64,000 nucleotides of DNA, taken from positions 108,011-172,010 of the forward strand of contig ONJJ01000002.1 of assembly GCA_900318115.1 (NCBI GenBank), in the 5' to 3' direction. Within the stretch, counting starts at the first letter, position 1, and each line of letters begins with the position of its first letter. Positions 1 through 64,000 of the stretch are shown here, in pieces. The stretch is from an uncultured Prevotellaceae bacterium. GTDB lineage: Bacteria; Bacteroidota; Bacteroidia; Bacteroidales; Bacteroidaceae. The notes beneath the pieces were generated by a model. It searched no databases, had not been told where the DNA came from, and saw nothing but the letters and a program-made list of their open reading frames with translations. The translations under genes were made by a program, and so were the position numbers.

Positions 1-839
1 TGCACAGGGATTCCTCCCAGCTGCTCCTCCAGTGCGTGGAGGATTGTTTCGTAGGGTACGCCCTCGAATTCGGTCTCATACGTGCGGTCGTCTTCGCCTG
101 CAGGTCCTGTCGTAGAGGTCTGTGCGTCCTGATGTGTGGCCTCGTGCAGCGTGGTGCGGGCGCCTGTGCAGCAGGCTGCATCGTGCTGAGGAGCCAGCTG
201 TGTGGGGCTCTGCAGCAGGCTGTCTGCGGCTTCCTGTCCGGGTAGGGGTCGGGAATTCAGTTGCGGGGGCATGAAGAGTGCGGGCTCGTCTAAATAAATA
301 ATGTACGCGCGCGGGACGGCGAAGCTGCATCGTGCGAGGTCCTTGACGCAGGCGTCGAAGCGCTGGCATCCGATGTCCTCGGCCAGTCGCTGTTGGGCCA
401 TCTCCAGGCTCTCGCCCTCCATCATTCGGAATACGAGTCGCAGTCCTTCGCCGCTGGGGCTTACGTGCGCGAGGCAGATTCGTAGCTGCTGCTCTCGTCC
501 GGCCACGTGCTGGAAGTAGTACTCGCGGGGTGCCACGTCGAGGTGGTCGAGGTCGAGGATGCTGAGTCCGCTGGGCACGGCACTGGCGTTGCTGCGATGG
601 CCGTCGGCGAAGGTGGCGTGGAAGCAGAATACGGGCAGCTTGCGCTTGAGTTCGCTCTTGCGTCGCTCGTACTCCTCGGCAGTGATCTCGCCGCGCTGCC
701 AGCTCGCGCGTTCCTTATTAATTGTTGCACACACGTTAGCGGTCAGTTCGTTGTCGAGGATACCGCTGAAGTCCTCGGGTGAGCAGGGGAACATCCCGTT
801 GACCTGCTGCACGCTGGGAGCAAAGCTCCAAGAATACAT
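1..839 (-). CDS. VirE N-terminal / BT4734-like protein (3' end beyond window)
   Basis: The minus frame is open from the ATG at 839 to the left edge, giving at least 279 residues with no stop, so the gene is cut by the window. It begins MYSWSFAPSVQQ. A block with SGLSILDLDHLD, then HVSPSGEGLRLVFRM, then DLARCSFAVPRAYIIYLDEP resembles the BT4734-like/VirE-N domain found at the N-terminus of primase-like proteins of Bacteroidales mobile elements. After about residue 190 it becomes a low-complexity linker rich in A, T, Q and H. In-frame TAA just upstream of 839 fixes the start. The C-terminal partner domain (DUF3987 or VirE helicase in relatives) would lie outside the window. Role unknown; it suggests that integrated-element or accessory DNA lies to the left. 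Confidence 0.7.
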   Translation of the reverse strand, partial: MYSWSFAPSVQQVNGMFPCSPEDFSGILDNELTANVCATINKERASWQRGEITAEEYERRKSELKRKLPVFCFHATFADGHRSNASAVPSGLSILDLDHLDVAPREYYFQHVAGREQQLRICLAHVSPSGEGLRLVFRMMEGESLEMAQQRLAEDIGCQRFDACVKDLARCSFAVPRAYIIYLDEPALFMPPQLNSRPLPGQEAADSLLQSPTQLAPQHDAACCTGARTTLHEATHQDAQTSTTGPAGEDDRTYETEFEGVPYETILHALEEQLGGIPV

Positions 840-1761
840 TTTATCCATGATATTTTTGTTGAAGTTCGGAAGTTCTTAACCCCCCTGACTTGACGATGCA
901 AAGGTACTGTAAAACTCCGAGATGACCAAGGATTCCGAGATGTTTGGAACGGGTTTGGAATGGGTTTGGAAAGTGGGGCTTTTCTTGGACGAGAATTGGA
1001 AAGGTATTGGAAAGGCATTGGAAAGGCGAGGGGAGTGAATGGCTTTCCGGGGGGAGCCATTCTGCAGCGCAGGGGCTGTTCCACGATGCTCTCTCTGAGG
1101 GCGTCGTAGCGCGGTGCTTGTTGCAAGTTGTTGATAAATTGCGTGGTGCGATGCTTTCGTGTGTTACTGCGGTGCGGGGCGGGGGTGGTCAGCGCGGTCG
1201 GCGCGGTCAGTGCTTTTGTGGGCTCTTTGCTTTTGGGGGAGTAGGCGTTTTTTGTGTATAAATAAATATATTATAATTACTTATATGTAATTATAGTTAA
1301 TTATTTAGTAATATTTATCCTTGACTTACTACTTACCTTTCCAATACCTTTCCAATCGCCTCAAGGATGCGCGCGGGGGGCTGACCGCGATGACCGGGCT
1401 GACCACGTTCGGGGGGCGTGTTCCGTCTGCGCGGTGTCTTGAGTCCCCCTGGGGGCATACTATGATGTAGAAAGGGGCTCAAGTCCTAAAAATGCTTCTT
1501 TTTCAGGTCTTATGGCTAAAAAAACTGTCGGTTTTGCACACAGATAAAAAATATTAGTATCTGTGGGTTGAAGACTCTGCTCTACGGGAAAATAGTCCGT
1601 ATGCAGCAGATAGCTATCCTGCAGGGACTGGGCGACGAAGAGTGGTCACACATGATAATAGAATCCCCGGTGAACGTTGACATTCACCAATTCTATCTAT
1701 CGGAAAAAGGACGAAGGGTAGCTTCGCCCAGGCCTTGAGGAGCCTGTGTGCAGTTCTGGGC
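840..1761. other. Long intergenic region with repeats and no convincing gene
   Basis: About 920 bases without a supported gene. It holds two short-word repeat families (TTTGGAA-type and ATTGGAAAGG-type, 943-1030), a copy of the GGTCAGCGCGGTCGG word (about 1186-1212) that also builds the tandem repeat inside the neighbouring gene, an AT-rich stretch (1256-1325), and inverted copies of both words at 1336-1356 and 1381-1405. An open stretch of 45 codons from an ATG near 1600 (starting MQQIAILQGLGDEEW) has no recognisable promoter or relative and may be a gene remnant. Confidence 0.5.
995..1356. repeat. 21-bp perfect inverted repeat, arms about 320 bp apart
   Basis: The arm at 995-1015 (built from ATTGGAAAGG words) recurs as its exact reverse complement at 1336-1356. 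Between the arms lie a GC-rich stretch and an AT-rich stretch with the hairpin TATAATTAC (1272-1280) / GTAATTATA (1287-1295). Meaning unknown; it could be the edge of an integrated element. Confidence 0.6.
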
Positions 1762-3324
1762 CTATGATGCCCCCTGGAGTTCTTCGGCAATAAGCTGGCG
1801 TAACTCCTTCATGACGGCCTTGATGGCAACGTCGCGCGGGCGTTCCTTGCGTTGTTCATATTTGCTGCCCACGCAATTGCTGTCCTTGATGATGTTCTTG
1901 TAGTCGCACGGAACGGGGTAGTCCCCTTCGGGACCGAATCCCCAGCTGTCCATGAGCTTGCAGAAGGTGGTGAGCTCGAAGGGCAGGCCGTGTTCGTTGA
2001 TGAGCACGTTGGCGATGCCCGCCCACTGGTTCTTGCGGAAAACCAGCAGCTTGCCGGTCAGGCCGTAGGCGGTCAGGAGCCTGTGGAGTGCCCGCTTCAG
2101 CGCTTCTGCGCGCTGCTCTGTGGTGAGGGGAGTGAGGGGAGAGGAGTGGTCAGCGCGGTCGGCGCGGTCAGCGGTTTCCTCGGATTTCGCTGCGGAGTGG
2201 TCAGCGCGGTCAGCGCGGTCAGCGGTTTCCTCGGATTTCGCTGCGGAGTGGTCGGCGCGGTCAGCGCGGTCAGCGTTTTCCTCAGATTGCGCTGTGGAGT
2301 GGTCATCGCGGTCAGCGCGGTCAGCGTTTTCCTCGGAGTCGAAGTTGACCACTTGTTCCAGTTCCCTGCGCAGCTGCTGGTCGTCGTCGCGCCCCCATCG
2401 ACGGACGCTGACGCGGCCCTTGAGCACCATGAGGATGATGCCGGAGAAGAGGCCGAAGAGCTGGCGGCGAGGTACGTGCTTGTAGAAGGTCTCGCGGAGG
2501 AAGTCTACGGGGTCGTTGAGGAACGTGTCGTAGAGGTGATAGGGGAACTGCTGGAGGAGTTGCTCGAGCTCGTCGAGGCGGTTGTCGAAGGTGTAGTGCG
2601 CTTCTTCGTAGTGTTGGCGCTTCAGTGTCTGCGGCCATCGGATGAATAGCTGGTGGGCGGTCTGCAGGCGTGTGTCGTGGTTCATGAGTTGCCCCTTCTG
2701 CGTGCGCAAAGCCAAAGCCTGTTTCAGCCATCGCTCGTTCTCCTCGTCGGTGGCGGCTTGGCGCTCGTTCTGCTCCAACAGTTGCAGGATATGCTGTCGT
2801 GTCCGGTTCATTTCCCGGCTGGTGTCTGATGGGTTGTCGGTGAGAAACTCAATCATGAGCGCGCTCACGCTGTTCCAGTCGGTGGGCTTTGCCTCCAGGA
2901 GTTCTATGAGGTCGTCGGCTCGCTCGCTGATGCTGATCAGTGCAGGCGGCAGAAGCCAGAGGTCAGGCCACTTCCATTGGTCATAGGGCAGCTGGGCATA
3001 AGGGTCGAAGTCTGTGTCGATAGCTTCGCACTGCACCTCCGCGCGGAGTTGCGGCGGGTCGGTGGAGATATTTATCACGCGTGCCGTCAGTCGCTTGCGG
3101 CCAGTGGCGTGCAGTGCTTGGTGCACGATGTCGAGGTCCGTGGCAGCCACGTAGCCCACGGTGGTCTCGCGGTCTTTCACTTTCAAGGCAAAGGGGTCAG
3201 AGGGATTCATTTCATCGCGCAGCAGCGTCAGGCGCTTGCCGATGCTGTCCTCGATGTAGTCTTTGTAGTAGGATTCCACGCCGCAGTGCGTGAGTCCGAC
3301 TATGTCAATCCAGAATGTTTTCAT
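1762..3324 (-). CDS. HIRAN-like domain protein with internal tandem repeats
   Basis: A 520-residue protein. The first 75 residues (GVESYYKDYI, GKRLTLLRDEMNPSDPFALKV, TTVGYVAATDLDIV) resemble a HIRAN domain, a small fold seen in DNA-repair and helicase-associated proteins; this match is moderate. The middle is predicted helical and charged. Residues about 330-400 consist of four near-identical 17-residue units of the form SEExADRADRADHSAAK, encoded by 51-bp DNA repeats at about 2140-2340. The C-terminal 100 residues (GLTGKLLVFRKNQWAGIANVL) look folded again. A promoter-like TACTTTTG lies at 3330-3337 (minus strand), so close to the ATG at 3324 that the mRNA may be almost leaderless. Function unknown. 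Confidence 0.6.
   Translation of the reverse strand: MKTFWIDIVGLTHCGVESYYKDYIEDSIGKRLTLLRDEMNPSDPFALKVKDRETTVGYVAATDLDIVHQALHATGRKRLTARVINISTDPPQLRAEVQCEAIDTDFDPYAQLPYDQWKWPDLWLLPPALISISERADDLIELLEAKPTDWNSVSALMIEFLTDNPSDTSREMNRTRQHILQLLEQNERQAATDEENERWLKQALALRTQKGQLMNHDTRLQTAHQLFIRWPQTLKRQHYEEAHYTFDNRLDELEQLLQQFPYHLYDTFLNDPVDFLRETFYKHVPRRQLFGLFSGIILMVLKGRVSVRRWGRDDDQQLRRELEQVVNFDSEENADRADRDDHSTAQSEENADRADRADHSAAKSEETADRADRADHSAAKSEETADRADRADHSSPLTPLTTEQRAEALKRALHRLLTAYGLTGKLLVFRKNQWAGIANVLINEHGLPFELTTFCKLMDSWGFGPEGDYPVPCDYKNIIKDSNCVGSKYEQRKERPRDVAIKAVMKELRQLIAEELQGAS
2140..2340. repeat. Intragenic 51-bp tandem repeat (4 units)
   Basis: Four copies of a 51-bp unit containing GTGGTCAGCGCGGTCAGCG and TTTCCTCGGATT. 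Because 51 is a multiple of three, copy number can change without a frameshift. The same core word stands outside the gene at about 1186-1212. Confidence 0.85.
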
Positions 3325-3395
3325 GGGTGCAAAAGTACAAAGAAATCGCGAAAGTTGTTCACGAATTCAAAAATATTGGTTATTTCTCCTCCGTG

Positions 3396-7973
<4,578 letters not shown>

Positions 7974-8000
7974 TTATTCGTGGGTTGTTTGTTTCGGCTG

Positions 8001-8031
8001 CAAAGTTAGCAACACTTTTCCACAATGCCAA
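8001..8031 (-). promoter_or_regulatory. Promoter of the GH2 gene
   Basis: Minus strand: TTGG (8028-8031), then TAACTTTG (8001-8008), a Bacteroidetes -33/-7 pair with about 20 bases between. Transcription would start near 7994, leaving a leader of about 48 bases. Confidence 0.6.
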
Positions 8032-8177
8032 TTTTTGTAGGCGGAAATGTCGGGAAATGCTGCTTTTTGACATTTTTGGCACGCAAACAAACGTCTCAAG
8101 GGGCTAAAAAGAGACGTAATGAGACAAAAATGGAAGAAAAAGTAACGCGCGTTGGCAGGTGTTCGCGCGAAAGTAAG

Positions 8178-8185
8178 TATCTTTG
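8178..8185 (+). promoter_or_regulatory. -7 element of the GH5-GH43 gene
   Basis: TATCTTTG at 8178-8185 matches the Bacteroidetes -7 consensus. A TTG at 8152-8154 is 23 bases upstream, slightly longer than usual. The ATG is at 8241. Confidence 0.5.
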
Positions 8186-8240
8186 CAGCGCAAAACGACC
8201 TCCTGACGATTCAGAAAACGACAACTAAATATCGAATAAA

Positions 8241-11200
8241 ATGAAAACAGTAATGACGCGAAGAATGTTCATGGGGCTGCTGTTCGTGCTGACGGCAACC
8301 TTGACCCTGGCGCAGGGTGTGAAACCTCTGCCCTCAATTCATGTCGAAGGAAAGTGGCTGGTGGACAGCCACGGCAACCACGTGGTGCTCCACGGAGTGA
8401 TGGACACACCCAGTGCATGGTTCAACAATGGCCGTTGGGGATGGAGCTACGACGACGCCGGGCGCAAGCGCTGCCTGGACTACTTCGAGAAATTGTTCAC
8501 CGCCTTCGAGAAGGCCCACTGCACCGTCTTCCGCCTCCACCTGGAACCCGCCTGGACCAACGACGGCAGCATCACCGCCGCAGGATTCACGAAGAACGCC
8601 GAGGGCAAGACCATCGACCCCTTAGGACATGAGGTCGGCGGCGAGGCCGACATCTCGCACTTCAGCGAGGCACGCCTGAAGACCTACCTGAAAACCCTCT
8701 ACTTCCCCCTGATGCAGAAAGCCATGGCCCACGGCCTCTACGTCGTGGTGCGCCCGCCCGGAGTGTGCCCCGGCGAAATACGCGTCGGCGACTACTACCA
8801 GAAGTACCTGACCACCGTCTGGGACCTCTTCACCCAGAACGACTCCATCCGGCGCTACCCGGGACAGATCAGCATTGAGTTGGCCAACGAACCCGTCAGC
8901 GTGAAAAACGCTCAGGGGCAGAGCGACGCGAAAGCCCTGCGGGACTTCTTCCAGCCCGTGGTCAACAAGATTCGCGAGAACGGCTTCACGGGTGTCATCT
9001 GGGTGCCCGGTGCCGGCTGGCAGGCTTCCTACGCCGACTACGGCTCGTTCCCCATCGAGGACGTGAACTTCGGATATGCCGTGCACGACTACAACGGATG
9101 GTACGGCTGCGACGACAAGAACCTCACGGCCGCTGACGTCAAGTCCGCCACGCAGCGCAAGATCAACCAGTTCCACAACCAGGTGCCTGTCGTGGACACA
9201 AACCCCGTGATCATCACCGAGATCGACTGGAGCCCCTTCAAGCCCGGATCTGGACACTACAACGAACACAATGAGTGGGTGGAGTCCAACTACGGAACGT
9301 GGGCCACGGGACGAACGTCCGTTTGGGGTACCATTACCAAGAACGTCTATGACCACTACGGCAACATCTCCATGACCCTCTCCGGCAGCCACTGCCTCAT
9401 TGACGTGGACACCCTGCTGCAGAAGAACAAGGTGGTGCCCGCCTTCGACGGACTGGAGGAAGCCAGCGGAAAAGCCTGCATGGACTGGTACGCCGAATAC
9501 TACAAAGTCAACTACCCGCACGCCGACTTTGCCAGTGTGCCCGTCAGTGATATGGGGGCCAAATACCAGAACCCCGTCGTGCGCGCCGACTTCCCCGACC
9601 CCGATGTGATCCGGGTGGGCGACACCTATTATATGGTCAGCACCACCATGCACCACTTCCCCGGAGCCACCATCCTGAAATCCAAGGATATGGTCAACTG
9701 GGAGTACTGCGCGCAGCCGCTGATCCAGCTGGCCGACACGGACCGCTACAACCTGCTCAACGGTAAAAACGCATACGCGGCAGGTATGTGGGCATGCTCC
9801 ATGAAGTACCACGACGGCAAGTTCTACCTCCTCATCAACGGTAACGACACCGGCGGCTGGCTGCTGACGTCCTCCAACCCCGAGGGCACGTGGCAGAAGA
9901 AGAAACTCTCCCGCATCTACTATGACCCCGGTATGCTCTTCGATGGCGACAAGGTCTATATCGCCTGCGGAATAGGAAATATCTATATGTGCGAGCTCGA
10001 CAAGAACTTCAACTTCATCCGCGAGCAGAAGGTCATCTCCGACAAGTCCGGACTCGAAGGATGCCACCTCTATAAGCACGGCGACTACTATTATATCTAC
10101 GCCACCTACGGCGGATGGCCCAGCGGACAGGCGGCCTTCCGTTCGAAGGACATCTTCGGCCCCTACGAGGAGAAAATGCTGGTGGAGAAGACCATCAACG
10201 GAGCCCCGAACACCATCCATCAGGGCGCACTCATAGAGGACACCTCCGGCAAGTGGTGGACCATCATGCAGCAGGACCTCGGCTGCCTGGGGCGCTTCCC
10301 CAACCTGCAACCCGTCAAGTGGACGGACGACTGGCCCATCGTGGGCAACAACGGCATCCCTTATGACTCCTACAACAAGCCCAAGGGCGAGGGCGATGTC
10401 TCCGTCAAGCGTCTGCCCACGACCGACAACTTCCGCGAGTACCCGCTCGGGCAGCAGTGGGAGTGGAACCACAATCCCGACAACGCCGCCTGGAGTCTCT
10501 TCGAGCGCCCCGGATGGCTGCGCATCAAGACCACAAACGTCGTCGATCGCCTCACCCAAGCTCGCAACATGCTGACGCAGCGCATCTTCATGAAGAAGGA
10601 CAAGGCCACCACGGGCAGCGTGCGGCTGGACGTACGGCGCCTGCAGGAAGGCGACCGCGCCGGCATCTGCGTCCTGCAGGACCCCTACGCCATGATCGGC
10701 GTGGAGGTCAAGGGCGGCAAGCACCTGCTCTTCTGGCGTCAGGACACCCTGCGCGTGCACTCGGACTTCACGCCGAAGGAGACCACGCGCAACCTCGAGA
10801 TTGACAGCATCGTCTATCTGCGCGCCAGCGTAGATTACAGCACCAGCAATGCCCGTTTCTACTTCTCGCTCGACGGCAAGCGATGGACATCGCTGGGCAA
10901 CGAGACCCGTCTGGGCTTCAGCCTGACGGTCTTCGTCGGAGCCCGCTTCGGCCTCTACTGCTTCTCGACCAAGGCTGCCGGCGGCGTGGCTGACTTCGAC
11001 TGGTTCACCACCGAGGACGACTTCGACGAGGCGTCCGTCTATCCGGAATTTAAGTCCACCCTCGACGAGAAGATGTTCACCGTCAAGAATATCGTGCCGG
11101 CCAAGCGCATCCTCGAAGCCATGGTCGGTGGATGGTGCTCGCCCGGTATCACGGCCAACTTCCTCGACCGCCACAAAGAGAACGTCACCACCCAGACCAG

Positions 11201-11567
11201 CTTCGAACCCGAAGTGCCGGGAATCGTCGAATTCCGGGGAGGACAGATGGTTGGCGTAGGCCAGGGTCAGACACGCGTGGCCTGCTCCTACACCGACCCC
11301 TTCGGCAACCGTGTTGACACCGCCTTCACGGCCAAGTCCAGCTACTTCCCCTTCGACGAGATGTTCATCACCACCGACATCGCCGGTAAGAACACCTTCA
11401 CGCCCAGCGCCCGCTATAGTATCTTCAAGTTCAGCGAGGACGGACAGATGGGTTGGGTTTACCCCAACGGCGTGGACCTCAGTGGCTTCCACTACCTGGT
11501 CATCAAGCTCTATAAGAAGCAGACGGCTGCGGCCCCCATCGAGATCTACACCACTGCCAAGATCTAA
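8241..11567 (+). CDS. Secreted GH5-GH43 bifunctional glycosidase, frameshifted at its 3' end
   Basis: A 1108-residue fusion. After a signal peptide (about 1-25) comes a GH5-type barrel: acid/base E217 in IELANEPV, nucleophile E327 in VIITEIDW. From about 440 comes a GH43 five-bladed propeller: base D455 in ADFPDPDVI, D562 in YYDPGM and acid E606 in GLEGCHLYK. Then follows a concanavalin-like beta-xylosidase C-terminal domain (about 720-930), an Ig-like region and the start of a beta-sandwich carbohydrate-binding domain (GVDLSGFHYLVIKLYKK). The frame stops at 11565-11567 inside that last domain; its rest continues in the next forward frame (see next entry). GH5 with GH43 suggests attack on a backbone and its side chains, as in arabinoxylan or xyloglucan; the substrate is inference. 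First of three co-directional genes. Confidence 0.88.
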   Translation: MKTVMTRRMFMGLLFVLTATLTLAQGVKPLPSIHVEGKWLVDSHGNHVVLHGVMDTPSAWFNNGRWGWSYDDAGRKRCLDYFEKLFTAFEKAHCTVFRLHLEPAWTNDGSITAAGFTKNAEGKTIDPLGHEVGGEADISHFSEARLKTYLKTLYFPLMQKAMAHGLYVVVRPPGVCPGEIRVGDYYQKYLTTVWDLFTQNDSIRRYPGQISIELANEPVSVKNAQGQSDAKALRDFFQPVVNKIRENGFTGVIWVPGAGWQASYADYGSFPIEDVNFGYAVHDYNGWYGCDDKNLTAADVKSATQRKINQFHNQVPVVDTNPVIITEIDWSPFKPGSGHYNEHNEWVESNYGTWATGRTSVWGTITKNVYDHYGNISMTLSGSHCLIDVDTLLQKNKVVPAFDGLEEASGKACMDWYAEYYKVNYPHADFASVPVSDMGAKYQNPVVRADFPDPDVIRVGDTYYMVSTTMHHFPGATILKSKDMVNWEYCAQPLIQLADTDRYNLLNGKNAYAAGMWACSMKYHDGKFYLLINGNDTGGWLLTSSNPEGTWQKKKLSRIYYDPGMLFDGDKVYIACGIGNIYMCELDKNFNFIREQKVISDKSGLEGCHLYKHGDYYYIYATYGGWPSGQAAFRSKDIFGPYEEKMLVEKTINGAPNTIHQGALIEDTSGKWWTIMQQDLGCLGRFPNLQPVKWTDDWPIVGNNGIPYDSYNKPKGEGDVSVKRLPTTDNFREYPLGQQWEWNHNPDNAAWSLFERPGWLRIKTTNVVDRLTQARNMLTQRIFMKKDKATTGSVRLDVRRLQEGDRAGICVLQDPYAMIGVEVKGGKHLLFWRQDTLRVHSDFTPKETTRNLEIDSIVYLRASVDYSTSNARFYFSLDGKRWTSLGNETRLGFSLTVFVGARFGLYCFSTKAAGGVADFDWFTTEDDFDEASVYPEFKSTLDEKMFTVKNIVPAKRILEAMVGGWCSPGITANFLDRHKENVTTQTSFEPEVPGIVEFRGGQMVGVGQGQTRVACSYTDPFGNRVDTAFTAKSSYFPFDEMFITTDIAGKNTFTPSARYSIFKFSEDGQMGWVYPNGVDLSGFHYLVIKLYKKQTAAAPIEIYTTAKI

Positions 11568-11862
11568 CTCCAAGTCCAAGCGCGGCAAACCGCTGGAGAA
11601 GGATAAAGTGCAGATCATCAGCTTCACCGGCAGTGTAGCCAACAAACCACTGTACATCAGTGAGATGTTCCTGAGTAACGACAGCCAATACGCACCCACG
11701 GGAGTGGCAGACTTCACCGGCGACGAGCCCTTGGGTAAGACTAATGTCTATTCCCTCTCCGGACAACTTGTCAGACGGAACGTAGAACGGCGACAGGCGC
11801 TGGAAGGACTGCCCGCTGGAGTGTACCTCGTGGGAGGACGAAAAATTCTTAAGACCCGATAA
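11568..11862 (+). pseudogene. Out-of-frame C-terminal remainder of the GH5-GH43 protein
   Basis: In the +1 frame relative to the upstream gene, an open stretch runs from the stop codon to 11862. It encodes the missing part of the carbohydrate-binding domain (KVQIISFTGSVANKPLYIS, EMFLSNDSQYAP) and a C-terminal tail VYSLSGQLVRR...GVYLVGGRKILK like those of the neighbouring glycosidases. One extra T at about 11564-11566 (ATC TAA C instead of ATC AAC) explains the break. It may be a real truncation, a sequencing or assembly error, or, less likely, a recoding site. Confidence 0.8.
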
Positions 11863-11865
11863 ACG

Positions 11866-13650
11866 ATGAATCAAAGATACCTCGTGGCAGCGCTCGTCGC
11901 CGCCACTGTAGCCCTCCGGCCATTCCCCCTCCTGGCGCAGGATCAGGAGGAGGAAACCGAGGGACCCACTATGGGGTGGTCCTCCTGGAACACCTATGGA
12001 GTGAATATCAACGAGAACCTCATCCGCCAGCAGGCCGCCGCCATGGTTTCCAAGGGACTGCGTGCCTGCGGTTACCTCTATATCAATATTGATGACGGAT
12101 ATTTCGGAGGGCGCGACCCCGAAACGGGACACCTGCTGATCCATCCCACCCGCTTCCCCAACGGGCTGAAGGGGGTGGTGGACTACATCCACGCCAGGAA
12201 GCTGAAGGCTGGTATCTACTCCGACGCCGGGCGCAACACCTGCGGAAGTATGTTCAGCGGCGACCCCATCGGCAAGGGGGTGGGGCTCTACCAGCACGAC
12301 CAGATGGACGCCGACTTCTTCTTCAAGGAGCTCGGATTCGACTTCATCAAGGTGGATTTCTGCGGTGGCTCTTATTACCACAACGAAGATCACCTCGTGC
12401 TCGACGAACGCGAGCGCTACACCGCCATCGCAAAAGCCATACGCAACACTGGACGCACCGACGTGCGGATGAACGCCTGTCGGTGGGCTTACCCAGGAAC
12501 GTGGATCAACGACGTCGCCTTCTCCTGGCGCACCACGGGCGACATCAACTGCAGCTGGGAGAGTGTCCGCGGGATTATCAAGGAGAACCTCTACCTCAGT
12601 GCCTACTGCTACGATGGACACTATAATGATATGGACATGTTGGAGGTCGGACGCTCGCTGAGTCAGGAAGAGGACAAGACGCACTTCGGTATGTGGTGCA
12701 TCATGACCTCGCCGCTGCTCATCGGGTGCGATATGAGCAACATCAGGGAAGCCTCGCTCACCTTGCTGAAGAACAAGGAACTCATTGCACTCAACCAGGA
12801 TCCCCTGCACCTGCAGGCCTACGTCTGTCAGCGCACCGACGACTGCTACGTCCTGGTCAAGGATATCGAACAGCGTTGGGGACAGAAACGCGCCTTTGCC
12901 GTCTATAACCCCTCCGACCAGCAACAGAACGTGAAGGTGGATCTCACAGCCATGGAGCTGGGGGGCACCGTCGCGCTGCACGACTGCTTCAAGAAACGCA
13001 ACGTGGGCAGTGCCGAGGGCACCTATGAGGTCACCGTGCCAGCCCACGGAACTGCCATCTTCACCGCCACCGCCGAACAGCGTCTGCCCCGCACGCTCTA
13101 CGAAGCCGAGACGGCTTTCGTGGGCAACTATCAGGAACTGCAGAACAACCAGGTCTTCCCCAGCGGCACCTACGACGATGGCGCCACCAACTGTTCGGGA
13201 GGATGCAAGGTCAACTGGCTCGGACGCTCGGCTGACAACGACCTGCAGTGGCGGGATGTCTATTGCCCCCTGGCAGGGAAGTACCGACTCACCTTCGCCT
13301 ACGTCTCGGGCGAGAGTCGCAGTATGCAGCTCTACGTCAACGGAGAGCGCCTGCAGAATCTGACGTCGATGAACTCCGGAGGATGGAACAAGGTTGCCAC
13401 CAGGAACGTCACCATGCAGCTGAAGGAGGGCGTGAACGTCGTCCGGCTCTGCAATCCTTCTGCCTGGATGCCAGACCTCGACTACATGAAGGTCGAACTC
13501 GTGGAACCCGATGCCGTGGAGGACATCACTGCCGACAGTCCCTCCGCTGCCCGACGTGAGGCCTATGACATCTCTGGCCGGCGCATAGGCAATGCCGGCG
13601 CAACGGGCATCATGGTCGTCGGTGGTAAGAAAGTGAAAGTAGCACAATGA
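11866..13650 (+). CDS. Secreted GH27 alpha-galactosidase with CBM35/CBM6-like module
   Basis: A 594-residue protein with a signal peptide (about 1-24, ending LLAQ). MGWSSWNTYG and YINIDDGYF are hallmarks of GH27/melibiase. The nucleophile should be D164 in FIKVDFCGG and the acid/base D226 in WRTTGDINCSW. It removes alpha-linked galactose from oligo- or polysaccharides such as galactomannan. From about residue 410 a beta-sandwich module (LYEAETAFVGN, ADNDLQWRDVYCP, GVNVVRLCN) resembles CBM35/CBM6. The end, AYDISGRRIGNAG...GGKKVKV, is the short tail motif shared with the adjacent glycosidases. It starts 3 bases after the frameshifted tail of the GH5-GH43 gene, and its stop overlaps the next start (ATGA), so operon and translational coupling are likely. 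Confidence 0.92.
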   Translation: MNQRYLVAALVAATVALRPFPLLAQDQEEETEGPTMGWSSWNTYGVNINENLIRQQAAAMVSKGLRACGYLYINIDDGYFGGRDPETGHLLIHPTRFPNGLKGVVDYIHARKLKAGIYSDAGRNTCGSMFSGDPIGKGVGLYQHDQMDADFFFKELGFDFIKVDFCGGSYYHNEDHLVLDERERYTAIAKAIRNTGRTDVRMNACRWAYPGTWINDVAFSWRTTGDINCSWESVRGIIKENLYLSAYCYDGHYNDMDMLEVGRSLSQEEDKTHFGMWCIMTSPLLIGCDMSNIREASLTLLKNKELIALNQDPLHLQAYVCQRTDDCYVLVKDIEQRWGQKRAFAVYNPSDQQQNVKVDLTAMELGGTVALHDCFKKRNVGSAEGTYEVTVPAHGTAIFTATAEQRLPRTLYEAETAFVGNYQELQNNQVFPSGTYDDGATNCSGGCKVNWLGRSADNDLQWRDVYCPLAGKYRLTFAYVSGESRSMQLYVNGERLQNLTSMNSGGWNKVATRNVTMQLKEGVNVVRLCNPSAWMPDLDYMKVELVEPDAVEDITADSPSAARREAYDISGRRIGNAGATGIMVVGGKKVKVAQ

Positions 13651-16343
13651 AGAAACTCCTCTCCGCACTCATAGGCCTGTGGTTTGCCGTCGCAGCCACG
13701 GCCCAACAGTCCTTTTTCTATGGCGCCAATTTACTTGGCAGTTCGCTCATCACCACCATCAGCCAGACTCCCGACGGCCTGCTGTGGGTAGGCACGGAAC
13801 GTGGCCTCTGCCGCTTCGACGGCTACCGCTTCACCCCCATTGCAGCCCCCGAGAACAGCCTGCTGCAGAGTCCTCCGGACGTCTCGGCACTCTACCCCGA
13901 CAGCGTAGGCCGCCTTTGGGTGGGCACGGCCCGTGGTCTCTTTCTCCATGACCGCGGCACGGACCGCCTGGTGCCCGTCTGCTTCCCCGACAGCCTCGAA
14001 CCCCGTGTGGTGACCGTCCGCTTGCAGCCCGACGGCCTCCTGCTGGCAGGCACCTCGGGCTATGGCTCGTTTATCGTGGATCCCGCGACTATGACTGCGC
14101 AGCCGCAGACAGGCTACATCCCTGAGGGCAACCAGGCTTTCGTCTCCGGCTGGGAACCCTCGGCCAAACTTCGGGCATTGGCGCCGGAGGGAATACCCCT
14201 CACGTGCTCCGTGCGCGATGCTGCCGGAAATGAATATGTAGGCACTCGCGGCGACGGTATCTACTGGGTGCCCGCCGGGGCCACGACCATGCAGCGGTTG
14301 GCACTAACCGTGGCCGGGTTCGACCTCAATCGCGCACGGGTGCAGGCGCTGTTCATCGACCGCCAGGGCAACCTCTGGGCTGGCTGTCAGCAGAAAGGAC
14401 TGCTGATGGTGCCCCTGCAGCGGCCACCCCTGTTCACCACTTGGAGCTTCCTCGAGCAGCACCACGAGACGGGCACCGGTGTTTCCGCCATCGTGCCGGC
14501 TGACGAGGGCGCCTCGCAGGTCGCCATCTGGTGTGCCGTGCAGGGCGATGGCATCTATGGATTCTCGTCTGAAGGGCATATCGTTGCCCATCCGTCAGCA
14601 CCTGCCGGAGCCGAGACACTGGCTCGCGACGGCGACGGGAACTACTGGCTGGGAGCCAACTATGGCCTTTGGAGCTACGAACCATCCACAGGCGCTGCAC
14701 GCCGTATGGCGTCCTTCACGTCGGAGCGCGTCAATATTATCCGCCAGATGCCCGACGGGCGTCTGGTCGTCTCTGCCTTCGGCGACGGACTCTATATTAT
14801 CAATCGGTCCACGGGGGCGGTGGAGGAGCACCTGACGATGCACGCCACCGACACCCTCGGGCGCGGCCGGTTGTCCAACGATTGGATCTACTGCCTCGAT
14901 ATCGACGGCGACGGGCGCATCTGGATGGGTACGTCCTCTGGCGTCTGCTGCTACGACCCGGCCCGCCGTAGTTTCGCCACTCATGGCTGGCGGGTGCTGG
15001 CCCCGGCGGAGCACTGCCGTGCCCTGCACGTGCTGGCTTCGGGCGACGTGCTCGTGGCGCGAGAGCGGGGTCTCTGGCGCTGGTCGCCTCGCCAGGATTT
15101 TCAGGAAGAAGCCGGCACTGAGCCGCTGCACGGGAAGAGCGTCAGCTACATCGCTGAGGATGCCCAAGGCACCCTCTGGCTGAGCACCGACGAGGGCGTA
15201 TGGAGCTGGTCACCGGAGGAACAGAAGCTGGTGGCTTACGTCGGCGTCTTCGGCTTGCGCGAGCGTGAGTTCGTGCAGGGCGCTGGCCTCCAACTGGCCG
15301 ATGGGCGCATTCTCTTCGGCACCGCCGACGGTGTCACCCTCTTCAGCCCCGACAGCCTCAGCAACATCCGCACCAGCGATGCACCTGTACAACTGACGGC
15401 CTTCGTGCTTGGCGGACAAGCTGTCAACACCCTCACTCTCAGCAACGGGCGGGCAGTCATCGACGCCCCCTTGGCAGACGCCCACCGGTTCAGCCTCAGC
15501 TACGTCGATGCAGCTTTCCGTCTGGAGTTCTCACTATTGGATTTCGCCACCGCAGGCGGGGTCTCCTTTGAGTACAGGATGCAGGGCGACGACCGCTGGC
15601 ACCAGACCGCCAAGGGCGAGAACACCATCACCTTCAGTCACCTGCCCCCGGGCACCTATAACCTGGAGGTGCGGGCCCTCTCTGCCGGAACCTATACGCC
15701 CACCCAGACTTACGTCATCGAGGTGCGTCCTCCTTGGTGGAAGACCACGCTGGCCTACTGGATCTATGCACTGATCTTCGTGGCGGGCATTGCAGCCTGT
15801 GCCTACGCCTACCAGCGTCACGTCCAGCACCAGGTCAATCGCGAGAAGTTGCATTTCCTCATGAGCGCTATCAACACGCAGGACACGCCGCTCACGCTCG
15901 ACGATATGAAACGTGCCATCAGCAGCTTTGTCCAGAGCCGCAAGCACCAGCGCAACCTCTACGGCAACAGCGCCGCCGTGGTGGATCGCCTCGACACACC
16001 CGAGGTGCGCGGCAACGACGAGGCCCTCATGGAACGCATCGTACAGAGCGTCAACCGCCACCTCGGCGACAGCGAGTTCAGCGTGGAGCAGCTATGCAGC
16101 GAGGCTGGCATCAGCCGCGCACATCTGCATCGTAAGATGAAGGAAATGACAGGAATGCCCATCACGGAGTTCATCCGCAATATCCGGCTGGAGCAGGCTG
16201 CGCGCCTGCTGCGCGAGCGCAAGTTGAACATCACTCAGGTGGCCTATACCGTAGGCTTCTCCAACCAGGGCTACTTCTCCACCGTCTTCCACAAACACTT
16301 TGGCGTCTCGCCGCGCGACTACGTGGAGCAGCAGGGCAAGTGA
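13647..16343 (+). CDS. SusR-like membrane-spanning regulator (propeller, Y_Y_Y, TM, AraC HTH)
   Basis: An 898-residue sensor-regulator. A signal peptide is followed by many two-component-regulator propeller repeats (GLLWVGTERGLCRFDG, GRLWVGTARGLFLHD, GRIWMGTSSGVCCYD), then a Y_Y_Y-type domain (about 600-690), one membrane helix (about 699-721), and after a linker of about 80 residues an AraC-type HTH (about 800-898: DSEFSVEQLCSEAGISRAHL, VAYTVGFSNQGYFSTVFHKH). Histidine kinase and receiver domains of the usual hybrid two-component systems are absent, so the layout is that of SusR: a periplasmic ligand sensed directly by a membrane-bound DNA-binding protein. Its ATG overlaps the GH27 stop, so it probably controls this glycosidase locus. 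Its 3' end overlaps the convergent acyltransferase gene by 25 bases. Confidence 0.85.
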   Translation: MKKLLSALIGLWFAVAATAQQSFFYGANLLGSSLITTISQTPDGLLWVGTERGLCRFDGYRFTPIAAPENSLLQSPPDVSALYPDSVGRLWVGTARGLFLHDRGTDRLVPVCFPDSLEPRVVTVRLQPDGLLLAGTSGYGSFIVDPATMTAQPQTGYIPEGNQAFVSGWEPSAKLRALAPEGIPLTCSVRDAAGNEYVGTRGDGIYWVPAGATTMQRLALTVAGFDLNRARVQALFIDRQGNLWAGCQQKGLLMVPLQRPPLFTTWSFLEQHHETGTGVSAIVPADEGASQVAIWCAVQGDGIYGFSSEGHIVAHPSAPAGAETLARDGDGNYWLGANYGLWSYEPSTGAARRMASFTSERVNIIRQMPDGRLVVSAFGDGLYIINRSTGAVEEHLTMHATDTLGRGRLSNDWIYCLDIDGDGRIWMGTSSGVCCYDPARRSFATHGWRVLAPAEHCRALHVLASGDVLVARERGLWRWSPRQDFQEEAGTEPLHGKSVSYIAEDAQGTLWLSTDEGVWSWSPEEQKLVAYVGVFGLREREFVQGAGLQLADGRILFGTADGVTLFSPDSLSNIRTSDAPVQLTAFVLGGQAVNTLTLSNGRAVIDAPLADAHRFSLSYVDAAFRLEFSLLDFATAGGVSFEYRMQGDDRWHQTAKGENTITFSHLPPGTYNLEVRALSAGTYTPTQTYVIEVRPPWWKTTLAYWIYALIFVAGIAACAYAYQRHVQHQVNREKLHFLMSAINTQDTPLTLDDMKRAISSFVQSRKHQRNLYGNSAAVVDRLDTPEVRGNDEALMERIVQSVNRHLGDSEFSVEQLCSEAGISRAHLHRKMKEMTGMPITEFIRNIRLEQAARLLRERKLNITQVAYTVGFSNQGYFSTVFHKHFGVSPRDYVEQQGK

Positions 16344-17323
16344 TTGTCCACCCAGGCTCCCAGTCTTCGCGTCCAGCGGTCCATGAGCAGCCGGCGCACG
16401 GTCTCAATGATGAACGCGGCCACGAGTGTGACTACGACAGCCGCTGCCAGAAATATCCAGATCTGCAGTTCTTCGGTGCGACCTTCGTAGTAGGGTCGCA
16501 GCAGTCGTAGTACAGCCCAGTTCGAGAGGTACAGCGGGAAAGCCAAACTGCCCAGCCAGTTGGCGGCAGTGTTGCTCAGCGGGTGTCGTTCCGTCCAACA
16601 GAGTGCCGCCAGCGCTCCCATGGCCATCAGCACATTGTTGTCCTTGCAGAGCACGATGGTGGCGTTGGGGTGGATGCAACCGGCTACGTAGCTGCCTGCA
16701 AGTGCAACCACGAAACAGCCCGCCAGCACCTTGCCGCAGTTGAAGTACAGCCAGTCAGGGCAGCCGTAGCGATCCACGTATCGGCCCACGAGATAGGCCG
16801 TCAGCAGGTTTGCCAGACCCTTGCCCTCCGCATCGCCTGTCAAGGGGTGTTGCAGCAGGGTGGGGCAGAGGATGAAGCAGCAGATGAGCATCCCTAACAT
16901 CCATTCTACCTCTCGCTGCGAGAGCACAACGAACAGGCGGTTCAGCACCGGTGAGAGGCAGAAGATGATCAGGTAGTACGACAGGAACCACCAACGGAGC
17001 GACGTCACGGGCGTCAGTGCCCTGTACACTAATTGTGCCGACGGCTCGGCACCCAGAAGCAGGTCTGCGCCTGTGGCGATGAAAGAATAGAACAGGGTTA
17101 TCAGCCACAGCGTGAACAACTTGGACCAGCGGAAATGAATACCGAAATAGCCCGAGATGAGCATGAACGTCGTCACACCCATATTGCCGATGGCGTTCAC
17201 CGCCGTCAGTCCCAGTCGGTTCCACTCGTTCGTGGTTCCCAGCAGGCACCCCACGGCGTGCATCGCTACGATGAGTACGATGGCCACGATACGGAGTACT
17301 TCATAATTCGACTTACGAGACAT
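16319..17323 (-). CDS. Acyltransferase family 3 membrane protein
   Basis: 334 residues with about ten hydrophobic segments. The N-terminus MSRKSNYEVLRIVAIVLIVAMHA carries the R...H pattern of the acyltransferase-3 (OafA/NodX/YrhL) family, integral inner-membrane enzymes that O-acylate surface polysaccharides or other glycans. The last 25 bases overlap the end of the convergent regulator gene on the other strand. The actual acceptor cannot be told from sequence. Confidence 0.8.
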   Translation of the reverse strand: MSRKSNYEVLRIVAIVLIVAMHAVGCLLGTTNEWNRLGLTAVNAIGNMGVTTFMLISGYFGIHFRWSKLFTLWLITLFYSFIATGADLLLGAEPSAQLVYRALTPVTSLRWWFLSYYLIIFCLSPVLNRLFVVLSQREVEWMLGMLICCFILCPTLLQHPLTGDAEGKGLANLLTAYLVGRYVDRYGCPDWLYFNCGKVLAGCFVVALAGSYVAGCIHPNATIVLCKDNNVLMAMGALAALCWTERHPLSNTAANWLGSLAFPLYLSNWAVLRLLRPYYEGRTEELQIWIFLAAAVVVTLVAAFIIETVRRLLMDRWTRRLGAWVDNHLPCCST

Positions 17324-17411
17324 AGGGATTTACGGATTTACAAATTGAACCTTGAATCTTGCGCTCGACCTTTGGTCGCTTGATACTTCAAGCACCCTCA
17401 CTCCTGCCTCG

Positions 17412-18116
17412 CTACATGAACAAGAAAATGGCAGGCGTCTTGGAGAGGTCGGGCAGTTGTCGGTGCCGCCATTCCGCCACGGTGTGTGTCCGAATCCATT
17501 CTTGCTCGGTCGTGATACCTGCCGCCACGCAGATGCGAGTCTGCGGTCGCAGGGTCTGGCACAGCGTCTCGAAAAGTTTCTGGTTGCGATAGGGTGTCTC
17601 GATGAACAACTGTGTCTGGTGTTCTTGCTGTGCCCGCAGCTCCAGCACTTTCAGCCGCTTGATGCGTTCGGCGGGATCGATGGGCAGGTAGCCGTGGAAG
17701 GCGAAGCTCTGCCCGTTGAGGCCCGAGGCCATGACCGCCAGAATCATCGACGACGGTCCTACCAACGGCACCACCTGCAGCCCTCGTCGCTGTGCTATGG
17801 CCACGAGGTCAGCTCCCGGGTCGGCCACGGCAGGGCACCCCGCCTCGGAAATCATGCCCATCGGTTCACCCTGCTCCAGCGGACGCAGGTACTCGCCGAA
17901 GCGAGCAGCATCGGCATGTTTTCCCATCGGATAAAACGTCAGGTCATCGATATTGATGTCGCGGTCCACGCGTTTCAGGAATCGGCGCGCCGAGCGCACT
18001 TCCTCCACGATAAAGTGGCGGATTCCAAGAATCACTTCGCGGTTGTAGGCTGGCAACACACGTTCCTGCGGCGTGTCGCCCAATTCAACGGGTATGAGAT
18101 AGAGGGCAGGGGACAT
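17412..18116 (-). CDS. RsmI-like tetrapyrrole-methylase-fold SAM methyltransferase
   Basis: 234 residues. MSPALYLIPVELGDTP, EQGEPMGMISEAGCPAVADPGADLV and VVPLVGPSSMILAVMASGLNGQSFAFHGYLP are the glycine-rich SAM-binding and active-site blocks of the RsmI branch of the tetrapyrrole methylases, which 2'-O-methylate C1402 of 16S rRNA. The protein is shorter than RsmI (about 280 residues) and lacks its C-terminal extension, so it may be the second, shorter paralogue seen in many Bacteroidetes rather than RsmI itself. It lies 15 bases after the GldB-like gene and is probably cotranscribed with it. Confidence 0.75.
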   Translation of the reverse strand: MSPALYLIPVELGDTPQERVLPAYNREVILGIRHFIVEEVRSARRFLKRVDRDINIDDLTFYPMGKHADAARFGEYLRPLEQGEPMGMISEAGCPAVADPGADLVAIAQRRGLQVVPLVGPSSMILAVMASGLNGQSFAFHGYLPIDPAERIKRLKVLELRAQQEHQTQLFIETPYRNQKLFETLCQTLRPQTRICVAAGITTEQEWIRTHTVAEWRHRQLPDLSKTPAIFLFM

Positions 18117-18131
18117 TCGATACTTATTTTC

Positions 18132-18743
18132 TTATTTCCTGGCCTGCAGATAGGTGCTCACGGCATCTGTTACGATGGCGCTGCGCTGCATCTGGCGTCG
18201 CTGTTCCGCGGTATAGAACTCCTGATATAGCGGGAAGTCGGCACCGAGGTATTTGTCCAGGCTGATTCCTAAGAGACTGTCGTTAACCACGATACTCTGT
18301 CCGAGACAGGATATTTGGGTATAGACGCGCGGTGCCCGGAAGGAGGGATCCTGCTTCTTGAGCTCCTCGAAGACCCGCGTGAAATCGCGCTCCAGGTCGC
18401 TCACGTCAGTGTACTGTCGGTGCACTTCGTCCAGCAAGACCTGCACCGTGCTGTCTAAGTAGTATTGCCGCAGTTCACGTTCCACGTTCGGGTCGTCCAC
18501 TTCGCCCAGTTCCAGCACATCTTCTATGAGCATCTTTGTTTGCTGCGGGAACTCCGTGTTCATCCGATGCAGAGCCGTGCCGCTGCCCAGCGACACGTAT
18601 TCATCCAGCACCCAGTCGAAGCGCTCGATGTGTACCGTCGCCTCTTCTCTGCCGTTGCGCATCATGCGCCATCCCCAGAGCCCAACAGCGCAGGCTGCTA
18701 TGAGGAGCAGAATCATGCAGAAAAGGACGTGTCGTCGCTTCAT
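18132..18743 (-). CDS. GldB-like protein
   Basis: 203 residues with one N-terminal hydrophobic segment (CMILLLIAACAVGLWGW) that may be an anchor or lipoprotein-type signal. HIERFDWVLDEY, FRAPRVYTQISCLGQSIVVNDSLLGISLDKYLG and ADFPLYQEFY match the GldB family, first described in gliding motility of Flavobacterium. Full-length GldB has about 320 residues, so this is a short form. Nothing else for gliding or the type IX secretion system is nearby, so a motility role is not implied. First gene of a two-gene operon with the methylase. Confidence 0.65.
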   Translation of the reverse strand: MKRRHVLFCMILLLIAACAVGLWGWRMMRNGREEATVHIERFDWVLDEYVSLGSGTALHRMNTEFPQQTKMLIEDVLELGEVDDPNVERELRQYYLDSTVQVLLDEVHRQYTDVSDLERDFTRVFEELKKQDPSFRAPRVYTQISCLGQSIVVNDSLLGISLDKYLGADFPLYQEFYTAEQRRQMQRSAIVTDAVSTYLQARK

Positions 18744-18773
18744 TTAACTCTTTATCTTTGTTAAAATTCGCCG

Positions 18774-18805
18774 CAAAGATAGTAAAAAGTTGTTTAACCG
18801 CCAAA
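18774..18805 (-). promoter_or_regulatory. Promoter of the gldB-like/methylase pair
   Basis: Minus strand TTTG (18802-18805), 20 bases, TATCTTTG (18774-18781): an exact match to the Bacteroidetes -33/-7 consensus. Start of transcription expected near 18767, 24 bases before the ATG. Confidence 0.85.
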
Positions 18806-19110
18806 CAAAATGCTAAAAAACTTAAATTACAGGTACCTCTTTGACCAAATAATCTCATGAATCATCGCATATCGCCCCGTTCTTGCGCTGATAAAAAGAG
18901 AAAGTAGCGCTGCTCCGGGTACGTTCTTTATAGTTATTTATTATTTCTTTAGGACACGGAAGCGCCGAGAGAAAAACGATAGCTCAGTGTCTCTGTGCCT
19001 CTGTGTTCTAAAAAGATTCAGAATCGTAAATACCCTCACGCGCTTAACCTCGATTGCTTCGACTAAGTAGAACTTGTCTTGCACTCTCGGAGTGCTGAAA
19101 AGTCAGCTTC
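18806..19110. other. Intergenic stretch without a recognised feature
   Basis: Beyond the gldB-like promoter the sequence is non-coding in all frames over useful lengths. Only a small hairpin GCACTC-TCG-GAGTGC at 19081-19095 was seen. Confidence 0.5.
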
Positions 19111-19111
19111 A

Positions 19112-19132
19112 AAAACGATACTCAATCGTTTT
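19112..19132 (-). terminator. Terminator of the steroid-reductase-like gene
   Basis: AAAACGAT (19112-19119) pairs with ATCGTTTT (19125-19132) around a 5-base loop, and the minus-strand copy ends in a run of T. It sits 29 bases after the stop at 19161. Confidence 0.5.
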
Positions 19133-19160
19133 CCTCGCAGCCGCCGTATATTCGTAAATC

Positions 19161-19925
19161 CTAATACACAAATGGTATTATACGCTTTCGCGAACCTACG
19201 GCGGCGCCGAACTCAGCGCGATACCTCTTGTGAATAGCATGCGCGCGAGGGACGAGGTTGGCGGCTGTCCAGATGGGGAAAACCCAGGCCACGAGGGTGC
19301 CGGCAGCCAAGGCGAAGCCCGTCCACTCGACCAGCTCGCCGAAGTAGTTCGCGCTGGTGACGTAGCGGTAGAGGCCGCGCGAGGGGAGGTAGTGGCGCGT
19401 GTCGCCGGGCTTGCGCAGATGGCGGATGACGTGGTCAGAATGTAGGTTGACGGCCATACCCGCGATGAAGAGGGCGATGCCCGTCAGGGAGTTCCAGCGA
19501 AGCAGGTAGGCCGCCCCCTCGGAGTATGCCTCGCTGGGGAACCAGTAGAGACCGCCCCCTTGCAGCACACCGTTGAGTACATTGAAGGTGATGCCCATCA
19601 GGACGATGGCTACCGGCATCCTGCTGCGCCCCGCCATCAGCCACGGAAAGACGAAGCTGCGCTGGAAGTAGTGCACCTCAAACAGCAGCAGAAACACCAG
19701 CTGCGGCAGCTGCAGGCTGGCACCGCTCGTCCACCAGATGGCCAGCATCACGAAGAAGACGGGAGCCTCCATCAGTGTCCATGCCACGCGGTTGTCCAGC
19801 GCAGGACCCCAGCGGCGGGAGGTGAACTGGCCGTAGCCGGCAGTGACGAAATAGAGTGAGATGAAGACGACCGCGGCCAGGGCGAGCATAGCGTAGGTGA
19901 GGAGGCTGAAGGTCTGTGGGGTCAT
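19161..19925 (-). CDS. Steroid 5-alpha-reductase-like integral membrane protein
   Basis: 254 residues from the ATG at 19925, with about six hydrophobic helices. The C-terminal half (VNLHSDHVIRHLRKPGDTRHYLPSRGLYRYVTSANYFGELVEWTGFAL, with PRAHAIHKRY near the end) matches the 3-oxo-5-alpha-steroid 4-dehydrogenase/DUF1295 family, NADPH-dependent reductases of steroids or polyprenols; the bacterial substrate is not known. A frame extends to 20003, but the promoter at 19961-19991 places the transcript start inside that extension, so 19925 is preferred. Confidence 0.75.
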   Translation of the reverse strand: MTPQTFSLLTYAMLALAAVVFISLYFVTAGYGQFTSRRWGPALDNRVAWTLMEAPVFFVMLAIWWTSGASLQLPQLVFLLLFEVHYFQRSFVFPWLMAGRSRMPVAIVLMGITFNVLNGVLQGGGLYWFPSEAYSEGAAYLLRWNSLTGIALFIAGMAVNLHSDHVIRHLRKPGDTRHYLPSRGLYRYVTSANYFGELVEWTGFALAAGTLVAWVFPIWTAANLVPRAHAIHKRYRAEFGAAVGSRKRIIPFVY

Positions 19926-19960
19926 GGGGCGGGGGAGGGTTGGTCTTGTGAAATGGTCCG

Positions 19961-19991
19961 CAAAAATACGTCTTTTCGGCGATGTGACCAA
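19961..19991 (-). promoter_or_regulatory. Promoter of the steroid-reductase-like gene
   Basis: Minus strand TTG (19989-19991), 20 bases, TATTTTTG (19961-19968). It decides the start codon at 19925. Confidence 0.6.
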
Positions 19992-20018
19992 GGAAAAAGA
20001 CAAAAAATGCCAAAATAT

Positions 20019-20049
20019 TTTGTTCGTAACAAAGAAATACCTACTTTTG
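20019..20049 (+). promoter_or_regulatory. Promoter of the kinase-like/K+ channel pair
   Basis: TTTG (20019-20022), 19 bases, TACTTTTG (20042-20049). Transcription should begin near 20056, just before the ATG at 20074. Confidence 0.8.
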
Positions 20050-20073
20050 CGCTACGAAACCAAAAACGAAAGA

Positions 20074-21579
20074 ATGACGATGAGAAAAAACTTTCTGATT
20101 GTACTTGTGAATCTGCTGCTCTGCTGTGCTGCCGTGGGCGCGCAGGAAGCAGCCAAAAGCGATCTGCAACAGCGCGCCGAAGCTGTCAACGTGAAGGATA
20201 ATATCGCCCAGGCGCGTTCTCTCTATATCCGTGCCTTTGAGGATTATGCCAATAAAGGACAGATGCAGCAGGCCGTGGAGTGCGGTGCCAAGGGTGCCGC
20301 GCTGTACTACAAGGAGAATTTCTATAAGGAAGCTTTCGACCTGCTGCGCCGCATCGACGCCAGCATCCTCAATTCCCAGACCGCCGACAAGTCAGCCCTG
20401 CAGTACTACGTGACGAAGGAACGGCTGCAGATGTACATGAAGCTGCGCAAGAGCGCCAGTGCTCAGGACCAGCTGGCCATCATGGACCGCGAGGCTGCCG
20501 CCACCAAGGACGAACGGGTGAAGGACGACCTGCTCTATACCAAGGCCGTTTACTACTACACCTTCGGGATGAACGAGAAGGGCAACGCAGTCTTCGGCGA
20601 GATGACCAGCCGGCTGACGGCCTCGAAGGCCTACGACAAGGTGGATGACGCCTACCAGACGCTGATTGCCAACGGGCGCCGCTCGGGCAACTCGAATATG
20701 GTGGCTCAGGCCTACAGCAGCTACATTGCGTGGAAGGACTCTGTCAGCGAACTCAAGCGTGCAGACGAAGTGGGAGCCCTGAAGAAGCAGATACAGGAGG
20801 GCGAGGCCACCATTGCCGAGCGCGACAGTTCGCTGAAGGCGCGGGCAGCCGTCATTACCGGGCTGGGAGTCCTCTCTGCCATTCTGGCTGCAGCCCTGGT
20901 GCTGGGTCTGCTCGTGCTGTTGCGTTTCATCGTCCTGACGCGCAAGCAGCGGAAGACCATCCGCCAGGCCAACGAGAACAACGCCCTGAAGGCCAAGTTC
21001 ATCAGCAATATTTCTGCCCAGCTGGAACCTACGCTGAAGAAACTCAACAGCGGCCAGCCGGAGGTGCGGGCACTGCTGGATTTCTCAAGCCATATCCAGA
21101 CCCTCTCGCAGCTGGAGCGCACCGATATCGAGGTTCCGCAGCTGGAGGACACCCAGATACCGCAGTTCTGCGAGGCCGTGGCCGCCGAGGTGCGTCCGCA
21201 GATCAAGAGCAGTGTACACCTGAAGGTCGACGTGCCCCACATGAGCGCGCCCCTCTGCCGCGAATACGTTCATCACATCCTGCACCACCTGCTGAGCAAC
21301 GCTGCCCTCTACACCCCCGAGGAAGGGCATATCACCCTGGAATTCAAGAAACGAGGTCCCCACAAGCTGCAGTTCATCGTTTCGAACACAGGTTCGGCCA
21401 TCCCCGAGGAGAAGCGCGAGGATGTCTTCAAGCCTTTCCTCGAAATCCACGACCTCACAGAGGGCGACGGCCTGGGACTGCCCATCTGCCGCCAGATGGC
21501 GCTGTGCATGAATGGCGACCTGAATATCGATCCGCAATTCACCCGCGGCACCCGTTTCGTACTTGACCTGCAAGTGTAA
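20074..21579 (+). CDS. Histidine-kinase-like sensor lacking the phospho-acceptor histidine
   Basis: 501 residues from the ATG at 20074 (signal peptide RKNFLIVLVNLLLCCAAVGAQ). The exported part is helical and TPR-like (about 30-240); a membrane helix spans about 257-286. The expected H-box reads KFISNISAQLEPTL (308-321): A315 stands where histidine kinases have the phosphorylated His. The ATPase domain keeps an N-box (LLSNAALYTPEEG, N409), a G1 variant (NTGSAIP) and G2 (EGDGLGLPIC). It may be a pseudokinase or act through another route. The frame extends upstream to 19897, but the promoter at 20019-20049 excludes that start. It lies 10 bases before the channel gene and there is no response regulator nearby. 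Confidence 0.8.
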   Translation: MTMRKNFLIVLVNLLLCCAAVGAQEAAKSDLQQRAEAVNVKDNIAQARSLYIRAFEDYANKGQMQQAVECGAKGAALYYKENFYKEAFDLLRRIDASILNSQTADKSALQYYVTKERLQMYMKLRKSASAQDQLAIMDREAAATKDERVKDDLLYTKAVYYYTFGMNEKGNAVFGEMTSRLTASKAYDKVDDAYQTLIANGRRSGNSNMVAQAYSSYIAWKDSVSELKRADEVGALKKQIQEGEATIAERDSSLKARAAVITGLGVLSAILAAALVLGLLVLLRFIVLTRKQRKTIRQANENNALKAKFISNISAQLEPTLKKLNSGQPEVRALLDFSSHIQTLSQLERTDIEVPQLEDTQIPQFCEAVAAEVRPQIKSSVHLKVDVPHMSAPLCREYVHHILHHLLSNAALYTPEEGHITLEFKKRGPHKLQFIVSNTGSAIPEEKREDVFKPFLEIHDLTEGDGLGLPICRQMALCMNGDLNIDPQFTRGTRFVLDLQV

Positions 21580-21589
21580 ATAAGAAGCT

Positions 21590-22405
21590 ATGGAGGAACA
21601 CCGACCGACCCGGCGCGAACAGCTGCGCGACATCTTCTTCAACGACGACACCCGCCTCGGGCGCGCCTTTGATATCGGCGTACTGGTGGCCATCGTGCTC
21701 TCGCTGCTCATCCTCTTTGTAGAGAGCATGCCGGAGCTGCATCCTACGTTGCGGTTGGTGTTGAACGTGCTCGAGGGATTGCTCACCGTGGTCTTCACCG
21801 CCGAGTACGCCCTGCGTCTGTACTGTGCCGAGAGCCGTCGCGGCTACGCCCTCTCGCTGTGGGGCATCATCGACCTCATCGCCGTGTTGCCGCCCTACCT
21901 CTCCTTCTTCCTGCCCGGGGCCCGCTATATGCTGGTGCTGCGTGCCGTGCGTTTCCTGCGCATCTTCCGCATCTTCCGCCTCTTCGCGTTCATCAACGAG
22001 GGCCATCTGCTGCTGCGTGCCGTGGGCAAGAGTATGCACAAGATTGCCGTTTATTTCCTCTTCGTGCTGGTGCTCACCTGCGTGCTCGGCACCCTGATGT
22101 ATATCATCGAGTCCACCCAACCGGACTCAGCCTTCACGGATATCGGCACCAGTATCTATTGGGCCATCACGACGTTGAGCACCGTGGGCTACGGCGACAT
22201 CACCCCCGTCACAAATCTCGGCCGTCTGCTCAGCGGGTTCATCATGTTGCTGGGCTATACCATCATCGCCATCCCCACGGGCATCGTCAGTGCCAGCTTC
22301 ATTGACGAGTCGCGCGAGCCGGCACGCGAAGGACGCTGTCCGCGGTGCGACTCCAAGGTGCGCAAGTCCGACCGCTACTGCTCCCACTGCGGCGAGAAGC
22401 TGTGA
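21590..22405 (+). CDS. Voltage-gated potassium channel with C-terminal zinc ribbon
   Basis: 271 residues with six membrane segments and a pore loop. The selectivity filter is TVGYGD (198-203). The S4 helix has arginines at every third position (R118, R121, R124, R127, R130), typical of voltage sensors. The extreme C-terminus CPRCDSKVRKSDRYCSHC has two CxxC pairs (C250/C253, C264/C267) predicting a small zinc ribbon. It conducts K+ across the inner membrane. Operon partner of the kinase-like gene 10 bases upstream. Confidence 0.9.
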   Translation: MEEHRPTRREQLRDIFFNDDTRLGRAFDIGVLVAIVLSLLILFVESMPELHPTLRLVLNVLEGLLTVVFTAEYALRLYCAESRRGYALSLWGIIDLIAVLPPYLSFFLPGARYMLVLRAVRFLRIFRIFRLFAFINEGHLLLRAVGKSMHKIAVYFLFVLVLTCVLGTLMYIIESTQPDSAFTDIGTSIYWAITTLSTVGYGDITPVTNLGRLLSGFIMLLGYTIIAIPTGIVSASFIDESREPAREGRCPRCDSKVRKSDRYCSHCGEKL

Positions 22406-22453
22406 ACGCCGCCTTTTTCTTCTCGCACAACGGATTATCCGAATTTATACTAC

Positions 22454-22485
22454 GAGGGCTGCCGAGACATATCTTGGCAGCCCTC
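22454..22485. terminator. Bidirectional terminator
   Basis: GAGGGCTGCC (22454-22463) and GGCAGCCCTC (22476-22485) form a perfect 10-bp stem with a 12-base loop, between the channel gene and the convergent ATPase gene. Confidence 0.75.
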
Positions 22486-22503
22486 TCTTTCGACTTCTTC
22501 TGC

Positions 22504-24189
22504 TCAGAACCCCACCTTGCGGTGCTGGACTCTGTCCATCCGTTCGGCTTTGCAGTACTCCGTCAGGTGAGCAAGGTCGTTGGTCTCGTCGCCGTGGAGG
22601 ATGGCGTTGACGGTGGCCTTGCGGGTGATGTTCTCTATCTGGCCTCCGCTGAAGTCGTAGCCTGCGGCCAGCACCTGGGCGTCGGCCTCCGACAGCGAGG
22701 GCATCATCGTCTTCCAAATGCGCTGGCGCACGCTGGCGTCGGGCTTGGCGAAGTTGATCTTGTAGAGGAATCGGCGTTCGAAGGCCGAGTCCAGGTTCTC
22801 CGTCAGGTTCGTCGTGGCAATCATGATGCCGTCCAGCGACTCCATCTCCTGGAGGATGATGTTCTGCAGGCTGTTCTCCATCTTGTCCACGGCGTTCGTA
22901 GCCCCCTGCTTACGGATGCCGATGATGGCGTCGGCCTCGTTGAAGAGCAGGATGGGAGCCTGCTCCATGCGGCGCACCAGTTCGCGGTAGCGGTCGAACA
23001 GCGCCTTGATGTTCTTCTCCGAGTCGCCCACCCACTTACTCTTGATCTGCGGCACGTCCACGATCATGATGTCGCGCCCCGTCTGTCGTGCCAGCTGGTA
23101 GGCCGTCTCTGTCTTGCCCGTGCCGGGTCCTCCGTAGAAGAGGCAGGTGAATCCCGTTCGGAATCCGTGTTGCTTCATTCGCTCGCGGATCTCCAGGTAT
23201 TTCCCGGGCTCCAGCAGCGCTCGCAGTTCCTCCACCTGCCGGATGTTCTCGCCTACGTAGAACATCACCTTCTCCGTCAGGTCCTGCGCCTTGACCACGT
23301 TGGCAATCTTCTCCTCTCCGAGGCCTACGTTCATTTCGCCCAGCAGCCGGCGCTTGGCGTTCTCCGTGAGCTTGAATCGGGTGGGGGAGGCGATGCCGTC
23401 CTCGCACACGTTCTCTATCAGTCCCATTTTCATGAGCGTGTGGCTGCCCGTGCGCAGCTCGCCTCTGACGTAGCTGAAGTCCGAGGCGTACTCGAAGATG
23501 TCCTCCATCTGTCCGAACCGGATATCGTCGTCGTCCTTGTTCACCAGCAGGTGGCAGAAGAGCATCATCAACATCCAGTCATCGGTATCCGTTAAGCCGA
23601 GGTCGTTCATCTGCGCCACGAAGTTCACCTGCGGGTTGCCCCTCATCAGTGTGTCCAGCTCGTAGAGCAAGGTCCGCTCATCGATGGCATCATCGTTGCG
23701 GTCCTCAAAGAGCTGGCCTATCTGCTCGAAGAGTCCGAAGCAGTCCAGGCCCGTGCGTGCGGGCAACTCATACACCTCGTTGTGCTTCAGCGCCTTGACG
23801 ACCGGTTGCGGAATGTCGAACTCGTCCTCGTCCTTCACGTCGCGATAGCGCAGCAGACGGCGACGCACCAGCGCGTCGATATCGTCGCCTAAGGTGAGGA
23901 TGCGTATATGGTTCACGCCCAGGAACGATGCCAGGTCGCTGAAATCCACGCGGCGTGGCCCCTTCTCCATGCAGATGCAGAACAGCACCGCCTGCCGCTC
24001 GGTAACGCCGAAACTCTTGGCCAGGAATTTCGTGTCCGGGGCCATCATCGCCATGGCCTCATCGCTCAGCTGAGAGTTCCTGGCCGCTTCCACGATGTGC
24101 TCAATGGCATTCAGCAATGTCTTCTTCTGCCTGCCTCTCCTCTGGCGGGGCTCCGCCGTGGTCTCTGTCTTTCTCTTTGCCATAATCAA
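22504..24189 (-). CDS. AAA+ ATPase of unknown role
   Basis: 561 residues; the ATG at 24183 (MAKRK) is an equally good start. The N-terminal 300 residues are helical, with no recognised domain. The AAA+ core has Walker A GGPGTGKT (353-360), a Walker B-like ILLFNEAD (413-420) in which the usual DE is NE (N417), sensor 1 in MIATTNLTEN and arginines in AFERRFLYKINF. The replacement of the first Walker B acid is a point to note; the Glu that activates water is kept. Members of this family are annotated only as ATP-binding proteins in Bacteroidales. No clear operon partner. Confidence 0.85.
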   Translation of the reverse strand: MIMAKRKTETTAEPRQRRGRQKKTLLNAIEHIVEAARNSQLSDEAMAMMAPDTKFLAKSFGVTERQAVLFCICMEKGPRRVDFSDLASFLGVNHIRILTLGDDIDALVRRRLLRYRDVKDEDEFDIPQPVVKALKHNEVYELPARTGLDCFGLFEQIGQLFEDRNDDAIDERTLLYELDTLMRGNPQVNFVAQMNDLGLTDTDDWMLMMLFCHLLVNKDDDDIRFGQMEDIFEYASDFSYVRGELRTGSHTLMKMGLIENVCEDGIASPTRFKLTENAKRRLLGEMNVGLGEEKIANVVKAQDLTEKVMFYVGENIRQVEELRALLEPGKYLEIRERMKQHGFRTGFTCLFYGGPGTGKTETAYQLARQTGRDIMIVDVPQIKSKWVGDSEKNIKALFDRYRELVRRMEQAPILLFNEADAIIGIRKQGATNAVDKMENSLQNIILQEMESLDGIMIATTNLTENLDSAFERRFLYKINFAKPDASVRQRIWKTMMPSLSEADAQVLAAGYDFSGGQIENITRKATVNAILHGDETNDLAHLTEYCKAERMDRVQHRKVGF

Positions 24190-24392
24190 TCTGATAGTTT
24201 ATAGGAAAACATTCGGTTCAATATCGTCACGCAGATAATATAGAACCTTTTCCCGGAAAATTCAATCATCGAGGTCCCTTTTTTTCATGTTCTTTTTCCT
24301 CCCACACCTCTTTCTCTCCTAAAATGAGGGCCCAATCTCGTCTCGGAAGGAAAAAATGGCCCTCTTGTGATACATTATTCAAGGAAGTTGCT

Positions 24393-24400
24393 TATCTTTG
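24393..24400 (+). promoter_or_regulatory. -7 element of the LRR/kinase pair
   Basis: TATCTTTG; the -33 element is poor (a TTG about 25 bases upstream). The ATG is at 24437. Confidence 0.45.
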
Positions 24401-24436
24401 CAGCCGAAATAACTATCCTCATCACCCAGATTTCGC

Positions 24437-25078
24437 ATGAAGCGCTTCCTCTTTCTCGCCGCCCTGCTCACCCTTGCCGCCCTGCTCTTTCCCGTGGCCC
24501 TCTACTCCCTGCTCCCGGGCGAAGTGGCTTTTGACGCCGACGTGCCTTCGGACCACGGGCCGCTGCGCATGAAGTTCCACTCCACAACCCACGACGAGGG
24601 CTGCGTGGGCGTGGAGCAATATGAGACGTCTGCTATTCCGAACGATACGGAGGGAGAGGTCTTCATCCCGGACAGCATCGCCTTCAAGGGCCGTAATCTC
24701 CCAGTCTGCTATGTCACTCGTGGCAGCTTCCATCAGTGCTCCCGGCTGACGGAGGTGCACTTGCCCAGCACCTTGTGGGCAATCTCCGATCTGGCCTTTG
24801 ATGGCTGTTCGGCCTTGCGCCGAATCTCGTTTCCGGCTTCGCTGGGGGACATCTATCCGCGGGCGTTCATCGGCTGCGGGGCCTTGCGGCGTGTGGAGTT
24901 CTGCTCCGCAGCGCCTCCGCGCGGCTATGGCAACGACACGTTCGACTCCGGTGTCTATGAGACGGCCACGCTCGTGGTGCCGATGGCTCATGCAGGGAAT
25001 TATCTGAGCAATCCTCTGACCTATCAGTTCCGTTATCATGCAGAACGGATACCTCTTTATAATGAGACGCAGCCATGA
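24437..25078 (+). CDS. BspA-type leucine-rich repeat exported protein
   Basis: 213 residues with an N-terminal hydrophobic segment (RFLFLAALLTLAALLFPVAL). The middle has LRR_5/BspA-type units: CSRLTEVHLPSTLWAISDLAFDGC, SALRRISFPASLGDIYPRAFIGC, GALRRVEFCSAAPP. Such proteins are usually surface-exposed or periplasmic binding proteins. The stop codon overlaps the ATG of the kinase gene (ATGA), so the two are probably translationally coupled. Confidence 0.75.
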   Translation: MKRFLFLAALLTLAALLFPVALYSLLPGEVAFDADVPSDHGPLRMKFHSTTHDEGCVGVEQYETSAIPNDTEGEVFIPDSIAFKGRNLPVCYVTRGSFHQCSRLTEVHLPSTLWAISDLAFDGCSALRRISFPASLGDIYPRAFIGCGALRRVEFCSAAPPRGYGNDTFDSGVYETATLVVPMAHAGNYLSNPLTYQFRYHAERIPLYNETQP

Positions 25079-26298
25079 ACGAACAATCCCATAGCTCCTT
25101 CAACAATCCTGCCGACGAGACCTTTTCCGGCTTCGCTGCTACAATAACTGAATCCTTCTCACGGGAGTTCACGGAAGTGACCCTTTACCGTCAGACTGAG
25201 GCTCATCAGCTCTTCCGTGCCAAGCGCTTCGGCCGCTGGTACCTCCTCAAAGCCCTGCGCCCCGAGTTCCGTGGCGATGCTTTCCACCAGCAGATGCTGC
25301 AGAAGGAGATGCAAGTCCTCATGCAGCTGCAGCACCCCAATATCGTGGGATGCGTGGGCATGGAGCAACTGCCGGACTACACCGATAGCGAGGGCCGTAT
25401 CGTCTCCGTCGGCACCTGCATCGTACTCGAATACATCGACGGACAAACTCTTGCCGAGTGCCTCGCCTCCTATGGGGATGCTCGTGAGGGAGCCAGCTCC
25501 CAATCTTCAGTTCGGGCCTGCTCGCTTGACCTTTCAGGAATCCTTTCTGAACTCCTCGATGCTCTTGCATACCTCCACTCCTGCGGCATCACCCATCGCG
25601 ACCTGAAGCCCTCCAATATCCTGCTCACTCGCCACGGACAGCATGCCAAGCTCATTGATTTCTCGCTGGCTGACACCGACAGCCATGCCATCCTCAAGCA
25701 GCCGGCAGGCACGCCCCGTTACATGGCACCGGAGCAGCTCACATCGGCCTCGCCGGACCCGCGCAATGATATCTATTCCCTCGGCGTCATCCTCAGCGAA
25801 ATGCCCCTGAAAGGATTTTGGACAGATGTAGCCCGTCGCTGCCAGCTGCCTCTGGAACAGCGCTATCCGTCCGTGGAAGCCCTGCGGGCAGACATCGCTC
25901 GCCGTCAGCGCCGCCGCTCGCGCTTACGCTGGGCGGCAGCACTCACCCTGCCACTGCTTTTCTTCGTGGGATTGATTTCTTTTCTTGTAGCATCTCTTCC
26001 AATAGGTGGCAATGATTTATCTCGCCGCACCACTCGTGCTCTGTCCCAACTGGAGGATAGTATTCAGGCCACCCACCTCACGGAGCACATCGACACATTA
26101 TCTTCTTGGCGATACCTCGACCCTGCGGTCAACGACAAGATTCTCGCTGTCAATGCTTTCATTTACGACTACGTGGACCAGCAGCCTGCCGACCTCCAAC
26201 CCCGCGACCGCAATGCCCTCCTCTGCACGATGCTCGACCGCTGGCAATCCTGGCACGACCACATCGCCCGGCGAGTCAAATACTTAATAGATAAGTAA
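25075..26298 (+). CDS. Membrane-anchored Ser/Thr protein kinase
   Basis: 407 residues. Kinase landmarks are the lysine in WYLLKAL (K59), the catalytic loop ITHRDLKPSNILL (H174-R175-D176), LIDFSLAD in place of DFG (D195, G replaced by S) and GTPRYMAPEQL. A membrane helix (about 285-307) follows a basic stretch (RRQRRRSRLRW), leaving about 100 residues outside the cytoplasm. A low-complexity insert (GDAREGASSQSSVRACS, about 134-150) interrupts the kinase domain between the hinge and the next helix. Coupled to the LRR gene, which could be its exported partner; that link is inference. Confidence 0.85.
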   Translation: MNEQSHSSFNNPADETFSGFAATITESFSREFTEVTLYRQTEAHQLFRAKRFGRWYLLKALRPEFRGDAFHQQMLQKEMQVLMQLQHPNIVGCVGMEQLPDYTDSEGRIVSVGTCIVLEYIDGQTLAECLASYGDAREGASSQSSVRACSLDLSGILSELLDALAYLHSCGITHRDLKPSNILLTRHGQHAKLIDFSLADTDSHAILKQPAGTPRYMAPEQLTSASPDPRNDIYSLGVILSEMPLKGFWTDVARRCQLPLEQRYPSVEALRADIARRQRRRSRLRWAAALTLPLLFFVGLISFLVASLPIGGNDLSRRTTRALSQLEDSIQATHLTEHIDTLSSWRYLDPAVNDKILAVNAFIYDYVDQQPADLQPRDRNALLCTMLDRWQSWHDHIARRVKYLIDK

Positions 26299-26353
26299 GT
26301 TCGGCCCCTCCCCCCAGGAGGGCTCGTTTCCGCTTAAAGATTATTAAAACCGT

Positions 26354-26406
26354 GTAATCCGCGTAATCCGTGGTCACTTTCTTTGATCGCGGATTACGCG
26401 GATTAC
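26354..26406. terminator. 17-bp perfect inverted repeat between convergent genes
   Basis: GTAATCCGCGTAATCCG (26354-26370) and its exact complement (26390-26406), 19-base loop. Each arm is itself a double CGTAATCCG word. Could act as a bidirectional terminator or be a dispersed palindromic repeat. Confidence 0.55.
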
Positions 26407-26460
26407 GCAACTTTTATTTGTTTCTCTCATCTCGTAGCATTCGAAGCCAGTTAGGTCCTC

Positions 26461-27021
26461 TTAGTTTTTCACTTCAAATCGTATTCCATCCTTCTTGCCC
26501 ACCACGTACACCATCGGCTGTTGCCCTTCGTGGATCAGCTGGCTCAGGTACAGCGGTTCACCTTCGATGAAGAGTTCGCAGTTGAAGGTGTCGCCCACGC
26601 AGAGTTTCGTTGCCTCCGCTTCCAGCACCTCGAAGCGCCCGTCCCTCCGCAGTTCCACCACACATCGCCGGTCTGGCAGCCACGTCAGTTCTACCTGCTC
26701 GCCAGCCTTCAGCTCGTCTCGGCGCAGGTGTCGCGCCAGCACGCCGTCGCTCTGCGGATCGTCGGCATCAGCCGGTGTCCAGGAGCAGAATGTCACGTAG
26801 TCGGCATATCCCAGATACCTCGCCAGCACATCCAGCGTGGCTCTCCGAGGGGTCACACCTTGGCGATAGCCCCATAGTCGCATCAGCGTGGATGCACTCA
26901 GGTGCTCCCGAGTCCGTGCTTCCACTTTCTCCGACAGCCATTCAAAGTCGGTGGGGGTCTGCATCGACGTGCCCGCCTCGTGCTCCACTGCGGCGCACAG
27001 TTTCTTGAATTCTTCTTGCAT
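26461..27021 (-). CDS. Uncharacterised protein with HTH-like N-terminus
   Basis: 186 residues. The first 90 (EWLSEKVEARTREHLSASTLMRLWGYRQG, ATLDVLARYLGYADYVTFCSW) are helical and look like a helix-turn-helix unit of a type common in Bacteroidetes. The rest is a predicted beta-barrel (AGEQVELTWLPDRRCVVEL, DTFNCELFIEGEPLYLS). No function known. A promoter with TATCTTTG lies on the minus strand at 27051-27058. Confidence 0.6.
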   Translation of the reverse strand: MQEEFKKLCAAVEHEAGTSMQTPTDFEWLSEKVEARTREHLSASTLMRLWGYRQGVTPRRATLDVLARYLGYADYVTFCSWTPADADDPQSDGVLARHLRRDELKAGEQVELTWLPDRRCVVELRRDGRFEVLEAEATKLCVGDTFNCELFIEGEPLYLSQLIHEGQQPMVYVVGKKDGIRFEVKN

Positions 27022-27050
27022 ATTTCTTCGGTTTTCTTCTTTTTTCCCTG

Positions 27051-27083
27051 CAAAGATACAAATTTCTTTCGATACCCCACCAA
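27051..27083 (-). promoter_or_regulatory. Promoter of the HTH-like gene
   Basis: Minus strand TATCTTTG (27051-27058) with a TTG (27081-27083) 22 bases upstream. Confidence 0.55.
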
Positions 27084-27122
27084 CAAAGAAGCAGAAAAGT
27101 GCGAAAAAGTAGTCCGAGGCGT

Positions 27123-27172
27123 AAATGACATTGAAATGACATAAGCGGTTTCGAAAGAAACGGGTACTTTTG
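27123..27172 (+). promoter_or_regulatory. Tandem AAATGACAT box with -7 element, copy 1
   Basis: AAATGACAT at 27123-27131 and again at 27134-27142 (11-bp period, about one helical turn), followed at 27165-27172 by TACTTTTG. No gene starts directly downstream. A second copy with the same spacing is at 27711-27760. Confidence 0.55.
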
Positions 27173-27266
27173 ACCCTTTCTAACGAACCTTATCCTCCGG
27201 AATACGGTCAATTATAGGTGATTTTTAGTCCTTTTGACTTCCCGCGTTCCTTTTTTTGATGATTTC

Positions 27267-27298
27267 TTTGGCTGAATCGTAGATTTTTTTTAAATTTG
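27267..27298 (+). promoter_or_regulatory. Exact consensus promoter without a convincing ORF
   Basis: TTTG (27267-27270), 20 bases, TAAATTTG (27291-27298). The expected transcript start (about 27305) is at or past the only nearby ATG (27303), which argues for a non-coding transcript. Confidence 0.75.
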
Positions 27299-27304
27299 CG
27301 GCAT

Positions 27305-27700
27305 GAGAAGGCTCATATTGCGGTTCTTGTGCCTGCATGAGTGCCGCTTTGATTCACTTCTCACAGCCTGCAGCGGTGGGCACTTACTGATAAAAACGAA
27401 GCGTTATGCTCTTCTCTTGCAAGTCGAAAACCTGAGAAATTTTCATCCTTTGCAAAAGAATCCTCCGGGAACCGCTCAAGATGAGATTGGCTCTGAAAGG
27501 AATGAAGACAGACATGGCAGCTTCACGCAAGCGTGGAACTGGCTTATCATCTTATTCCTTTGGGCTTTCTCAGGGCCTTCGACTTGAAGATGGAATATAC
27601 AGTTCCACGCTTCATCATATTTAACCCTTAACTTATCTTCGTTGGGGACTAGCGGAGGTCACTCTTTGTCGCAAAGGCCACATTATTCCAGAAAATGAGG
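27305..27700 (+). ncRNA. Candidate structured non-coding RNA
   Basis: The stretch follows an exact promoter, lacks a credible ORF and has long-range complementarity: a perfect 13-bp stem between 27529-27541 and 27600-27612 (AAGCGTGGAACTG with its complement), plus GCGGCA/TGCCGC (27298-27303 with 27342-27347) and CTTTG/CAAAG near 27665. The RNA class was not recognised: no RNase P, tmRNA or SRP landmarks were found, and 6S/Bacteroidales-1 RNA cannot be judged by eye. The 3' end is a guess. Confidence 0.35.
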
Positions 27701-27710
27701 CACAAAGCGC

Positions 27711-27760
27711 AAATGACATGAAAATGACATTGAGCGTATCGAGAGAATGAAGTATATTTG
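27711..27760 (+). promoter_or_regulatory. Tandem AAATGACAT box with promoter, copy 2
   Basis: AAATGACAT at 27711-27719 and 27722-27730, then TATATTTG at 27753-27760 with TTG at 27730-27732 (20 bases). The second AAATGACAT abuts the -33 element, a typical activator or repressor position. Drives the island genes from 27812 on. Confidence 0.6.
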
Positions 27761-27781
27761 TCGCCAAAAGAGAGGCGTCTC

Positions 27782-27813
27782 ATTGAATTTTCCTGCCGAA
27801 GTGACTATATTAT
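27782..27813 (+). promoter_or_regulatory. Island signature site A
   Basis: ATTG, then 20 bases beginning AATT and ending GTGAC, then TATATTAT (27806-27813). The first ATG of the gene (27812) overlaps the last two bases, so here the element could act as leader RNA of the transcript from the promoter at 27730-27760, or the true start is downstream (ATG 27830). Confidence 0.6.
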
Positions 27814-28057
27814 GAATATGGACGAGAAAATGACCATAGAACAGATGCGACAGAAGAGCGCTGAAGCACGACGAGTCGCGAAGGTACTGCAGCGACGGCT
27901 GCAGGGCATCACGGACGCAGAAGAGCGCAAGCTGCTATCCCAGCAGATGAACCACCTCTTCGTAGAAGCCAAGGAGCAGATGGACAAGGTGAAGTTCCAG
28001 CGCGGTATGGCGGCAAGCATCGAACGAGAATTCAACACCTTAGGAATTGACTCATGA
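27812..28057 (+). CDS. Small helical protein of unknown function
   Basis: 81 residues from the ATG at 27812; ATGs at 27818 and 27830 are also possible because a promoter-like site overlaps the first. The sequence (MTIEQMRQKSAEARRVAKVLQRRLQG, ERKLLSQQMNHLFVEAKEQMDKVKF) is highly charged and predicted as two long helices, probably a coiled coil. No family recognised. Its stop overlaps the next gene's ATG (ATGA), so it is coupled with the esterase. Confidence 0.6.
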   Translation: MNMDEKMTIEQMRQKSAEARRVAKVLQRRLQGITDAEERKLLSQQMNHLFVEAKEQMDKVKFQRGMAASIEREFNTLGIDS

Positions 28058-28629
28058 AACTGATTTATTTTCACGGTTTCGGTTCGTCAGCAGCCAGCGG
28101 AACCATACGCACGTTGAGAGAGCGGTTGCAGGACTTCGAGGTCATTGCACCCGATATTCCCGTTGACCCTGCTGAGGCGCTACCCTACCTGAAAGCGTTG
28201 TGCCAGGATGAGCAGCCCGATGTCATCGCCGGAACAAGCATGGGCGGTATGTACGCCCAGCAGATGTTCGGTTTCAAACGTATCTGCGTGAACCCCGCCT
28301 TCTTCATGTCCAAGGAGAGCACGGTGCTAAAGACGGGCACCTTCCAGTTCTTCAATCCCCGGAAGGACGGGCATAACACCTTTACAATCACCGAGGACAT
28401 CATCCGCCATTTCGCCGAGATGGAGGAACATCAGTTCGACGGGGTAATACCCGAAGAAAGCGAGTGCGTATGGGGCCTCTTCGGTAGCAACGACACCTTG
28501 GTCAACTGCGAAGACACTTTCCGGCAGCACTACCGCAACGTCCTGCATTTCAATGGTGGCCATCGCCTGGATGAGGCGACGATCAATGATGTGTTGATAC
28601 CGCTGATTAGGCAGGTGGCGGGAAGGTAA
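28054..28629 (+). CDS. YqiA/UPF0227-type alpha/beta-hydrolase
   Basis: 191 residues. IYFHGFGSSAASGTI is the oxyanion-region start of small esterases; AGTSMGGMYA holds the nucleophile S62; LFGSNDTLVNC and NGGHRLDE supply the likely Asp and His. This is the YqiA esterase fold, cytoplasmic carboxylesterases with unknown natural substrate. Overlaps the upstream gene by 4 bases and the downstream gene by 1 base, so part of an operon. Confidence 0.75.
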   Translation: MKLIYFHGFGSSAASGTIRTLRERLQDFEVIAPDIPVDPAEALPYLKALCQDEQPDVIAGTSMGGMYAQQMFGFKRICVNPAFFMSKESTVLKTGTFQFFNPRKDGHNTFTITEDIIRHFAEMEEHQFDGVIPEESECVWGLFGSNDTLVNCEDTFRQHYRNVLHFNGGHRLDEATINDVLIPLIRQVAGR

Positions 28630-28913
28630 TGAAAAAAACTATTCTATCTATCAAATATACAGATATGGAACAAACATTCACGATTGACGGTACAAGTTAT
28701 ACTGAAAAGAAGCTCATCGGCATACTGCGAGGGCAACTGAAAGGCCTCAAGAAATATGCTCATTTTGCAGGTGCCTCCATAGAATTATGTCATCAGAACC
28801 AAGCGCAAGAGCTCTTCTTCTATGTCTCACGCGATGACGGGGAAGACATGATGGTCAAAATAGGGCAAGATTCCATGGTCTATTGGGACTGGAATGGGCC
28901 GGTAATGGACTGA
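28629..28913 (+). CDS. Small protein of unknown function next to a nuclease
   Basis: 94 residues; its ATG shares one base with the esterase stop (TAATG). A later ATG (MEQTFTI) is an alternative. Predicted alpha/beta with a C-terminal acidic stretch (YVSRDDGEDMMVKIGQD, YWDWNGPVMD). No family recognised. It directly precedes the first PD-(D/E)XK gene. Confidence 0.55.
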   Translation: MKKTILSIKYTDMEQTFTIDGTSYTEKKLIGILRGQLKGLKKYAHFAGASIELCHQNQAQELFFYVSRDDGEDMMVKIGQDSMVYWDWNGPVMD

Positions 28914-28976
28914 AATTAAAAATGTGTAACAACCAAAAGGACCTCGCGATGTATAGGAAATCGCATAGTGAATATT

Positions 28977-30368
28977 ATGGAAATGAACATCATTCAAGAA
29001 AAACTGTTGGAGTTCAACAGTGATCTGTCCACACAACAAATTAGAGATTTCTACACGAAGAAGTCTTTCCTCGAGATTGTGTCCAAGTCGCGTAACGAGG
29101 CTACTCACAGTGCCTTCCTCGCCTGGCTTCTGCAGGGCGAAGAGTTCACAAATGACGATGCTCCGCTGCTGCGATTCCTCGACATCCTGGTGAAGAACTC
29201 TCAGGGCATCGACAGCCCCATTGTCTCTGACGATGCGTTGAAAGCCGCGATCCTGTCGAGAACCTTGGAGCTCGCAGAGGTCAAGGCCGTCACGGAGCAG
29301 ACCGTAAAATACATCAGTACGATTCCGTCGCGCGACCGCCTGGATATCTATCTGACGGCTACTCTGGCCAAGCCCGTCAGCGGAAAAAAATACCTACGCA
29401 TCATCATTGAAAATAAGGTCTTCTCAGAAGAGATGATTGCCAACGAGAAGGTACCCAGAAACGTGAGTGGCCCCAGTATGGATAGCTTGAATAAAGCGCA
29501 GTTCACGGGGAAGGAAGCCTACCTGAAGCTGCATCAGACCCAGCGCTATTATTCAGCCGTGGTGGAACATCCAGAGGATAAGGGTTACAACGACGAGGCT
29601 TTCACCATCTTTGTCTTCCTGACTCCTTCCGGTTCACGGCCTACCGACCCCCACTTCATTCCTGTCACCTATCAGGACTTGATGGATTACGTGCTCGACC
29701 CGTTGGTGGCAGATACGGGTTTGGAGCATACTGTCAAGACATATCTTAGCGAATACATCAGCGCCCTAAGCGTTCCTTCCATTTCTGACAGCGACAACGA
29801 ATTTACAGTGCTTGCCGTGAGCGCTGACGAGCGCGAGAGGCTGGAGAAGTTCTGGAAGAAATACGAAGCCATCATCATCGAAGCAGCCAACTCGAACAAG
29901 GCCAAGGGCTCAGAGGCCAAGGATCTGGTGTTGCAGAAATTCTACGAGAAGAACCAGCCCCTGTTCATGGCCATCTATCACATCATGCCCGACAAGGCAG
30001 CCGTGCTGAAGCAGTATTCCACTCGTGATTACACGAAATATACGCTGAAGTTCGACGGAGCGGTCCTGGGTGAACATCTCGGGAAGCGGGCTGTCATTCT
30101 CACAGCTGCCAAAGCGCTGTGTGATGGCGGTTACAACTTGCCCGCGATCGATTCCCACAACCGTGCGTTCTTCTTCAATGAGCAGGCCTTCGAGGAGAGA
30201 CACGCGCAACGTCTTCTCTCAGACGATGCCTACAAGAACAGATATACGATGATAGAGACCGCGAGAGGTCGCTTCGCCATCTGCAACCAATGGGGCGTCG
30301 GGAACTGGGATTTCGTCGATGTGTTGCTTGACTGCGCACCCGGTAAGTTTGAACTCATCAGCGAATAA
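28977..30368 (+). CDS. PD-(D/E)XK nuclease-like protein, paralogue 1
   Basis: About 463 residues from the ATG at 28977 (a GTG at 28968 is also in frame). An N-terminal block FLEIVSKSRNEATHSAFLAWLL is shared with three other proteins in this window. The nuclease motif is RLDIYL (D126, counted from the GTG) followed by LRIIIENKVFS (E148-x-K150). This arrangement is the PDDEXK_4-type family. Substrate and role are unknown. The C-terminal half (SRDYTKYTLKFDG, NQWGVGNWDFVD) corresponds to a second domain also present in the paralogues. Upstream, AGTGAATATTATGG is a weak relative of the island signature. Confidence 0.78.
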   Translation: MEMNIIQEKLLEFNSDLSTQQIRDFYTKKSFLEIVSKSRNEATHSAFLAWLLQGEEFTNDDAPLLRFLDILVKNSQGIDSPIVSDDALKAAILSRTLELAEVKAVTEQTVKYISTIPSRDRLDIYLTATLAKPVSGKKYLRIIIENKVFSEEMIANEKVPRNVSGPSMDSLNKAQFTGKEAYLKLHQTQRYYSAVVEHPEDKGYNDEAFTIFVFLTPSGSRPTDPHFIPVTYQDLMDYVLDPLVADTGLEHTVKTYLSEYISALSVPSISDSDNEFTVLAVSADERERLEKFWKKYEAIIIEAANSNKAKGSEAKDLVLQKFYEKNQPLFMAIYHIMPDKAAVLKQYSTRDYTKYTLKFDGAVLGEHLGKRAVILTAAKALCDGGYNLPAIDSHNRAFFFNEQAFEERHAQRLLSDDAYKNRYTMIETARGRFAICNQWGVGNWDFVDVLLDCAPGKFELISE

Positions 30369-30383
30369 CAACAACGGCTCTAT

Positions 30384-30532
30384 CGGATTTAGTGTGAATT
30401 AACATTCCCGGTATGGAGCGCGGACGTCTCGTCCGCAGTAACTTCACTCGTCTTCGCTGGTTGCAGACGCGCAGTCGCAGACGACTGCTGCGGGCAAGGA
30501 CGTCCGTGCTCCAGTTAAATATACTAAATCCG
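30384..30532. mobile_element. MITE-like palindromic element (149 bp)
   Basis: The outer ends CGGATTTAGT (30384-) and ACTAAATCCG (-30532) are inverted. Further in, GGAGCGCGGACGTC (30415-30428) faces GACGTCCGTGCTCC (30499-30512), and the centre has GCAGTC/GACTGC. No ORF. This looks like a non-autonomous palindromic repeat; whether other copies exist cannot be seen here. Confidence 0.6.
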
Positions 30533-30605
30533 TTTAAGCCAGACGACATGACTCCTCTATTATGACCTGACAGCTGTTGAATATGAACAAGACCATCTTC
30601 ATCCC

Positions 30606-30887
30606 ATGGCACGCTATCAGCAGTTGCCTTCTAGGTTCGCAACAAAGGAGAACAAACCTCTGTATAATTCCATCGTCAATTTACAATTGCTTCAGAAAAC
30701 ACCCAATATACAGAAAGGTGACAAACCGTTGAAAGACTGGGTTAACGAGCAAACTCACGGAAAAGATAAGAAATCCTTTCTTGATGAGCACCTTATACCT
30801 GATGTGTTAGATGAAAAAGATATTGCCGATTTCTTTGATAAAAGAAAGGAACTCCTGGTAGAAAAACTTCAAACCATTCTAAAATAA
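30606..30887 (+). pseudogene. C-terminal remnant of a DUF262/DUF1524 (GmrSD-like) protein
   Basis: 93 residues. YNSIVNLQLLQKTPNIQKGDKPLKDWVNEQT followed by FLDEHLIPDVLDEKDIADFFDKRKELLVEKL resembles the extreme C-terminus of DUF262 proteins with a DUF1524-type nuclease part, as in the type IV restriction family GmrSD. The N-terminal NTPase domain and the catalytic H of DUF1524 are missing, and the MITE-like element lies directly upstream, so this is best read as a deletion remnant. It could still be expressed as a short protein. Confidence 0.55.
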
Positions 30888-30915
30888 CGTATATAAACCT
30901 TTAACCCGTTTAAAC

Positions 30916-31371
30916 ATGAAACGCGTATTTATAGACATGGACAATGTGCTGGTGGATTTCCAGTCGGGACTCGATCAGGTGAGTGAGGAAGTGAAGGCAG
31001 AATATGCCGGACGGCTGGACGATATTCCGGGCTTGTTCGCCAAGATGAAGCCGATGGAGGGGGCCATAGATGCTGTGCATGAGTTGCAGAAGCAGTACGA
31101 CCTGTTCATCCTCTCCACGGCTCCGTGGAAGAATCCGTCGGCATGGTCGGACAAGGTGGAATGGGTGACGAAGTATCTTGACGACGTATTCCATAAGCGG
31201 ATGGTCATCACCCACCGCAAGGATCTCTGCCAGGGTGATTATCTGATTGACGACCGTGGGAAGAACGGCACCAGCGAGTTTGCAGGTGAATGGATCAAGT
31301 TCGGCTCAGAGCAGTTTCCTGGATGGGAGAGTGTGCTCAGTTATCTGCTGTCAGAGAAGAAGGAACAATAG
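30916..31371 (+). CDS. 5'(3')-deoxyribonucleotidase-like HAD phosphatase
   Basis: 151 residues. The HAD motif FIDMDNVLVDF (D7 nucleophile, D9), LSTAPWKNPSAWSDKVEWV and YLIDDRGKNG match the NT5C-type 5'-nucleotidase family, which dephosphorylates (deoxy)nucleoside monophosphates in the cytoplasm. Length fits the bacterial short form. It lies in the nuclease island but no signature site was seen before it. A link with nucleotide depletion defence would be speculation. Confidence 0.75.
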   Translation: MKRVFIDMDNVLVDFQSGLDQVSEEVKAEYAGRLDDIPGLFAKMKPMEGAIDAVHELQKQYDLFILSTAPWKNPSAWSDKVEWVTKYLDDVFHKRMVITHRKDLCQGDYLIDDRGKNGTSEFAGEWIKFGSEQFPGWESVLSYLLSEKKEQ

Positions 31372-31399
31372 ACACCAGTAACCGATAAGAAGATTAACT

Positions 31400-31687
31400 A
31401 TGGATCAGGAAAAAGAAAGGCAACTCACTATGTTGCAAAAGATTTACGAGAATTGGATGCCTCCTACACCAGCTTTCAAAGCTAACCACGAAGGCGTTCC
31501 TAAGGGTATGATTCCTTACATCAGCTGCTCTGATGTACATGACTACAACTACAATATCCGCGTCATTCCTCTGAGCGATTTCCTCTCGCAAGACGACGAC
31601 CATTACGAGAAAACAGAGAATGGTACAGTCATTGCACACTACGAATCGATGGAGGAACTCATAGAGGACGGTTGGGAACTGGACTGA
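31400..31687 (+). CDS. Small acidic protein of unknown function
   Basis: 95 residues, strongly acidic (LSQDDDHYEKTENG, ESMEELIEDGWELD), no signal peptide. No family recognised. Starts 28 bases after the nucleotidase gene. Confidence 0.55.
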   Translation: MDQEKERQLTMLQKIYENWMPPTPAFKANHEGVPKGMIPYISCSDVHDYNYNIRVIPLSDFLSQDDDHYEKTENGTVIAHYESMEELIEDGWELD

Positions 31688-31713
31688 GCCTCAACCTTAA
31701 ATACCGTTAAACG

Positions 31714-31745
31714 GTTGAATTATTGTGGAGTAATGACTATCTTCG
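31714..31745 (+). promoter_or_regulatory. Island signature site B
   Basis: GTTG, 20 bases (AATT...ATGAC), TATCTTCG at 31738-31745. The -7 is intermediate between the standard TAnnTTTG and the island TATATTAT. Lies 23 bases before the DUF2779 gene. Confidence 0.6.
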
Positions 31746-31768
31746 CCGAAACTTAAAGCAATGCAATT

Positions 31769-33454
31769 ATGAAAGGACTGTCAAAATCACGTTACACGGC
31801 CTTCTGCCAGTGTCCGAAGAACTTGTGGCTGAAGGTGTATAAGCCAAACGAGGCAACCATAGATGCTGGCCTGCAGGCACGTTTTGCACAAGGCAATGTG
31901 GTGGGCGATCTGGCTATGGGGCTCTTTGGCGACTTCAAGGAGGCGCATGCAGAGAAGGCCGACGGCAGCCTCTACCTCAGCAAGATGGTGGAGCAGACGC
32001 GCCAGTGGATGGATGAGTGTGTGGAGAACATCTGTGAGGCTTCGTTCATCTGCGAGGGAGGTTACTGTGCTGTTGACATCCTACGCAAGACGAATGGGGG
32101 CTGGGACATCTACGAAGTGAAGAGTACCAGTTTCCCTGAGTTCAACGGACAGGAGGCTAAGTTGGAGAAATATGCACCGGATATTGCTTATCAGAAGTGG
32201 GTGCTGGAGCAATGTGGCGTCAACGTCACGGGCACATATCTGGTTTGCCTGAACAGCGACTATGTGAGGCATGGTGAACTTGACATCGAGCAGTTATTCG
32301 TCGTCAATGACATGAAGGAGATGGTGGAGAATGAATACCTGAAGGTGCCGGCGCGCGTCGGTCAGGCCATGAAGGTGATCAATAGCGAGCAGGAGCCGGA
32401 TATGGAGCTTTCGGAATGCTGCATGAAGCCTTACAAATGTGCCTTCTGGGACTATTGCAAGCAAAAGCATCATGTGCCAACGCCTTCGGTGTTCGATGTC
32501 TATGGCGGACAAGGGCGTGGCGGCTTCACCTTCAAGAAGAAGTTGGACTGCTACCGCCAGGGACTCGTAGCCTTCGAAGATTTGCGACAGACTGAGATAG
32601 GCCCCAATCAGAACATGCAGATCGAGGCGGCACTGACGGGCAAGGAGTTTGTCAACCCCGAGGAAATCCGCAAATTCCTAGACCGGCTTTCCTATCCGCT
32701 ATATTTCCTCGACTTCGAGACCATGCAGGATGCCGTGCCACGATACGACGAGGCGAAGGTCTATGCTCAGATCACCTTCCAGTACTCCCTGCACATCAAG
32801 GAGCGGGAAAGCGTATCAACGTTTGTAGATACAGGAAAGTTGAAATACACAAAGACGGCCAACTACATTACGCATCGCGAATTCCTGGCGCCCAATGATG
32901 GCAGCGACCCGCGGCGGCCGCTGGCCGAACAGCTGTGCAGGGACATACCGATGGATGCCTGCACCTTGGCATATAATAAAATGTTCGAGTGCGGGCGCAT
33001 ACGCGAACTGGCTGCCCTCTATCCCGACCTTGCTCCGCATTTGCAGAATATCGCCGACCACATCATCGACCTCATCGACCCGTTCCGTGCAGGCGATTAC
33101 TATGTGCCGGCCATGGGAGGCTCGTTCTCTATCAAGAGTGTGCTGCCAGCCCTGTTCCCCGACGACCCCGAACTGGACTACCACAACCTCGACGAGCGTT
33201 GCCAGAACGGCGGTGATGCGATGAACATCTTCCCACGACTGCAGCAGTTGGAACAGTCGTTGCCCAAGCAAGGGGTGCAGAATCAAGATGGGCTGTTGGT
33301 GATGGCCGACTCGCTGATGCCCCTTTCTGAGCAAATAAGAATACGTGAAGAAATCGCCGCCAGCCGCAAGGCTCTACTCGACTACTGCAAACTCGACACC
33401 TGGGCCATGGTGAAGGTATGGGAGAAACTGAAAGAAGTTGCGGGAATAATTTGA
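31769..33454 (+). CDS. DUF2779-type protein: PD-(D/E)XK plus DEDD exonuclease-like domains
   Basis: 561 residues. The N-terminal LSKSRYTAFCQCPKNLWLKV, AVDIL (D103) and WDIYEVKST (E116-x-K118) form a Cas4/RecB-like PD-(D/E)XK domain, with a cysteine cluster CCMKPYKCAFWDYC (C217, C218, C224, C230) that with upstream cysteines may hold an iron-sulphur cluster. From about 305, LYFLDFETMQDAVP (D315, E317), TLAYNKMFECGRI and LLDYCKLDTWAM form a DEDD/RNase H-like 3'-5' exonuclease layout. Both are known for DUF2779 proteins, whose cellular job is not established. Its stop codon lies within signature site C. Confidence 0.82.
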   Translation: MKGLSKSRYTAFCQCPKNLWLKVYKPNEATIDAGLQARFAQGNVVGDLAMGLFGDFKEAHAEKADGSLYLSKMVEQTRQWMDECVENICEASFICEGGYCAVDILRKTNGGWDIYEVKSTSFPEFNGQEAKLEKYAPDIAYQKWVLEQCGVNVTGTYLVCLNSDYVRHGELDIEQLFVVNDMKEMVENEYLKVPARVGQAMKVINSEQEPDMELSECCMKPYKCAFWDYCKQKHHVPTPSVFDVYGGQGRGGFTFKKKLDCYRQGLVAFEDLRQTEIGPNQNMQIEAALTGKEFVNPEEIRKFLDRLSYPLYFLDFETMQDAVPRYDEAKVYAQITFQYSLHIKERESVSTFVDTGKLKYTKTANYITHREFLAPNDGSDPRRPLAEQLCRDIPMDACTLAYNKMFECGRIRELAALYPDLAPHLQNIADHIIDLIDPFRAGDYYVPAMGGSFSIKSVLPALFPDDPELDYHNLDERCQNGGDAMNIFPRLQQLEQSLPKQGVQNQDGLLVMADSLMPLSEQIRIREEIAASRKALLDYCKLDTWAMVKVWEKLKEVAGII

Positions 33455-33481
33455 ATTTTTCGAGAAAAGTGACTATATTAT
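33450..33481 (+). promoter_or_regulatory. Island signature site C
   Basis: TTTG, 20 bases (AATTTTTCGAGAAAAGTGAC), TATATTAT at 33474-33481; overlaps the stop of the DUF2779 gene and precedes the ATG at 33506 by 24 bases. Confidence 0.75.
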
Positions 33482-33505
33482 TAACGTTAGTTTAATTGAA
33501 CTTGT

Positions 33506-33910
33506 ATGGAAATGAAAAATGATCCGAAAAAGTTTGTCAACCAGGTTGAGGAACTTTACCAAGTGGCGCTCAATGAGGCTGCTTCACTGTTGAAGAGCAA
33601 TCCGAATGGCAGCTACATTGCCATCCCGGAATGGGATGATGAAGTGGACACCAGGGATTGGAACGACGTGCCCATAGCAATTTGGGCTGTTGGCTTGAAT
33701 GACGACGGACACATTTGCGTCAAGGCCTGTGTCATGAACGTCGGCTACGGCTATTCTGGTGATGAATTCTCCAATGACTGGGAAGACATCACAGAGCACA
33801 AGATTGAAGCTTCGTGCTATCCAGAGCTCTTCCGTTTCGTTGCAGAGAACTTAGACAAAGCCACGACGAAGGAAGAAGCCGACAAGGTCAAGCAGGATGA
33901 AGACGATTGA
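33506..33910 (+). CDS. Small acidic protein of unknown function preceding a nuclease
   Basis: 134 residues, very acidic, with many Asp/Glu (EWDDEVDTRDWNDVPIAIW, EFSNDWEDITEH, KEEADKVKQDEDD). Predicted alpha-beta fold with helices at both ends. No family recognised. It sits between signature sites C and D and is followed 44 bases later by nuclease paralogue 2, for which it could be a partner or inhibitor; that is inference from position and charge only. Confidence 0.6.
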   Translation: MEMKNDPKKFVNQVEELYQVALNEAASLLKSNPNGSYIAIPEWDDEVDTRDWNDVPIAIWAVGLNDDGHICVKACVMNVGYGYSGDEFSNDWEDITEHKIEASCYPELFRFVAENLDKATTKEEADKVKQDEDD

Positions 33911-33932
33911 TAATAACCAGCTGCTTAGTAAC

Positions 33933-33940
33933 TATATTAC
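33933..33940 (+). promoter_or_regulatory. Island signature site D (core only)
   Basis: AGTAAC followed by TATATTAC. A TTG lies 23 bases upstream, inside the end of the preceding gene. It supports the downstream start at 33955. Confidence 0.45.
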
Positions 33941-33954
33941 CTTTATATTCATTA

Positions 33955-35481
33955 ATGATTATGTTAGAAAAAGACATTTTGAGGATTAAGAATAATCCTG
34001 TCTATCAAGAGTTGAAAAGCTATTATAGCCGTTCAACCATTTTCAGTGCATTGGGCATCGAGCGCAATGAAAACAGGCATAGTGCATTCCTGTGTTGGTT
34101 GCTTGACCCAAAGTCCGACCATCAATTGGGTGTAGAACCTTTGAAGAAATTCTTGGCTCTGTATGCTGCCACAAACGAGAAAATTGACACTCAGTTGAGG
34201 GCTGCCTTTGTCACAGGACGATACGATGTGGAGAATGTCGAAATCGGCAGGGAGGTGACGCTGGCTCGGTTCTGTGATGACAGCTATGCTGGACTGATGT
34301 TGAACGAAGCCCAAAAAAGACTCGACATCTGGTCGGAACTCTCCGTGATATTGCCTGACAGCAGCGAGAGTCGGAGAATTGCCATGGTCATTGAAAATAA
34401 GATTTACAGCAAGGAAAGCAAAATGGGCGATACATATCAGACGGAAGTGTATCACGATTGTCTGAGCACATACTATGAGAACGAGACGTTGCTGGAAGTC
34501 TTTTTGACTCCTGACGGGGAAGAAGCACATTGCCCGGACTTCATCCATCTGACTTATCAGCAGTTGTTGGATGACGTGCTGCTTCCATTGACACCTCTCA
34601 TCACCTCTGAACATGCAGGACTTTTCATCAATGACTATATTCGCAACTTAGGGAAACCTGCTCTGGATGACGATGACAACGACAAGAAGGTGAAGACATA
34701 CTCCATCCTCGCCACTTCTCAAGAAGAACGAAGCCGGCTTCAGCAGATGCTGGAAACAGAAGGAATGAAACAGGTGCTGGAAAAAGCGTTGATAGCAGCC
34801 TACGGTGTTCAGGCAAAGAACGTAGTAGGCAAGGAAGCGATGGAAAGGAACGAGCAGATGTCAGCATACGAGACAGCTGTACTTACTGAGTTCTGGAACG
34901 ACAACACCGATATATTGAAAGCCATGTTGTATAACCTCGACATCTTCCCCGAGGGCGACAAAAATGCTATTAAGAACATCTTCAAGGAGAATAATCGCGA
35001 CACTACCAAATATTTTGTTGAAAAGAAGAGTGGCGACAAGTGGGTGCCGGCAGATGCAAACTTCAACAGGCCGCTTGCCAAAGGTCGTGCCGCTTGTGTG
35101 TTTTTCGCTCAGTGGATGGCAATGCATGAAGGAGAATTTACACTTGAACAAGTGCGGGAAATATTCCCCCTCTCCATCAATCAGTACTATAATAACCTCA
35201 AATGGGAGTTCATAGACACCCTGATTTATGGCAGCGACTCAGATTCACTAATGGCCGAAGCCATCAACAAAGCCGGGCAACGGATAGAAATCGCCAGCGA
35301 CAAATGGGACTTCTATCCCATAAAATTGGGAAGACGTGGTCGATGCGGCTTTGGATACCTCGAAGATGGCAATATGGCTGTCATGCCTAAGATGTGGCGC
35401 AAGGAAGACTTCCAGCGGCTGCTCGAATACATTGAAGCACATCAGGAAATTTTCTGCGGATTACGTATCAGACAGGCATAG
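33955..35481 (+). CDS. PD-(D/E)XK nuclease-like protein, paralogue 2
   Basis: 508 residues from the ATG at 33955 (MIMLEKD; 33961 also possible). The frame runs back to 33907, but that extension contains signature site D. N-terminal SALGIERNENRHSAFLCWLLDP is the shared family block; the nuclease motif is RLDIWSEL (D124) and IAMVIENKIYS (E147-x-K149). C-terminal part: FKENNRDTTKYFVEKK, KWDFYPIKLG and MWRKEDFQRLLEYI, also found in paralogue 4. Predicted cytoplasmic DNA-cutting enzyme of unknown target. Confidence 0.78.
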   Translation: MIMLEKDILRIKNNPVYQELKSYYSRSTIFSALGIERNENRHSAFLCWLLDPKSDHQLGVEPLKKFLALYAATNEKIDTQLRAAFVTGRYDVENVEIGREVTLARFCDDSYAGLMLNEAQKRLDIWSELSVILPDSSESRRIAMVIENKIYSKESKMGDTYQTEVYHDCLSTYYENETLLEVFLTPDGEEAHCPDFIHLTYQQLLDDVLLPLTPLITSEHAGLFINDYIRNLGKPALDDDDNDKKVKTYSILATSQEERSRLQQMLETEGMKQVLEKALIAAYGVQAKNVVGKEAMERNEQMSAYETAVLTEFWNDNTDILKAMLYNLDIFPEGDKNAIKNIFKENNRDTTKYFVEKKSGDKWVPADANFNRPLAKGRAACVFFAQWMAMHEGEFTLEQVREIFPLSINQYYNNLKWEFIDTLIYGSDSDSLMAEAINKAGQRIEIASDKWDFYPIKLGRRGRCGFGYLEDGNMAVMPKMWRKEDFQRLLEYIEAHQEIFCGLRIRQA

Positions 35482-35639
35482 AACCCACCATAAAAGAACC
35501 AGTCAAAGAAAGCTCGCTTCGCTCTGCCGAGCGTGAGGAGGTTCGACCGAAAGGTCAAAGTTCCCAAAGAGCCGGAGGCTGGCAGGCATCCTTCTTATCC
35601 TGTAGTAGAAAGGTCTTGGGATGTCTTTTTGTGCTCATC

Positions 35640-35671
35640 TTTGAATTTTTCTCATCGAGTGACTATATTAT
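35640..35671 (+). promoter_or_regulatory. Island signature site E
   Basis: TTTG, 20 bases (AATTTTTCTCATCGAGTGAC), TATATTAT at 35664-35671, 29 bases before the ATG at 35701. The first seven and last seven bases of the spacer equal those of site C. Confidence 0.75.
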
Positions 35672-35700
35672 TATAAGAAGTATTTAACAAAAAGCGCAAT

Positions 35701-36657
35701 ATGACACTTCAAGAAAAAGTAACAGCCTGGTTTGGCGAAGTCGGGAAGTATAACGATTTGTATCTGGACGTTTTCCAACCCAGCGACAAGGCAGCCCTGA
35801 TGGAGCTGGCTGAGGGCGGCGACCTCTGTGCCACCTGCGCCCTGCTCAAGGGCATGAAGCGGAAAGAGCGTTCGTTCCCCTATGAGCTCGAGGACGAGGA
35901 AACTGGAGAGAAGGTGGTGATAACGCGAGTCGAAGTGCTGGATGGAACCACCTTCGAAGTGAGCGAGGAGGTGAAAGACCGTTTGTACGGGAAGCTGCTG
36001 GAAGTCATGAAGGACTGCGGCACCATGGCTTTGTACACGGCAGCCTATCATTTGAGTGAAGGAGCAGCGGTGGATGTAACCCCGATCCTGCTCGAACTCG
36101 TAGGCCGCGGTGAAGAGAGTGTCGCAGAACGCATTGAAGACCCGGCCGTCTTGCAGAAGCTCTGCGAAAAAGGGAACAAATGGGCGGCCTACACGCTCTA
36201 CGACAAATACCGCTGGGGCGATGAGGAGCACGGCATCTTCATCGACAAGGAGCGGGCTAAGGAATATTACGATCTGGCAGGGGACATTCCTTATAAAGAA
36301 GAATGGGATCCGACAGATGAAGCCGGCGAGGAGTATCCAACTACCCGCGAGTATGTCCTCACGGGAGATTCCGACACGCTCGATGGCATAGAAACCCTCA
36401 TCCGTGACCTCTCCCAGCGCTTTGGCATCCCGGAGAACGAGGAGGACGGGCTGGGGCTCTTTGTGCCGCAACAGCAACTGATCAAGTTGCTCGTGGGCAG
36501 TGATTCCGTCTATTACCGCGGCAATGTCCAGTATCTGGAGCGTAAAGCCCCCGACCGCCTCGTCATCACCACCGAGGCCGACAAGGGCAAGCCCCTGCTC
36601 TATGCCCTCCGCCAGTGTTTCGGGAACCTGAACATCGAGATGAAGGACGCTGAGTGA
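35701..36657 (+). CDS. Acidic protein with a Sel1-like stretch
   Basis: 318 residues, acidic, no signal peptide. Residues about 150-195 (LCEKGNKWAAYTLYDKYRWGDEEHGIFIDKERAKEYYDLAGD) resemble a Sel1/TPR-like helical repeat, a protein-protein interaction unit. The C-terminus (QYLERKAPDRLVITTEADKGKPLL) is beta-rich. No catalytic motif seen. It has its own signature site and precedes nuclease paralogue 3, with site F in between. Confidence 0.6.
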   Translation: MTLQEKVTAWFGEVGKYNDLYLDVFQPSDKAALMELAEGGDLCATCALLKGMKRKERSFPYELEDEETGEKVVITRVEVLDGTTFEVSEEVKDRLYGKLLEVMKDCGTMALYTAAYHLSEGAAVDVTPILLELVGRGEESVAERIEDPAVLQKLCEKGNKWAAYTLYDKYRWGDEEHGIFIDKERAKEYYDLAGDIPYKEEWDPTDEAGEEYPTTREYVLTGDSDTLDGIETLIRDLSQRFGIPENEEDGLGLFVPQQQLIKLLVGSDSVYYRGNVQYLERKAPDRLVITTEADKGKPLLYALRQCFGNLNIEMKDAE

Positions 36658-36689
36658 ATTGAATTATTTTTGTGAAGTAACTATAGGTG
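36658..36689 (+). promoter_or_regulatory. Island signature site F
   Basis: ATTG, 20 bases (AATT...AGTAAC), TATAGGTG at 36682-36689; begins immediately after the upstream stop codon. ATG at 36716. Confidence 0.6.
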
Positions 36690-36715
36690 GGGGCTATTAA
36701 TTAATAATAAAAAGT

Positions 36716-38572
36716 ATGGATTATAAAGAATACCTTAACCAGATCATTCGCTTCAACGAGGATAAAGATTTCCTCGTGATGAGGGAAAAATACAATGAGC
36801 CTTCTTTCTTTGAAATCATCTCCAAGGAAAGAAGCGAAACAACTTTCTCGTCTTTCCTAAAATGGCTGTTTTCTTGCAATACGTCTTTAGATTCAGCCTC
36901 CCCTGTGATGATGCTTCTTGATATATTGGTTCGACGAAGCAATGAGCAACAAAAGAACATTGTTTTAATCCCGGAGAATCTGAAAACATGGATTGTTTCT
37001 CGAAGAATGAAGATTCAATCACTGCATGTTGAGACAGAACAACCTGTTAGTACACTTGCCCGGGATGTGTTTGATGCCTTATGCAAAAACAATAAGGATG
37101 AATATACAAAAGGCTATAACAGCGGCTGGATTGATTATCCCGACTTTGTAAATGCGCTGCAAATTGCTTCAAATAGTCAGGACCGCATAGATTTGTTTAT
37201 TGATTGCGATATTATTGATATAAGTGGAGAAAACAAGAAACTCCAGATTATCATTGAGAATAAGGTGGACTCCAAGGAGGGTGGCGCGAAAAAGTACAAA
37301 GAAAACACGCGCCTGCCTAAAGAGTATTTAGACGCCTCACAGACAGGGCGCTACTATCTTGGCACACATCGTACGGACAAGACTGCCAGAGATGTTTATC
37401 AATTATATGTCTATCTCACGCCACTCCCCTCTGCTCAGTTAGACAACTTCAATCATATGGAAGAGGGATTGTCGGAAGAATTCCGAGACAATGAGCATTT
37501 CATTCAAATCAATTATCAGGACATACTGGATGGTGTCATTGTTCCACTGACCCATTCTACTGCCTTGTCAAGCCGTTCACGTTTCTTCTTAGAAGAATTC
37601 AAGAATGAGCTGACATTTCCAAATGTTGAAGCGACTGGAGGAACATCATTCATTGCCGTGAGTGAGGAGTTTTCCGAACACATCTCGTACAAATGGGAAG
37701 ATTACAAAACCCTTATCATTGATTCAGCCATCTCGGCAGTGCAGGAACCCATCTGGTGTCTTTCTGAGACATATTATAATTATCAGCCGAAAGGCGAATT
37801 GCTAGCCCAGATGATAGCTTGTAATATGTATAGTCAATTACAGCTGAAGGGGTGGGTGTCTGACAAACAAGACAAAAAGTTTAATAAGAAGATTGAAAGA
37901 TGCACTGCTTATTATTCTTCCAGGACATGGTTTAGCAGCATAGAACAATTTGCACAACAGGTAGGTATAGATATCCGGCAAGTCTATATTTCAGATGAAA
38001 GCACAAAAGAACTTTTAATATCTTTCTGGGAAGAAAACAAGCTTTTCTTAAGCGCATTGATGCATAGTTTAAAACCGGAGGACAAGAAACATATACAATG
38101 CTTATTAGATTCCTTGACAAAGCGGGATACTTCTAAGTATATGGTCTATTACGATGACCGACCTATCTGCAACCAACCATTGAATAATGCACAAACAGTA
38201 TGGTGCATAGTAAAACAGTGGGTAAAGCTCCTGCAACGGACGGTAAGCCTTGAAGAATTAAATAAGGTCTTCCCCAGACGAATAAGTCATTACTATGAAT
38301 CAGGGAAGTGGTATCAGCATCTTTTTGTGGAAAAAGACAATTGCACTTTTGATGGAGAAAACGGAAATAAGCAAAAGGTACCAGATGACTGCTGGGACAT
38401 AGACTGGGGTGGCAAATATGATATTCTTCTGACCTATCCTGCTATGAGTTTTCCACCTAAATATGCGACACTTCTGAAAATGTGGCGAAGAGATGATACA
38501 GAGGAGTTCATAAAATATTCTATGAGCAAGCCTGAGTTCAAGGACAAACTTTCTGTCGTCAAGGAAAGATAG
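36716..38572 (+). CDS. PD-(D/E)XK nuclease-like protein, paralogue 3
   Basis: 618 residues, the longest and most AT-rich of the four. Family block: FFEIISKERSETTFSSFLKWLF; nuclease motif SQDRIDLFIDC (D159) and LQIIIENKVDS (E181-x-K183). The C-terminus has LTKRDTSKYMVYYDDRP, SHYYESGKWYQHLF and LKMWRRDDTEEFIKY, alignable with paralogues 2 and 4. Insertions between the motif and the C-terminal domain account for the extra length. Its base composition differs from the flanking genes, suggesting a different recent origin. Confidence 0.78.
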   Translation: MDYKEYLNQIIRFNEDKDFLVMREKYNEPSFFEIISKERSETTFSSFLKWLFSCNTSLDSASPVMMLLDILVRRSNEQQKNIVLIPENLKTWIVSRRMKIQSLHVETEQPVSTLARDVFDALCKNNKDEYTKGYNSGWIDYPDFVNALQIASNSQDRIDLFIDCDIIDISGENKKLQIIIENKVDSKEGGAKKYKENTRLPKEYLDASQTGRYYLGTHRTDKTARDVYQLYVYLTPLPSAQLDNFNHMEEGLSEEFRDNEHFIQINYQDILDGVIVPLTHSTALSSRSRFFLEEFKNELTFPNVEATGGTSFIAVSEEFSEHISYKWEDYKTLIIDSAISAVQEPIWCLSETYYNYQPKGELLAQMIACNMYSQLQLKGWVSDKQDKKFNKKIERCTAYYSSRTWFSSIEQFAQQVGIDIRQVYISDESTKELLISFWEENKLFLSALMHSLKPEDKKHIQCLLDSLTKRDTSKYMVYYDDRPICNQPLNNAQTVWCIVKQWVKLLQRTVSLEELNKVFPRRISHYYESGKWYQHLFVEKDNCTFDGENGNKQKVPDDCWDIDWGGKYDILLTYPAMSFPPKYATLLKMWRRDDTEEFIKYSMSKPEFKDKLSVVKER

Positions 38573-38598
38573 GCACTATGTAAGACTGGTAATGTGAC

Positions 38599-38606
38599 TA
38601 TATTAT
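38599..38606 (+). promoter_or_regulatory. Island signature site G (core only)
   Basis: ATGTGAC then TATATTAT; no TTG at the matching distance. ATG at 38629. Confidence 0.5.
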
Positions 38607-38628
38607 TCTCAAACTTTAAAAACAATAA

Positions 38629-40164
38629 ATGATGGATCCCAAACTCATCCTGGATTTTTATAAATTACCAGAATTCCAGAAACTTAATGCATATTACATG
38701 CAGAGCACCGTTTTCAGTGTTTTGGGTGTACAGCGTAGCGAGAATAGACATAGTTCGTTTCTGGCTTGGCTGCTTAATCCTGATGCATCCCACTCGTTGA
38801 AGGAGATGCCACTAAGGAATTTTCTCGCCCTGATTGCTGCCAAGGCAGATGATCAGGATAAATGCTACTTCTACCAAGTGCGCCAGCATCTCTTGTCGGG
38901 TAACTACCAACTTAAGGTGGATTGTGTCAAGACCGAACAGTCTATCGTAGGTCTGGCAAACGAGAAACTTTCAGATTTGGACTGTATCGTTGAAAAGACA
39001 GATAACGGCCAATTCAAGAAGGACGGTCAGAATCGCTTTGACATCTGGATGCTTGTCCACATTGCATTTACCGATGAGCAGGATTGTGAACGGAACTGGA
39101 CTGTGCCAATCATCGTGGAAAACAAGATTTACAGTTCGGAAGGCTATGCTGGCAATGAGGAAAAGGCCCAGACAATGCGTTATCACAGGGCTATGGGCGT
39201 TCTGCAGAATGTAGTCTGCGATGACAATTACTGTCAGCCACTGCAGGTCTATCTCACCCCTTCTGATACAAAGAAGGGACCAACTGCACCTTCATTTATC
39301 CATATCACTTATCAAGACCTGCTTGACTATGTCATTCAGCCCTGTGCCTCAGCCGAAAAAAGTGACGTGGAAGTTGGCGTGCTGATAAACGGATATATTC
39401 GCAATCTGAGTTGCCCGTCTAACCAAGATGGTGAGAACGAGAGAGATTATTCTATTTTGGCTATAGCTGAACCGGAGAGCCAAGACTTGGACGTGCTATT
39501 CAAATCGGAAGGCTTCGAGGCCGCACTTTGTGCTGTGTTCCCCGAAGAAGCTCAAGCTCTGCTCGGACAAACCACAATAGAGATGCCAGACGACATTTCT
39601 CTATTGGAACAGTTCTGGAATGCCAACGAAAATCTCTTTAAAATCGTTCTTTACAATCATTTCAAAAACGACAAAGAAAAGTTGGCCATCGCTCAAAAGA
39701 TTGTCAAGGTAAATAATCGTGACAACACCCGCTATTTCGTTGCTGTTAAACAAGGTGAGCCTTGGCTGAACAAAAAGGCTGCATCCAAGAGCGAAGCCTC
39801 GTTCCTCATCTTCAAGGCCTACTGCCTGTCAAGACACGAAATGAATCCCTCCGCGGAACTCTCCGTGGATGATTTGCGTAGCGAGTTCGACAGTAGCCTG
39901 AATTCATACTATCACAATCGCTTTCTAAAATATCTTTTCTATGACTTTGACCAAGACGTCACGGTAGATGTCGAGGGAAACAAGCATTTTGGTAACGCCC
40001 TCTGCCCCGAAAGCGATGGCTGGGACTTCTATTGGGACAACGACCATATTCTGCCTAACGTGAAAGGTCAAGTCCGGAGTGTGAAAATGTGGCGCAAGGA
40101 CGATTTCGACCGACTTGTAGAGATAGCCGTGAAACTTGGTATCGTGGTAGAAGCAAAGGAATAA
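38629..40164 (+). CDS. PD-(D/E)XK nuclease-like protein, paralogue 4
   Basis: 511 residues. FSVLGVQRSENRHSSFLAWLLNP is the family block; the nuclease motif is NRFDIWMLVHIAF (D138) and VPIIVENKIYSSEG (E164-x-K166). VNNRDNTRYFVAVK, LNSYYHNRFLKYLFYD and VKMWRKDDFDRLVEIA match the end of paralogue 2, its closest relative here. Two ATGs stand at the start (MMD). Predicted cytoplasmic; target unknown. Confidence 0.78.
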   Translation: MMDPKLILDFYKLPEFQKLNAYYMQSTVFSVLGVQRSENRHSSFLAWLLNPDASHSLKEMPLRNFLALIAAKADDQDKCYFYQVRQHLLSGNYQLKVDCVKTEQSIVGLANEKLSDLDCIVEKTDNGQFKKDGQNRFDIWMLVHIAFTDEQDCERNWTVPIIVENKIYSSEGYAGNEEKAQTMRYHRAMGVLQNVVCDDNYCQPLQVYLTPSDTKKGPTAPSFIHITYQDLLDYVIQPCASAEKSDVEVGVLINGYIRNLSCPSNQDGENERDYSILAIAEPESQDLDVLFKSEGFEAALCAVFPEEAQALLGQTTIEMPDDISLLEQFWNANENLFKIVLYNHFKNDKEKLAIAQKIVKVNNRDNTRYFVAVKQGEPWLNKKAASKSEASFLIFKAYCLSRHEMNPSAELSVDDLRSEFDSSLNSYYHNRFLKYLFYDFDQDVTVDVEGNKHFGNALCPESDGWDFYWDNDHILPNVKGQVRSVKMWRKDDFDRLVEIAVKLGIVVEAKE

Positions 40165-40199
40165 AGCAAGCTTTCTGTAATAAAGAAAAGACCGGCACT

Positions 40200-40484
40200 A
40201 TGCACGACTGGAGTAAATTCATAGAAAGACCTTATCAAGAGGTTCTGGAAGAACTGAGGGCAGTAGGTTATCAGGTAGTGGGTGATGATCTCTTTGCCTG
40301 TTATAGAAATGTCGATCTGCAAAAAGGTGATGCCAGAATCCGGCTGGTGTGCGTGCCTTTCGACTTGGACGACTTCGAGGAGAAGCTCAACGATAAAGAG
40401 AGAACCTATGAGTTGGACGATGTCGAGTGGTACACGTTCGAAATATATGATGAAGAAGGAGTGATGTTAGCAGGTAATCTTTAA
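40200..40484 (+). CDS. Small acidic protein following a nuclease
   Basis: 94 residues from the ATG at 40200 (MHDWSKFIERPYQEVLEEL). The frame is open further up to 40089, but that part overlaps the nuclease gene and reads as unstructured basic sequence. The protein is acidic (VPFDLDDFEEKLND, ELDDVEWYTFEIYDEEG). No family recognised. Lies 35 bases after paralogue 4. Confidence 0.55.
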   Translation: MHDWSKFIERPYQEVLEELRAVGYQVVGDDLFACYRNVDLQKGDARIRLVCVPFDLDDFEEKLNDKERTYELDDVEWYTFEIYDEEGVMLAGNL

Positions 40485-40511
40485 ATTTCTTTGGCAAAGT
40501 GACTATATTAT
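40480..40511 (+). promoter_or_regulatory. Island signature site H
   Basis: TTTA, 20 bases (AATTTCTTTGGCAAAGTGAC), TATATTAT at 40504-40511. Precedes the sigma-like gene (ATG 40536) by 24 bases, so that gene shares the signature. Confidence 0.7.
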
Positions 40512-40535
40512 CATTGTAAACAAAAAACACTGAAT

Positions 40536-41165
40536 ATGACAAACGAACAGATTGAAGAACTTCTCTTAGAGATACATCGCACACCGCTGCTGTCTATGGA
40601 AGAAGAATTGGAACTGTTAGAGAAGATACAGGCCGAGGGCGCTGATTGCGAAGAATTGGAGAAACTGGTGAATGCCAATCTAAGGTTTGCTGTCAGTCTT
40701 GCGGGACAATACATGAACCGAGGTTTGGATATAAGAGAACTGATTCCCATCGGGGCAGAAGGGCTGAAAGAGGCTGCATTGACCTATGACCTGAATGGCG
40801 ACACAAAGTTCCTTAGCCATGCTGTCCCAGTGATGCGTAAGTACTTCGAGGAAGCAATTTCAAATAACAATGATATCAAGAGAAAGATGCTCGTCAGAGA
40901 ACTTCACATGAGAGAGTATTATAACGAGGAAATAGACGATTACAATACTGCATTCTCTTTCGTAGTTGACTTTGACAGGAAACGATACACTGTAGGTGAA
41001 TTGTTCTGTGACTGCACCTATTCTATTGATGAAGTAGAACGATACATTGTAAAGTATCTGATGGCAAGGACTGAGCACGATGAATCGAAGTTATATTGGC
41101 AGATGGTTGAAAATAGCCAGCTAAACAAAGAAACAGAAAAGATAACAAAAATACAAGATGAATAA
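40536..41165 (+). CDS. Sigma-70-like protein lacking region 4
   Basis: 209 residues. TPLLSMEEELELLEKIQAEGADCEELEKLVNANLRFAVSLAGQYMNRGLDIRELIPIGAEGLKEAALTYD is clearly related to sigma-70 region 1.2 through 2.2 (core RNA polymerase binding), and TKFLSHAVPVMRKYFEEAI aligns with region 2.3-2.4, but the aromatic residues used for promoter melting (YxxWW in RpoD) are replaced by HAVPVM. Regions 3 and 4, which contact the -33 element, are not recognisable. The remaining 100 residues are acidic and helical. It could be an alternative, anti- or co-sigma factor. It carries signature site H and overlaps the next gene by 8 bases. Confidence 0.72.
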   Translation: MTNEQIEELLLEIHRTPLLSMEEELELLEKIQAEGADCEELEKLVNANLRFAVSLAGQYMNRGLDIRELIPIGAEGLKEAALTYDLNGDTKFLSHAVPVMRKYFEEAISNNNDIKRKMLVRELHMREYYNEEIDDYNTAFSFVVDFDRKRYTVGELFCDCTYSIDEVERYIVKYLMARTEHDESKLYWQMVENSQLNKETEKITKIQDE

Positions 41166-41451
41166 ATCAAGCAATAAGAAGAAAGAAGAGATTTTGGCTT
41201 CCATCATCAGGTCGTTTCCGATCTATGAGGTGCAGCAGATTTGTATTGACAGTCATCGTTACCCTCGAAGGCGAAACAGGCTGCAACGCGTTGGACTCTT
41301 CCAGACGAAGGATGGTGCAAAGGGAGCCATGCATGAATACATTAAGCACGAAAAGAAGTGCTGCGAGACGTGGGGAGGGAATTACTATGCTGACTGCCTC
41401 GGCTACTTCATAGACGAGGTTCTTGGTTCGTCCAGCACGAACGTATTCTAA
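41158..41451 (+). CDS. Small basic protein, last gene of the island
   Basis: 97 residues, basic and cysteine-containing (SSNKKKEEILASIIRSFPIYEVQQICIDSHRYPRRRNRLQRVG, HEKKCCETWGGNYYADCLGYFIDEVLG). No family recognised. Overlaps the sigma-like gene by 8 bases and so is probably co-translated. The group II intron begins 3 bases after its stop codon. Confidence 0.55.
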   Translation: MNKSSNKKKEEILASIIRSFPIYEVQQICIDSHRYPRRRNRLQRVGLFQTKDGAKGAMHEYIKHEKKCCETWGGNYYADCLGYFIDEVLGSSSTNVF

Positions 41452-41454
41452 CGG

Positions 41455-43322
41455 GTGCAAGTCCCTAACGCGCCCTTATAGCGGGAAGCGTCCAGCCGGA
41501 GGCAAGGGTGTCCGCCGCGAGACGGAATCTGAAGGAAGCCCGAGGCAAACATCTGGCCTGACGGACAGGAATCACATATAAGGCATATGGCCGTGGATAA
41601 GGTGGCCAAGAGCACTAAAGTCCTATAGCTATACGGACCGGCCGGTGTAAATGTGGCAGGTATAAGATGGAAAGAATGCGTCCATAACTGGAGAGGTCTC
41701 GCAGGCGATCCCACAAGGCAAGTAGTAACAACGAACTGCGAGAAGTCAGCAGACGCCATAGTACCTACAGGAGTCGATACAAGTAGGGAAGGGCCGAACT
41801 TTAGTTAAACAAGCAGTAAATGAAGATTACCCTATGAAGGAAGAAATGCAGAAAACAGGCAAAGGCTGCCATGCGGAGGTAGGGACGGAATCCCGAGGTA
41901 TGTATGGAGTGCAGACTTACATGGGGATAATTGAAAACAACCTTGTGGAAGTACCAATCGTAGAGGGAGATTTACTAAGGCATATTATCTCGCCGAGCAA
42001 CATGAACCTTGCCTACAAGCGGGTCGTGAGCAATGCGGGAAGTGGCGGTATCGATGGCATGGAGGTAAAAGAGCTTTTGCCTTACCTGCTCAGCCATAAG
42101 GATGAGTTAGTAAAGAAACTTATGGACGGCAAGTACCGTCCTAATCCTGTCCGACGGGTCGAGATACCCAAGGATAACGGCAAGAAGCGTCCGCTCGGCA
42201 TTCCTACCATAGTAGACCGCTTAGTCCAACAAAGTATAGCCCAAATCTTGCAACCGCTATACGAACCTCAGTTCAGTCCCAACAGTTTTGGTTTCCGTCC
42301 TCATCGAGGTGCCCATCAGGCCTTGCGGTGTGCGCAATCCATCATCAACGATGGCAACCGCTTCTGCATTGACCTTGACTTGGAGCAGTTCTTTGACAAC
42401 GTGAACCACTCTAAACTGATAGAGGTAATCAGCAGGACGATAAAGGACGGGCGAGTGGTCTCGCTTATCCATAAATACCTGAATGCTGGCGTATTGGTTG
42501 CAGGCAAGTACGAGGAAACGAAGAAGGGTGTGCCGCAAGGCGGTCCTTTAAGTCCACTATTGAGCAATATCATGCTCAACGAGCTGGACAAGGAACTGAC
42601 GAAGCGTGGTCATCCCTTTGTGCGCTACGCCGACGACTGCATGATATTTTGCAGAAGCAAGCGTGCCGCAGAGCGCATACTTGAGAGCATATCGAAGTTT
42701 ATCGAGGGTAAGCTTTTCTTGAAAGTGAATCGTGATAAGACAGGTACAGGCTCTGTATGCGGAAAGAAGTTTCTTGGATACTCGTTTTACTTTGACAAGG
42801 AGGGCAGGTGTCAATTACGTCTGCATCCCAAGACCATAGACAAGCTGAAAGCGAGATTAAAAGCTCTGACAGGCCGTAGTAATGGCATGGGTTATGCACG
42901 TCGCAAGGAATCACTGAAACTCTTTATCAGCGGCTGGGTGGAATACTACAAGCTGGCCAGGATGAAGAAGACTCTTGAAACCATAGACGCATGGTTACGT
43001 CGCCGCATCCGTATGTGCATATGGAAGAGTTGGAAGAATCCGAGGACGCGGATAGCGAACCTCATCAAATGTGGATTGCCTAAAAAGCAGGCATGGAAAC
43101 AAGGCTGGACTCATGGCTATTGGCATGTCGCTGACACGTGGAGCGTACATCATGCAATGAGTAATTCTAACTTGTATCGCGCAGGCTATCGTTGCTTAAT
43201 GGATTACTATGTATTGGTATCGTAAACGAAGAACCGCCGTATGCGGAACCGCATGTACGGTGGTGTGAGAGGTCGGAAAATGAAAGTAGGAGGAAAACTA
43301 CTTCATTTTCCTCCTACTCGAT
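41455..43322 (+). mobile_element. Group II intron with encoded reverse transcriptase
   Basis: The 5' end is taken at GTGCAAG (41455). About 380 bases of structured RNA follow before the intron ORF (41834-43225). After the ORF a domain V hairpin is visible (43233-43264: ACCGCCGTA pairing with TACGGTGGT around TGCGGAACCGCA), then a domain VI-like hairpin (GAAAATGAA...TTCATTTTC, 43276-43310). The 3' end is placed near ACTCGAT at about 43322; it is approximate, because no intron-less copy can be compared. The insertion point is just behind a stop codon, so the coding sequence of the last island gene is intact. Confidence 0.8.
41834..43225 (+). CDS. ltrA: Group II intron reverse transcriptase/maturase
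   Basis: 463 residues. Reverse transcriptase blocks are in order: KRPLGIPTIVDRLVQQSIAQIL, SFGFRPHRGAHQAL, FCIDLDLEQFFDNVNH, GVPQGGPLSPLLSNIML, the catalytic FVRYADDCMIF, and FLGYSF. A maturase/thumb region (RRKESLKLFISGWVEYYKLARM, RRIRMCIWKSWKNP) follows. There is no HNH endonuclease domain, so mobility would use nicked or replication-fork targets. The ORF lies wholly inside the intron and is intact. Confidence 0.93.
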   Translation: MKEEMQKTGKGCHAEVGTESRGMYGVQTYMGIIENNLVEVPIVEGDLLRHIISPSNMNLAYKRVVSNAGSGGIDGMEVKELLPYLLSHKDELVKKLMDGKYRPNPVRRVEIPKDNGKKRPLGIPTIVDRLVQQSIAQILQPLYEPQFSPNSFGFRPHRGAHQALRCAQSIINDGNRFCIDLDLEQFFDNVNHSKLIEVISRTIKDGRVVSLIHKYLNAGVLVAGKYEETKKGVPQGGPLSPLLSNIMLNELDKELTKRGHPFVRYADDCMIFCRSKRAAERILESISKFIEGKLFLKVNRDKTGTGSVCGKKFLGYSFYFDKEGRCQLRLHPKTIDKLKARLKALTGRSNGMGYARRKESLKLFISGWVEYYKLARMKKTLETIDAWLRRRIRMCIWKSWKNPRTRIANLIKCGLPKKQAWKQGWTHGYWHVADTWSVHHAMSNSNLYRAGYRCLMDYYVLVS

Positions 43323-43356
43323 TTTCATTAGACGTAGTCCGGCTGCTTCGTGCAGC

Positions 43357-44164
43357 TACAAGCTTTTCTCTCACGCGCGCACGCGTAATAAAGTTGAGAA
43401 AAAATGTCTGAATCTTACGCATTTTCTGTTAATCGACTTATATGCAAAGAATTATGATGCGTAAGATTTCTGGCGGAATCCTTGTTTTGCGTAAGATTTT
43501 TGCTGAGATATTTGGTCTTGCGCATGATTTTTGCTGAGATATTTGGTCTTGCGCATGATTTTTGCTGTGGTACTTGACCTTGCGCATGATTTCGTAAGCG
43601 CATCCGATGTGACATTTTGTAGATGAATATGCCATTTGTCTTAGCCATTTGTCTTAGCCATTTGTCTTAGTCATTTGTCTCTGCCATTTTCTTTGCCATT
43701 TGTCTTTACCATTTTCTTTACCATTTTCTTGTAAGCGAAAAGGCGAGATGAAGCAAAAGTACCCGCATTATTCCATAGGTGGTACTTATTTGTACCACCT
43801 ATGGTACTTTTGAGTACCACTACTGGTACTTCTGAGTACCGCCACTGGTACTCAGCCTTTTAGCTGGGCGTGGAGTATCTGGAAGCAGGGCGTATAGTCT
43901 TAGGTGGCAGGGCGTGGAGTCCTTGGAAGTAGGGTGTGGAGTCTCAGGAAGCAGGGGGCGGAGTCTTTGGCAAATTGTCGTGATAACCCAAGGTTCAGGG
44001 CATGATGGATGTGATTATGCGCAAAAATCTTACGCAAAACGAGTATTTGTTTGAAAATCTTACGCATCTTAAACAGCTACAAATAAGCAGATTATCGGGA
44101 AATGCGTAAGATTCTGGCATTTTTTCTCAACTTTATTACGCGCGCGTGCGCGAAAAACCTTGTA
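43357..44164. repeat. Repeat-packed element bounded by about 65-bp inverted repeats
   Basis: The left end (43357-43425) and right end (44099-44164) are inverted copies, with a perfect 23-bp core (43384-43406 / 44118-44140, beginning CGTAATAAAGTTGAG). Inside are: a 31-bp unit (TGCTGAGATATTTGGTCTTG...) three times at 43501-43590; a 13-bp unit GCCATTTGTCTTA about nine times at 43631-43732; a hairpin CCATAGGTGGTAC/GTACCACCTATGG at 43773-43804 followed by GTAC-containing repeats to about 43855; and a 24-25-bp unit (GCGTGGAGTC..GGAAGCAGG) about five times at 43866-43972. The word CTTACGCA occurs about seven times in both orientations. No credible gene: ORFs here merely translate the repeats. Confidence 0.75.
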
Positions 44165-44233
44165 ATTGGCGACCTTATAATCCTCGCTGTACAGATGGAT
44201 ATGCAGAATCGGTGAGGGCTTCTTTATTGAAAA

Positions 44234-44270
44234 TTCCGCCGCCAACACTCTCAAGAGGCGGGCGGCGGAA
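44234..44270 (-). terminator. Terminator of ilvD
   Basis: TTCCGCCGCC (44234-44243) and GGCGGCGGAA (44261-44270) form a perfect 10-bp stem; on the minus strand it is followed by TTTTC. Confidence 0.65.
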
Positions 44271-44309
44271 GTCTATGTGTGTGGTCTCAGGGTGGGGTGA
44301 GGGGGAGGC

Positions 44310-46340
44310 TCAGTCGATGATGCGGACGCCGCCCTTGTCGGCGCTGGATACGCTCTGGGCGTAGGCGCGGAGGCTCTTGCTGACGACGCGGTGGCGGCGG
44401 AGGGGTTGCTGGGGACGTGCGGCGAGCTCTTCGTCGGTGAGGAGTACGTTGATGGTGCGGGCTGGGATGTCGATCTCGATGATGTCGCCGTCCACGAGTT
44501 TGCCGATGTTGCCTCCGCTGGCTGCCTCGGGGGAGATGTGACCAATGCTGAGTCCGCTGGTGCCGCCACTGAAGCGGCCGTCGGTGATGAGGGCGCACTC
44601 CTTGCCGAGGTGCATGCTCTTGATGTAGGAGGTGGGGTAGAGCATCTCCTGCATGCCGGGTCCGCCCTTGGGTCCTTCGTGGGTGATGACGACGACGTCG
44701 CCGGCCTTGACTCGTCCGCCGAGGATGCCCTCGCAGGCGTCTTCCTGGCTGTCGAAGACCACGGCGGGACCGCGGAAATGCCAGATGCTCTCATCGACGC
44801 CGGCGGTCTTGACGACGCAGCCGTCCTGGGCGATGTTGCCGAAGAGCACGGCGAGGCCGCCGTCGCGCGTGTAGGCGTGCTCGATGTCGCGGATGCAGCC
44901 GGCGGTGCGGTCGGTGTCGTAGTCGGCGTAGTAGTTCTCCTGGGCGCCGAGTTGGTTGCAGAAGCGGCCGCCGGGGGCGGAGAGGTAGATGGAGGGGGAG
45001 GGGATGTCCGCGCGAATACGCGCGGCACCAAACCGACAAGCAGAGGGGGAAACGGGGGAAGAGGCGGAAAGGGGAACGGGGGAAGAGGAAGAGGCGGAAG
45101 GGGGAACGAGGGAAGAGGAAGAGGCGGAAGGGGGAACGGGGGAAGAGGAAGAGGCGGAAGGGGAAACGGGGGAAGAAGAAGAGGGAGAGGATGAAGAGGG
45201 GGAAGGGGAGGATGAAGAGGGGGAAGGGGAGACGGGGGCGGAGGGGGAGCAGAGGTCGTAGGTGGCGATGGCGCTGGAGAGGGTTTCGCCTTCCACGCGG
45301 AGGACATCTGTGTCGATGAGTCCTCCGCGGGCGAGCTCGGCAAGTATACCGAGTATTCCACCGGCGCGGTTGCAGTCTTCGACGCTGTACTTTTGGGTGT
45401 TGGGCGCGAGCTTGCAGAGGCATGGCACGCGGCGCGAGAGTGCGTCGATATCCTTCATGGTGAAATCTACCTCGCCTTCCTGGGCGATGGCCAGGAGGTG
45501 GAGGATGGTGTTGGTGCTGCCTCCCATGGCGATGTCGAGTGCCATGGCGTTGAGGAAGGCCTGGCGGGTGGCTATGCTGCGGGGGAGCACGCTCTCGTCG
45601 CCGTCCTCGTAGTAGGCGAGTGCGTTCCGGACAATCTGTCGGGCGGCCTGCTGCATGAGGCGCACGCGGTTGCGGTGTGTGGCGAGGATGGTGCCGTTGC
45701 CTGGCAGTGCGAGTCCTATGGCTTCGGTCAGGGAGTTCATGGAGTTGGCGGTGAACATGCCGGAGCAGCACCCGCATCCGGGGCAGGCTCGCTGCTCGAC
45801 CTCGGCGAGTTCCTGGTCGCTGACGGTGGGGTCGGCACCCTTGACCATGGCGGCAATGAGGTCGAGGTTCTCGCCTTTGTACTTTCCGGCTTCCATGGGT
45901 CCTCCGGAGACGAAGATGGCGGGTATGTTCAGCCGCATGGCTGCCATGAGCATCCCGGGTGTGATCTTGTCGCAGTTGGAGATGCAGATCATGGCATCGG
46001 CCTTGTGGGCGTTGACCATATATTCTACGCTGTCGGCGATGATGTCGCGCGATGGCAGGGAATAGAGCATCCCGTCGTGCCCCATGGCGATGCCGTCGTC
46101 GATGGCGATGGTGTTGAACTCAGCGGCATAGCAGCCGAGGCTCTCTATTTCGCGCTTGACAATCTGTCCGGCTTCGTGGAGGTGTGTGTGGCCGGGCACG
46201 AACTGTGTAAAACTATTGACGATGGCGATGATGGGTCGGCCGAACTGTTCGCGTTTCATGCCGTTGGCCACCCATAGTGCGCGGGCTCCTGCCATGCGGC
46301 GTCCTTCGGTGCAGACAGCGCTGCGAAGTGCGTGCTTCAT
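44310..46340 (-). CDS. ilvD: Dihydroxy-acid dehydratase with a Ser/Pro-rich insertion
   Basis: 676 residues. Iron-sulphur ligands C123 ([10 protein letters not shown]) and the cluster [12 protein letters not shown] (C186-C192), plus [19 protein letters not shown] near the end, identify IlvD, which dehydrates dihydroxy-isovalerate and dihydroxy-methylvalerate in valine, leucine and isoleucine synthesis. Usual length is about 600. The excess is residues about 365-448, a stretch of P-S-A repeats ([19 protein letters not shown]) ending in [13 protein letters not shown], inserted between the IATYDLCSP region and the [16 protein letters not shown] block. Other ilv genes are not adjacent. The leader has heptamer repeats (see that entry). 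Confidence 0.95.
45040..45250. repeat. 30-bp tandem repeat inside ilvD
   Basis: About four copies of a 30-bp purine-rich unit (GGGAACGGGGGAAGAGGAAG...) followed by degenerate GAGGAAG repeats. 30 bp keeps the frame. The plus strand is almost pure purine over 200 bases. Confidence 0.85.
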
Positions 46341-46415
46341 TTAGTTTAGAGTTTAGAGTATAGTGTTTAGAATAGTTCCTAAGTTTAGAGTTTAGTGTTT
46401 AGAGTAGAGTGTCGG
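46341..46415 (-). repeat. TTTAGAG-type repeats in the ilvD leader
   Basis: On the plus strand, repeated AGTTTAGAGTTTAGAGT and GTTTAGA words fill the leader up to the start codon. The same repeat abuts the manA start at 54594-54655. Confidence 0.7.
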
Positions 46416-46425
46416 GTTTCGGGTG

Positions 46426-46457
46426 CAAAATTACGCCAAAGGACGTTCAAAAGCAAA
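46426..46457 (-). promoter_or_regulatory. Promoter of ilvD
   Basis: Minus strand TTTG (46454-46457), 20 bases, TAATTTTG (46426-46433); exact consensus. Gives a leader of about 80 bases that contains the heptamer repeats. Confidence 0.8.
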
Positions 46458-46497
46458 TTTATGCAGCATTTTGTTCGTCGGATAGAAGAAAAAAGTG

Positions 46498-46505
46498 TAA
46501 CTTTG
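46498..46505 (+). promoter_or_regulatory. -7 element of the FKBP gene
   Basis: TAACTTTG; a TTTG at 46470-46473 is 24 bases upstream. The ATG is at 46572. Confidence 0.5.
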
Positions 46506-46571
46506 CACGCAAATTGAAACAAAGTACTACTCTCGAGTAAAAAATCATAAATAAATAATTCCTCTTCTACG

Positions 46572-47138
46572 ATGCAAAGATTCCTCGTCGTCTCCTACAG
46601 AATGCTGACGCACTCCGCCGCCAGCCACAAACTGCTCTATGAAACCCCGGCCGACCGTCCCGTGGCCTTCGTGACGGATATGGGTCTGATGATTGATGCC
46701 TTCGAACAGCGGCTGTCGGAACTGAAGCCGGGCGACGACTTCGACTTCGTGCTGAAGGCCGAGGACGCCTTCGGGCTTCGCGATGACGACCTGGTGCGCG
46801 CCCTGCCCCGCAAGGTGTTTGAGATCAACGGCAAGTTCATTGAGGAGGAGGTGTTCCCGGGTGCGGAGGTGCCCTTGATGGACAACGAGGGCAACCACTT
46901 CCAAGGTACGATTGTGGAGGTGACGGACACGGAAGTGACCGTGGACCTGAACAACCCGCTGGCCGGGCGCGACCTGCAGTTTACGGGGCGCCTGCTGGAG
47001 AACCGCGAGGCCACGCTGCAGGAAATCGAGCAGACGGCCAAGATCCTGGCGGGTGAATGTGGCTGCGAAGGTGGCTGCGGCGGCTGCGGAGGTGGCTGCG
47101 GAAGCCAGGAAGGCTGTGGTGGCTGTGGCTGCAAATGA
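46572..47138 (+). CDS. slyD: SlyD-like FKBP peptidyl-prolyl isomerase with Cys/Gly tail
   Basis: 188 residues. VTDMGLMIDAFEQRLSELKPGDDFDFVLKAEDAFGLRDDDLV is the FKBP/SlyD active region with its inserted-flap domain (IEEEVFPGAEVPLMDNEGN, TVDLNNPLAGRDLQFT). It catalyses proline isomerisation and acts as a chaperone in the cytoplasm. The tail CGCEGGCGGCGGGCGSQEGC holds many cysteines and should bind metal, as the His-rich tail does in E. coli SlyD. Confidence 0.9.
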   Translation: MQRFLVVSYRMLTHSAASHKLLYETPADRPVAFVTDMGLMIDAFEQRLSELKPGDDFDFVLKAEDAFGLRDDDLVRALPRKVFEINGKFIEEEVFPGAEVPLMDNEGNHFQGTIVEVTDTEVTVDLNNPLAGRDLQFTGRLLENREATLQEIEQTAKILAGECGCEGGCGGCGGGCGSQEGCGGCGCK

Positions 47139-47217
47139 TTGCAAATCTCAAATCTGCCAATTTCCTATTGGAAATCAGATTTGACATTAAAAGATTTGAA
47201 ACTTGAGATTATCTGAT

Positions 47218-48345
47218 ATGAATACATTTGGAAATCTCTTCCGCCTGACGACTTTCGGCGAGAGCCACGGCAATGCCGTGGGCGGTGTGGTGGACGGGTG
47301 TCCTGCGGGTATCGCGCTGGACTTGGATTTCATTCAGGCCGAGTTGGACCGCAGGCGTCCAGGCCAGAGCCGCTTGACGACAGCCCGCAAGGAAGGCGAC
47401 CGGGTGGAAATCCTCTCGGGTGTCTTCGAGGGCAAGACGACGGGTTGCCCCATCGGCTTCATCGTCCGCAACGAGAACCAACACAGCAGCGACTACGACG
47501 ACCTGCGCGATGTCTTCCGCCCCTCGCACGCCGACTACACCTATTATATTAAATATGGTGTGCGCGACCATCGTGGCGGCGGACGCTCGTCGGCGCGCGA
47601 GACCATCAGCCGTGTGGTGGGCGGTGCCATCGCCAAGTTGTGCCTGCGGCAGTTGGGCGTGGACGTGAAGGCGTGGACACAGCAGGTGGGCAACATCGCC
47701 TGCGAGCGTGATTGGACTCGCTTGGACCTCAGTCAGATAGAACAGAATGACGTGCGCTGCCCGGATCCAGCGGTGGCCAGACAGATGGAGGACCTCATCC
47801 TCGAAGTGAAGGGTGAGGGCGACACCATCGGTGGTATCATCGCCGGGGTCATCACGGGTTGTCCCGTGGGACTGGGTGAGCCCGTGTTCGGCAAGCTTCA
47901 TGCCCAGCTGGGTGCTGCTATGCTCTCGATCAATGCCGTGAAGGGCTTCGAATACGGTGATGGCTTTGCCATGGCCGAAAAGAGGGGTAGTGAGGTGAAC
48001 GACTGCCCTGTCCTGACTTCCGGCAATGGTGATGCGCCCCTTTCGGCGGGTCATTCATCGGAACCGGCTCCCTCTCGTCTGGAAGAGGTTCGGTGGGGAC
48101 AAAACCACAGCGGCGGCATCCAGGGCGGCATCAGCAATGGCATGCCCATCCCTTTCCGTGTGGCTTTCAAGCCCGTGGCCACTCTGTTGCGTCCGCAGGA
48201 GACGATAGACGTCCACGGCAACCCCGTCACCATCCATCCTCGCGGACGGCACGACCCCTGCGTCCTGCCGCGAGCCGTGCCCATCGTGGAGGCCATGGCG
48301 GCGATGGTCGTGATGGATGCGTACTTGGAAAAGAGAAAATTATAA
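47218..48345 (+). CDS. aroC: Chorismate synthase
   Basis: 375 residues from the ATG at 47218 (an in-frame TTG at 47203 is less likely). [71 protein letters not shown] and [11 protein letters not shown] are chorismate synthase signatures. The FMNH2-dependent enzyme makes chorismate from EPSP, the last shared step of aromatic amino acid synthesis. Between SEVNDCPVL and the SGGIQGG block is a Ser/Pro-rich insert (about 265-298: [19 protein letters not shown]) that usual AroC proteins lack. Confidence 0.95.
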
Positions 48346-48499
48346 AAATTAAAACATATAAAAATTAAAGAATAAAAGAAGAGGGGAAAAGGGGAGAGAG
48401 TAATAAGATAAAAAAGTAATAAGAGAAGAAGAGAATAAAAGAAAAGATAAAAAGTAATAAAAGAAAAGATAATAACTCTACACTTAGAAACTAACGATA

Positions 48500-49993
48500 A
48501 TGGTCACATTCTCAGTTGCCCTCGTAGCCCTCTTGGTGGGCTATCTCCTCTACGGAGTTTTTGTGGAAAAAGTTTTTGGCGTGCAGCCCGACCGCGAGAC
48601 GCCCTCCTACCGCCTGAAGGACGGTGTGGACTACATCCCGATGCCTACGTGGCGCGTCTATCTCATTCAGTTCCTGAACATTGCAGGCACGGGTCCCATT
48701 TTCGGCGCCATAATGGGTATTCTCTTCGGTCCTGCCGCCTACCTGTGGATTGTCTTCGGCTGCATCTTTATGGGTGCTGTTCATGATTATCTCTGCGGCA
48801 TGATTTCGCTGCGTCAGGACGGTGCATCGCTGCCCGAGATGGTCGGTAATGAGCTGGGCAACGGCGCGCGTCAGGCCATGCGCGTGCTGTCCATCGTCCT
48901 GCTGGTGCTGGTCGGCACGGTCTTCGTCACCACTTCAGCGGGCCTGCTGTCCACGATGACCGACGGCGCCTGGGGCCTGGACTACACGGCTTGGCGCTGG
49001 GTGTGGCTGGGTTTCGTGTTCCTCTACTGTGTGCTGGCCACGCTATTGCCCATCGACACGCTCATCGGTCGCCTCTATCCTCTCTTCGGTGCCGCGCTGC
49101 TGATTATGGCTTTGGGCGTGGGCTTCGGCCTCTTCACGGAGAACGGTCTGCTGCCGGAACTGACTGACGCGCCGTTCACGAGCCATCATCCCAAGGGCCT
49201 GCCCATCTTCCCCTTCCTCTGCATCACCATCGCCTGCGGCGCCATCAGCGGTTTCCACGGCACGCAGTCGCCCCTTATGTCGCGCTGCCTGGAGAACGAG
49301 CGTCGCGGCCGTTGCGTCTTCTACGGCGCAATGATCACCGAGGGTGTCGTGGCTCTGATCTGGGCAGCCGCTGCCATCAAGTTCGCCAGTGCCTTCGGTG
49401 CCAGTCCGGATCATCCCGATGGCTCGCCCGAAGCCTATGGGAACCTGATGCAACTGCTGACGGACGACGGCAACACCTCCAGCAACCCCGCCCTGCTCGT
49501 GAATATGATTTGTTCTACGTGGATGGGTCGCATCGGTGCCATCCTGGCCGTACTGGGTGTGGTGGCAGCACCCATCACCTCCGGCGACACCGCTTATCGC
49601 AGTGCCCGCCTGATTGTGGCAGACTTCATGCACCTGAACCAGCAGAAGATTGCCAACCGCCTGGTGCTGGCCCTGCCGCTGTTCGCCATCTCGGCAGCCT
49701 TGGTTTTCGTGGACTTCGACGTGCTTTGGCGCTACTTCGCCTGGACGAACCAGACGCTGGCCACGTGCTTCCTCTGGACGGCGGCTGTGTGGCTCCTGAA
49801 CCACGGCCGCAACAGCTGGATTGCGTTCCTGCCTGCGGTGTTCATGACCGTGGTCGTCACCAGCTACATCCTCGCTGCTCCCGAGGGCTTCCAGTTGCCG
49901 CACACGCCCAGCCTGATTGCGGGGGCTGTGCTGGCCTTCGTCCTGGCCGTCTGGTTCCTGAAGTATAAGAAGGAGAAAGAGCAGTTGGGGTGA
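48500..49993 (+). CDS. cstA: CstA-family transporter
   Basis: 497 residues with about 12-13 membrane helices. QFLNIAGTGPIFGAIMGILFGPAAYLWIVFG and GAVHDYLCGMISLRQDGASLPEM are the conserved CstA signatures, with GFHGTQSPLMSRCLENE and TSGDTAYRSARLIVAD further on. The family imports pyruvate or peptides under carbon starvation. This is the shorter form (E. coli CstA has about 700). The preceding 150 bases are a purine-rich AT tract with no element recognised. Confidence 0.88.
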   Translation: MVTFSVALVALLVGYLLYGVFVEKVFGVQPDRETPSYRLKDGVDYIPMPTWRVYLIQFLNIAGTGPIFGAIMGILFGPAAYLWIVFGCIFMGAVHDYLCGMISLRQDGASLPEMVGNELGNGARQAMRVLSIVLLVLVGTVFVTTSAGLLSTMTDGAWGLDYTAWRWVWLGFVFLYCVLATLLPIDTLIGRLYPLFGAALLIMALGVGFGLFTENGLLPELTDAPFTSHHPKGLPIFPFLCITIACGAISGFHGTQSPLMSRCLENERRGRCVFYGAMITEGVVALIWAAAAIKFASAFGASPDHPDGSPEAYGNLMQLLTDDGNTSSNPALLVNMICSTWMGRIGAILAVLGVVAAPITSGDTAYRSARLIVADFMHLNQQKIANRLVLALPLFAISAALVFVDFDVLWRYFAWTNQTLATCFLWTAAVWLLNHGRNSWIAFLPAVFMTVVVTSYILAAPEGFQLPHTPSLIAGAVLAFVLAVWFLKYKKEKEQLG

Positions 49994-50068
49994 TGGGGTT
50001 AATGGGTCTAATGGGGCTCATGGGTCTAATGGGTCCAATGGGGCTCATGGGTCTAATGGGCCTTATGG
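49993..50068. repeat. Short tandem repeat after cstA
   Basis: A 9- to 12-bp theme (ATGGGTCTA, ATGGGGCTC) repeated about eight times directly behind the cstA stop. Non-coding. Confidence 0.75.
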
Positions 50069-50134
50069 GTTGCAAATTCAATAATTCTAAGTTAAACCAA
50101 GCACTATTAATCCAGCTCTATTAAACCAAGCACA

Positions 50135-50797
50135 ATGAAACAGATTCTTCCATTCCTGACCGCTGCCGCCATCGCCCTCTCGGCCTGCGGCGCCAAGACC
50201 GCTTCCAGCGAACAATCCACTGATTCCATAACTCAAAACGAAACTCCAATGAAGACAATCTACGACTTCACCGTCAAAGACAAGAAAAAGAATGACGTCA
50301 GCCTCGCCCAGTTCAAGGGTCAGGTGCTGCTCGTCGTCAACACCGCCAGCCGCTGTGGTTTCACTCCCCAGTATGAGGCCCTGGAGGCTATGTACGAGCG
50401 CCTGCATGAGCGCGGGCTGGAGATTTTGGACTTCCCCTGCAACCAGTTCGGCCAGCAGGCTCCCGGCACCGATGAGGAAATCACTCAGTTCTGCCAGCTC
50501 ACCTATGGCACCAAGTTCCCTCAGTTTGCCAAGGCCGACGTCAATGGCGAGAATGAGATGCCTCTCTACACCTGGCTGAAGGAGCAGAAGGGCTTCGAAG
50601 GCTTCGACGAGGGCAACCAGCTCACGCCGCTGCTGAACGACATGCTGGCCAAGGCTGACCCCGATTTCGCCCAGAAGCCTGACATCAAATGGAACTTCAC
50701 CAAGTTCCTCATCGACCGCGAGGGCAACGTCGTGGCTCGCTTCGAGCCCACTCATGACATGGCCGACGTGGAGGCACAGGTGGAGAAACTGCTCTGA
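50135..50797 (+). CDS. Lipoprotein glutathione peroxidase-like thiol peroxidase
   Basis: 220 residues. The lipobox LSAC (C18) predicts an outer-layer lipoprotein. The peroxidatic Cys is C74 in VVNTASRCGFTPQYEALE, with DFPCNQFGQQAPGTDEEI and the W of the family's KWNFTKFLID block, as in bacterial glutathione peroxidases that actually use thioredoxin. Reduces hydroperoxides in the periplasm or at the membrane. A strong terminator lies 88 bases downstream. Confidence 0.9.
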   Translation: MKQILPFLTAAAIALSACGAKTASSEQSTDSITQNETPMKTIYDFTVKDKKKNDVSLAQFKGQVLLVVNTASRCGFTPQYEALEAMYERLHERGLEILDFPCNQFGQQAPGTDEEITQFCQLTYGTKFPQFAKADVNGENEMPLYTWLKEQKGFEGFDEGNQLTPLLNDMLAKADPDFAQKPDIKWNFTKFLIDREGNVVARFEPTHDMADVEAQVEKLL

Positions 50798-50885
50798 CCG
50801 CCACGAACTCCGGGGAACAACCGCTTCCGCAGAAGAACAACCGCTTCCGTGTGAGGCAACTGCCTTCCTCAAAGTCGGAATAACA

Positions 50886-50919
50886 ACAGCCGCCTGCAAG
50901 CGATTTTGCAGGCGGCTGT
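50886..50919. terminator. Terminator, 14-bp perfect stem
   Basis: ACAGCCGCCTGCAA (50886-50899) pairs with TTGCAGGCGGCTGT (50906-50919), then ATTATTTGT. Between convergent genes. Confidence 0.8.
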
Positions 50920-50983
50920 ATTATTTGTCGTATTCTGCGCTTGGGCGGGGAGTGTCCGGCGCCCGGCAAGGGGCGACAGGCGC

Positions 50984-52975
50984 TTACAGCGGATGGTACT
51001 GCACGAAGGCTTCCATGGCCTCGTAGGCAGCCAGACCGAGGTTGTTGTAGAGCTCGGCGGTGGCATGGTTGCGGTCCTCGGCGCGTTGCCAGAACAGGCG
51101 CTCGTCGTTGCCCAGGAAGGGTGCGGACTCCATCTGGCTGGCGTGCTTGAGGATGGCGTTGCGCTTGGTGCGCAGCTCCTCGGGGCTGATGGGCACAGCC
51201 ATCTCGATGTGCTCAATCTCCCATTCGGCCCATGCACCGCGATACATCCAGATGCGGCAGTCCTTCAGCCATTGTGCTCCGGCTTCCTTCTCGATGTCGA
51301 TGGCAGCCAGCACGGCGTCGGTGCAGACACGGTGTGTGCCGTGAGGGTCGGCCAAGTCGCCGGCGACGAAGATCTGATGGGGCTTCACCTCGCGCAGCAG
51401 GTTGAGGACAATCTCCACGTCGGCCTCGGAAATGGGGTTCTTCTGGATGCGGCCCGTCTCGTAGAACGGCAGGTTCAGGAAGTGGACGCGCTCGAGGGGG
51501 ATACCGCTGTACATAGATGCCATGCGTGCCTCGCCGCGGCGGATGAGACCTTTCACTTCCAGGATGTCGCGGGTGTCGAAGTCCTCGGGTTTCTTCTTGT
51601 TGATGAAGTCGATGAACTCCTTGAAGCGAGCGTTGATGACTTCGTTCTTGCCTTCGTCGAAGAGTTCGTTGAAGCCGCGGATGAAGTGCATGAAGCGGAA
51701 CACCTCCTCGTCGCCGACGGCGATGTTTCCGGAGGTCTCGTAGGCCACGTGGACTTCATGTTTCTGCTTCACCAGACGCTGCAGGGTGCCACCCATGGAG
51801 ATGACGTCGTCGTCGGGGTGCGGCGAGAAGATGATGACACGCTTCTGGGCGGGCTTGGCGCGCTCCGGGCGATTGCTGTCGTCGGCGTTTGGCTTGCCGC
51901 CAGGCCATCCGGTGATGGTGTGCTGCAGGTCGTTGAAGATCTTGATGTTCACCTCGTAGGCAGAGCCGTAGATGGCCAGCAGTTCGCCCAGCCCGTGCTC
52001 GTTGTAGTCTTTGTTGGTGAGCTTCAGGATGGGTTTTCCCGTCTGTTGGCAGAGCCATACGATGGCGGAGCGGATAAGCTTGTCGTTCCAGTCGCATGAT
52101 GTCACGAGCCAGGGGCGACGGATGCGGGTGAGGTTGGCCGCGCTGGAGAGGTCGAGGACGACCTGCACGTTGCTGTGCATCTGCAGGAAGGTGGCGCTCT
52201 GCTGGTCGGTCATCTCGCCTTCCACGGCAGCCTTGATGACCTCGGCTTTCTCCTCGCCCCAGGCCAGGAGGTAGATCTTGCGCGCCTTGCGGATGGTGCT
52301 GACGCCCATGGTGATGGCGCAGACGGGCACGTTCTGTTCGTTGCCGAAGACCTTGACGGCCTCGTTGCGGCTGGTGGGGTCGAGCAGGACCAGACGTGTG
52401 TGGCTGTTGCGCTGGGAACCGGTGACGTTCAGGGCGATGTTGCCCATGCGTCCTATGCCGAGCAGGCAGATGTCAATGCCCCCCATATCCTCGATGAGTT
52501 TCTCGTAGGCCATGCAGTGCTCGTTCACGCGCTCCTGGGGCGTGGTGCCGTCGAGAGGATAGATATTCTGCGAGGGGATGTCCACGCGGTCGAAGAACTG
52601 CTCCTTCAGGATCTTCAGGTTCGACTGTACGCTGTCTGCCGGCAGGGGGTAGTATTCGTAGGAGACGAAGACGACCACGTTGGCAAAGCTCAGTCCTTCT
52701 TCATCGTGCATACGCACGAGCTGGTTGAAGACTTCCGTCAGAGTGGCACCGCCGGAGAAGCAAATGGTGCAGGCACGGATTTCGCGCTGTCGCTGGCGAA
52801 TGGTGGCAGCCACCTTCAGAGCCACTTCTATGGCTCCTTCTTCCGCCGTGGCATAGATGTCAGTAGGCAGTTTCTCGAAACGGGTGAGCACGGAACGCTC
52901 GATGTTGCCGCCAGGGCGATAGTAGCGCGGCGACACGCGGTCAAGGGTGATTTGTGAACTAAGGTTGGTTTTCAT
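50984..52975 (-). CDS. NagB-like/LmbE-like fusion protein
   Basis: 663 residues. Residues about 30-290 have the glucosamine-6-phosphate deaminase fold (ICFSGGATLTEVFNQL, VCAITMGVSTIRKARKIYLLAWGEEKA). From about 370, RVIIFSPHPDDDVISMGG and AGDLADPHGTHRVC are the zinc motifs of LmbE/PIG-L deacetylases. This two-domain protein is common in Bacteroidetes and is normally called NagB. Here the NagB catalytic loop, GxGxDGHIAFNEPGS in the family, reads GIGRMGNIALNVTGS (173-187), changing the D, H and E. Deaminase activity is thus doubtful; the deacetylase half looks intact. Lies 40 bases after the OMP gene, probably one operon. Confidence 0.85.
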   Translation of the reverse strand: MKTNLSSQITLDRVSPRYYRPGGNIERSVLTRFEKLPTDIYATAEEGAIEVALKVAATIRQRQREIRACTICFSGGATLTEVFNQLVRMHDEEGLSFANVVVFVSYEYYPLPADSVQSNLKILKEQFFDRVDIPSQNIYPLDGTTPQERVNEHCMAYEKLIEDMGGIDICLLGIGRMGNIALNVTGSQRNSHTRLVLLDPTSRNEAVKVFGNEQNVPVCAITMGVSTIRKARKIYLLAWGEEKAEVIKAAVEGEMTDQQSATFLQMHSNVQVVLDLSSAANLTRIRRPWLVTSCDWNDKLIRSAIVWLCQQTGKPILKLTNKDYNEHGLGELLAIYGSAYEVNIKIFNDLQHTITGWPGGKPNADDSNRPERAKPAQKRVIIFSPHPDDDVISMGGTLQRLVKQKHEVHVAYETSGNIAVGDEEVFRFMHFIRGFNELFDEGKNEVINARFKEFIDFINKKKPEDFDTRDILEVKGLIRRGEARMASMYSGIPLERVHFLNLPFYETGRIQKNPISEADVEIVLNLLREVKPHQIFVAGDLADPHGTHRVCTDAVLAAIDIEKEAGAQWLKDCRIWMYRGAWAEWEIEHIEMAVPISPEELRTKRNAILKHASQMESAPFLGNDERLFWQRAEDRNHATAELYNNLGLAAYEAMEAFVQYHPL

Positions 52976-53015
52976 TATTTAGTTGATTATTATAGGGAAA
53001 TGATTTCCTCGGTCA

Positions 53016-53507
53016 TCAGAAGTACACGCCCACTCCAAGTTTCAGACCGACGGTGGAGGCGTCGGCGAAGTGATCCAGACACATCTTGAAATAGAGCGCG
53101 GGCTCGAGGGTGACGTAGCGGTTCACGAAGAAGGTGTAGCCTACTTCGGGGGTGAGGAAGCCGTGGTTGGACTTGTCATCGCCGGCGTGGCCGTGCTCGT
53201 AGCTGGCCATGAGTCCCAGCGAGAGGCCGTTCTGCTCGATGTAATAGCGCCCGCCGACACCGATCTCGAAATTATCCATGTGTTTGCCGGGATGGTTGTA
53301 GCCGATGCGTCCGAGCACCATCCAGTCCTGTGCCAGGAAGTAACCTCCCGTCAGCTGCACGTTGGCTGTGAAACGGGTGTTCTTGCTGTAGGCCAGGTTC
53401 AGACCTGCCAGCGAGGCGTTGACATACTTCTTACCTGCCTCGAACTGTGCGTTGGCACCGAGGCATACGAGAGCCATCATGAGGCTCAGAAACATTTTCT
53501 TCATCAT
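53016..53507 (-). CDS. Small outer-membrane beta-barrel protein
   Basis: 163 residues with a signal peptide (MKKMFLSLMMALVCLGANAQ). The rest is alternating beta strands (VQLTGGYFLAQDWMVLGRIGYN, IGVGGRYYIEQNGLSLGLMASY) ending in LGVGVYF with the terminal aromatic typical of outer-membrane barrels. Size suggests an eight-stranded barrel. Function unknown. First gene of a probable operon with the NagB-LmbE gene. Confidence 0.8.
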   Translation of the reverse strand: MMKKMFLSLMMALVCLGANAQFEAGKKYVNASLAGLNLAYSKNTRFTANVQLTGGYFLAQDWMVLGRIGYNHPGKHMDNFEIGVGGRYYIEQNGLSLGLMASYEHGHAGDDKSNHGFLTPEVGYTFFVNRYVTLEPALYFKMCLDHFADASTVGLKLGVGVYF

Positions 53508-53552
53508 ATCACTTTTATTTAAGAATTAAGGTAGTTACGGGTTAAACTGCCA

Positions 53553-53584
53553 CAAAGATAATGCCCCTTGGCCGCACGGCCAAA
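53553..53584 (-). promoter_or_regulatory. Promoter of the OMP gene within a palindrome
   Basis: Minus strand TTTG (53581-53584), 20 bases, TATCTTTG (53553-53560); exact consensus. The -33 is part of the palindrome CCCCTTGGCC-GCAC-GGCCAAAGGG (about 53564-53587), which may be an operator or, read the other way, a terminator. Confidence 0.75.
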
Positions 53585-53615
53585 GGGTATGCCGTTTTTT
53601 TAGGTTATTTTAACT

Positions 53616-54590
53616 TTAACGAGCCCAAGATTCCAGCAGACGCACCTCTCTGTTGCCAAAAGCGGTCACCTCGAAGTCTGCAACGGAGGCTGGTATGAGG
53701 CAGGAATTACCGGTGCCCAGCGAGACGGATACGCCACCGGCCTGAATCGTGCAGGCGCCGGAGAGGCAGGAGAGGGTGACGAACGAGTCCTCGGCGAGCA
53801 GGTTGCGGTGGAGCGAGGACGACGTGGCAACCACGTTCACCACGAAGAACGGGCAATCGACGATGCGCACGGCGCCCTCGGCAACGGGCTGGTAGTGGGT
53901 GCGATAGTCGTCATATACCTTATAGTCAATGGCATTGCGAGCCTCCTCGGTATGGAGCTGGCGGGGCTTGCCGTCCAGCCCCAGGCGGTTGTAGTCATAG
54001 AGGCGATAGGTGACGTCCGAACTCTGCTGAATCTCGCAGAGCAGGATGCCGCGGCAGATGGCGTGGACACGTCCGGCCGGAATGAAGAAGACGTCGCCCG
54101 GATGCACCTTGTGGCGCGCCAGCACATCGACGATGCTTCCGTCGGCCACCTTGGCTGCATATTCCTCGGGGCGGATCTGCTTCTTGAAGCCAGCCAGCAG
54201 GGTGGCACCGGGGCGGGCGTCCATCACATACCACATCTCGGTCTTGCCCAACTTGCCGTGGCGGGCTCGGGCGAGCTCGTCGCCCGGGTGGACCTGGATG
54301 GAGAGGTCGCCGGCGGCATCGATGAATTTCACCAGCAGGGGAAATTCCGTTCCGTGGGCCTCGGCGATGTGCTTTCCCATCAGTTCTGCGCCGTAGCGCT
54401 GGACGAGTTCTCCCAGGGTGGAGCCGGCCAGTTCGCCGTTCTGAACCACGGACTCGCTGCCGCGCACGGCGCTGATTTCCCAGCTCTCACCGATATTGCG
54501 TCCGTCGGCAGGCAGACCCTTGAGGGCTTTCAGACGGCTGCCGCCCCAGACGATTTCATGAAGATTCTCTCTGAATAGAAGTGGATACAT
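53616..54590 (-). CDS. manA: Mannose-6-phosphate isomerase, type I
   Basis: 324 residues. FPLLVKFIDAAGDLSIQVHPGDELA, TEMWYVMDARPGA and KVHPGDVFFIPAGRVHAI are the zinc-binding motifs of class I phosphomannose isomerase, which interconverts fructose-6-P and mannose-6-P and feeds GDP-mannose synthesis. Length matches the short Bacteroidetes form. Divergent from gmd, the next GDP-mannose-dependent step. Confidence 0.92.
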   Translation of the reverse strand: MYPLLFRENLHEIVWGGSRLKALKGLPADGRNIGESWEISAVRGSESVVQNGELAGSTLGELVQRYGAELMGKHIAEAHGTEFPLLVKFIDAAGDLSIQVHPGDELARARHGKLGKTEMWYVMDARPGATLLAGFKKQIRPEEYAAKVADGSIVDVLARHKVHPGDVFFIPAGRVHAICRGILLCEIQQSSDVTYRLYDYNRLGLDGKPRQLHTEEARNAIDYKVYDDYRTHYQPVAEGAVRIVDCPFFVVNVVATSSSLHRNLLAEDSFVTLSCLSGACTIQAGGVSVSLGTGNSCLIPASVADFEVTAFGNREVRLLESWAR

Positions 54591-54593
54591 TAT

Positions 54594-54655
54594 TTAGTTT
54601 AGAGTTTAGAGTGTAGAGTAGTTTCTAAGTTTAGAGTGTAGAGGGTAGAGTTTGT
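54594..54655 (-). repeat. TTTAGAG-type repeats in the manA leader
   Basis: AGTTTAGAGTTTAGAGTG and further TTTAGAG/GTAGAG words between the manA start and the -7 element TATCTTTG (minus strand, 54671-54678). Near-identical to the ilvD leader. Confidence 0.7.
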
Positions 54656-54796
54656 GTTCTTTTTCGGCTGCAAAGATACAGCTTTTCGGTGATATCCTGT
54701 GCTTCTTTTTGTGCAAAAGATGTGCGTTTACTGGTCAAAAAGCATGAAAAAACACAGTTTTTGACAGAAAAGGTGGGATTATTGCTCAAGAAACAC

Positions 54797-54804
54797 TATC
54801 TTTG
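54797..54804 (+). promoter_or_regulatory. -7 element of gmd
   Basis: TATCTTTG; no good -33 at the usual distance. ATG at 54836. Confidence 0.45.
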
Positions 54805-54835
54805 TGCCCAATTATAAGAAGGTAACACCCCTTAC

Positions 54836-55972
54836 ATGGAAAGAAAAGTAGCACTCATCACCGGAGTCACCGGACAGGACGGCTCGTTCCTCTCTGAGTT
54901 TCTTCTGGACAAAGGATATGATGTCCACGGCATCATTCGCCGTTCGAGCGTGGATTTCCGCGAACGCATAGCTCACCTCGAAGGGCGTCCTCATTTTCAT
55001 CTTCACTACGGCGACCTCGGCGACTCGATGTCCATCATGCAAGTCGTGGGCAAGGTCCGTCCCACGGAAATCTATAACCTCGCCGCACAGAGCCACGTTC
55101 AGGTGAGTTTCGATGCCCCGGAGTTCACGGCCAACGTCGATGCCACGGGCGTGCTGCGCGTGCTGGAGGCCGTGCGCCTCTGTGGACTCTCGGATTCCTG
55201 TCGCATCTATCAAGCCTCCACCTCCGAACTCTACGGCAAGGTGGAGCAGGTGCCGCAGAACGAGCAGACTCCCTTCCACCCCTATTCGCCCTACGCCGTG
55301 GCCAAGTTGTATGGCTTCTGGATCGTCAAGGAATACCGCGAGGCATACAATATGTACTGTTGTTCGGGAATCCTCTTCAACCACGAAAGCGAACGTCGCG
55401 GCGAGACTTTCGTCACTCGCAAGATCACACTCGCCGCTGCCCGCATCGCTCAGGGCACCCAGGAGAAACTCTACCTGGGCAACCTGTCCAGCTTGCGTGA
55501 CTGGGGTTACGCGCGCGACTACATTGAATGTATGTGGCTCATCCTCCAGCAGCCGAAGCCCGAGGACTTTGTCATTGCAACGGGTGAGCAGCACAGCGTG
55601 CGTGAGTTCTGCCAGTTGGCCTTCCGGCGGGCTGGTATAGAACTGGAATTTCAGGGTGAGGGAGCTGAGGAGAAAGGCGTCTGCGTCGGCGTCCGTCCGG
55701 ACAGCCCTGCGGCCCGCCTTGCATCGTCGCTCCAAGGAAAGGTGCTCGTGGAGGTGTCCCCAGACTTCTACAGGCCCACGGACGTTGTCAACCTCTGGGG
55801 CGACCCTTCGAAGGCGCGCCGACAGCTGGGATGGGATCCGCAGCGAACGACCTTCGAACAACTCGTCAACCTCATGACCGACCACGATATGGCCAAGGTG
55901 GCTGCCGACAGCGCTGCTGCCCACGTCCGCACCAACCTCGCCGAGTACCTTGAGAAAGGTATCGTGAAGTGA
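54836..55972 (+). CDS. gmd: GDP-mannose 4,6-dehydratase
   Basis: 378 residues. NAD(P)-binding [46 protein letters not shown] and the [17 protein letters not shown] active-site Y-x3-K region identify Gmd of the extended SDR family. It makes GDP-4-keto-6-deoxymannose, precursor of GDP-fucose or GDP-rhamnose for surface glycans. No fcl/wcaG gene follows. Ends typical of the family ([18 protein letters not shown]). Confidence 0.95.
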
Positions 55973-56069
55973 GTGGCCCGAAGGTCCTTCGCTCAGCGAA
56001 GCCGTCGAAGGCGCCGAGCGGTGAGCCTGGCATCAGATCTTTTGAAATTTCACATTTAACATAAACATT

Positions 56070-57584
56070 ATGAAAAAAGCCCTTGCACTCTGTGCCTTAT
56101 TATTCATTCTTCATCTGTCATTCTTCAGTACCTCTGCCTCAGCCCAACTGCCGCAGACACCCAAGCGCGAGTTCCGTGGAGCCTGGATTCAGGCTGTCAA
56201 CGGACAATGGCAAGGCCAGGGACGCGACCGCATGCAGGCAGAACTGATCCGCGAGCTCAATGCCCTGCAAGCCGACGGAATCAACGTCATCCTCTTCCAG
56301 TGCCGAGTGGAAGGCGATGCGCTCTACGCCAGCCAGCTCGAACCCTGGAGCCGCTACCTCACCGGGCAGCAGGGAACGCCCCCATCGCCCTACTGGGACC
56401 CCCTGGAATGGATGGTCAACGAGTGCCACGCCCGGGGAATGGAACTGCATGCCTGGATCAATCCCTACCGCGCCAAGACCAAAGGCACCACGGCCCTGGC
56501 CACCACGCACTATGCCATCCAGCACCCTGACCGCTGTTTCCACTATGGCGACCTGATGATCTTCGACCCGGGTCTGCCCGAGAACCGCAACTTCATCTGC
56601 CAGGTGGCGCAGGACATCGTCAGCCGCTATGACGTCGATGGCCTTCATATCGATGACTATTTCTATCCTTACCCCGTGGCCGGCGAGGTCATCCCCGATG
56701 ATGCCGCCTATGCGGCCTATGGTCAGGGCCTCAGCCGCGAGGATTGGCGCCGGCAGAACGTGAACCTCTTCATCCGTCAGCTGCGTGATGCCATCCGTGC
56801 CGTCAAGCCTTGGGTGAAATTCGGCGTCTCGCCCTTCGGCATCTATAGAAACCAGCGCTCGTGGGCTGGCGGCTCGAAGACAAATGGCTTGCAGAACTAT
56901 GATGACCTCTATGCCGACGTGCTCCTGTGGGTGCGCGAGGGCTGGGTGGACTACAACGTTCCTCAGATATATTGGGAGATCGGTCATACTGCTGCCGACT
57001 ACGATGAACTCATCCATTGGTGGAGCCAGAATTGCACCGAGCGCCCGCTCATCATCGGACAGGACGTCGATCGCACCGTAGCCAAGACCGACCCCAAAAA
57101 TCCCGCACAGCACCAGATGGCAGCCAAGATGGCTCTCCAGCGCGGGCTGCCGGGCATCAGTGGCAGCTGTCAGTGGTATGCCCGTGCGGTGGCCGACGAC
57201 AGAGGTGGCTACGGAACCTCACTCCGGACAATCTACCACACTCGTCCGGCCTTGCAGCCTTTGATGCCTTGGATCGACAAGAAGACACCCGGCAAACCCC
57301 GCAAAGTCAAAGCCGTGCGGATGGATGATGGAACGCTACACCTCTTCTGGACGGCACCTAAGGCAAAGACGGAGATGGATGTCGCACGCCAATACGCTGT
57401 CTATGTCTTCCCCAAGGGTATGAAGGTGGATCTCAATAATATGAATCAACTCGTGTGCGTCACTCCTGAGACGCACATCCAATTGCCTTACTCCACCGGA
57501 GAGACCAAGTGGACTTATGTCGTCACTGCGCTGGACCGCTTGCAGAACGAATCCAAGGGCGTGAAGGAGAAGGTGAAACTGTGA
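56070..57584 (+). CDS. Exported GHL10 (YngK/YddW-like) glycosidase-like protein
   Basis: 504 residues with a signal peptide (about 1-26, SASAQ). KREFRGAWIQAVNGQWQG, GINVILFQCRVEGDALYAS, HAWINPYRAK and VDGLHIDDYFYPYP match the glycosyl-hydrolase-like 10 family (PF02638), a TIM barrel with probable acidic catalytic residues; activity on peptidoglycan or related glycans has been proposed for relatives. The C-terminal 110 residues (PGKPRKVKAVRMDDGTLHLFWTAP) form an FN3-like domain. Confidence 0.85.
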   Translation: MKKALALCALLFILHLSFFSTSASAQLPQTPKREFRGAWIQAVNGQWQGQGRDRMQAELIRELNALQADGINVILFQCRVEGDALYASQLEPWSRYLTGQQGTPPSPYWDPLEWMVNECHARGMELHAWINPYRAKTKGTTALATTHYAIQHPDRCFHYGDLMIFDPGLPENRNFICQVAQDIVSRYDVDGLHIDDYFYPYPVAGEVIPDDAAYAAYGQGLSREDWRRQNVNLFIRQLRDAIRAVKPWVKFGVSPFGIYRNQRSWAGGSKTNGLQNYDDLYADVLLWVREGWVDYNVPQIYWEIGHTAADYDELIHWWSQNCTERPLIIGQDVDRTVAKTDPKNPAQHQMAAKMALQRGLPGISGSCQWYARAVADDRGGYGTSLRTIYHTRPALQPLMPWIDKKTPGKPRKVKAVRMDDGTLHLFWTAPKAKTEMDVARQYAVYVFPKGMKVDLNNMNQLVCVTPETHIQLPYSTGETKWTYVVTALDRLQNESKGVKEKVKL

Positions 57585-57670
57585 AGCATTTGTAGTTCAA
57601 AAGTTCTTGAAGTCTCAAGCGAACAAGTTCGAGCGCAAGGTTCTTCAGTTCAAAGTATAAAATTCAAAAG

Positions 57671-60658
57671 TTGGAAGAGTCAGCTTTCATTCATATCCAA
57701 GGTGCCCGCGTCAATAATCTCAAGAATGTCACCCTCGACATTCCGCGCGGCAAGCTTGTTGTCATCACCGGTCTCTCTGGCTCGGGAAAGTCATCTCTGG
57801 CGTTCGACACCTTATATGCCGAAGGCCAGCGTCGCTACGTCGAGAGCCTCAATAGCTATGCGCGTCAGTTCCTGGGGCGGATGAGCAAACCCGAGTGTGA
57901 CTTCATCAGCGGTATTCCCCCCGCCATCGCCATCGAGCAGAAAGTCATCAGCCGCAACCCGCGTAGTACCGTGGGCACCAGCACGGAAATCTATGAATAC
58001 CTCCGGTTGCTATATGCCCGCATCGGTCGCACCTACAGCCCCATCAGCGGGCAGGAAGTGAAGAAGCACTCCACGGAAGATGTCGTCCGCTGCATGCTCA
58101 GCTACTCTCCCGGCACGCGCTTCCTCGTCCTCTGCCCCCTGCGGATTCCCGAAGGTCGCTCGCTCGAGCAACAACTGCGGCAGTATCTTCAAGAAGGCTA
58201 CGTCCGTCTCTTTGTCAACGGGGAAGTAGTCCGGATTGAGGACTACCTCGCCTCCCTGGCTCCCCCTTCCAGCGATGCCTCCTCTGCCGCAGTGTCCTCA
58301 CCATCCGGCGAGGGTCCCCTCCCTCGCCTCCTTATCGATCGCCTTTCTGTCCCCTCGCATTCTATGACGCCCGCTTCTTCCCTCTCAGGGAGTGCGGGGA
58401 AAGAGTCTTCTGCCATGGGCGACTCCGCCGCTACCATTTCCCGTCTGGTGGACTCGGCTGAGACCGCGTTCTATGAGGGTGGAGGCGAACTCTCCCTCGT
58501 CTTCCTGCCAGCAGGTATCGAGCACCAGTTCTCCATGCGCTTTGAGGCTGACGGCATCACTTTCGAGGAACCCACCGACCAACTGTTTGCCTTCAACTCG
58601 CCTATGGGAGCCTGTCCCACCTGTCAGGGATGGGGTAACGTACAAGGGATTGATCCCCACCTCGTCATCCCCGACACCTCCAAGAGCGTCTATGACGGCT
58701 GTGTGCAATGCTGGCGAGGCGAGAAACTCGGAGAGTGGAAGACGGAATTCATCCGTATGGCAGAGAGCATCCGATTCCCGATCTTCAAACCTTACTATGA
58801 ACTCACCCAGCAGGAGCGTGACCTCCTCTGGCACGGCCGTTATCCCCAGGCGTCGCTCGAGGAACGATGGATGCGCCATGACGTCTGTATCGATGCGTTC
58901 TTCGACAGCCTGCGCGAGCAACGCTATAAAATTCAGAATCGTGTCATGCTCGCCCGCTACACAGGTAAGACAGAATGTCCCACCTGCCAAGGCACGCGTC
59001 TGCGTCGTGAGGCCACTTATGTGAAGATTGCCGGGCGTGCCATCACAGACCTCGTCAACCTGCCCATCACCGAGCTCATGAAATGGATGATGTCGCTGGA
59101 ACTGGAAGAGCACGAGGAACAAGTCGCCCACCGCCTGCTGGTCGAAATCAAGAACCGCTTGCAGTTCCTCCTTGATGTAGGCCTCGGTTATCTCACCCTA
59201 GGGCGTCGCAGTAACTCCCTCTCGGGAGGCGAGAGCCAGCGTATCAACCTGGCGACCTCGCTCGGCTCATCCCTCGTGGGTTCGCTGTATATCCTCGATG
59301 AGCCCAGCATCGGCCTCCACAGCCGCGACACCGACCGCCTCATTCGTGTCCTTCGCCAACTCGTGGATCTCGGCAATACGGTCGTCGTCGTGGAGCATGA
59401 CGAGGAAATCATCCGCGCTGCTGACTACCTCATCGATATAGGTCCGGAGGCTGGACGCCTCGGCGGAGAAGTGGTGTGGAGCGGAGTCCTACCCTCCGCC
59501 TCCCTTCCTCCCTTTGACCCCAAAGCCATTGAACGTTCCCACACCCTTCAGTGGCTCCTCGGACGGGAGACCATCAGTCCTACATCCCTCAGTGGTGACC
59601 ACGCATCTTTGGGAGGTGGAGGAGGAACTCCTTCTCGCCGTCCGTGGAATCGCTATATCGAGGTCCGGGGTGCCCGTGCCAACAACCTCAAGGGGATTGA
59701 TGTGTGTTTCCCCCTGAACGTCATGACCTGCGTCACGGGTGTCAGCGGCTCTGGCAAGAGCACCCTGGTTCGCGACATTTTCTATAATGCCATGAAGCGT
59801 CACCTTGACGAGACGGCCGACCGCCCAGGCGAGCACACCGCCCTCGAGGGAGATCTCGATGCTATCCAGGCCATAGAATTCGTGGATCAGAACCCCATCG
59901 GCAAGAGTTCCCGATCTAATCCTGTTATCTATGTGAAGGCTTACGACGAGATCCGTCGCCTCTTCGCAGAGCAACCCCTTGCCAAGCAGCTCGGCTTCAC
60001 TGCCAGCCACTTCTCTTTCAACACCGAAGGCGGACGCTGCGAGGAGTGCAAGGGCGAAGGCACGGTGACGATCGAGATGCAGTTCATGGCCGACTTGGTT
60101 CTCCAATGTGAGTCCTGCCACGGCCAGCGCTTCAAGAGTGACCTCTTGGACGTCCGTTTCCAAGGACAAAACATCAACGATGTCCTCAATATGACTGTGA
60201 ACCAGGCCATGGAGTTCTTCGCTCAGCACGGCGAGAAGAAGATTGTCCGCCGACTGAAGCCCCTGCAGGATGTAGGACTCGGATATATCAAACTGGGGCA
60301 GTCCTCTTCCACACTCTCGGGCGGCGAGAACCAGCGTGTGAAGCTCGCTTATTATATAGGTATGGAGAAACAGGTGCCTACACTCTTCATCTTCGACGAG
60401 CCAACCACAGGCCTCCACTTCCATGACATACGCCGACTGCTGCAGAGCTTTGATGCCCTCATAGAGCGCGGCCACACCATTCTCATCATCGAGCATAACC
60501 TGGATGTCATCAAGATGGCAGATTACATCATAGACCTCGGCCCAGAGGGCGGAGCTGCCGGTGGCAGTATCGTTTGCACGGGCACACCGGAACAGGTGGC
60601 AGCCTGCACCGCGAGCTACACAGGACATTTTCTTCGAGCCAAACTCACAAATTCGTAA
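57671..60658 (+). CDS. uvrA: Excinuclease ABC subunit A, TTG start and inserted segments
   Basis: 995 residues. Two ABC ATPase modules: Walker [10 protein letters not shown] and GVSGSGKST, signatures [14 protein letters not shown] and [14 protein letters not shown], and zinc cysteines CPTCQGTRL and CEECKGEG...CESCHG. UvrA finds bulky DNA lesions for UvrBC repair. No ATG fits; TTG at 57671 precedes [18 protein letters not shown], the normal UvrA beginning. Compared with the usual 940 residues there are Ser/Pro/Gly-rich inserts at about 197-218, 225-256 and around 636-655 ([17 protein letters not shown]). Many Bacteroidetes have two UvrA paralogues, so which one this is remains open. Confidence 0.93.
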
Positions 60659-60683
60659 ATATCCCTTTCAATAATCACTTTTG

Positions 60684-60745
60684 GGGACATGCAGAGAGGA
60701 GGAGGTAGCATTGCGCTACCTCCTCCTCTCTGCATGTCCCTTTTT
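60684..60745. terminator. Terminator with 26-bp perfect stem
   Basis: Arm 60684-60709 (GGGACATGCAGAGAGG...) and its exact complement 60715-60740, 5-base loop, then TTTTTATCTTTT. Between convergent genes. Confidence 0.85.
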
Positions 60746-60800
60746 ATCTTTTCCTTTTCCTTTTTCTTTTTTTCTCTTTTCTCTTCTTCTCTTTACCTTG

Positions 60801-63350
60801 TTAGTGCTCAACCAGTTCCAGCCCCTTCTGCAAGATTGCAGCTTCGTGGCGCAGTGTCTGCTGCCAGATAGCGAAGGTGGGAACGTCGTATAGACTCCAG
60901 GCAGAACCCGTGTAGTAAACGAAAGGCTGGCCGGGTGTATAGGTCGTCTGGATGAGTGCGTGGCCGATGCCGCCAGCGCGCTTCTCGGCCAGAGGCAGGT
61001 ACTGGGTCTTCAGCTTGGTGCCCTTGGATTGGGGAATGAATAGGCCGATGTAGTGTTCGCCGTTCATGGCCTTGTCTGCATTGTCCAGCGGTTCTGCATA
61101 AGTGACGAAGCCCTCTTTCTGGTTGAGAGTATATGCGGCGGGAGCCGATTCGTGGACGACGATGCCGGCGCAGATGGGGCTGGGGGCGTTGAGCCCTTCG
61201 TAGGTGACTTCCACGCGGGCGAAGTGGCTACCGCAGTCCTGACTGATGAGGCGGATTTCACGGATGCTGTCGGCGGACGCAGTGGCGGCAGCAGAACCCT
61301 TGGCGGCAGAACCGGCGAGGGCGCTGGCCGGACGGGCAGGCATGGTCATGCGGACGGTGAAGCGGAGGGGGCCGTTGTCCAGGATCTCAGCCTTCTCGTA
61401 GTAGAGGGGATAGAGGAGTTCCTTGCCGTTCATGAGGGCTGCAGCACCGGCGCCGAGGGTGGCACCGACGGTATAAGCATCCATGCCAGCACCATGGTTG
61501 CGGTGGTAGGTGTAGCCGCGATGAACTTCGTTCCAGTTCTGCGCACTCTTGGCACGTTGGATAGCGCTGTTGACGCCGTAGGAAGTGAGTTCGTTGTGGT
61601 AGAGCTGATCCTGTATGGGATGAGGTGTGTTCTTGACAAACGTGTCGAAGCCGTAGGCGGCGTTGTGCATGTGCTTGTGAGCGTCGGGACCATAGAAGCG
61701 CCAGGCCGAGCGGTCGTTCTCCCAGACGAGGTCGTCCCAGCGGTTCGGGTAGATGCGACCGTTGGAGGTTAGCTCATAGTCGAGGGGCTGACCTTTGTAC
61801 ATCGTCAGGGTGATGCTGCTATGGGGACGCACACTGGCGAAGACGAGGACGCGGCCGTCGTGGGTGATTTGGTAAGGCACTTCATTGCGGTCGCCGTCGA
61901 GGAAGAAGAACTCGCGGGCGACAGCGCAGTTGGCTTTCTTCAGGGTTGTCATGTCGGTGAGCTGGATGACCTGGGCGATGTTCTCGTCGGTGGGGTTGTG
62001 GATCTCGTAGCTGCCGAAGGACTCGTGGCCGGCGTTGCGGAGCAGCGGGTCGGCAGGGGTGGGGCGACCAGAGAGGGCGGCAGCGGGAAAACCGCTGCCA
62101 ACACGGGCTGTAGTGGTGCCGGGGGTGCGGTGGTAGATGGAATTGGTTACTTTGTCTGGATCCGGAGCGGGGATGAAGGGATCTGCGTTGATGTAGCGCA
62201 CCATCTCGCAGGCCGCCAGGAGCCAGGCGCCGGTGCCGAAGGGTGCCTGGGAGTGGGCATCGACGGTTTTTGTTGGGTCGGGCTTCTCACCGATGGGCTG
62301 CACGAAACCGATGCTTCCGTCGGGCTGCAGGGCGGTCTCGCTGAGATATTTCCAAGCCTTCAGGATGACGGGCTCGAAGGTGGCTTTGTCGAGGTAGCCG
62401 TGGTTGACGCCCCAGAGCATGCCGTAGGTGAAGAAAGCAGTACCGGAGGTCTCGGGACCGGGGGCATCGTCCTCGCAGAGCATGCTGCGGCTCCAGTAAC
62501 CATCGGGACGCTGTACGCGGGCTACGCCCTCGGCCAGCTCGCGGAAGCGCTGGACGAAGATGGGGCGGTTCTTGTAGTCCTGTGGCATATCGGCCAGCAC
62601 CTTGGCTAGACCGGCGAGCACCCATCCGTCGCCGCGAGCCCAGAAACTCTTGCCTCCATTGCAGGCTGTCTTCACCTTAGGATAGATGTACTTGGCGTCG
62701 CGGTAGTAGAGCTGTTCCTCGGGGTCGTACATGAGGCTGTCGCTCCAGAGAAAGTTCTCGTAGAGCTTGTCGAGGTACTTGACCTCGCCCGTGAGCTTGT
62801 ACATCTTGGTCATGACGGGCATAACCATGTAGAGTGCGTCTGCCCACCACCAGAAATGGGTGTCTTCCATGGAGCACTCGTGACTCATGACCTCTATGGC
62901 TCGGGCTACCTTGTAGGAAGCAGGTACGAGGTTATACATATCGATATAGGTCTGGAAGCAGATCTGCCAGTCGCCGAAGAGGACGAAGTCTTGGCCTTCG
63001 CCGTAGGTCTTGTATTTCCAGTTCTTGAAGTCATTGGACTTGGCGCCCTTCCATTCGTTGTGGCGGCACCATTTGTCGGTGTAGGCATACCAGTCTGCAC
63101 GGCCAGTGAGGCGGTAGGCTTCCATATTTCCGGTGTGGTAGGCGGCGTGGTCCCAGAAGGAACGCACGTAAGGGGTGTTGTGGGCCTGCCAGTAGTTATT
63201 GACCTTGATGATTTGTTCGAGGACGGCGGCAGAGCGCTGGGTGGCCTCGGTGTAGTCGGTGCCTCCGATATGAGGGGCGGAGGCGAGGAGGGGGGCGGGC
63301 TGCAACCAGGTTGCAGCAAAAAGGGTGAGGAGGATGAGGTGCTTTTTCAT
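60801..63350 (-). CDS. Exported GH105-type unsaturated uronyl hydrolase with DUF4861 domain
   Basis: 849 residues from the ATG at 63350 (MKKHLILLTLFAATWLQPAPLLAS signal peptide). The frame extends to 63560 but that part overlaps the next gene. GDWQICFQTYIDMYNL, EDTHFWWWADALYMVMPV (probable catalytic Asp), KSFWARGDGWVLAGL and GTAFFTYGMLWGVN are GH105/GH88 alpha6-barrel motifs: unsaturated rhamnogalacturonyl hydrolase, removing the unsaturated uronate that pectin lyases leave. From about 500, a beta-rich DUF4861-type domain (HKHMHNAAYGFDTFVKNTPHPIQDQ, HGAGMDAYTVGATLGAGAAAL). Together they indicate pectin breakdown. Confidence 0.88.
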   Translation of the reverse strand: MKKHLILLTLFAATWLQPAPLLASAPHIGGTDYTEATQRSAAVLEQIIKVNNYWQAHNTPYVRSFWDHAAYHTGNMEAYRLTGRADWYAYTDKWCRHNEWKGAKSNDFKNWKYKTYGEGQDFVLFGDWQICFQTYIDMYNLVPASYKVARAIEVMSHECSMEDTHFWWWADALYMVMPVMTKMYKLTGEVKYLDKLYENFLWSDSLMYDPEEQLYYRDAKYIYPKVKTACNGGKSFWARGDGWVLAGLAKVLADMPQDYKNRPIFVQRFRELAEGVARVQRPDGYWSRSMLCEDDAPGPETSGTAFFTYGMLWGVNHGYLDKATFEPVILKAWKYLSETALQPDGSIGFVQPIGEKPDPTKTVDAHSQAPFGTGAWLLAACEMVRYINADPFIPAPDPDKVTNSIYHRTPGTTTARVGSGFPAAALSGRPTPADPLLRNAGHESFGSYEIHNPTDENIAQVIQLTDMTTLKKANCAVAREFFFLDGDRNEVPYQITHDGRVLVFASVRPHSSITLTMYKGQPLDYELTSNGRIYPNRWDDLVWENDRSAWRFYGPDAHKHMHNAAYGFDTFVKNTPHPIQDQLYHNELTSYGVNSAIQRAKSAQNWNEVHRGYTYHRNHGAGMDAYTVGATLGAGAAALMNGKELLYPLYYEKAEILDNGPLRFTVRMTMPARPASALAGSAAKGSAAATASADSIREIRLISQDCGSHFARVEVTYEGLNAPSPICAGIVVHESAPAAYTLNQKEGFVTYAEPLDNADKAMNGEHYIGLFIPQSKGTKLKTQYLPLAEKRAGGIGHALIQTTYTPGQPFVYYTGSAWSLYDVPTFAIWQQTLRHEAAILQKGLELVEH

Positions 63351-63405
63351 ATTGGGGAAGTCTTTTTTGAGAAGTCGGGAGAGGTTGGAAAGGCGGGGCC
63401 GGTGG

Positions 63406-64000
63406 TTATGACTTGAGGAAAGGCATATACTTTTGGACGGCTTTCTTGATGAGGGCGAGAGCCTCGTCCATCGTGCCCCAGATTTCGCCTCCGGCAGCGT
63501 TCTTGTGGCCTCCGCCACCGAAGAACTCGGCGGCCAGTTCATTGCAGGGGAAGTCATCAACGGAACGCAGGCTGACGCGGATGCAGGGGTGCTCGGTGTC
63601 TTCGCGCAGGAAGACGGACAGTTTCATGCCCAGAATCTGCAGGGGGAGGTTGACGAGGCCTTCGGTGTCGCCGTTGAGGATGCCGAAGCGGCGGCGCTCG
63701 GCGTTGGTGAGGGTCATGATGGAGGTGTGGGCCTTCTTCCAGACATCGAGTTTCACGTAGAGCATATAGCCCTGGAACTTCATGCGGTTGGGGCTGTAGG
63801 TGAAGAAGACGTTGCGGTAGATTTTGTCTTTGTCGATGCCACAGCGGAGGAGGATGCTGATGAGCTGGAAGATCTCAGGGCGGGAGCTGGCGTAGGTGAA
63901 GGCACCGGTGTCGGTCATCATGCCGGTGTAGAGGCAGACGGCTTCGTCGTGGGTGAGGGGAGGAGAGGAGAGGGAGACGGGGGAGGTGGGGGAGACGGCG
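63406..64000 (-). CDS. NrnA-like DHH phosphoesterase, C-terminal part (5' end beyond window)
   Basis: At least 198 residues, open to the right edge. CLYTGMMTDTGAFTYASSRPEIF is the late DHH motif region and FFGGGGHKNAAGGEIWG the DHHA1 GGGH motif of bifunctional oligoribonuclease/PAP phosphatase (NrnA), which degrades nano-RNA and pAp in the cytoplasm. The residues visible before it, AVSPTSPVSLSSPPLTHDEA, are a Pro/Ser/Thr run not expected inside this enzyme. The N-terminal DHH domain is outside the window. Confidence 0.85.
   Translation of the reverse strand, partial: AVSPTSPVSLSSPPLTHDEAVCLYTGMMTDTGAFTYASSRPEIFQLISILLRCGIDKDKIYRNVFFTYSPNRMKFQGYMLYVKLDVWKKAHTSIMTLTNAERRRFGILNGDTEGLVNLPLQILGMKLSVFLREDTEHPCIRVSLRSVDDFPCNELAAEFFGGGGHKNAAGGEIWGTMDEALALIKKAVQKYMPFLKS

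Follow-up and report, generated by a model that had tools for sequence, protein, structure and literature searches.

A Conserved Promoter-Like Element Precedes Many Different Accessory Genes in Bacteroidales Islands from Rumen and Gut

Islands of Bacteroidales bacteria from rumen and gut carry a nearly identical, non-standard promoter-like stretch of about 50 bases, here called the element, ahead of many different accessory genes. The element is frequently the boundary at which one gene has taken the place of another. The starting point was a DNA stretch of 64,000 nt from an uncultured Prevotellaceae bacterium (the window; all coordinates are positions in it). Sequence comparison suggests that this is a dedicated promoter element driving single accessory genes, and that promoter and gene together probably constitute an exchangeable module.

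Results

Architecture of the element and its copies in the window

Read from 5' to 3', the element consists of an A-tract and a TTTG -33 box merging into AATTTTTC; after a short stretch of variable sequence come a GTnAC-like box and the -7 box, TATATT[A/G]T. There are 20 bp between TTTG and TATATT. The original prediction listed six sites with a shared layout and two that keep its core, and the description holds at all eight, in three grades: four full copies, two decayed copies, and two half copies.

The full copies, in which TTTG, ATTG, or TTTA is followed by 20 bases of the form AATT...GTGAC and by TATATTAT, are all on the + strand. The copy at 27782 (27761..27813) has a weak A-tract and ATTG and is overlapped by the ATG at 27812; the likelier start of the gene behind it is 27830 (MTIEQ..., as in L034:5784). 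The copy at 33450 (33429..33481), with an A-tract, contains the stop codon of the DUF2779 gene and is followed by the ATG at 33506. The copy at 35640 (35619..35671) precedes the ATG at 35701, and that at 40480 (40459..40511) contains the stop codon of an ORF ending at 40484 and precedes the ATG of a sigma region-2-like gene at 40536. The prediction had missed a full-length variant on the - strand at 24265 (24233..24287), upstream of an AAA ATPase gene, with an A-tract, TTGAATTTTCC, GGTTC in place of GTGAC, and TATATTAT.

The remaining + strand sites are weaker. The decayed copy at 36658..36689 has GTAAC and TATAGGTG, and the strongly decayed one at 31714..31745, preceding the DUF2779 gene, has ATGAC and TATCTTCG. 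The half copy at 38599 (38594..38606) retains the right half, GTGACTATATTAT, without the AATT half, and that at 33933 (33928..33940), located 14 nt 5' of the ATG at 33955, retains only the right half GTAACTATATTAC. For all four, full copies precede homologues of the genes behind them elsewhere. The homologue of gene 36716 in L116 (94% over 197 aa) has a full copy at the same site, with TATATTGT. Full copies also precede the homologues of 38629 in L165 (80%) and in L161, of 33955 in L172 (74%), and of 31769 in L161 (65%).

The sites were scored with a matrix of 52 sites of other genomes, from which the window sites and loci L083, L084, L126, L078, and L096 were left out; since L083 precedes a nucleotidase gene, its omission was cautious. 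The full copies score 49.3 (27782), 61.7 (33450), 44.5 (35640), and 41.9 (40480), compared with a mean best score of -20.3 and a maximum of -3.9 when the window is shuffled 40 times (first-order Markov), which bears out the claim that so precise a layout exceeds chance. The decayed copies score 5.6 (36658) and -7.4 (31714, under the best of the 40 shuffles). Neither half copy passes on its own: 38599 scores -17.2, and 33933, in its own register, is absent from the 22 best matrix positions. Of the weak sites, a model search at E<=10 picks up only the half copy at 38599 (17 bits, E 0.017), missing 31714, 36658, and 33933.

A genome-wide scan had been proposed together with the prediction. Model R1 yields five strong matches in the whole 3.33 Mb genome, every one within the window, with no scatter of equal matches; its alignment A1 (omitting L083, L084, L126, L078, L096, L094, and L101) includes the four full window sites and the 24265 variant, so R1 is not independent of the window. 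The expected confinement of the core to the island also holds, as all five exact occurrences of GTGACTATATTAT in the genome are inside the island on one strand, and allowing one mismatch adds a single occurrence on another contig (reversed control, 1). Chance in AT-rich DNA is rejected on the basis of the shuffles, reversed controls, and genome-wide scans. One 10-bit model match elsewhere in this genome, as well as weak model matches upstream of rpoD in relatives, represent partial likeness only.

Promoter-like character

Ordinary local promoters use TAnnTTTG as the -7 box, as had been proposed: the string occurs 54 times upstream of 187 genes, compared with 5 for the reversed string. In the element, TTTG begins 24 bases before TA; the same distance is seen in 10 of the 54 ordinary promoters, more often than any other, and both show A/T enrichment at -42..-37. 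This agreement in the -33 box, spacer, and A-tract had gone unnoticed. The -7 box is different, since TAnnTTTG occurs in none of 147 copies and none ends in TTTG, the copies having been chosen by a matrix favouring that. TATATTAT is found 22-180 nt upstream of 4 of the 187 genes, all of them element-bearing genes of the window; none of the non-island genes in the sample (275 kb plus the window) has it upstream. We read the element as a putative promoter with primary-sigma geometry, a different -7 box, and an additional GTnAC-like box. A distinct promoter-like class, largely restricted to the island of the window and related islands, is supported.

Conserved positions reach beyond -33 and -7. 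The -7 octamer, mostly TATATT[A/G]T, is TATATTAT at 72 of 147 sites, and the box at the GTnAC position takes limited variants (GTGAC at 70 and GTTAC at 21 of 147); the 147-151 sites used in our counts were picked with a matrix favouring its own consensus, and sites from the exact-pattern search are invariant at the fixed letters by construction. Among 24 same-genus sites, conservation drops past TATATTAT, except for an A-rich stretch 5' of the ATG. The ATG is 20-39 nt downstream of TATATTAT at 87 of 124 sites having an ORF. As for upstream frames of 100 codons or more, 71 sites have one ending nearby, and at 41 of them it terminates within the element; 76 further sites have no such frame.

The original prediction left the choice between a promoter class and a shared leader. 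The promoter-like class stands, and an RNA leader or riboswitch is rejected, given the drop in conservation after the -7 box and an Rfam search over 22000-44500 that returned only the group II intron. Three full sites also match TTGAAT-N17-TATATT, read as an E. coli-type promoter; this reading is not preferred, because ordinary local promoters have the same -33 box and spacing.

Associated genes and distribution

The island is low in GC and probably acquired. Several of its element-headed genes are candidate anti-phage nucleases. PDDEXK_4 proteins are encoded on the + strand at 28968..30368, 33955..35481, and 38629..40164, each matching the PADLOC candidate PDC-S26, and at 36716..38572, with a weak match to it. 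The same strand carries the DUF2779 gene (31769..33454), genes for proteins of unknown function of 134 aa (33506..33910) and 318 aa (35701..36657), and a gene for a 209 aa protein with sigma-70 regions 1.2 and 2 (about residues 3-111) and a C-terminal part of unknown fold (40536..41165). The AAA ATPase gene (22504..24189, - strand) is IetA-like (PADLOC, E 1.5e-32).

Behind 116 of the 147 sites we found 43 blastp families, which the element tracks only loosely. Among loci with a homologous N-terminus it is present in 6 of 7 for 36716, 5 of 6 for 38629, 4 of 6 for 33955, and only 1 of 14 for 31769 (DUF2779), and it precedes 1 of 7 homologues of 35701, 0 of 7 of 27812, and 0 of 9 of 40536. Neither window gene 28968 nor 30916 has it, though 6 of 8 and 11 of 17 of their homologues, respectively, have it.

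A search across 84,980 species found 48 stretches, some sharing one contig, of which 46 are titled Bacteroidota or a group within it. Named carriers include Prevotellamassilia timonensis An873 (L087) and Prevotella sp. P3-122 (L106). In the family scan the element is present in 16 of 399 genomes, with no reversed-control match among those listed. The shorter pattern AATTN11GTGACTATA has 27 matches in 139 genomes, compared with 4 in reversed controls; of the 27, those in G063 and G131 were left aside, as they look like chance occurrences in coding DNA. The region 33400-36760 has no match in 50,697 phage records or in the plasmid collection. IMG/VR contains one pattern match and no relative of a 74 aa sigma-like protein of the islands. 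A phage or plasmid element is rejected on these grounds.

Gene exchange at the element

The element adjoins gene modules exchanged between genomes, which the original prediction had missed. Breakpoints were analyzed in 56 loci (L046, L047, L213, L084, L126, L078, L096, and named loci with sites already in the set were left out). Free alignment ends fall inside the element in both partners in 94 of 993 cases, compared with 2-21 in 10 shifted controls, an excess that is partly built in, as the conserved element extends each alignment to its own edge and the pairs are non-independent. Two-sided breakpoints occur at 76 of 147 elements and at 51 of 340 motif-less gene starts. Neighbours are kept in 49 of 312 pairs at elements compared with 87 of 263 elsewhere, motif-less junctions thus being broken too (176 of 263 pairs). 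For instance, window site 35641 and L118:5761 have the same upstream sequence up to and including TATATTA, after which different genes follow. In some pairs one flank differs while the element stays, although the 23 "upstream-only" pairs include at least one indel artefact (L162:7638/L202:2199). The variable stretch of the element follows either flank of the breaks, not one.

Discussion

A proposed portable promoter for accessory genes

We suggest that a single dedicated promoter element, about 50 bp long, underlies all the sites, each copy driving one accessory gene. Binding in the primary-sigma register, RNA polymerase would initiate transcription about 6-8 bases past TATATTAT, giving a predicted leader of roughly 20-25 nt. 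Promoter and gene would act as a module, the element often abutting or overlapping the stop codon of the preceding gene. Its two conserved tracts could serve as natural homology arms through which copies would recombine, exchanging the gene that follows or precedes the element and leaving each incoming gene with a working promoter. Both promoter activity and homologous recombination as the exchange mechanism are what we infer from these comparisons. Common control of the element-bearing genes as one regulon is plausible. The -7 box without the TTTG of the primary-sigma consensus counts against this explanation.

By analogy, the element appears to behave like the promoter early stem-loops (PeSLs) of T4-type phages, but on bacterial chromosomes. 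According to the summary in PMC4503421 (citing Arbiol 2010 and Comeau 2014), PeSLs contain a conserved promoter said to mediate shuffling and are dense where shuffling is intense. Like them, the element is located at borders of exchanged modules, with the alignment bias stated above and as a predicted promoter. Unlike PeSLs, which reside in phage genomes, it is found in bacterial chromosomal islands, has Bacteroidota-type geometry, and lacks a joined stem-loop terminator: a mechanical scan of 27100-41500 gave 8 terminator-like sites vs 12.4 expected, and none of those listed is next to a full + strand copy. SAS/ESAS repeats of cluster K mycobacteriophages, as described in PMC3203893, are also short, mostly in one orientation, located before many genes, and sometimes contain the upstream stop codon; no exact copy was reported in the host genomes examined there. 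SAS typically occupy the ribosome-site position, 3-7 bp ahead of the start codon, whereas the element is mostly 20-39 nt away and has promoter boxes. The sigma ABfr (primary-sigma) consensus of Bacteroidota is given in PMC7366714 as -33 TTTG and -7 TAnnTTTG; the element shares the -33 box at its usual distance, the spacing, and the upstream A/T, and differs in the -7 box and in the additional AATTTTTC and GTnAC. The same source describes PM2, another promoter motif of B. thetaiotaomicron, with centres at -10 and -30 and enrichment at oxidative-stress genes; the likeness, drawn from position and gene enrichment as reported there, is that of a second promoter class beside the primary one. In open-licence PMC literature, represented mostly by titles and abstract openings, nothing on the element was found.

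For bacterial accessory islands, the element could be a portable promoter as reported in T4-type phages, expressing a newcomer gene and giving homology for swapping. Its 50 bp could also serve as a signature by which to locate such islands among the Bacteroidales, and its copies as naturally occurring promoters for studying how the Bacteroidota polymerase manages without the usual -7 TTTG.

Alternative explanations

That these are ordinary strong primary-sigma promoters, alike through duplication or descent with their genes and having no exchange role, agrees with the geometry shared with local promoters, with TTGAATTTT at the same spacing upstream of rpoD in some relatives, and with related copies often sitting at related genes. 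However, the element heads 43 gene families, TATATTAT was not seen before other genes in the DNA sampled (275 kb plus the window), and the element is kept where flanks on one side differ, so we regard this explanation as unlikely. An operator, with the GTnAC box and AATTTTTC as contacts of a repressor or activator acting on a promoter, would account for conservation beyond the -33 and -7 boxes and for the few box variants, yet no dyad was seen by eye and no regulator gene common to the loci was identified in a non-systematic search; we consider it improbable. A site for site-specific recombination, as in integron-like gene cassettes, with the promoter likeness secondary, could explain breakpoints at the element edges and the mostly common strand of copies within one island. 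It is highly improbable, since the variable stretch goes with either flank and no tyrosine recombinase (PF00589) match is present on the window's contig C42, the three of this genome being on C74, C73, and C49, which removes the integrase expected of integron cassettes. Among 10 genomes searched, only G104 has PF00589 on an island contig, a 290 aa ORF at C18:26211 that we read as the chromosomal XerD.

The islands themselves raise the question of a dedicated alternative sigma factor, which would be encoded by their sigma region-2-like genes, read the element, and autoregulate its own gene, making the islands closed regulons. There are 16 such ORFs in 14 of 56 element-bearing loci, with the element 25-29 nt upstream of six and 85 nt upstream of a seventh (L040). 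The four genomes of the genus matching the sigma-2 profile best (G094, G090, G076, and G000) hold 5, 10, 9, and 6 model matches, the small versions of 69-76 aa retain YAVWW[I/V]RQ of region 2.3, and the -7 box of the element is unlike that of the primary sigma. On the other hand, 42 of the 56 loci, many of them short stretches, have no such gene, and the -33 box and spacing follow the ordinary layout. The protein of ORF 40536 has the region 2 fold (RpoS region 1.2-2 fragment 5h6x_B, TMt 0.88), but it lacks the WW of region 2.3, and region 4, for the -35 box, was not found, the matches listed ending by residue 131 of 209 and the rest being modelled at low confidence. Co-occurrence of at least three strict sites with an island sigma initially looked complete and failed on G104 (assembly 85% complete; 5 matches by the strict pattern). 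Its initial sigma match covered the C-terminal half only; the looser model and profile gave 12 matches at E<=0.1 and a single sigma-2 match at E<=1e-5, which is RpoD-like, so an island sigma seems not to be required. A dedicated alternative sigma appears unlikely. The two-part sigma factors of Bacillus suggest a variant with a split or add-on sigma system encoded in the islands: region-2-only proteins would take over -10 reading at GTnAC and TATATTAT, with -33 read as usual, and exchangeable candidate defence genes would be switched jointly by a co-moving module, which we find decidedly unlikely. One of the 16 ORFs (L167, 173 aa) resembles a truncated RpoD, which again speaks against a dedicated factor. 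Some of the region-2-only proteins are fused to a 5'-nucleotidase.

Structure and Copies of the Element

Among 147 copies of the element from 56 loci, the box preceding the -7 box is GTGAC in 70 copies and GTTAC in 21, and the -7 box itself reads TATATTAT in 72 copies and TATATTGT in another 18, the TTTG form of the -7 box being found in none. TAnnTTTG is the usual -7 box, as originally predicted: upstream of 187 genes, from the window and another 275 kb of its genome, it occurs 54 times, compared to 5 for the reversed string. The usual Bacteroidota promoter consensus is described in PMC7366714. Among these ordinary promoters, 10 of the 54 have TTTG starting 24 bases ahead of TA, its most frequent position, and A/T enrichment is seen at -42 to -37. 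Since the TTTG and A-tract of the element occupy the same positions, the element, judged by its sequence, is promoter-like, with apparent primary-sigma geometry but a different -7 box. The nearest precedent is the promoter early stem-loop (PeSL) of T4-type phages, known here from a description in a citing paper (PMC4503421); the element seems to resemble PeSLs in its apparent way of working, and we do not claim that it is one. Nor is it claimed as a member of the SAS/ESAS repeats of cluster K mycobacteriophages, with which it was compared (PMC3203893).

On reading each of the eight sites of the original prediction, all proved real, in grades: four full copies, two decayed, and two half copies. 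The four full sites score far over 40 shuffles with a matrix trained on 52 sites that all come from other genomes, the window's own sites being left out. The same matrix identified an overlooked fifth copy (24265, minus strand), with GGTTC replacing GTGAC, before the AAA ATPase gene; a similar copy precedes the homologue in locus L035, and none was seen upstream of that in locus L037. For the four weak sites, the full element was found before homologues of their genes in other genomes. The clearest case is the PDDEXK_4 gene at 36716, whose homologue in locus L116 (94% over 197 aa) has TATATTGT versus TATAGGTG in the window; the weakest is DUF2779, with a full element in one of 14 loci. Across the genome assembly (3.33 Mb, 87% complete), all five strong model matches lie inside the window; next come the 38599 half copy, at 17 bits, and two matches of 10-11 bits, one of which precedes rpoD. 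In several relatives, the sequence ahead of the housekeeping rpoD gene (loci L195, L196, L197, L198, and L199) has TTGAATTTT and the spacing in common with the element.

Distribution in Other Genomes

The exact pattern (29 positions) matches 48 stretches among 84,980 species, one genome each. Forty-six stretches, a few on the same contig, carry titles naming Bacteroidota or one of its subgroups (Prevotella, Prevotellaceae, or Prevotellamassilia in 15 cases), and many are of rumen or gut origin. The two others are from Prochlorococcus and an unplaced UBA bacterium (L116), where the element heads a gene 82% identical to that of the 318-aa protein at 35701. A looser model (E<=0.1) has matches, many single and weak, in 55 of 139 same-genus genomes. 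At least four were found in G104 (12), G090 (10), G076 (9), G040 (7), G000, G061, and G098 (6 each), G094 (5), and G093 (4), where under stricter filters the better matches sit on one to three contigs per genome. Judged by these matches, the window's genome is probably that of a Prevotella-like member of the Bacteroidales.

Gene Content and Exchange at the Element

The GC content of the island is 46-49%, compared to 56-60% in its surroundings. Four PDDEXK_4 proteins match, one weakly, the PADLOC candidate defence family PDC-S26, and the AAA ATPase is IetA-like; an anti-phage role is a candidate one, taken from database names. Other products are DUF2779, a 5'-nucleotidase, a UPF0227 hydrolase, and proteins without assigned function. 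Across loci, an ORF lies within 70 nt behind 116 of the 147 copies; these form 43 families with 29 singletons, as defined by blastp, and some families may be distantly related. One family of 17 unites nucleotidases and sigma modules via fusions. A group II intron with an RT/maturase ORF (41158-43322) comes after an ORF shortened to 97 aa, compared to 239 aa for the homologue in L035 and 241 aa for that in L037. At 43380-44150, next to the right edge of the island, are GATTTTTGCTGAGATATTTGGTCTTGCGCAT-like repeat units and an inverted pair flanking a CGCGCG-rich stretch.

When 151 sites were compared by anchoring, the pairs alike upstream only numbered 23 (at least one an indel artefact on inspection), those alike downstream only 9, and those alike on both sides 6. 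In ordinary alignments, 94 of 993 free ends fall inside the element in both partners, versus 2-21 in ten shifts. With a stricter control, two-sided breakpoints were found at 76 of 147 elements versus 51 of 340 motif-less gene starts. Pairs with the same downstream gene also have a common upstream neighbour in 49 of 312 cases at elements versus 87 of 263 elsewhere. Measured against these stricter controls, the effect amounts to a factor of two to more than three, and the element's own conservation contributes to it. Depending on the pair, the variable stretch travels with either the upstream or the downstream side (mean identity 0.66 and 0.79, respectively, versus 0.33 in unrelated pairs), a pattern more consistent with crossing-over in one or other of the conserved tracts than with a fixed site.

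Sigma-Like Proteins

The 209-aa product of ORF 40536 (40536-41165, plus strand) contains sigma regions 1.2 and 2, both by sequence and by structure model (mean pLDDT per block of ten 78-92 for residues 11-110, 62 ahead of them, and declining from 86 to 38 beyond them); region 4 was not found in it, and the WW pair is absent. Of the 56 loci, 14 contain related modules, 16 in all, and 6 of these have the element 25-29 nt upstream, a striking association. However, most loci show no such module, and in G104, with its 12 element matches, the one gene of this kind at E<=1e-5 is RpoD-like. A sigma factor of the islands acting at the element is kept as a rival, less likely reading; our main reading remains a promoter-like element with primary-sigma geometry. 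Fusions of an NT5C-like 5'-nucleotidase with sigma-70 region 1.2-2 lie 28 nt behind the element at L172:9009-9779 and L164:1457-2230 (minus strand); a third, L118:2745-3512, is not counted among those with this arrangement. Stand-alone proteins of 69-76 aa (L163:4663-4887, L163:535-744, and, on the minus strand, L165:5434-5658, L090:977-1207, and L046:7983-8192) contain little besides sigma region 2 and keep YAVWW[I/V]RQ. The C-terminal half of the ORF 40536 protein is an ORF of its own behind the element in L035 (180-485), and the sigma part therefore looks like a swappable module.
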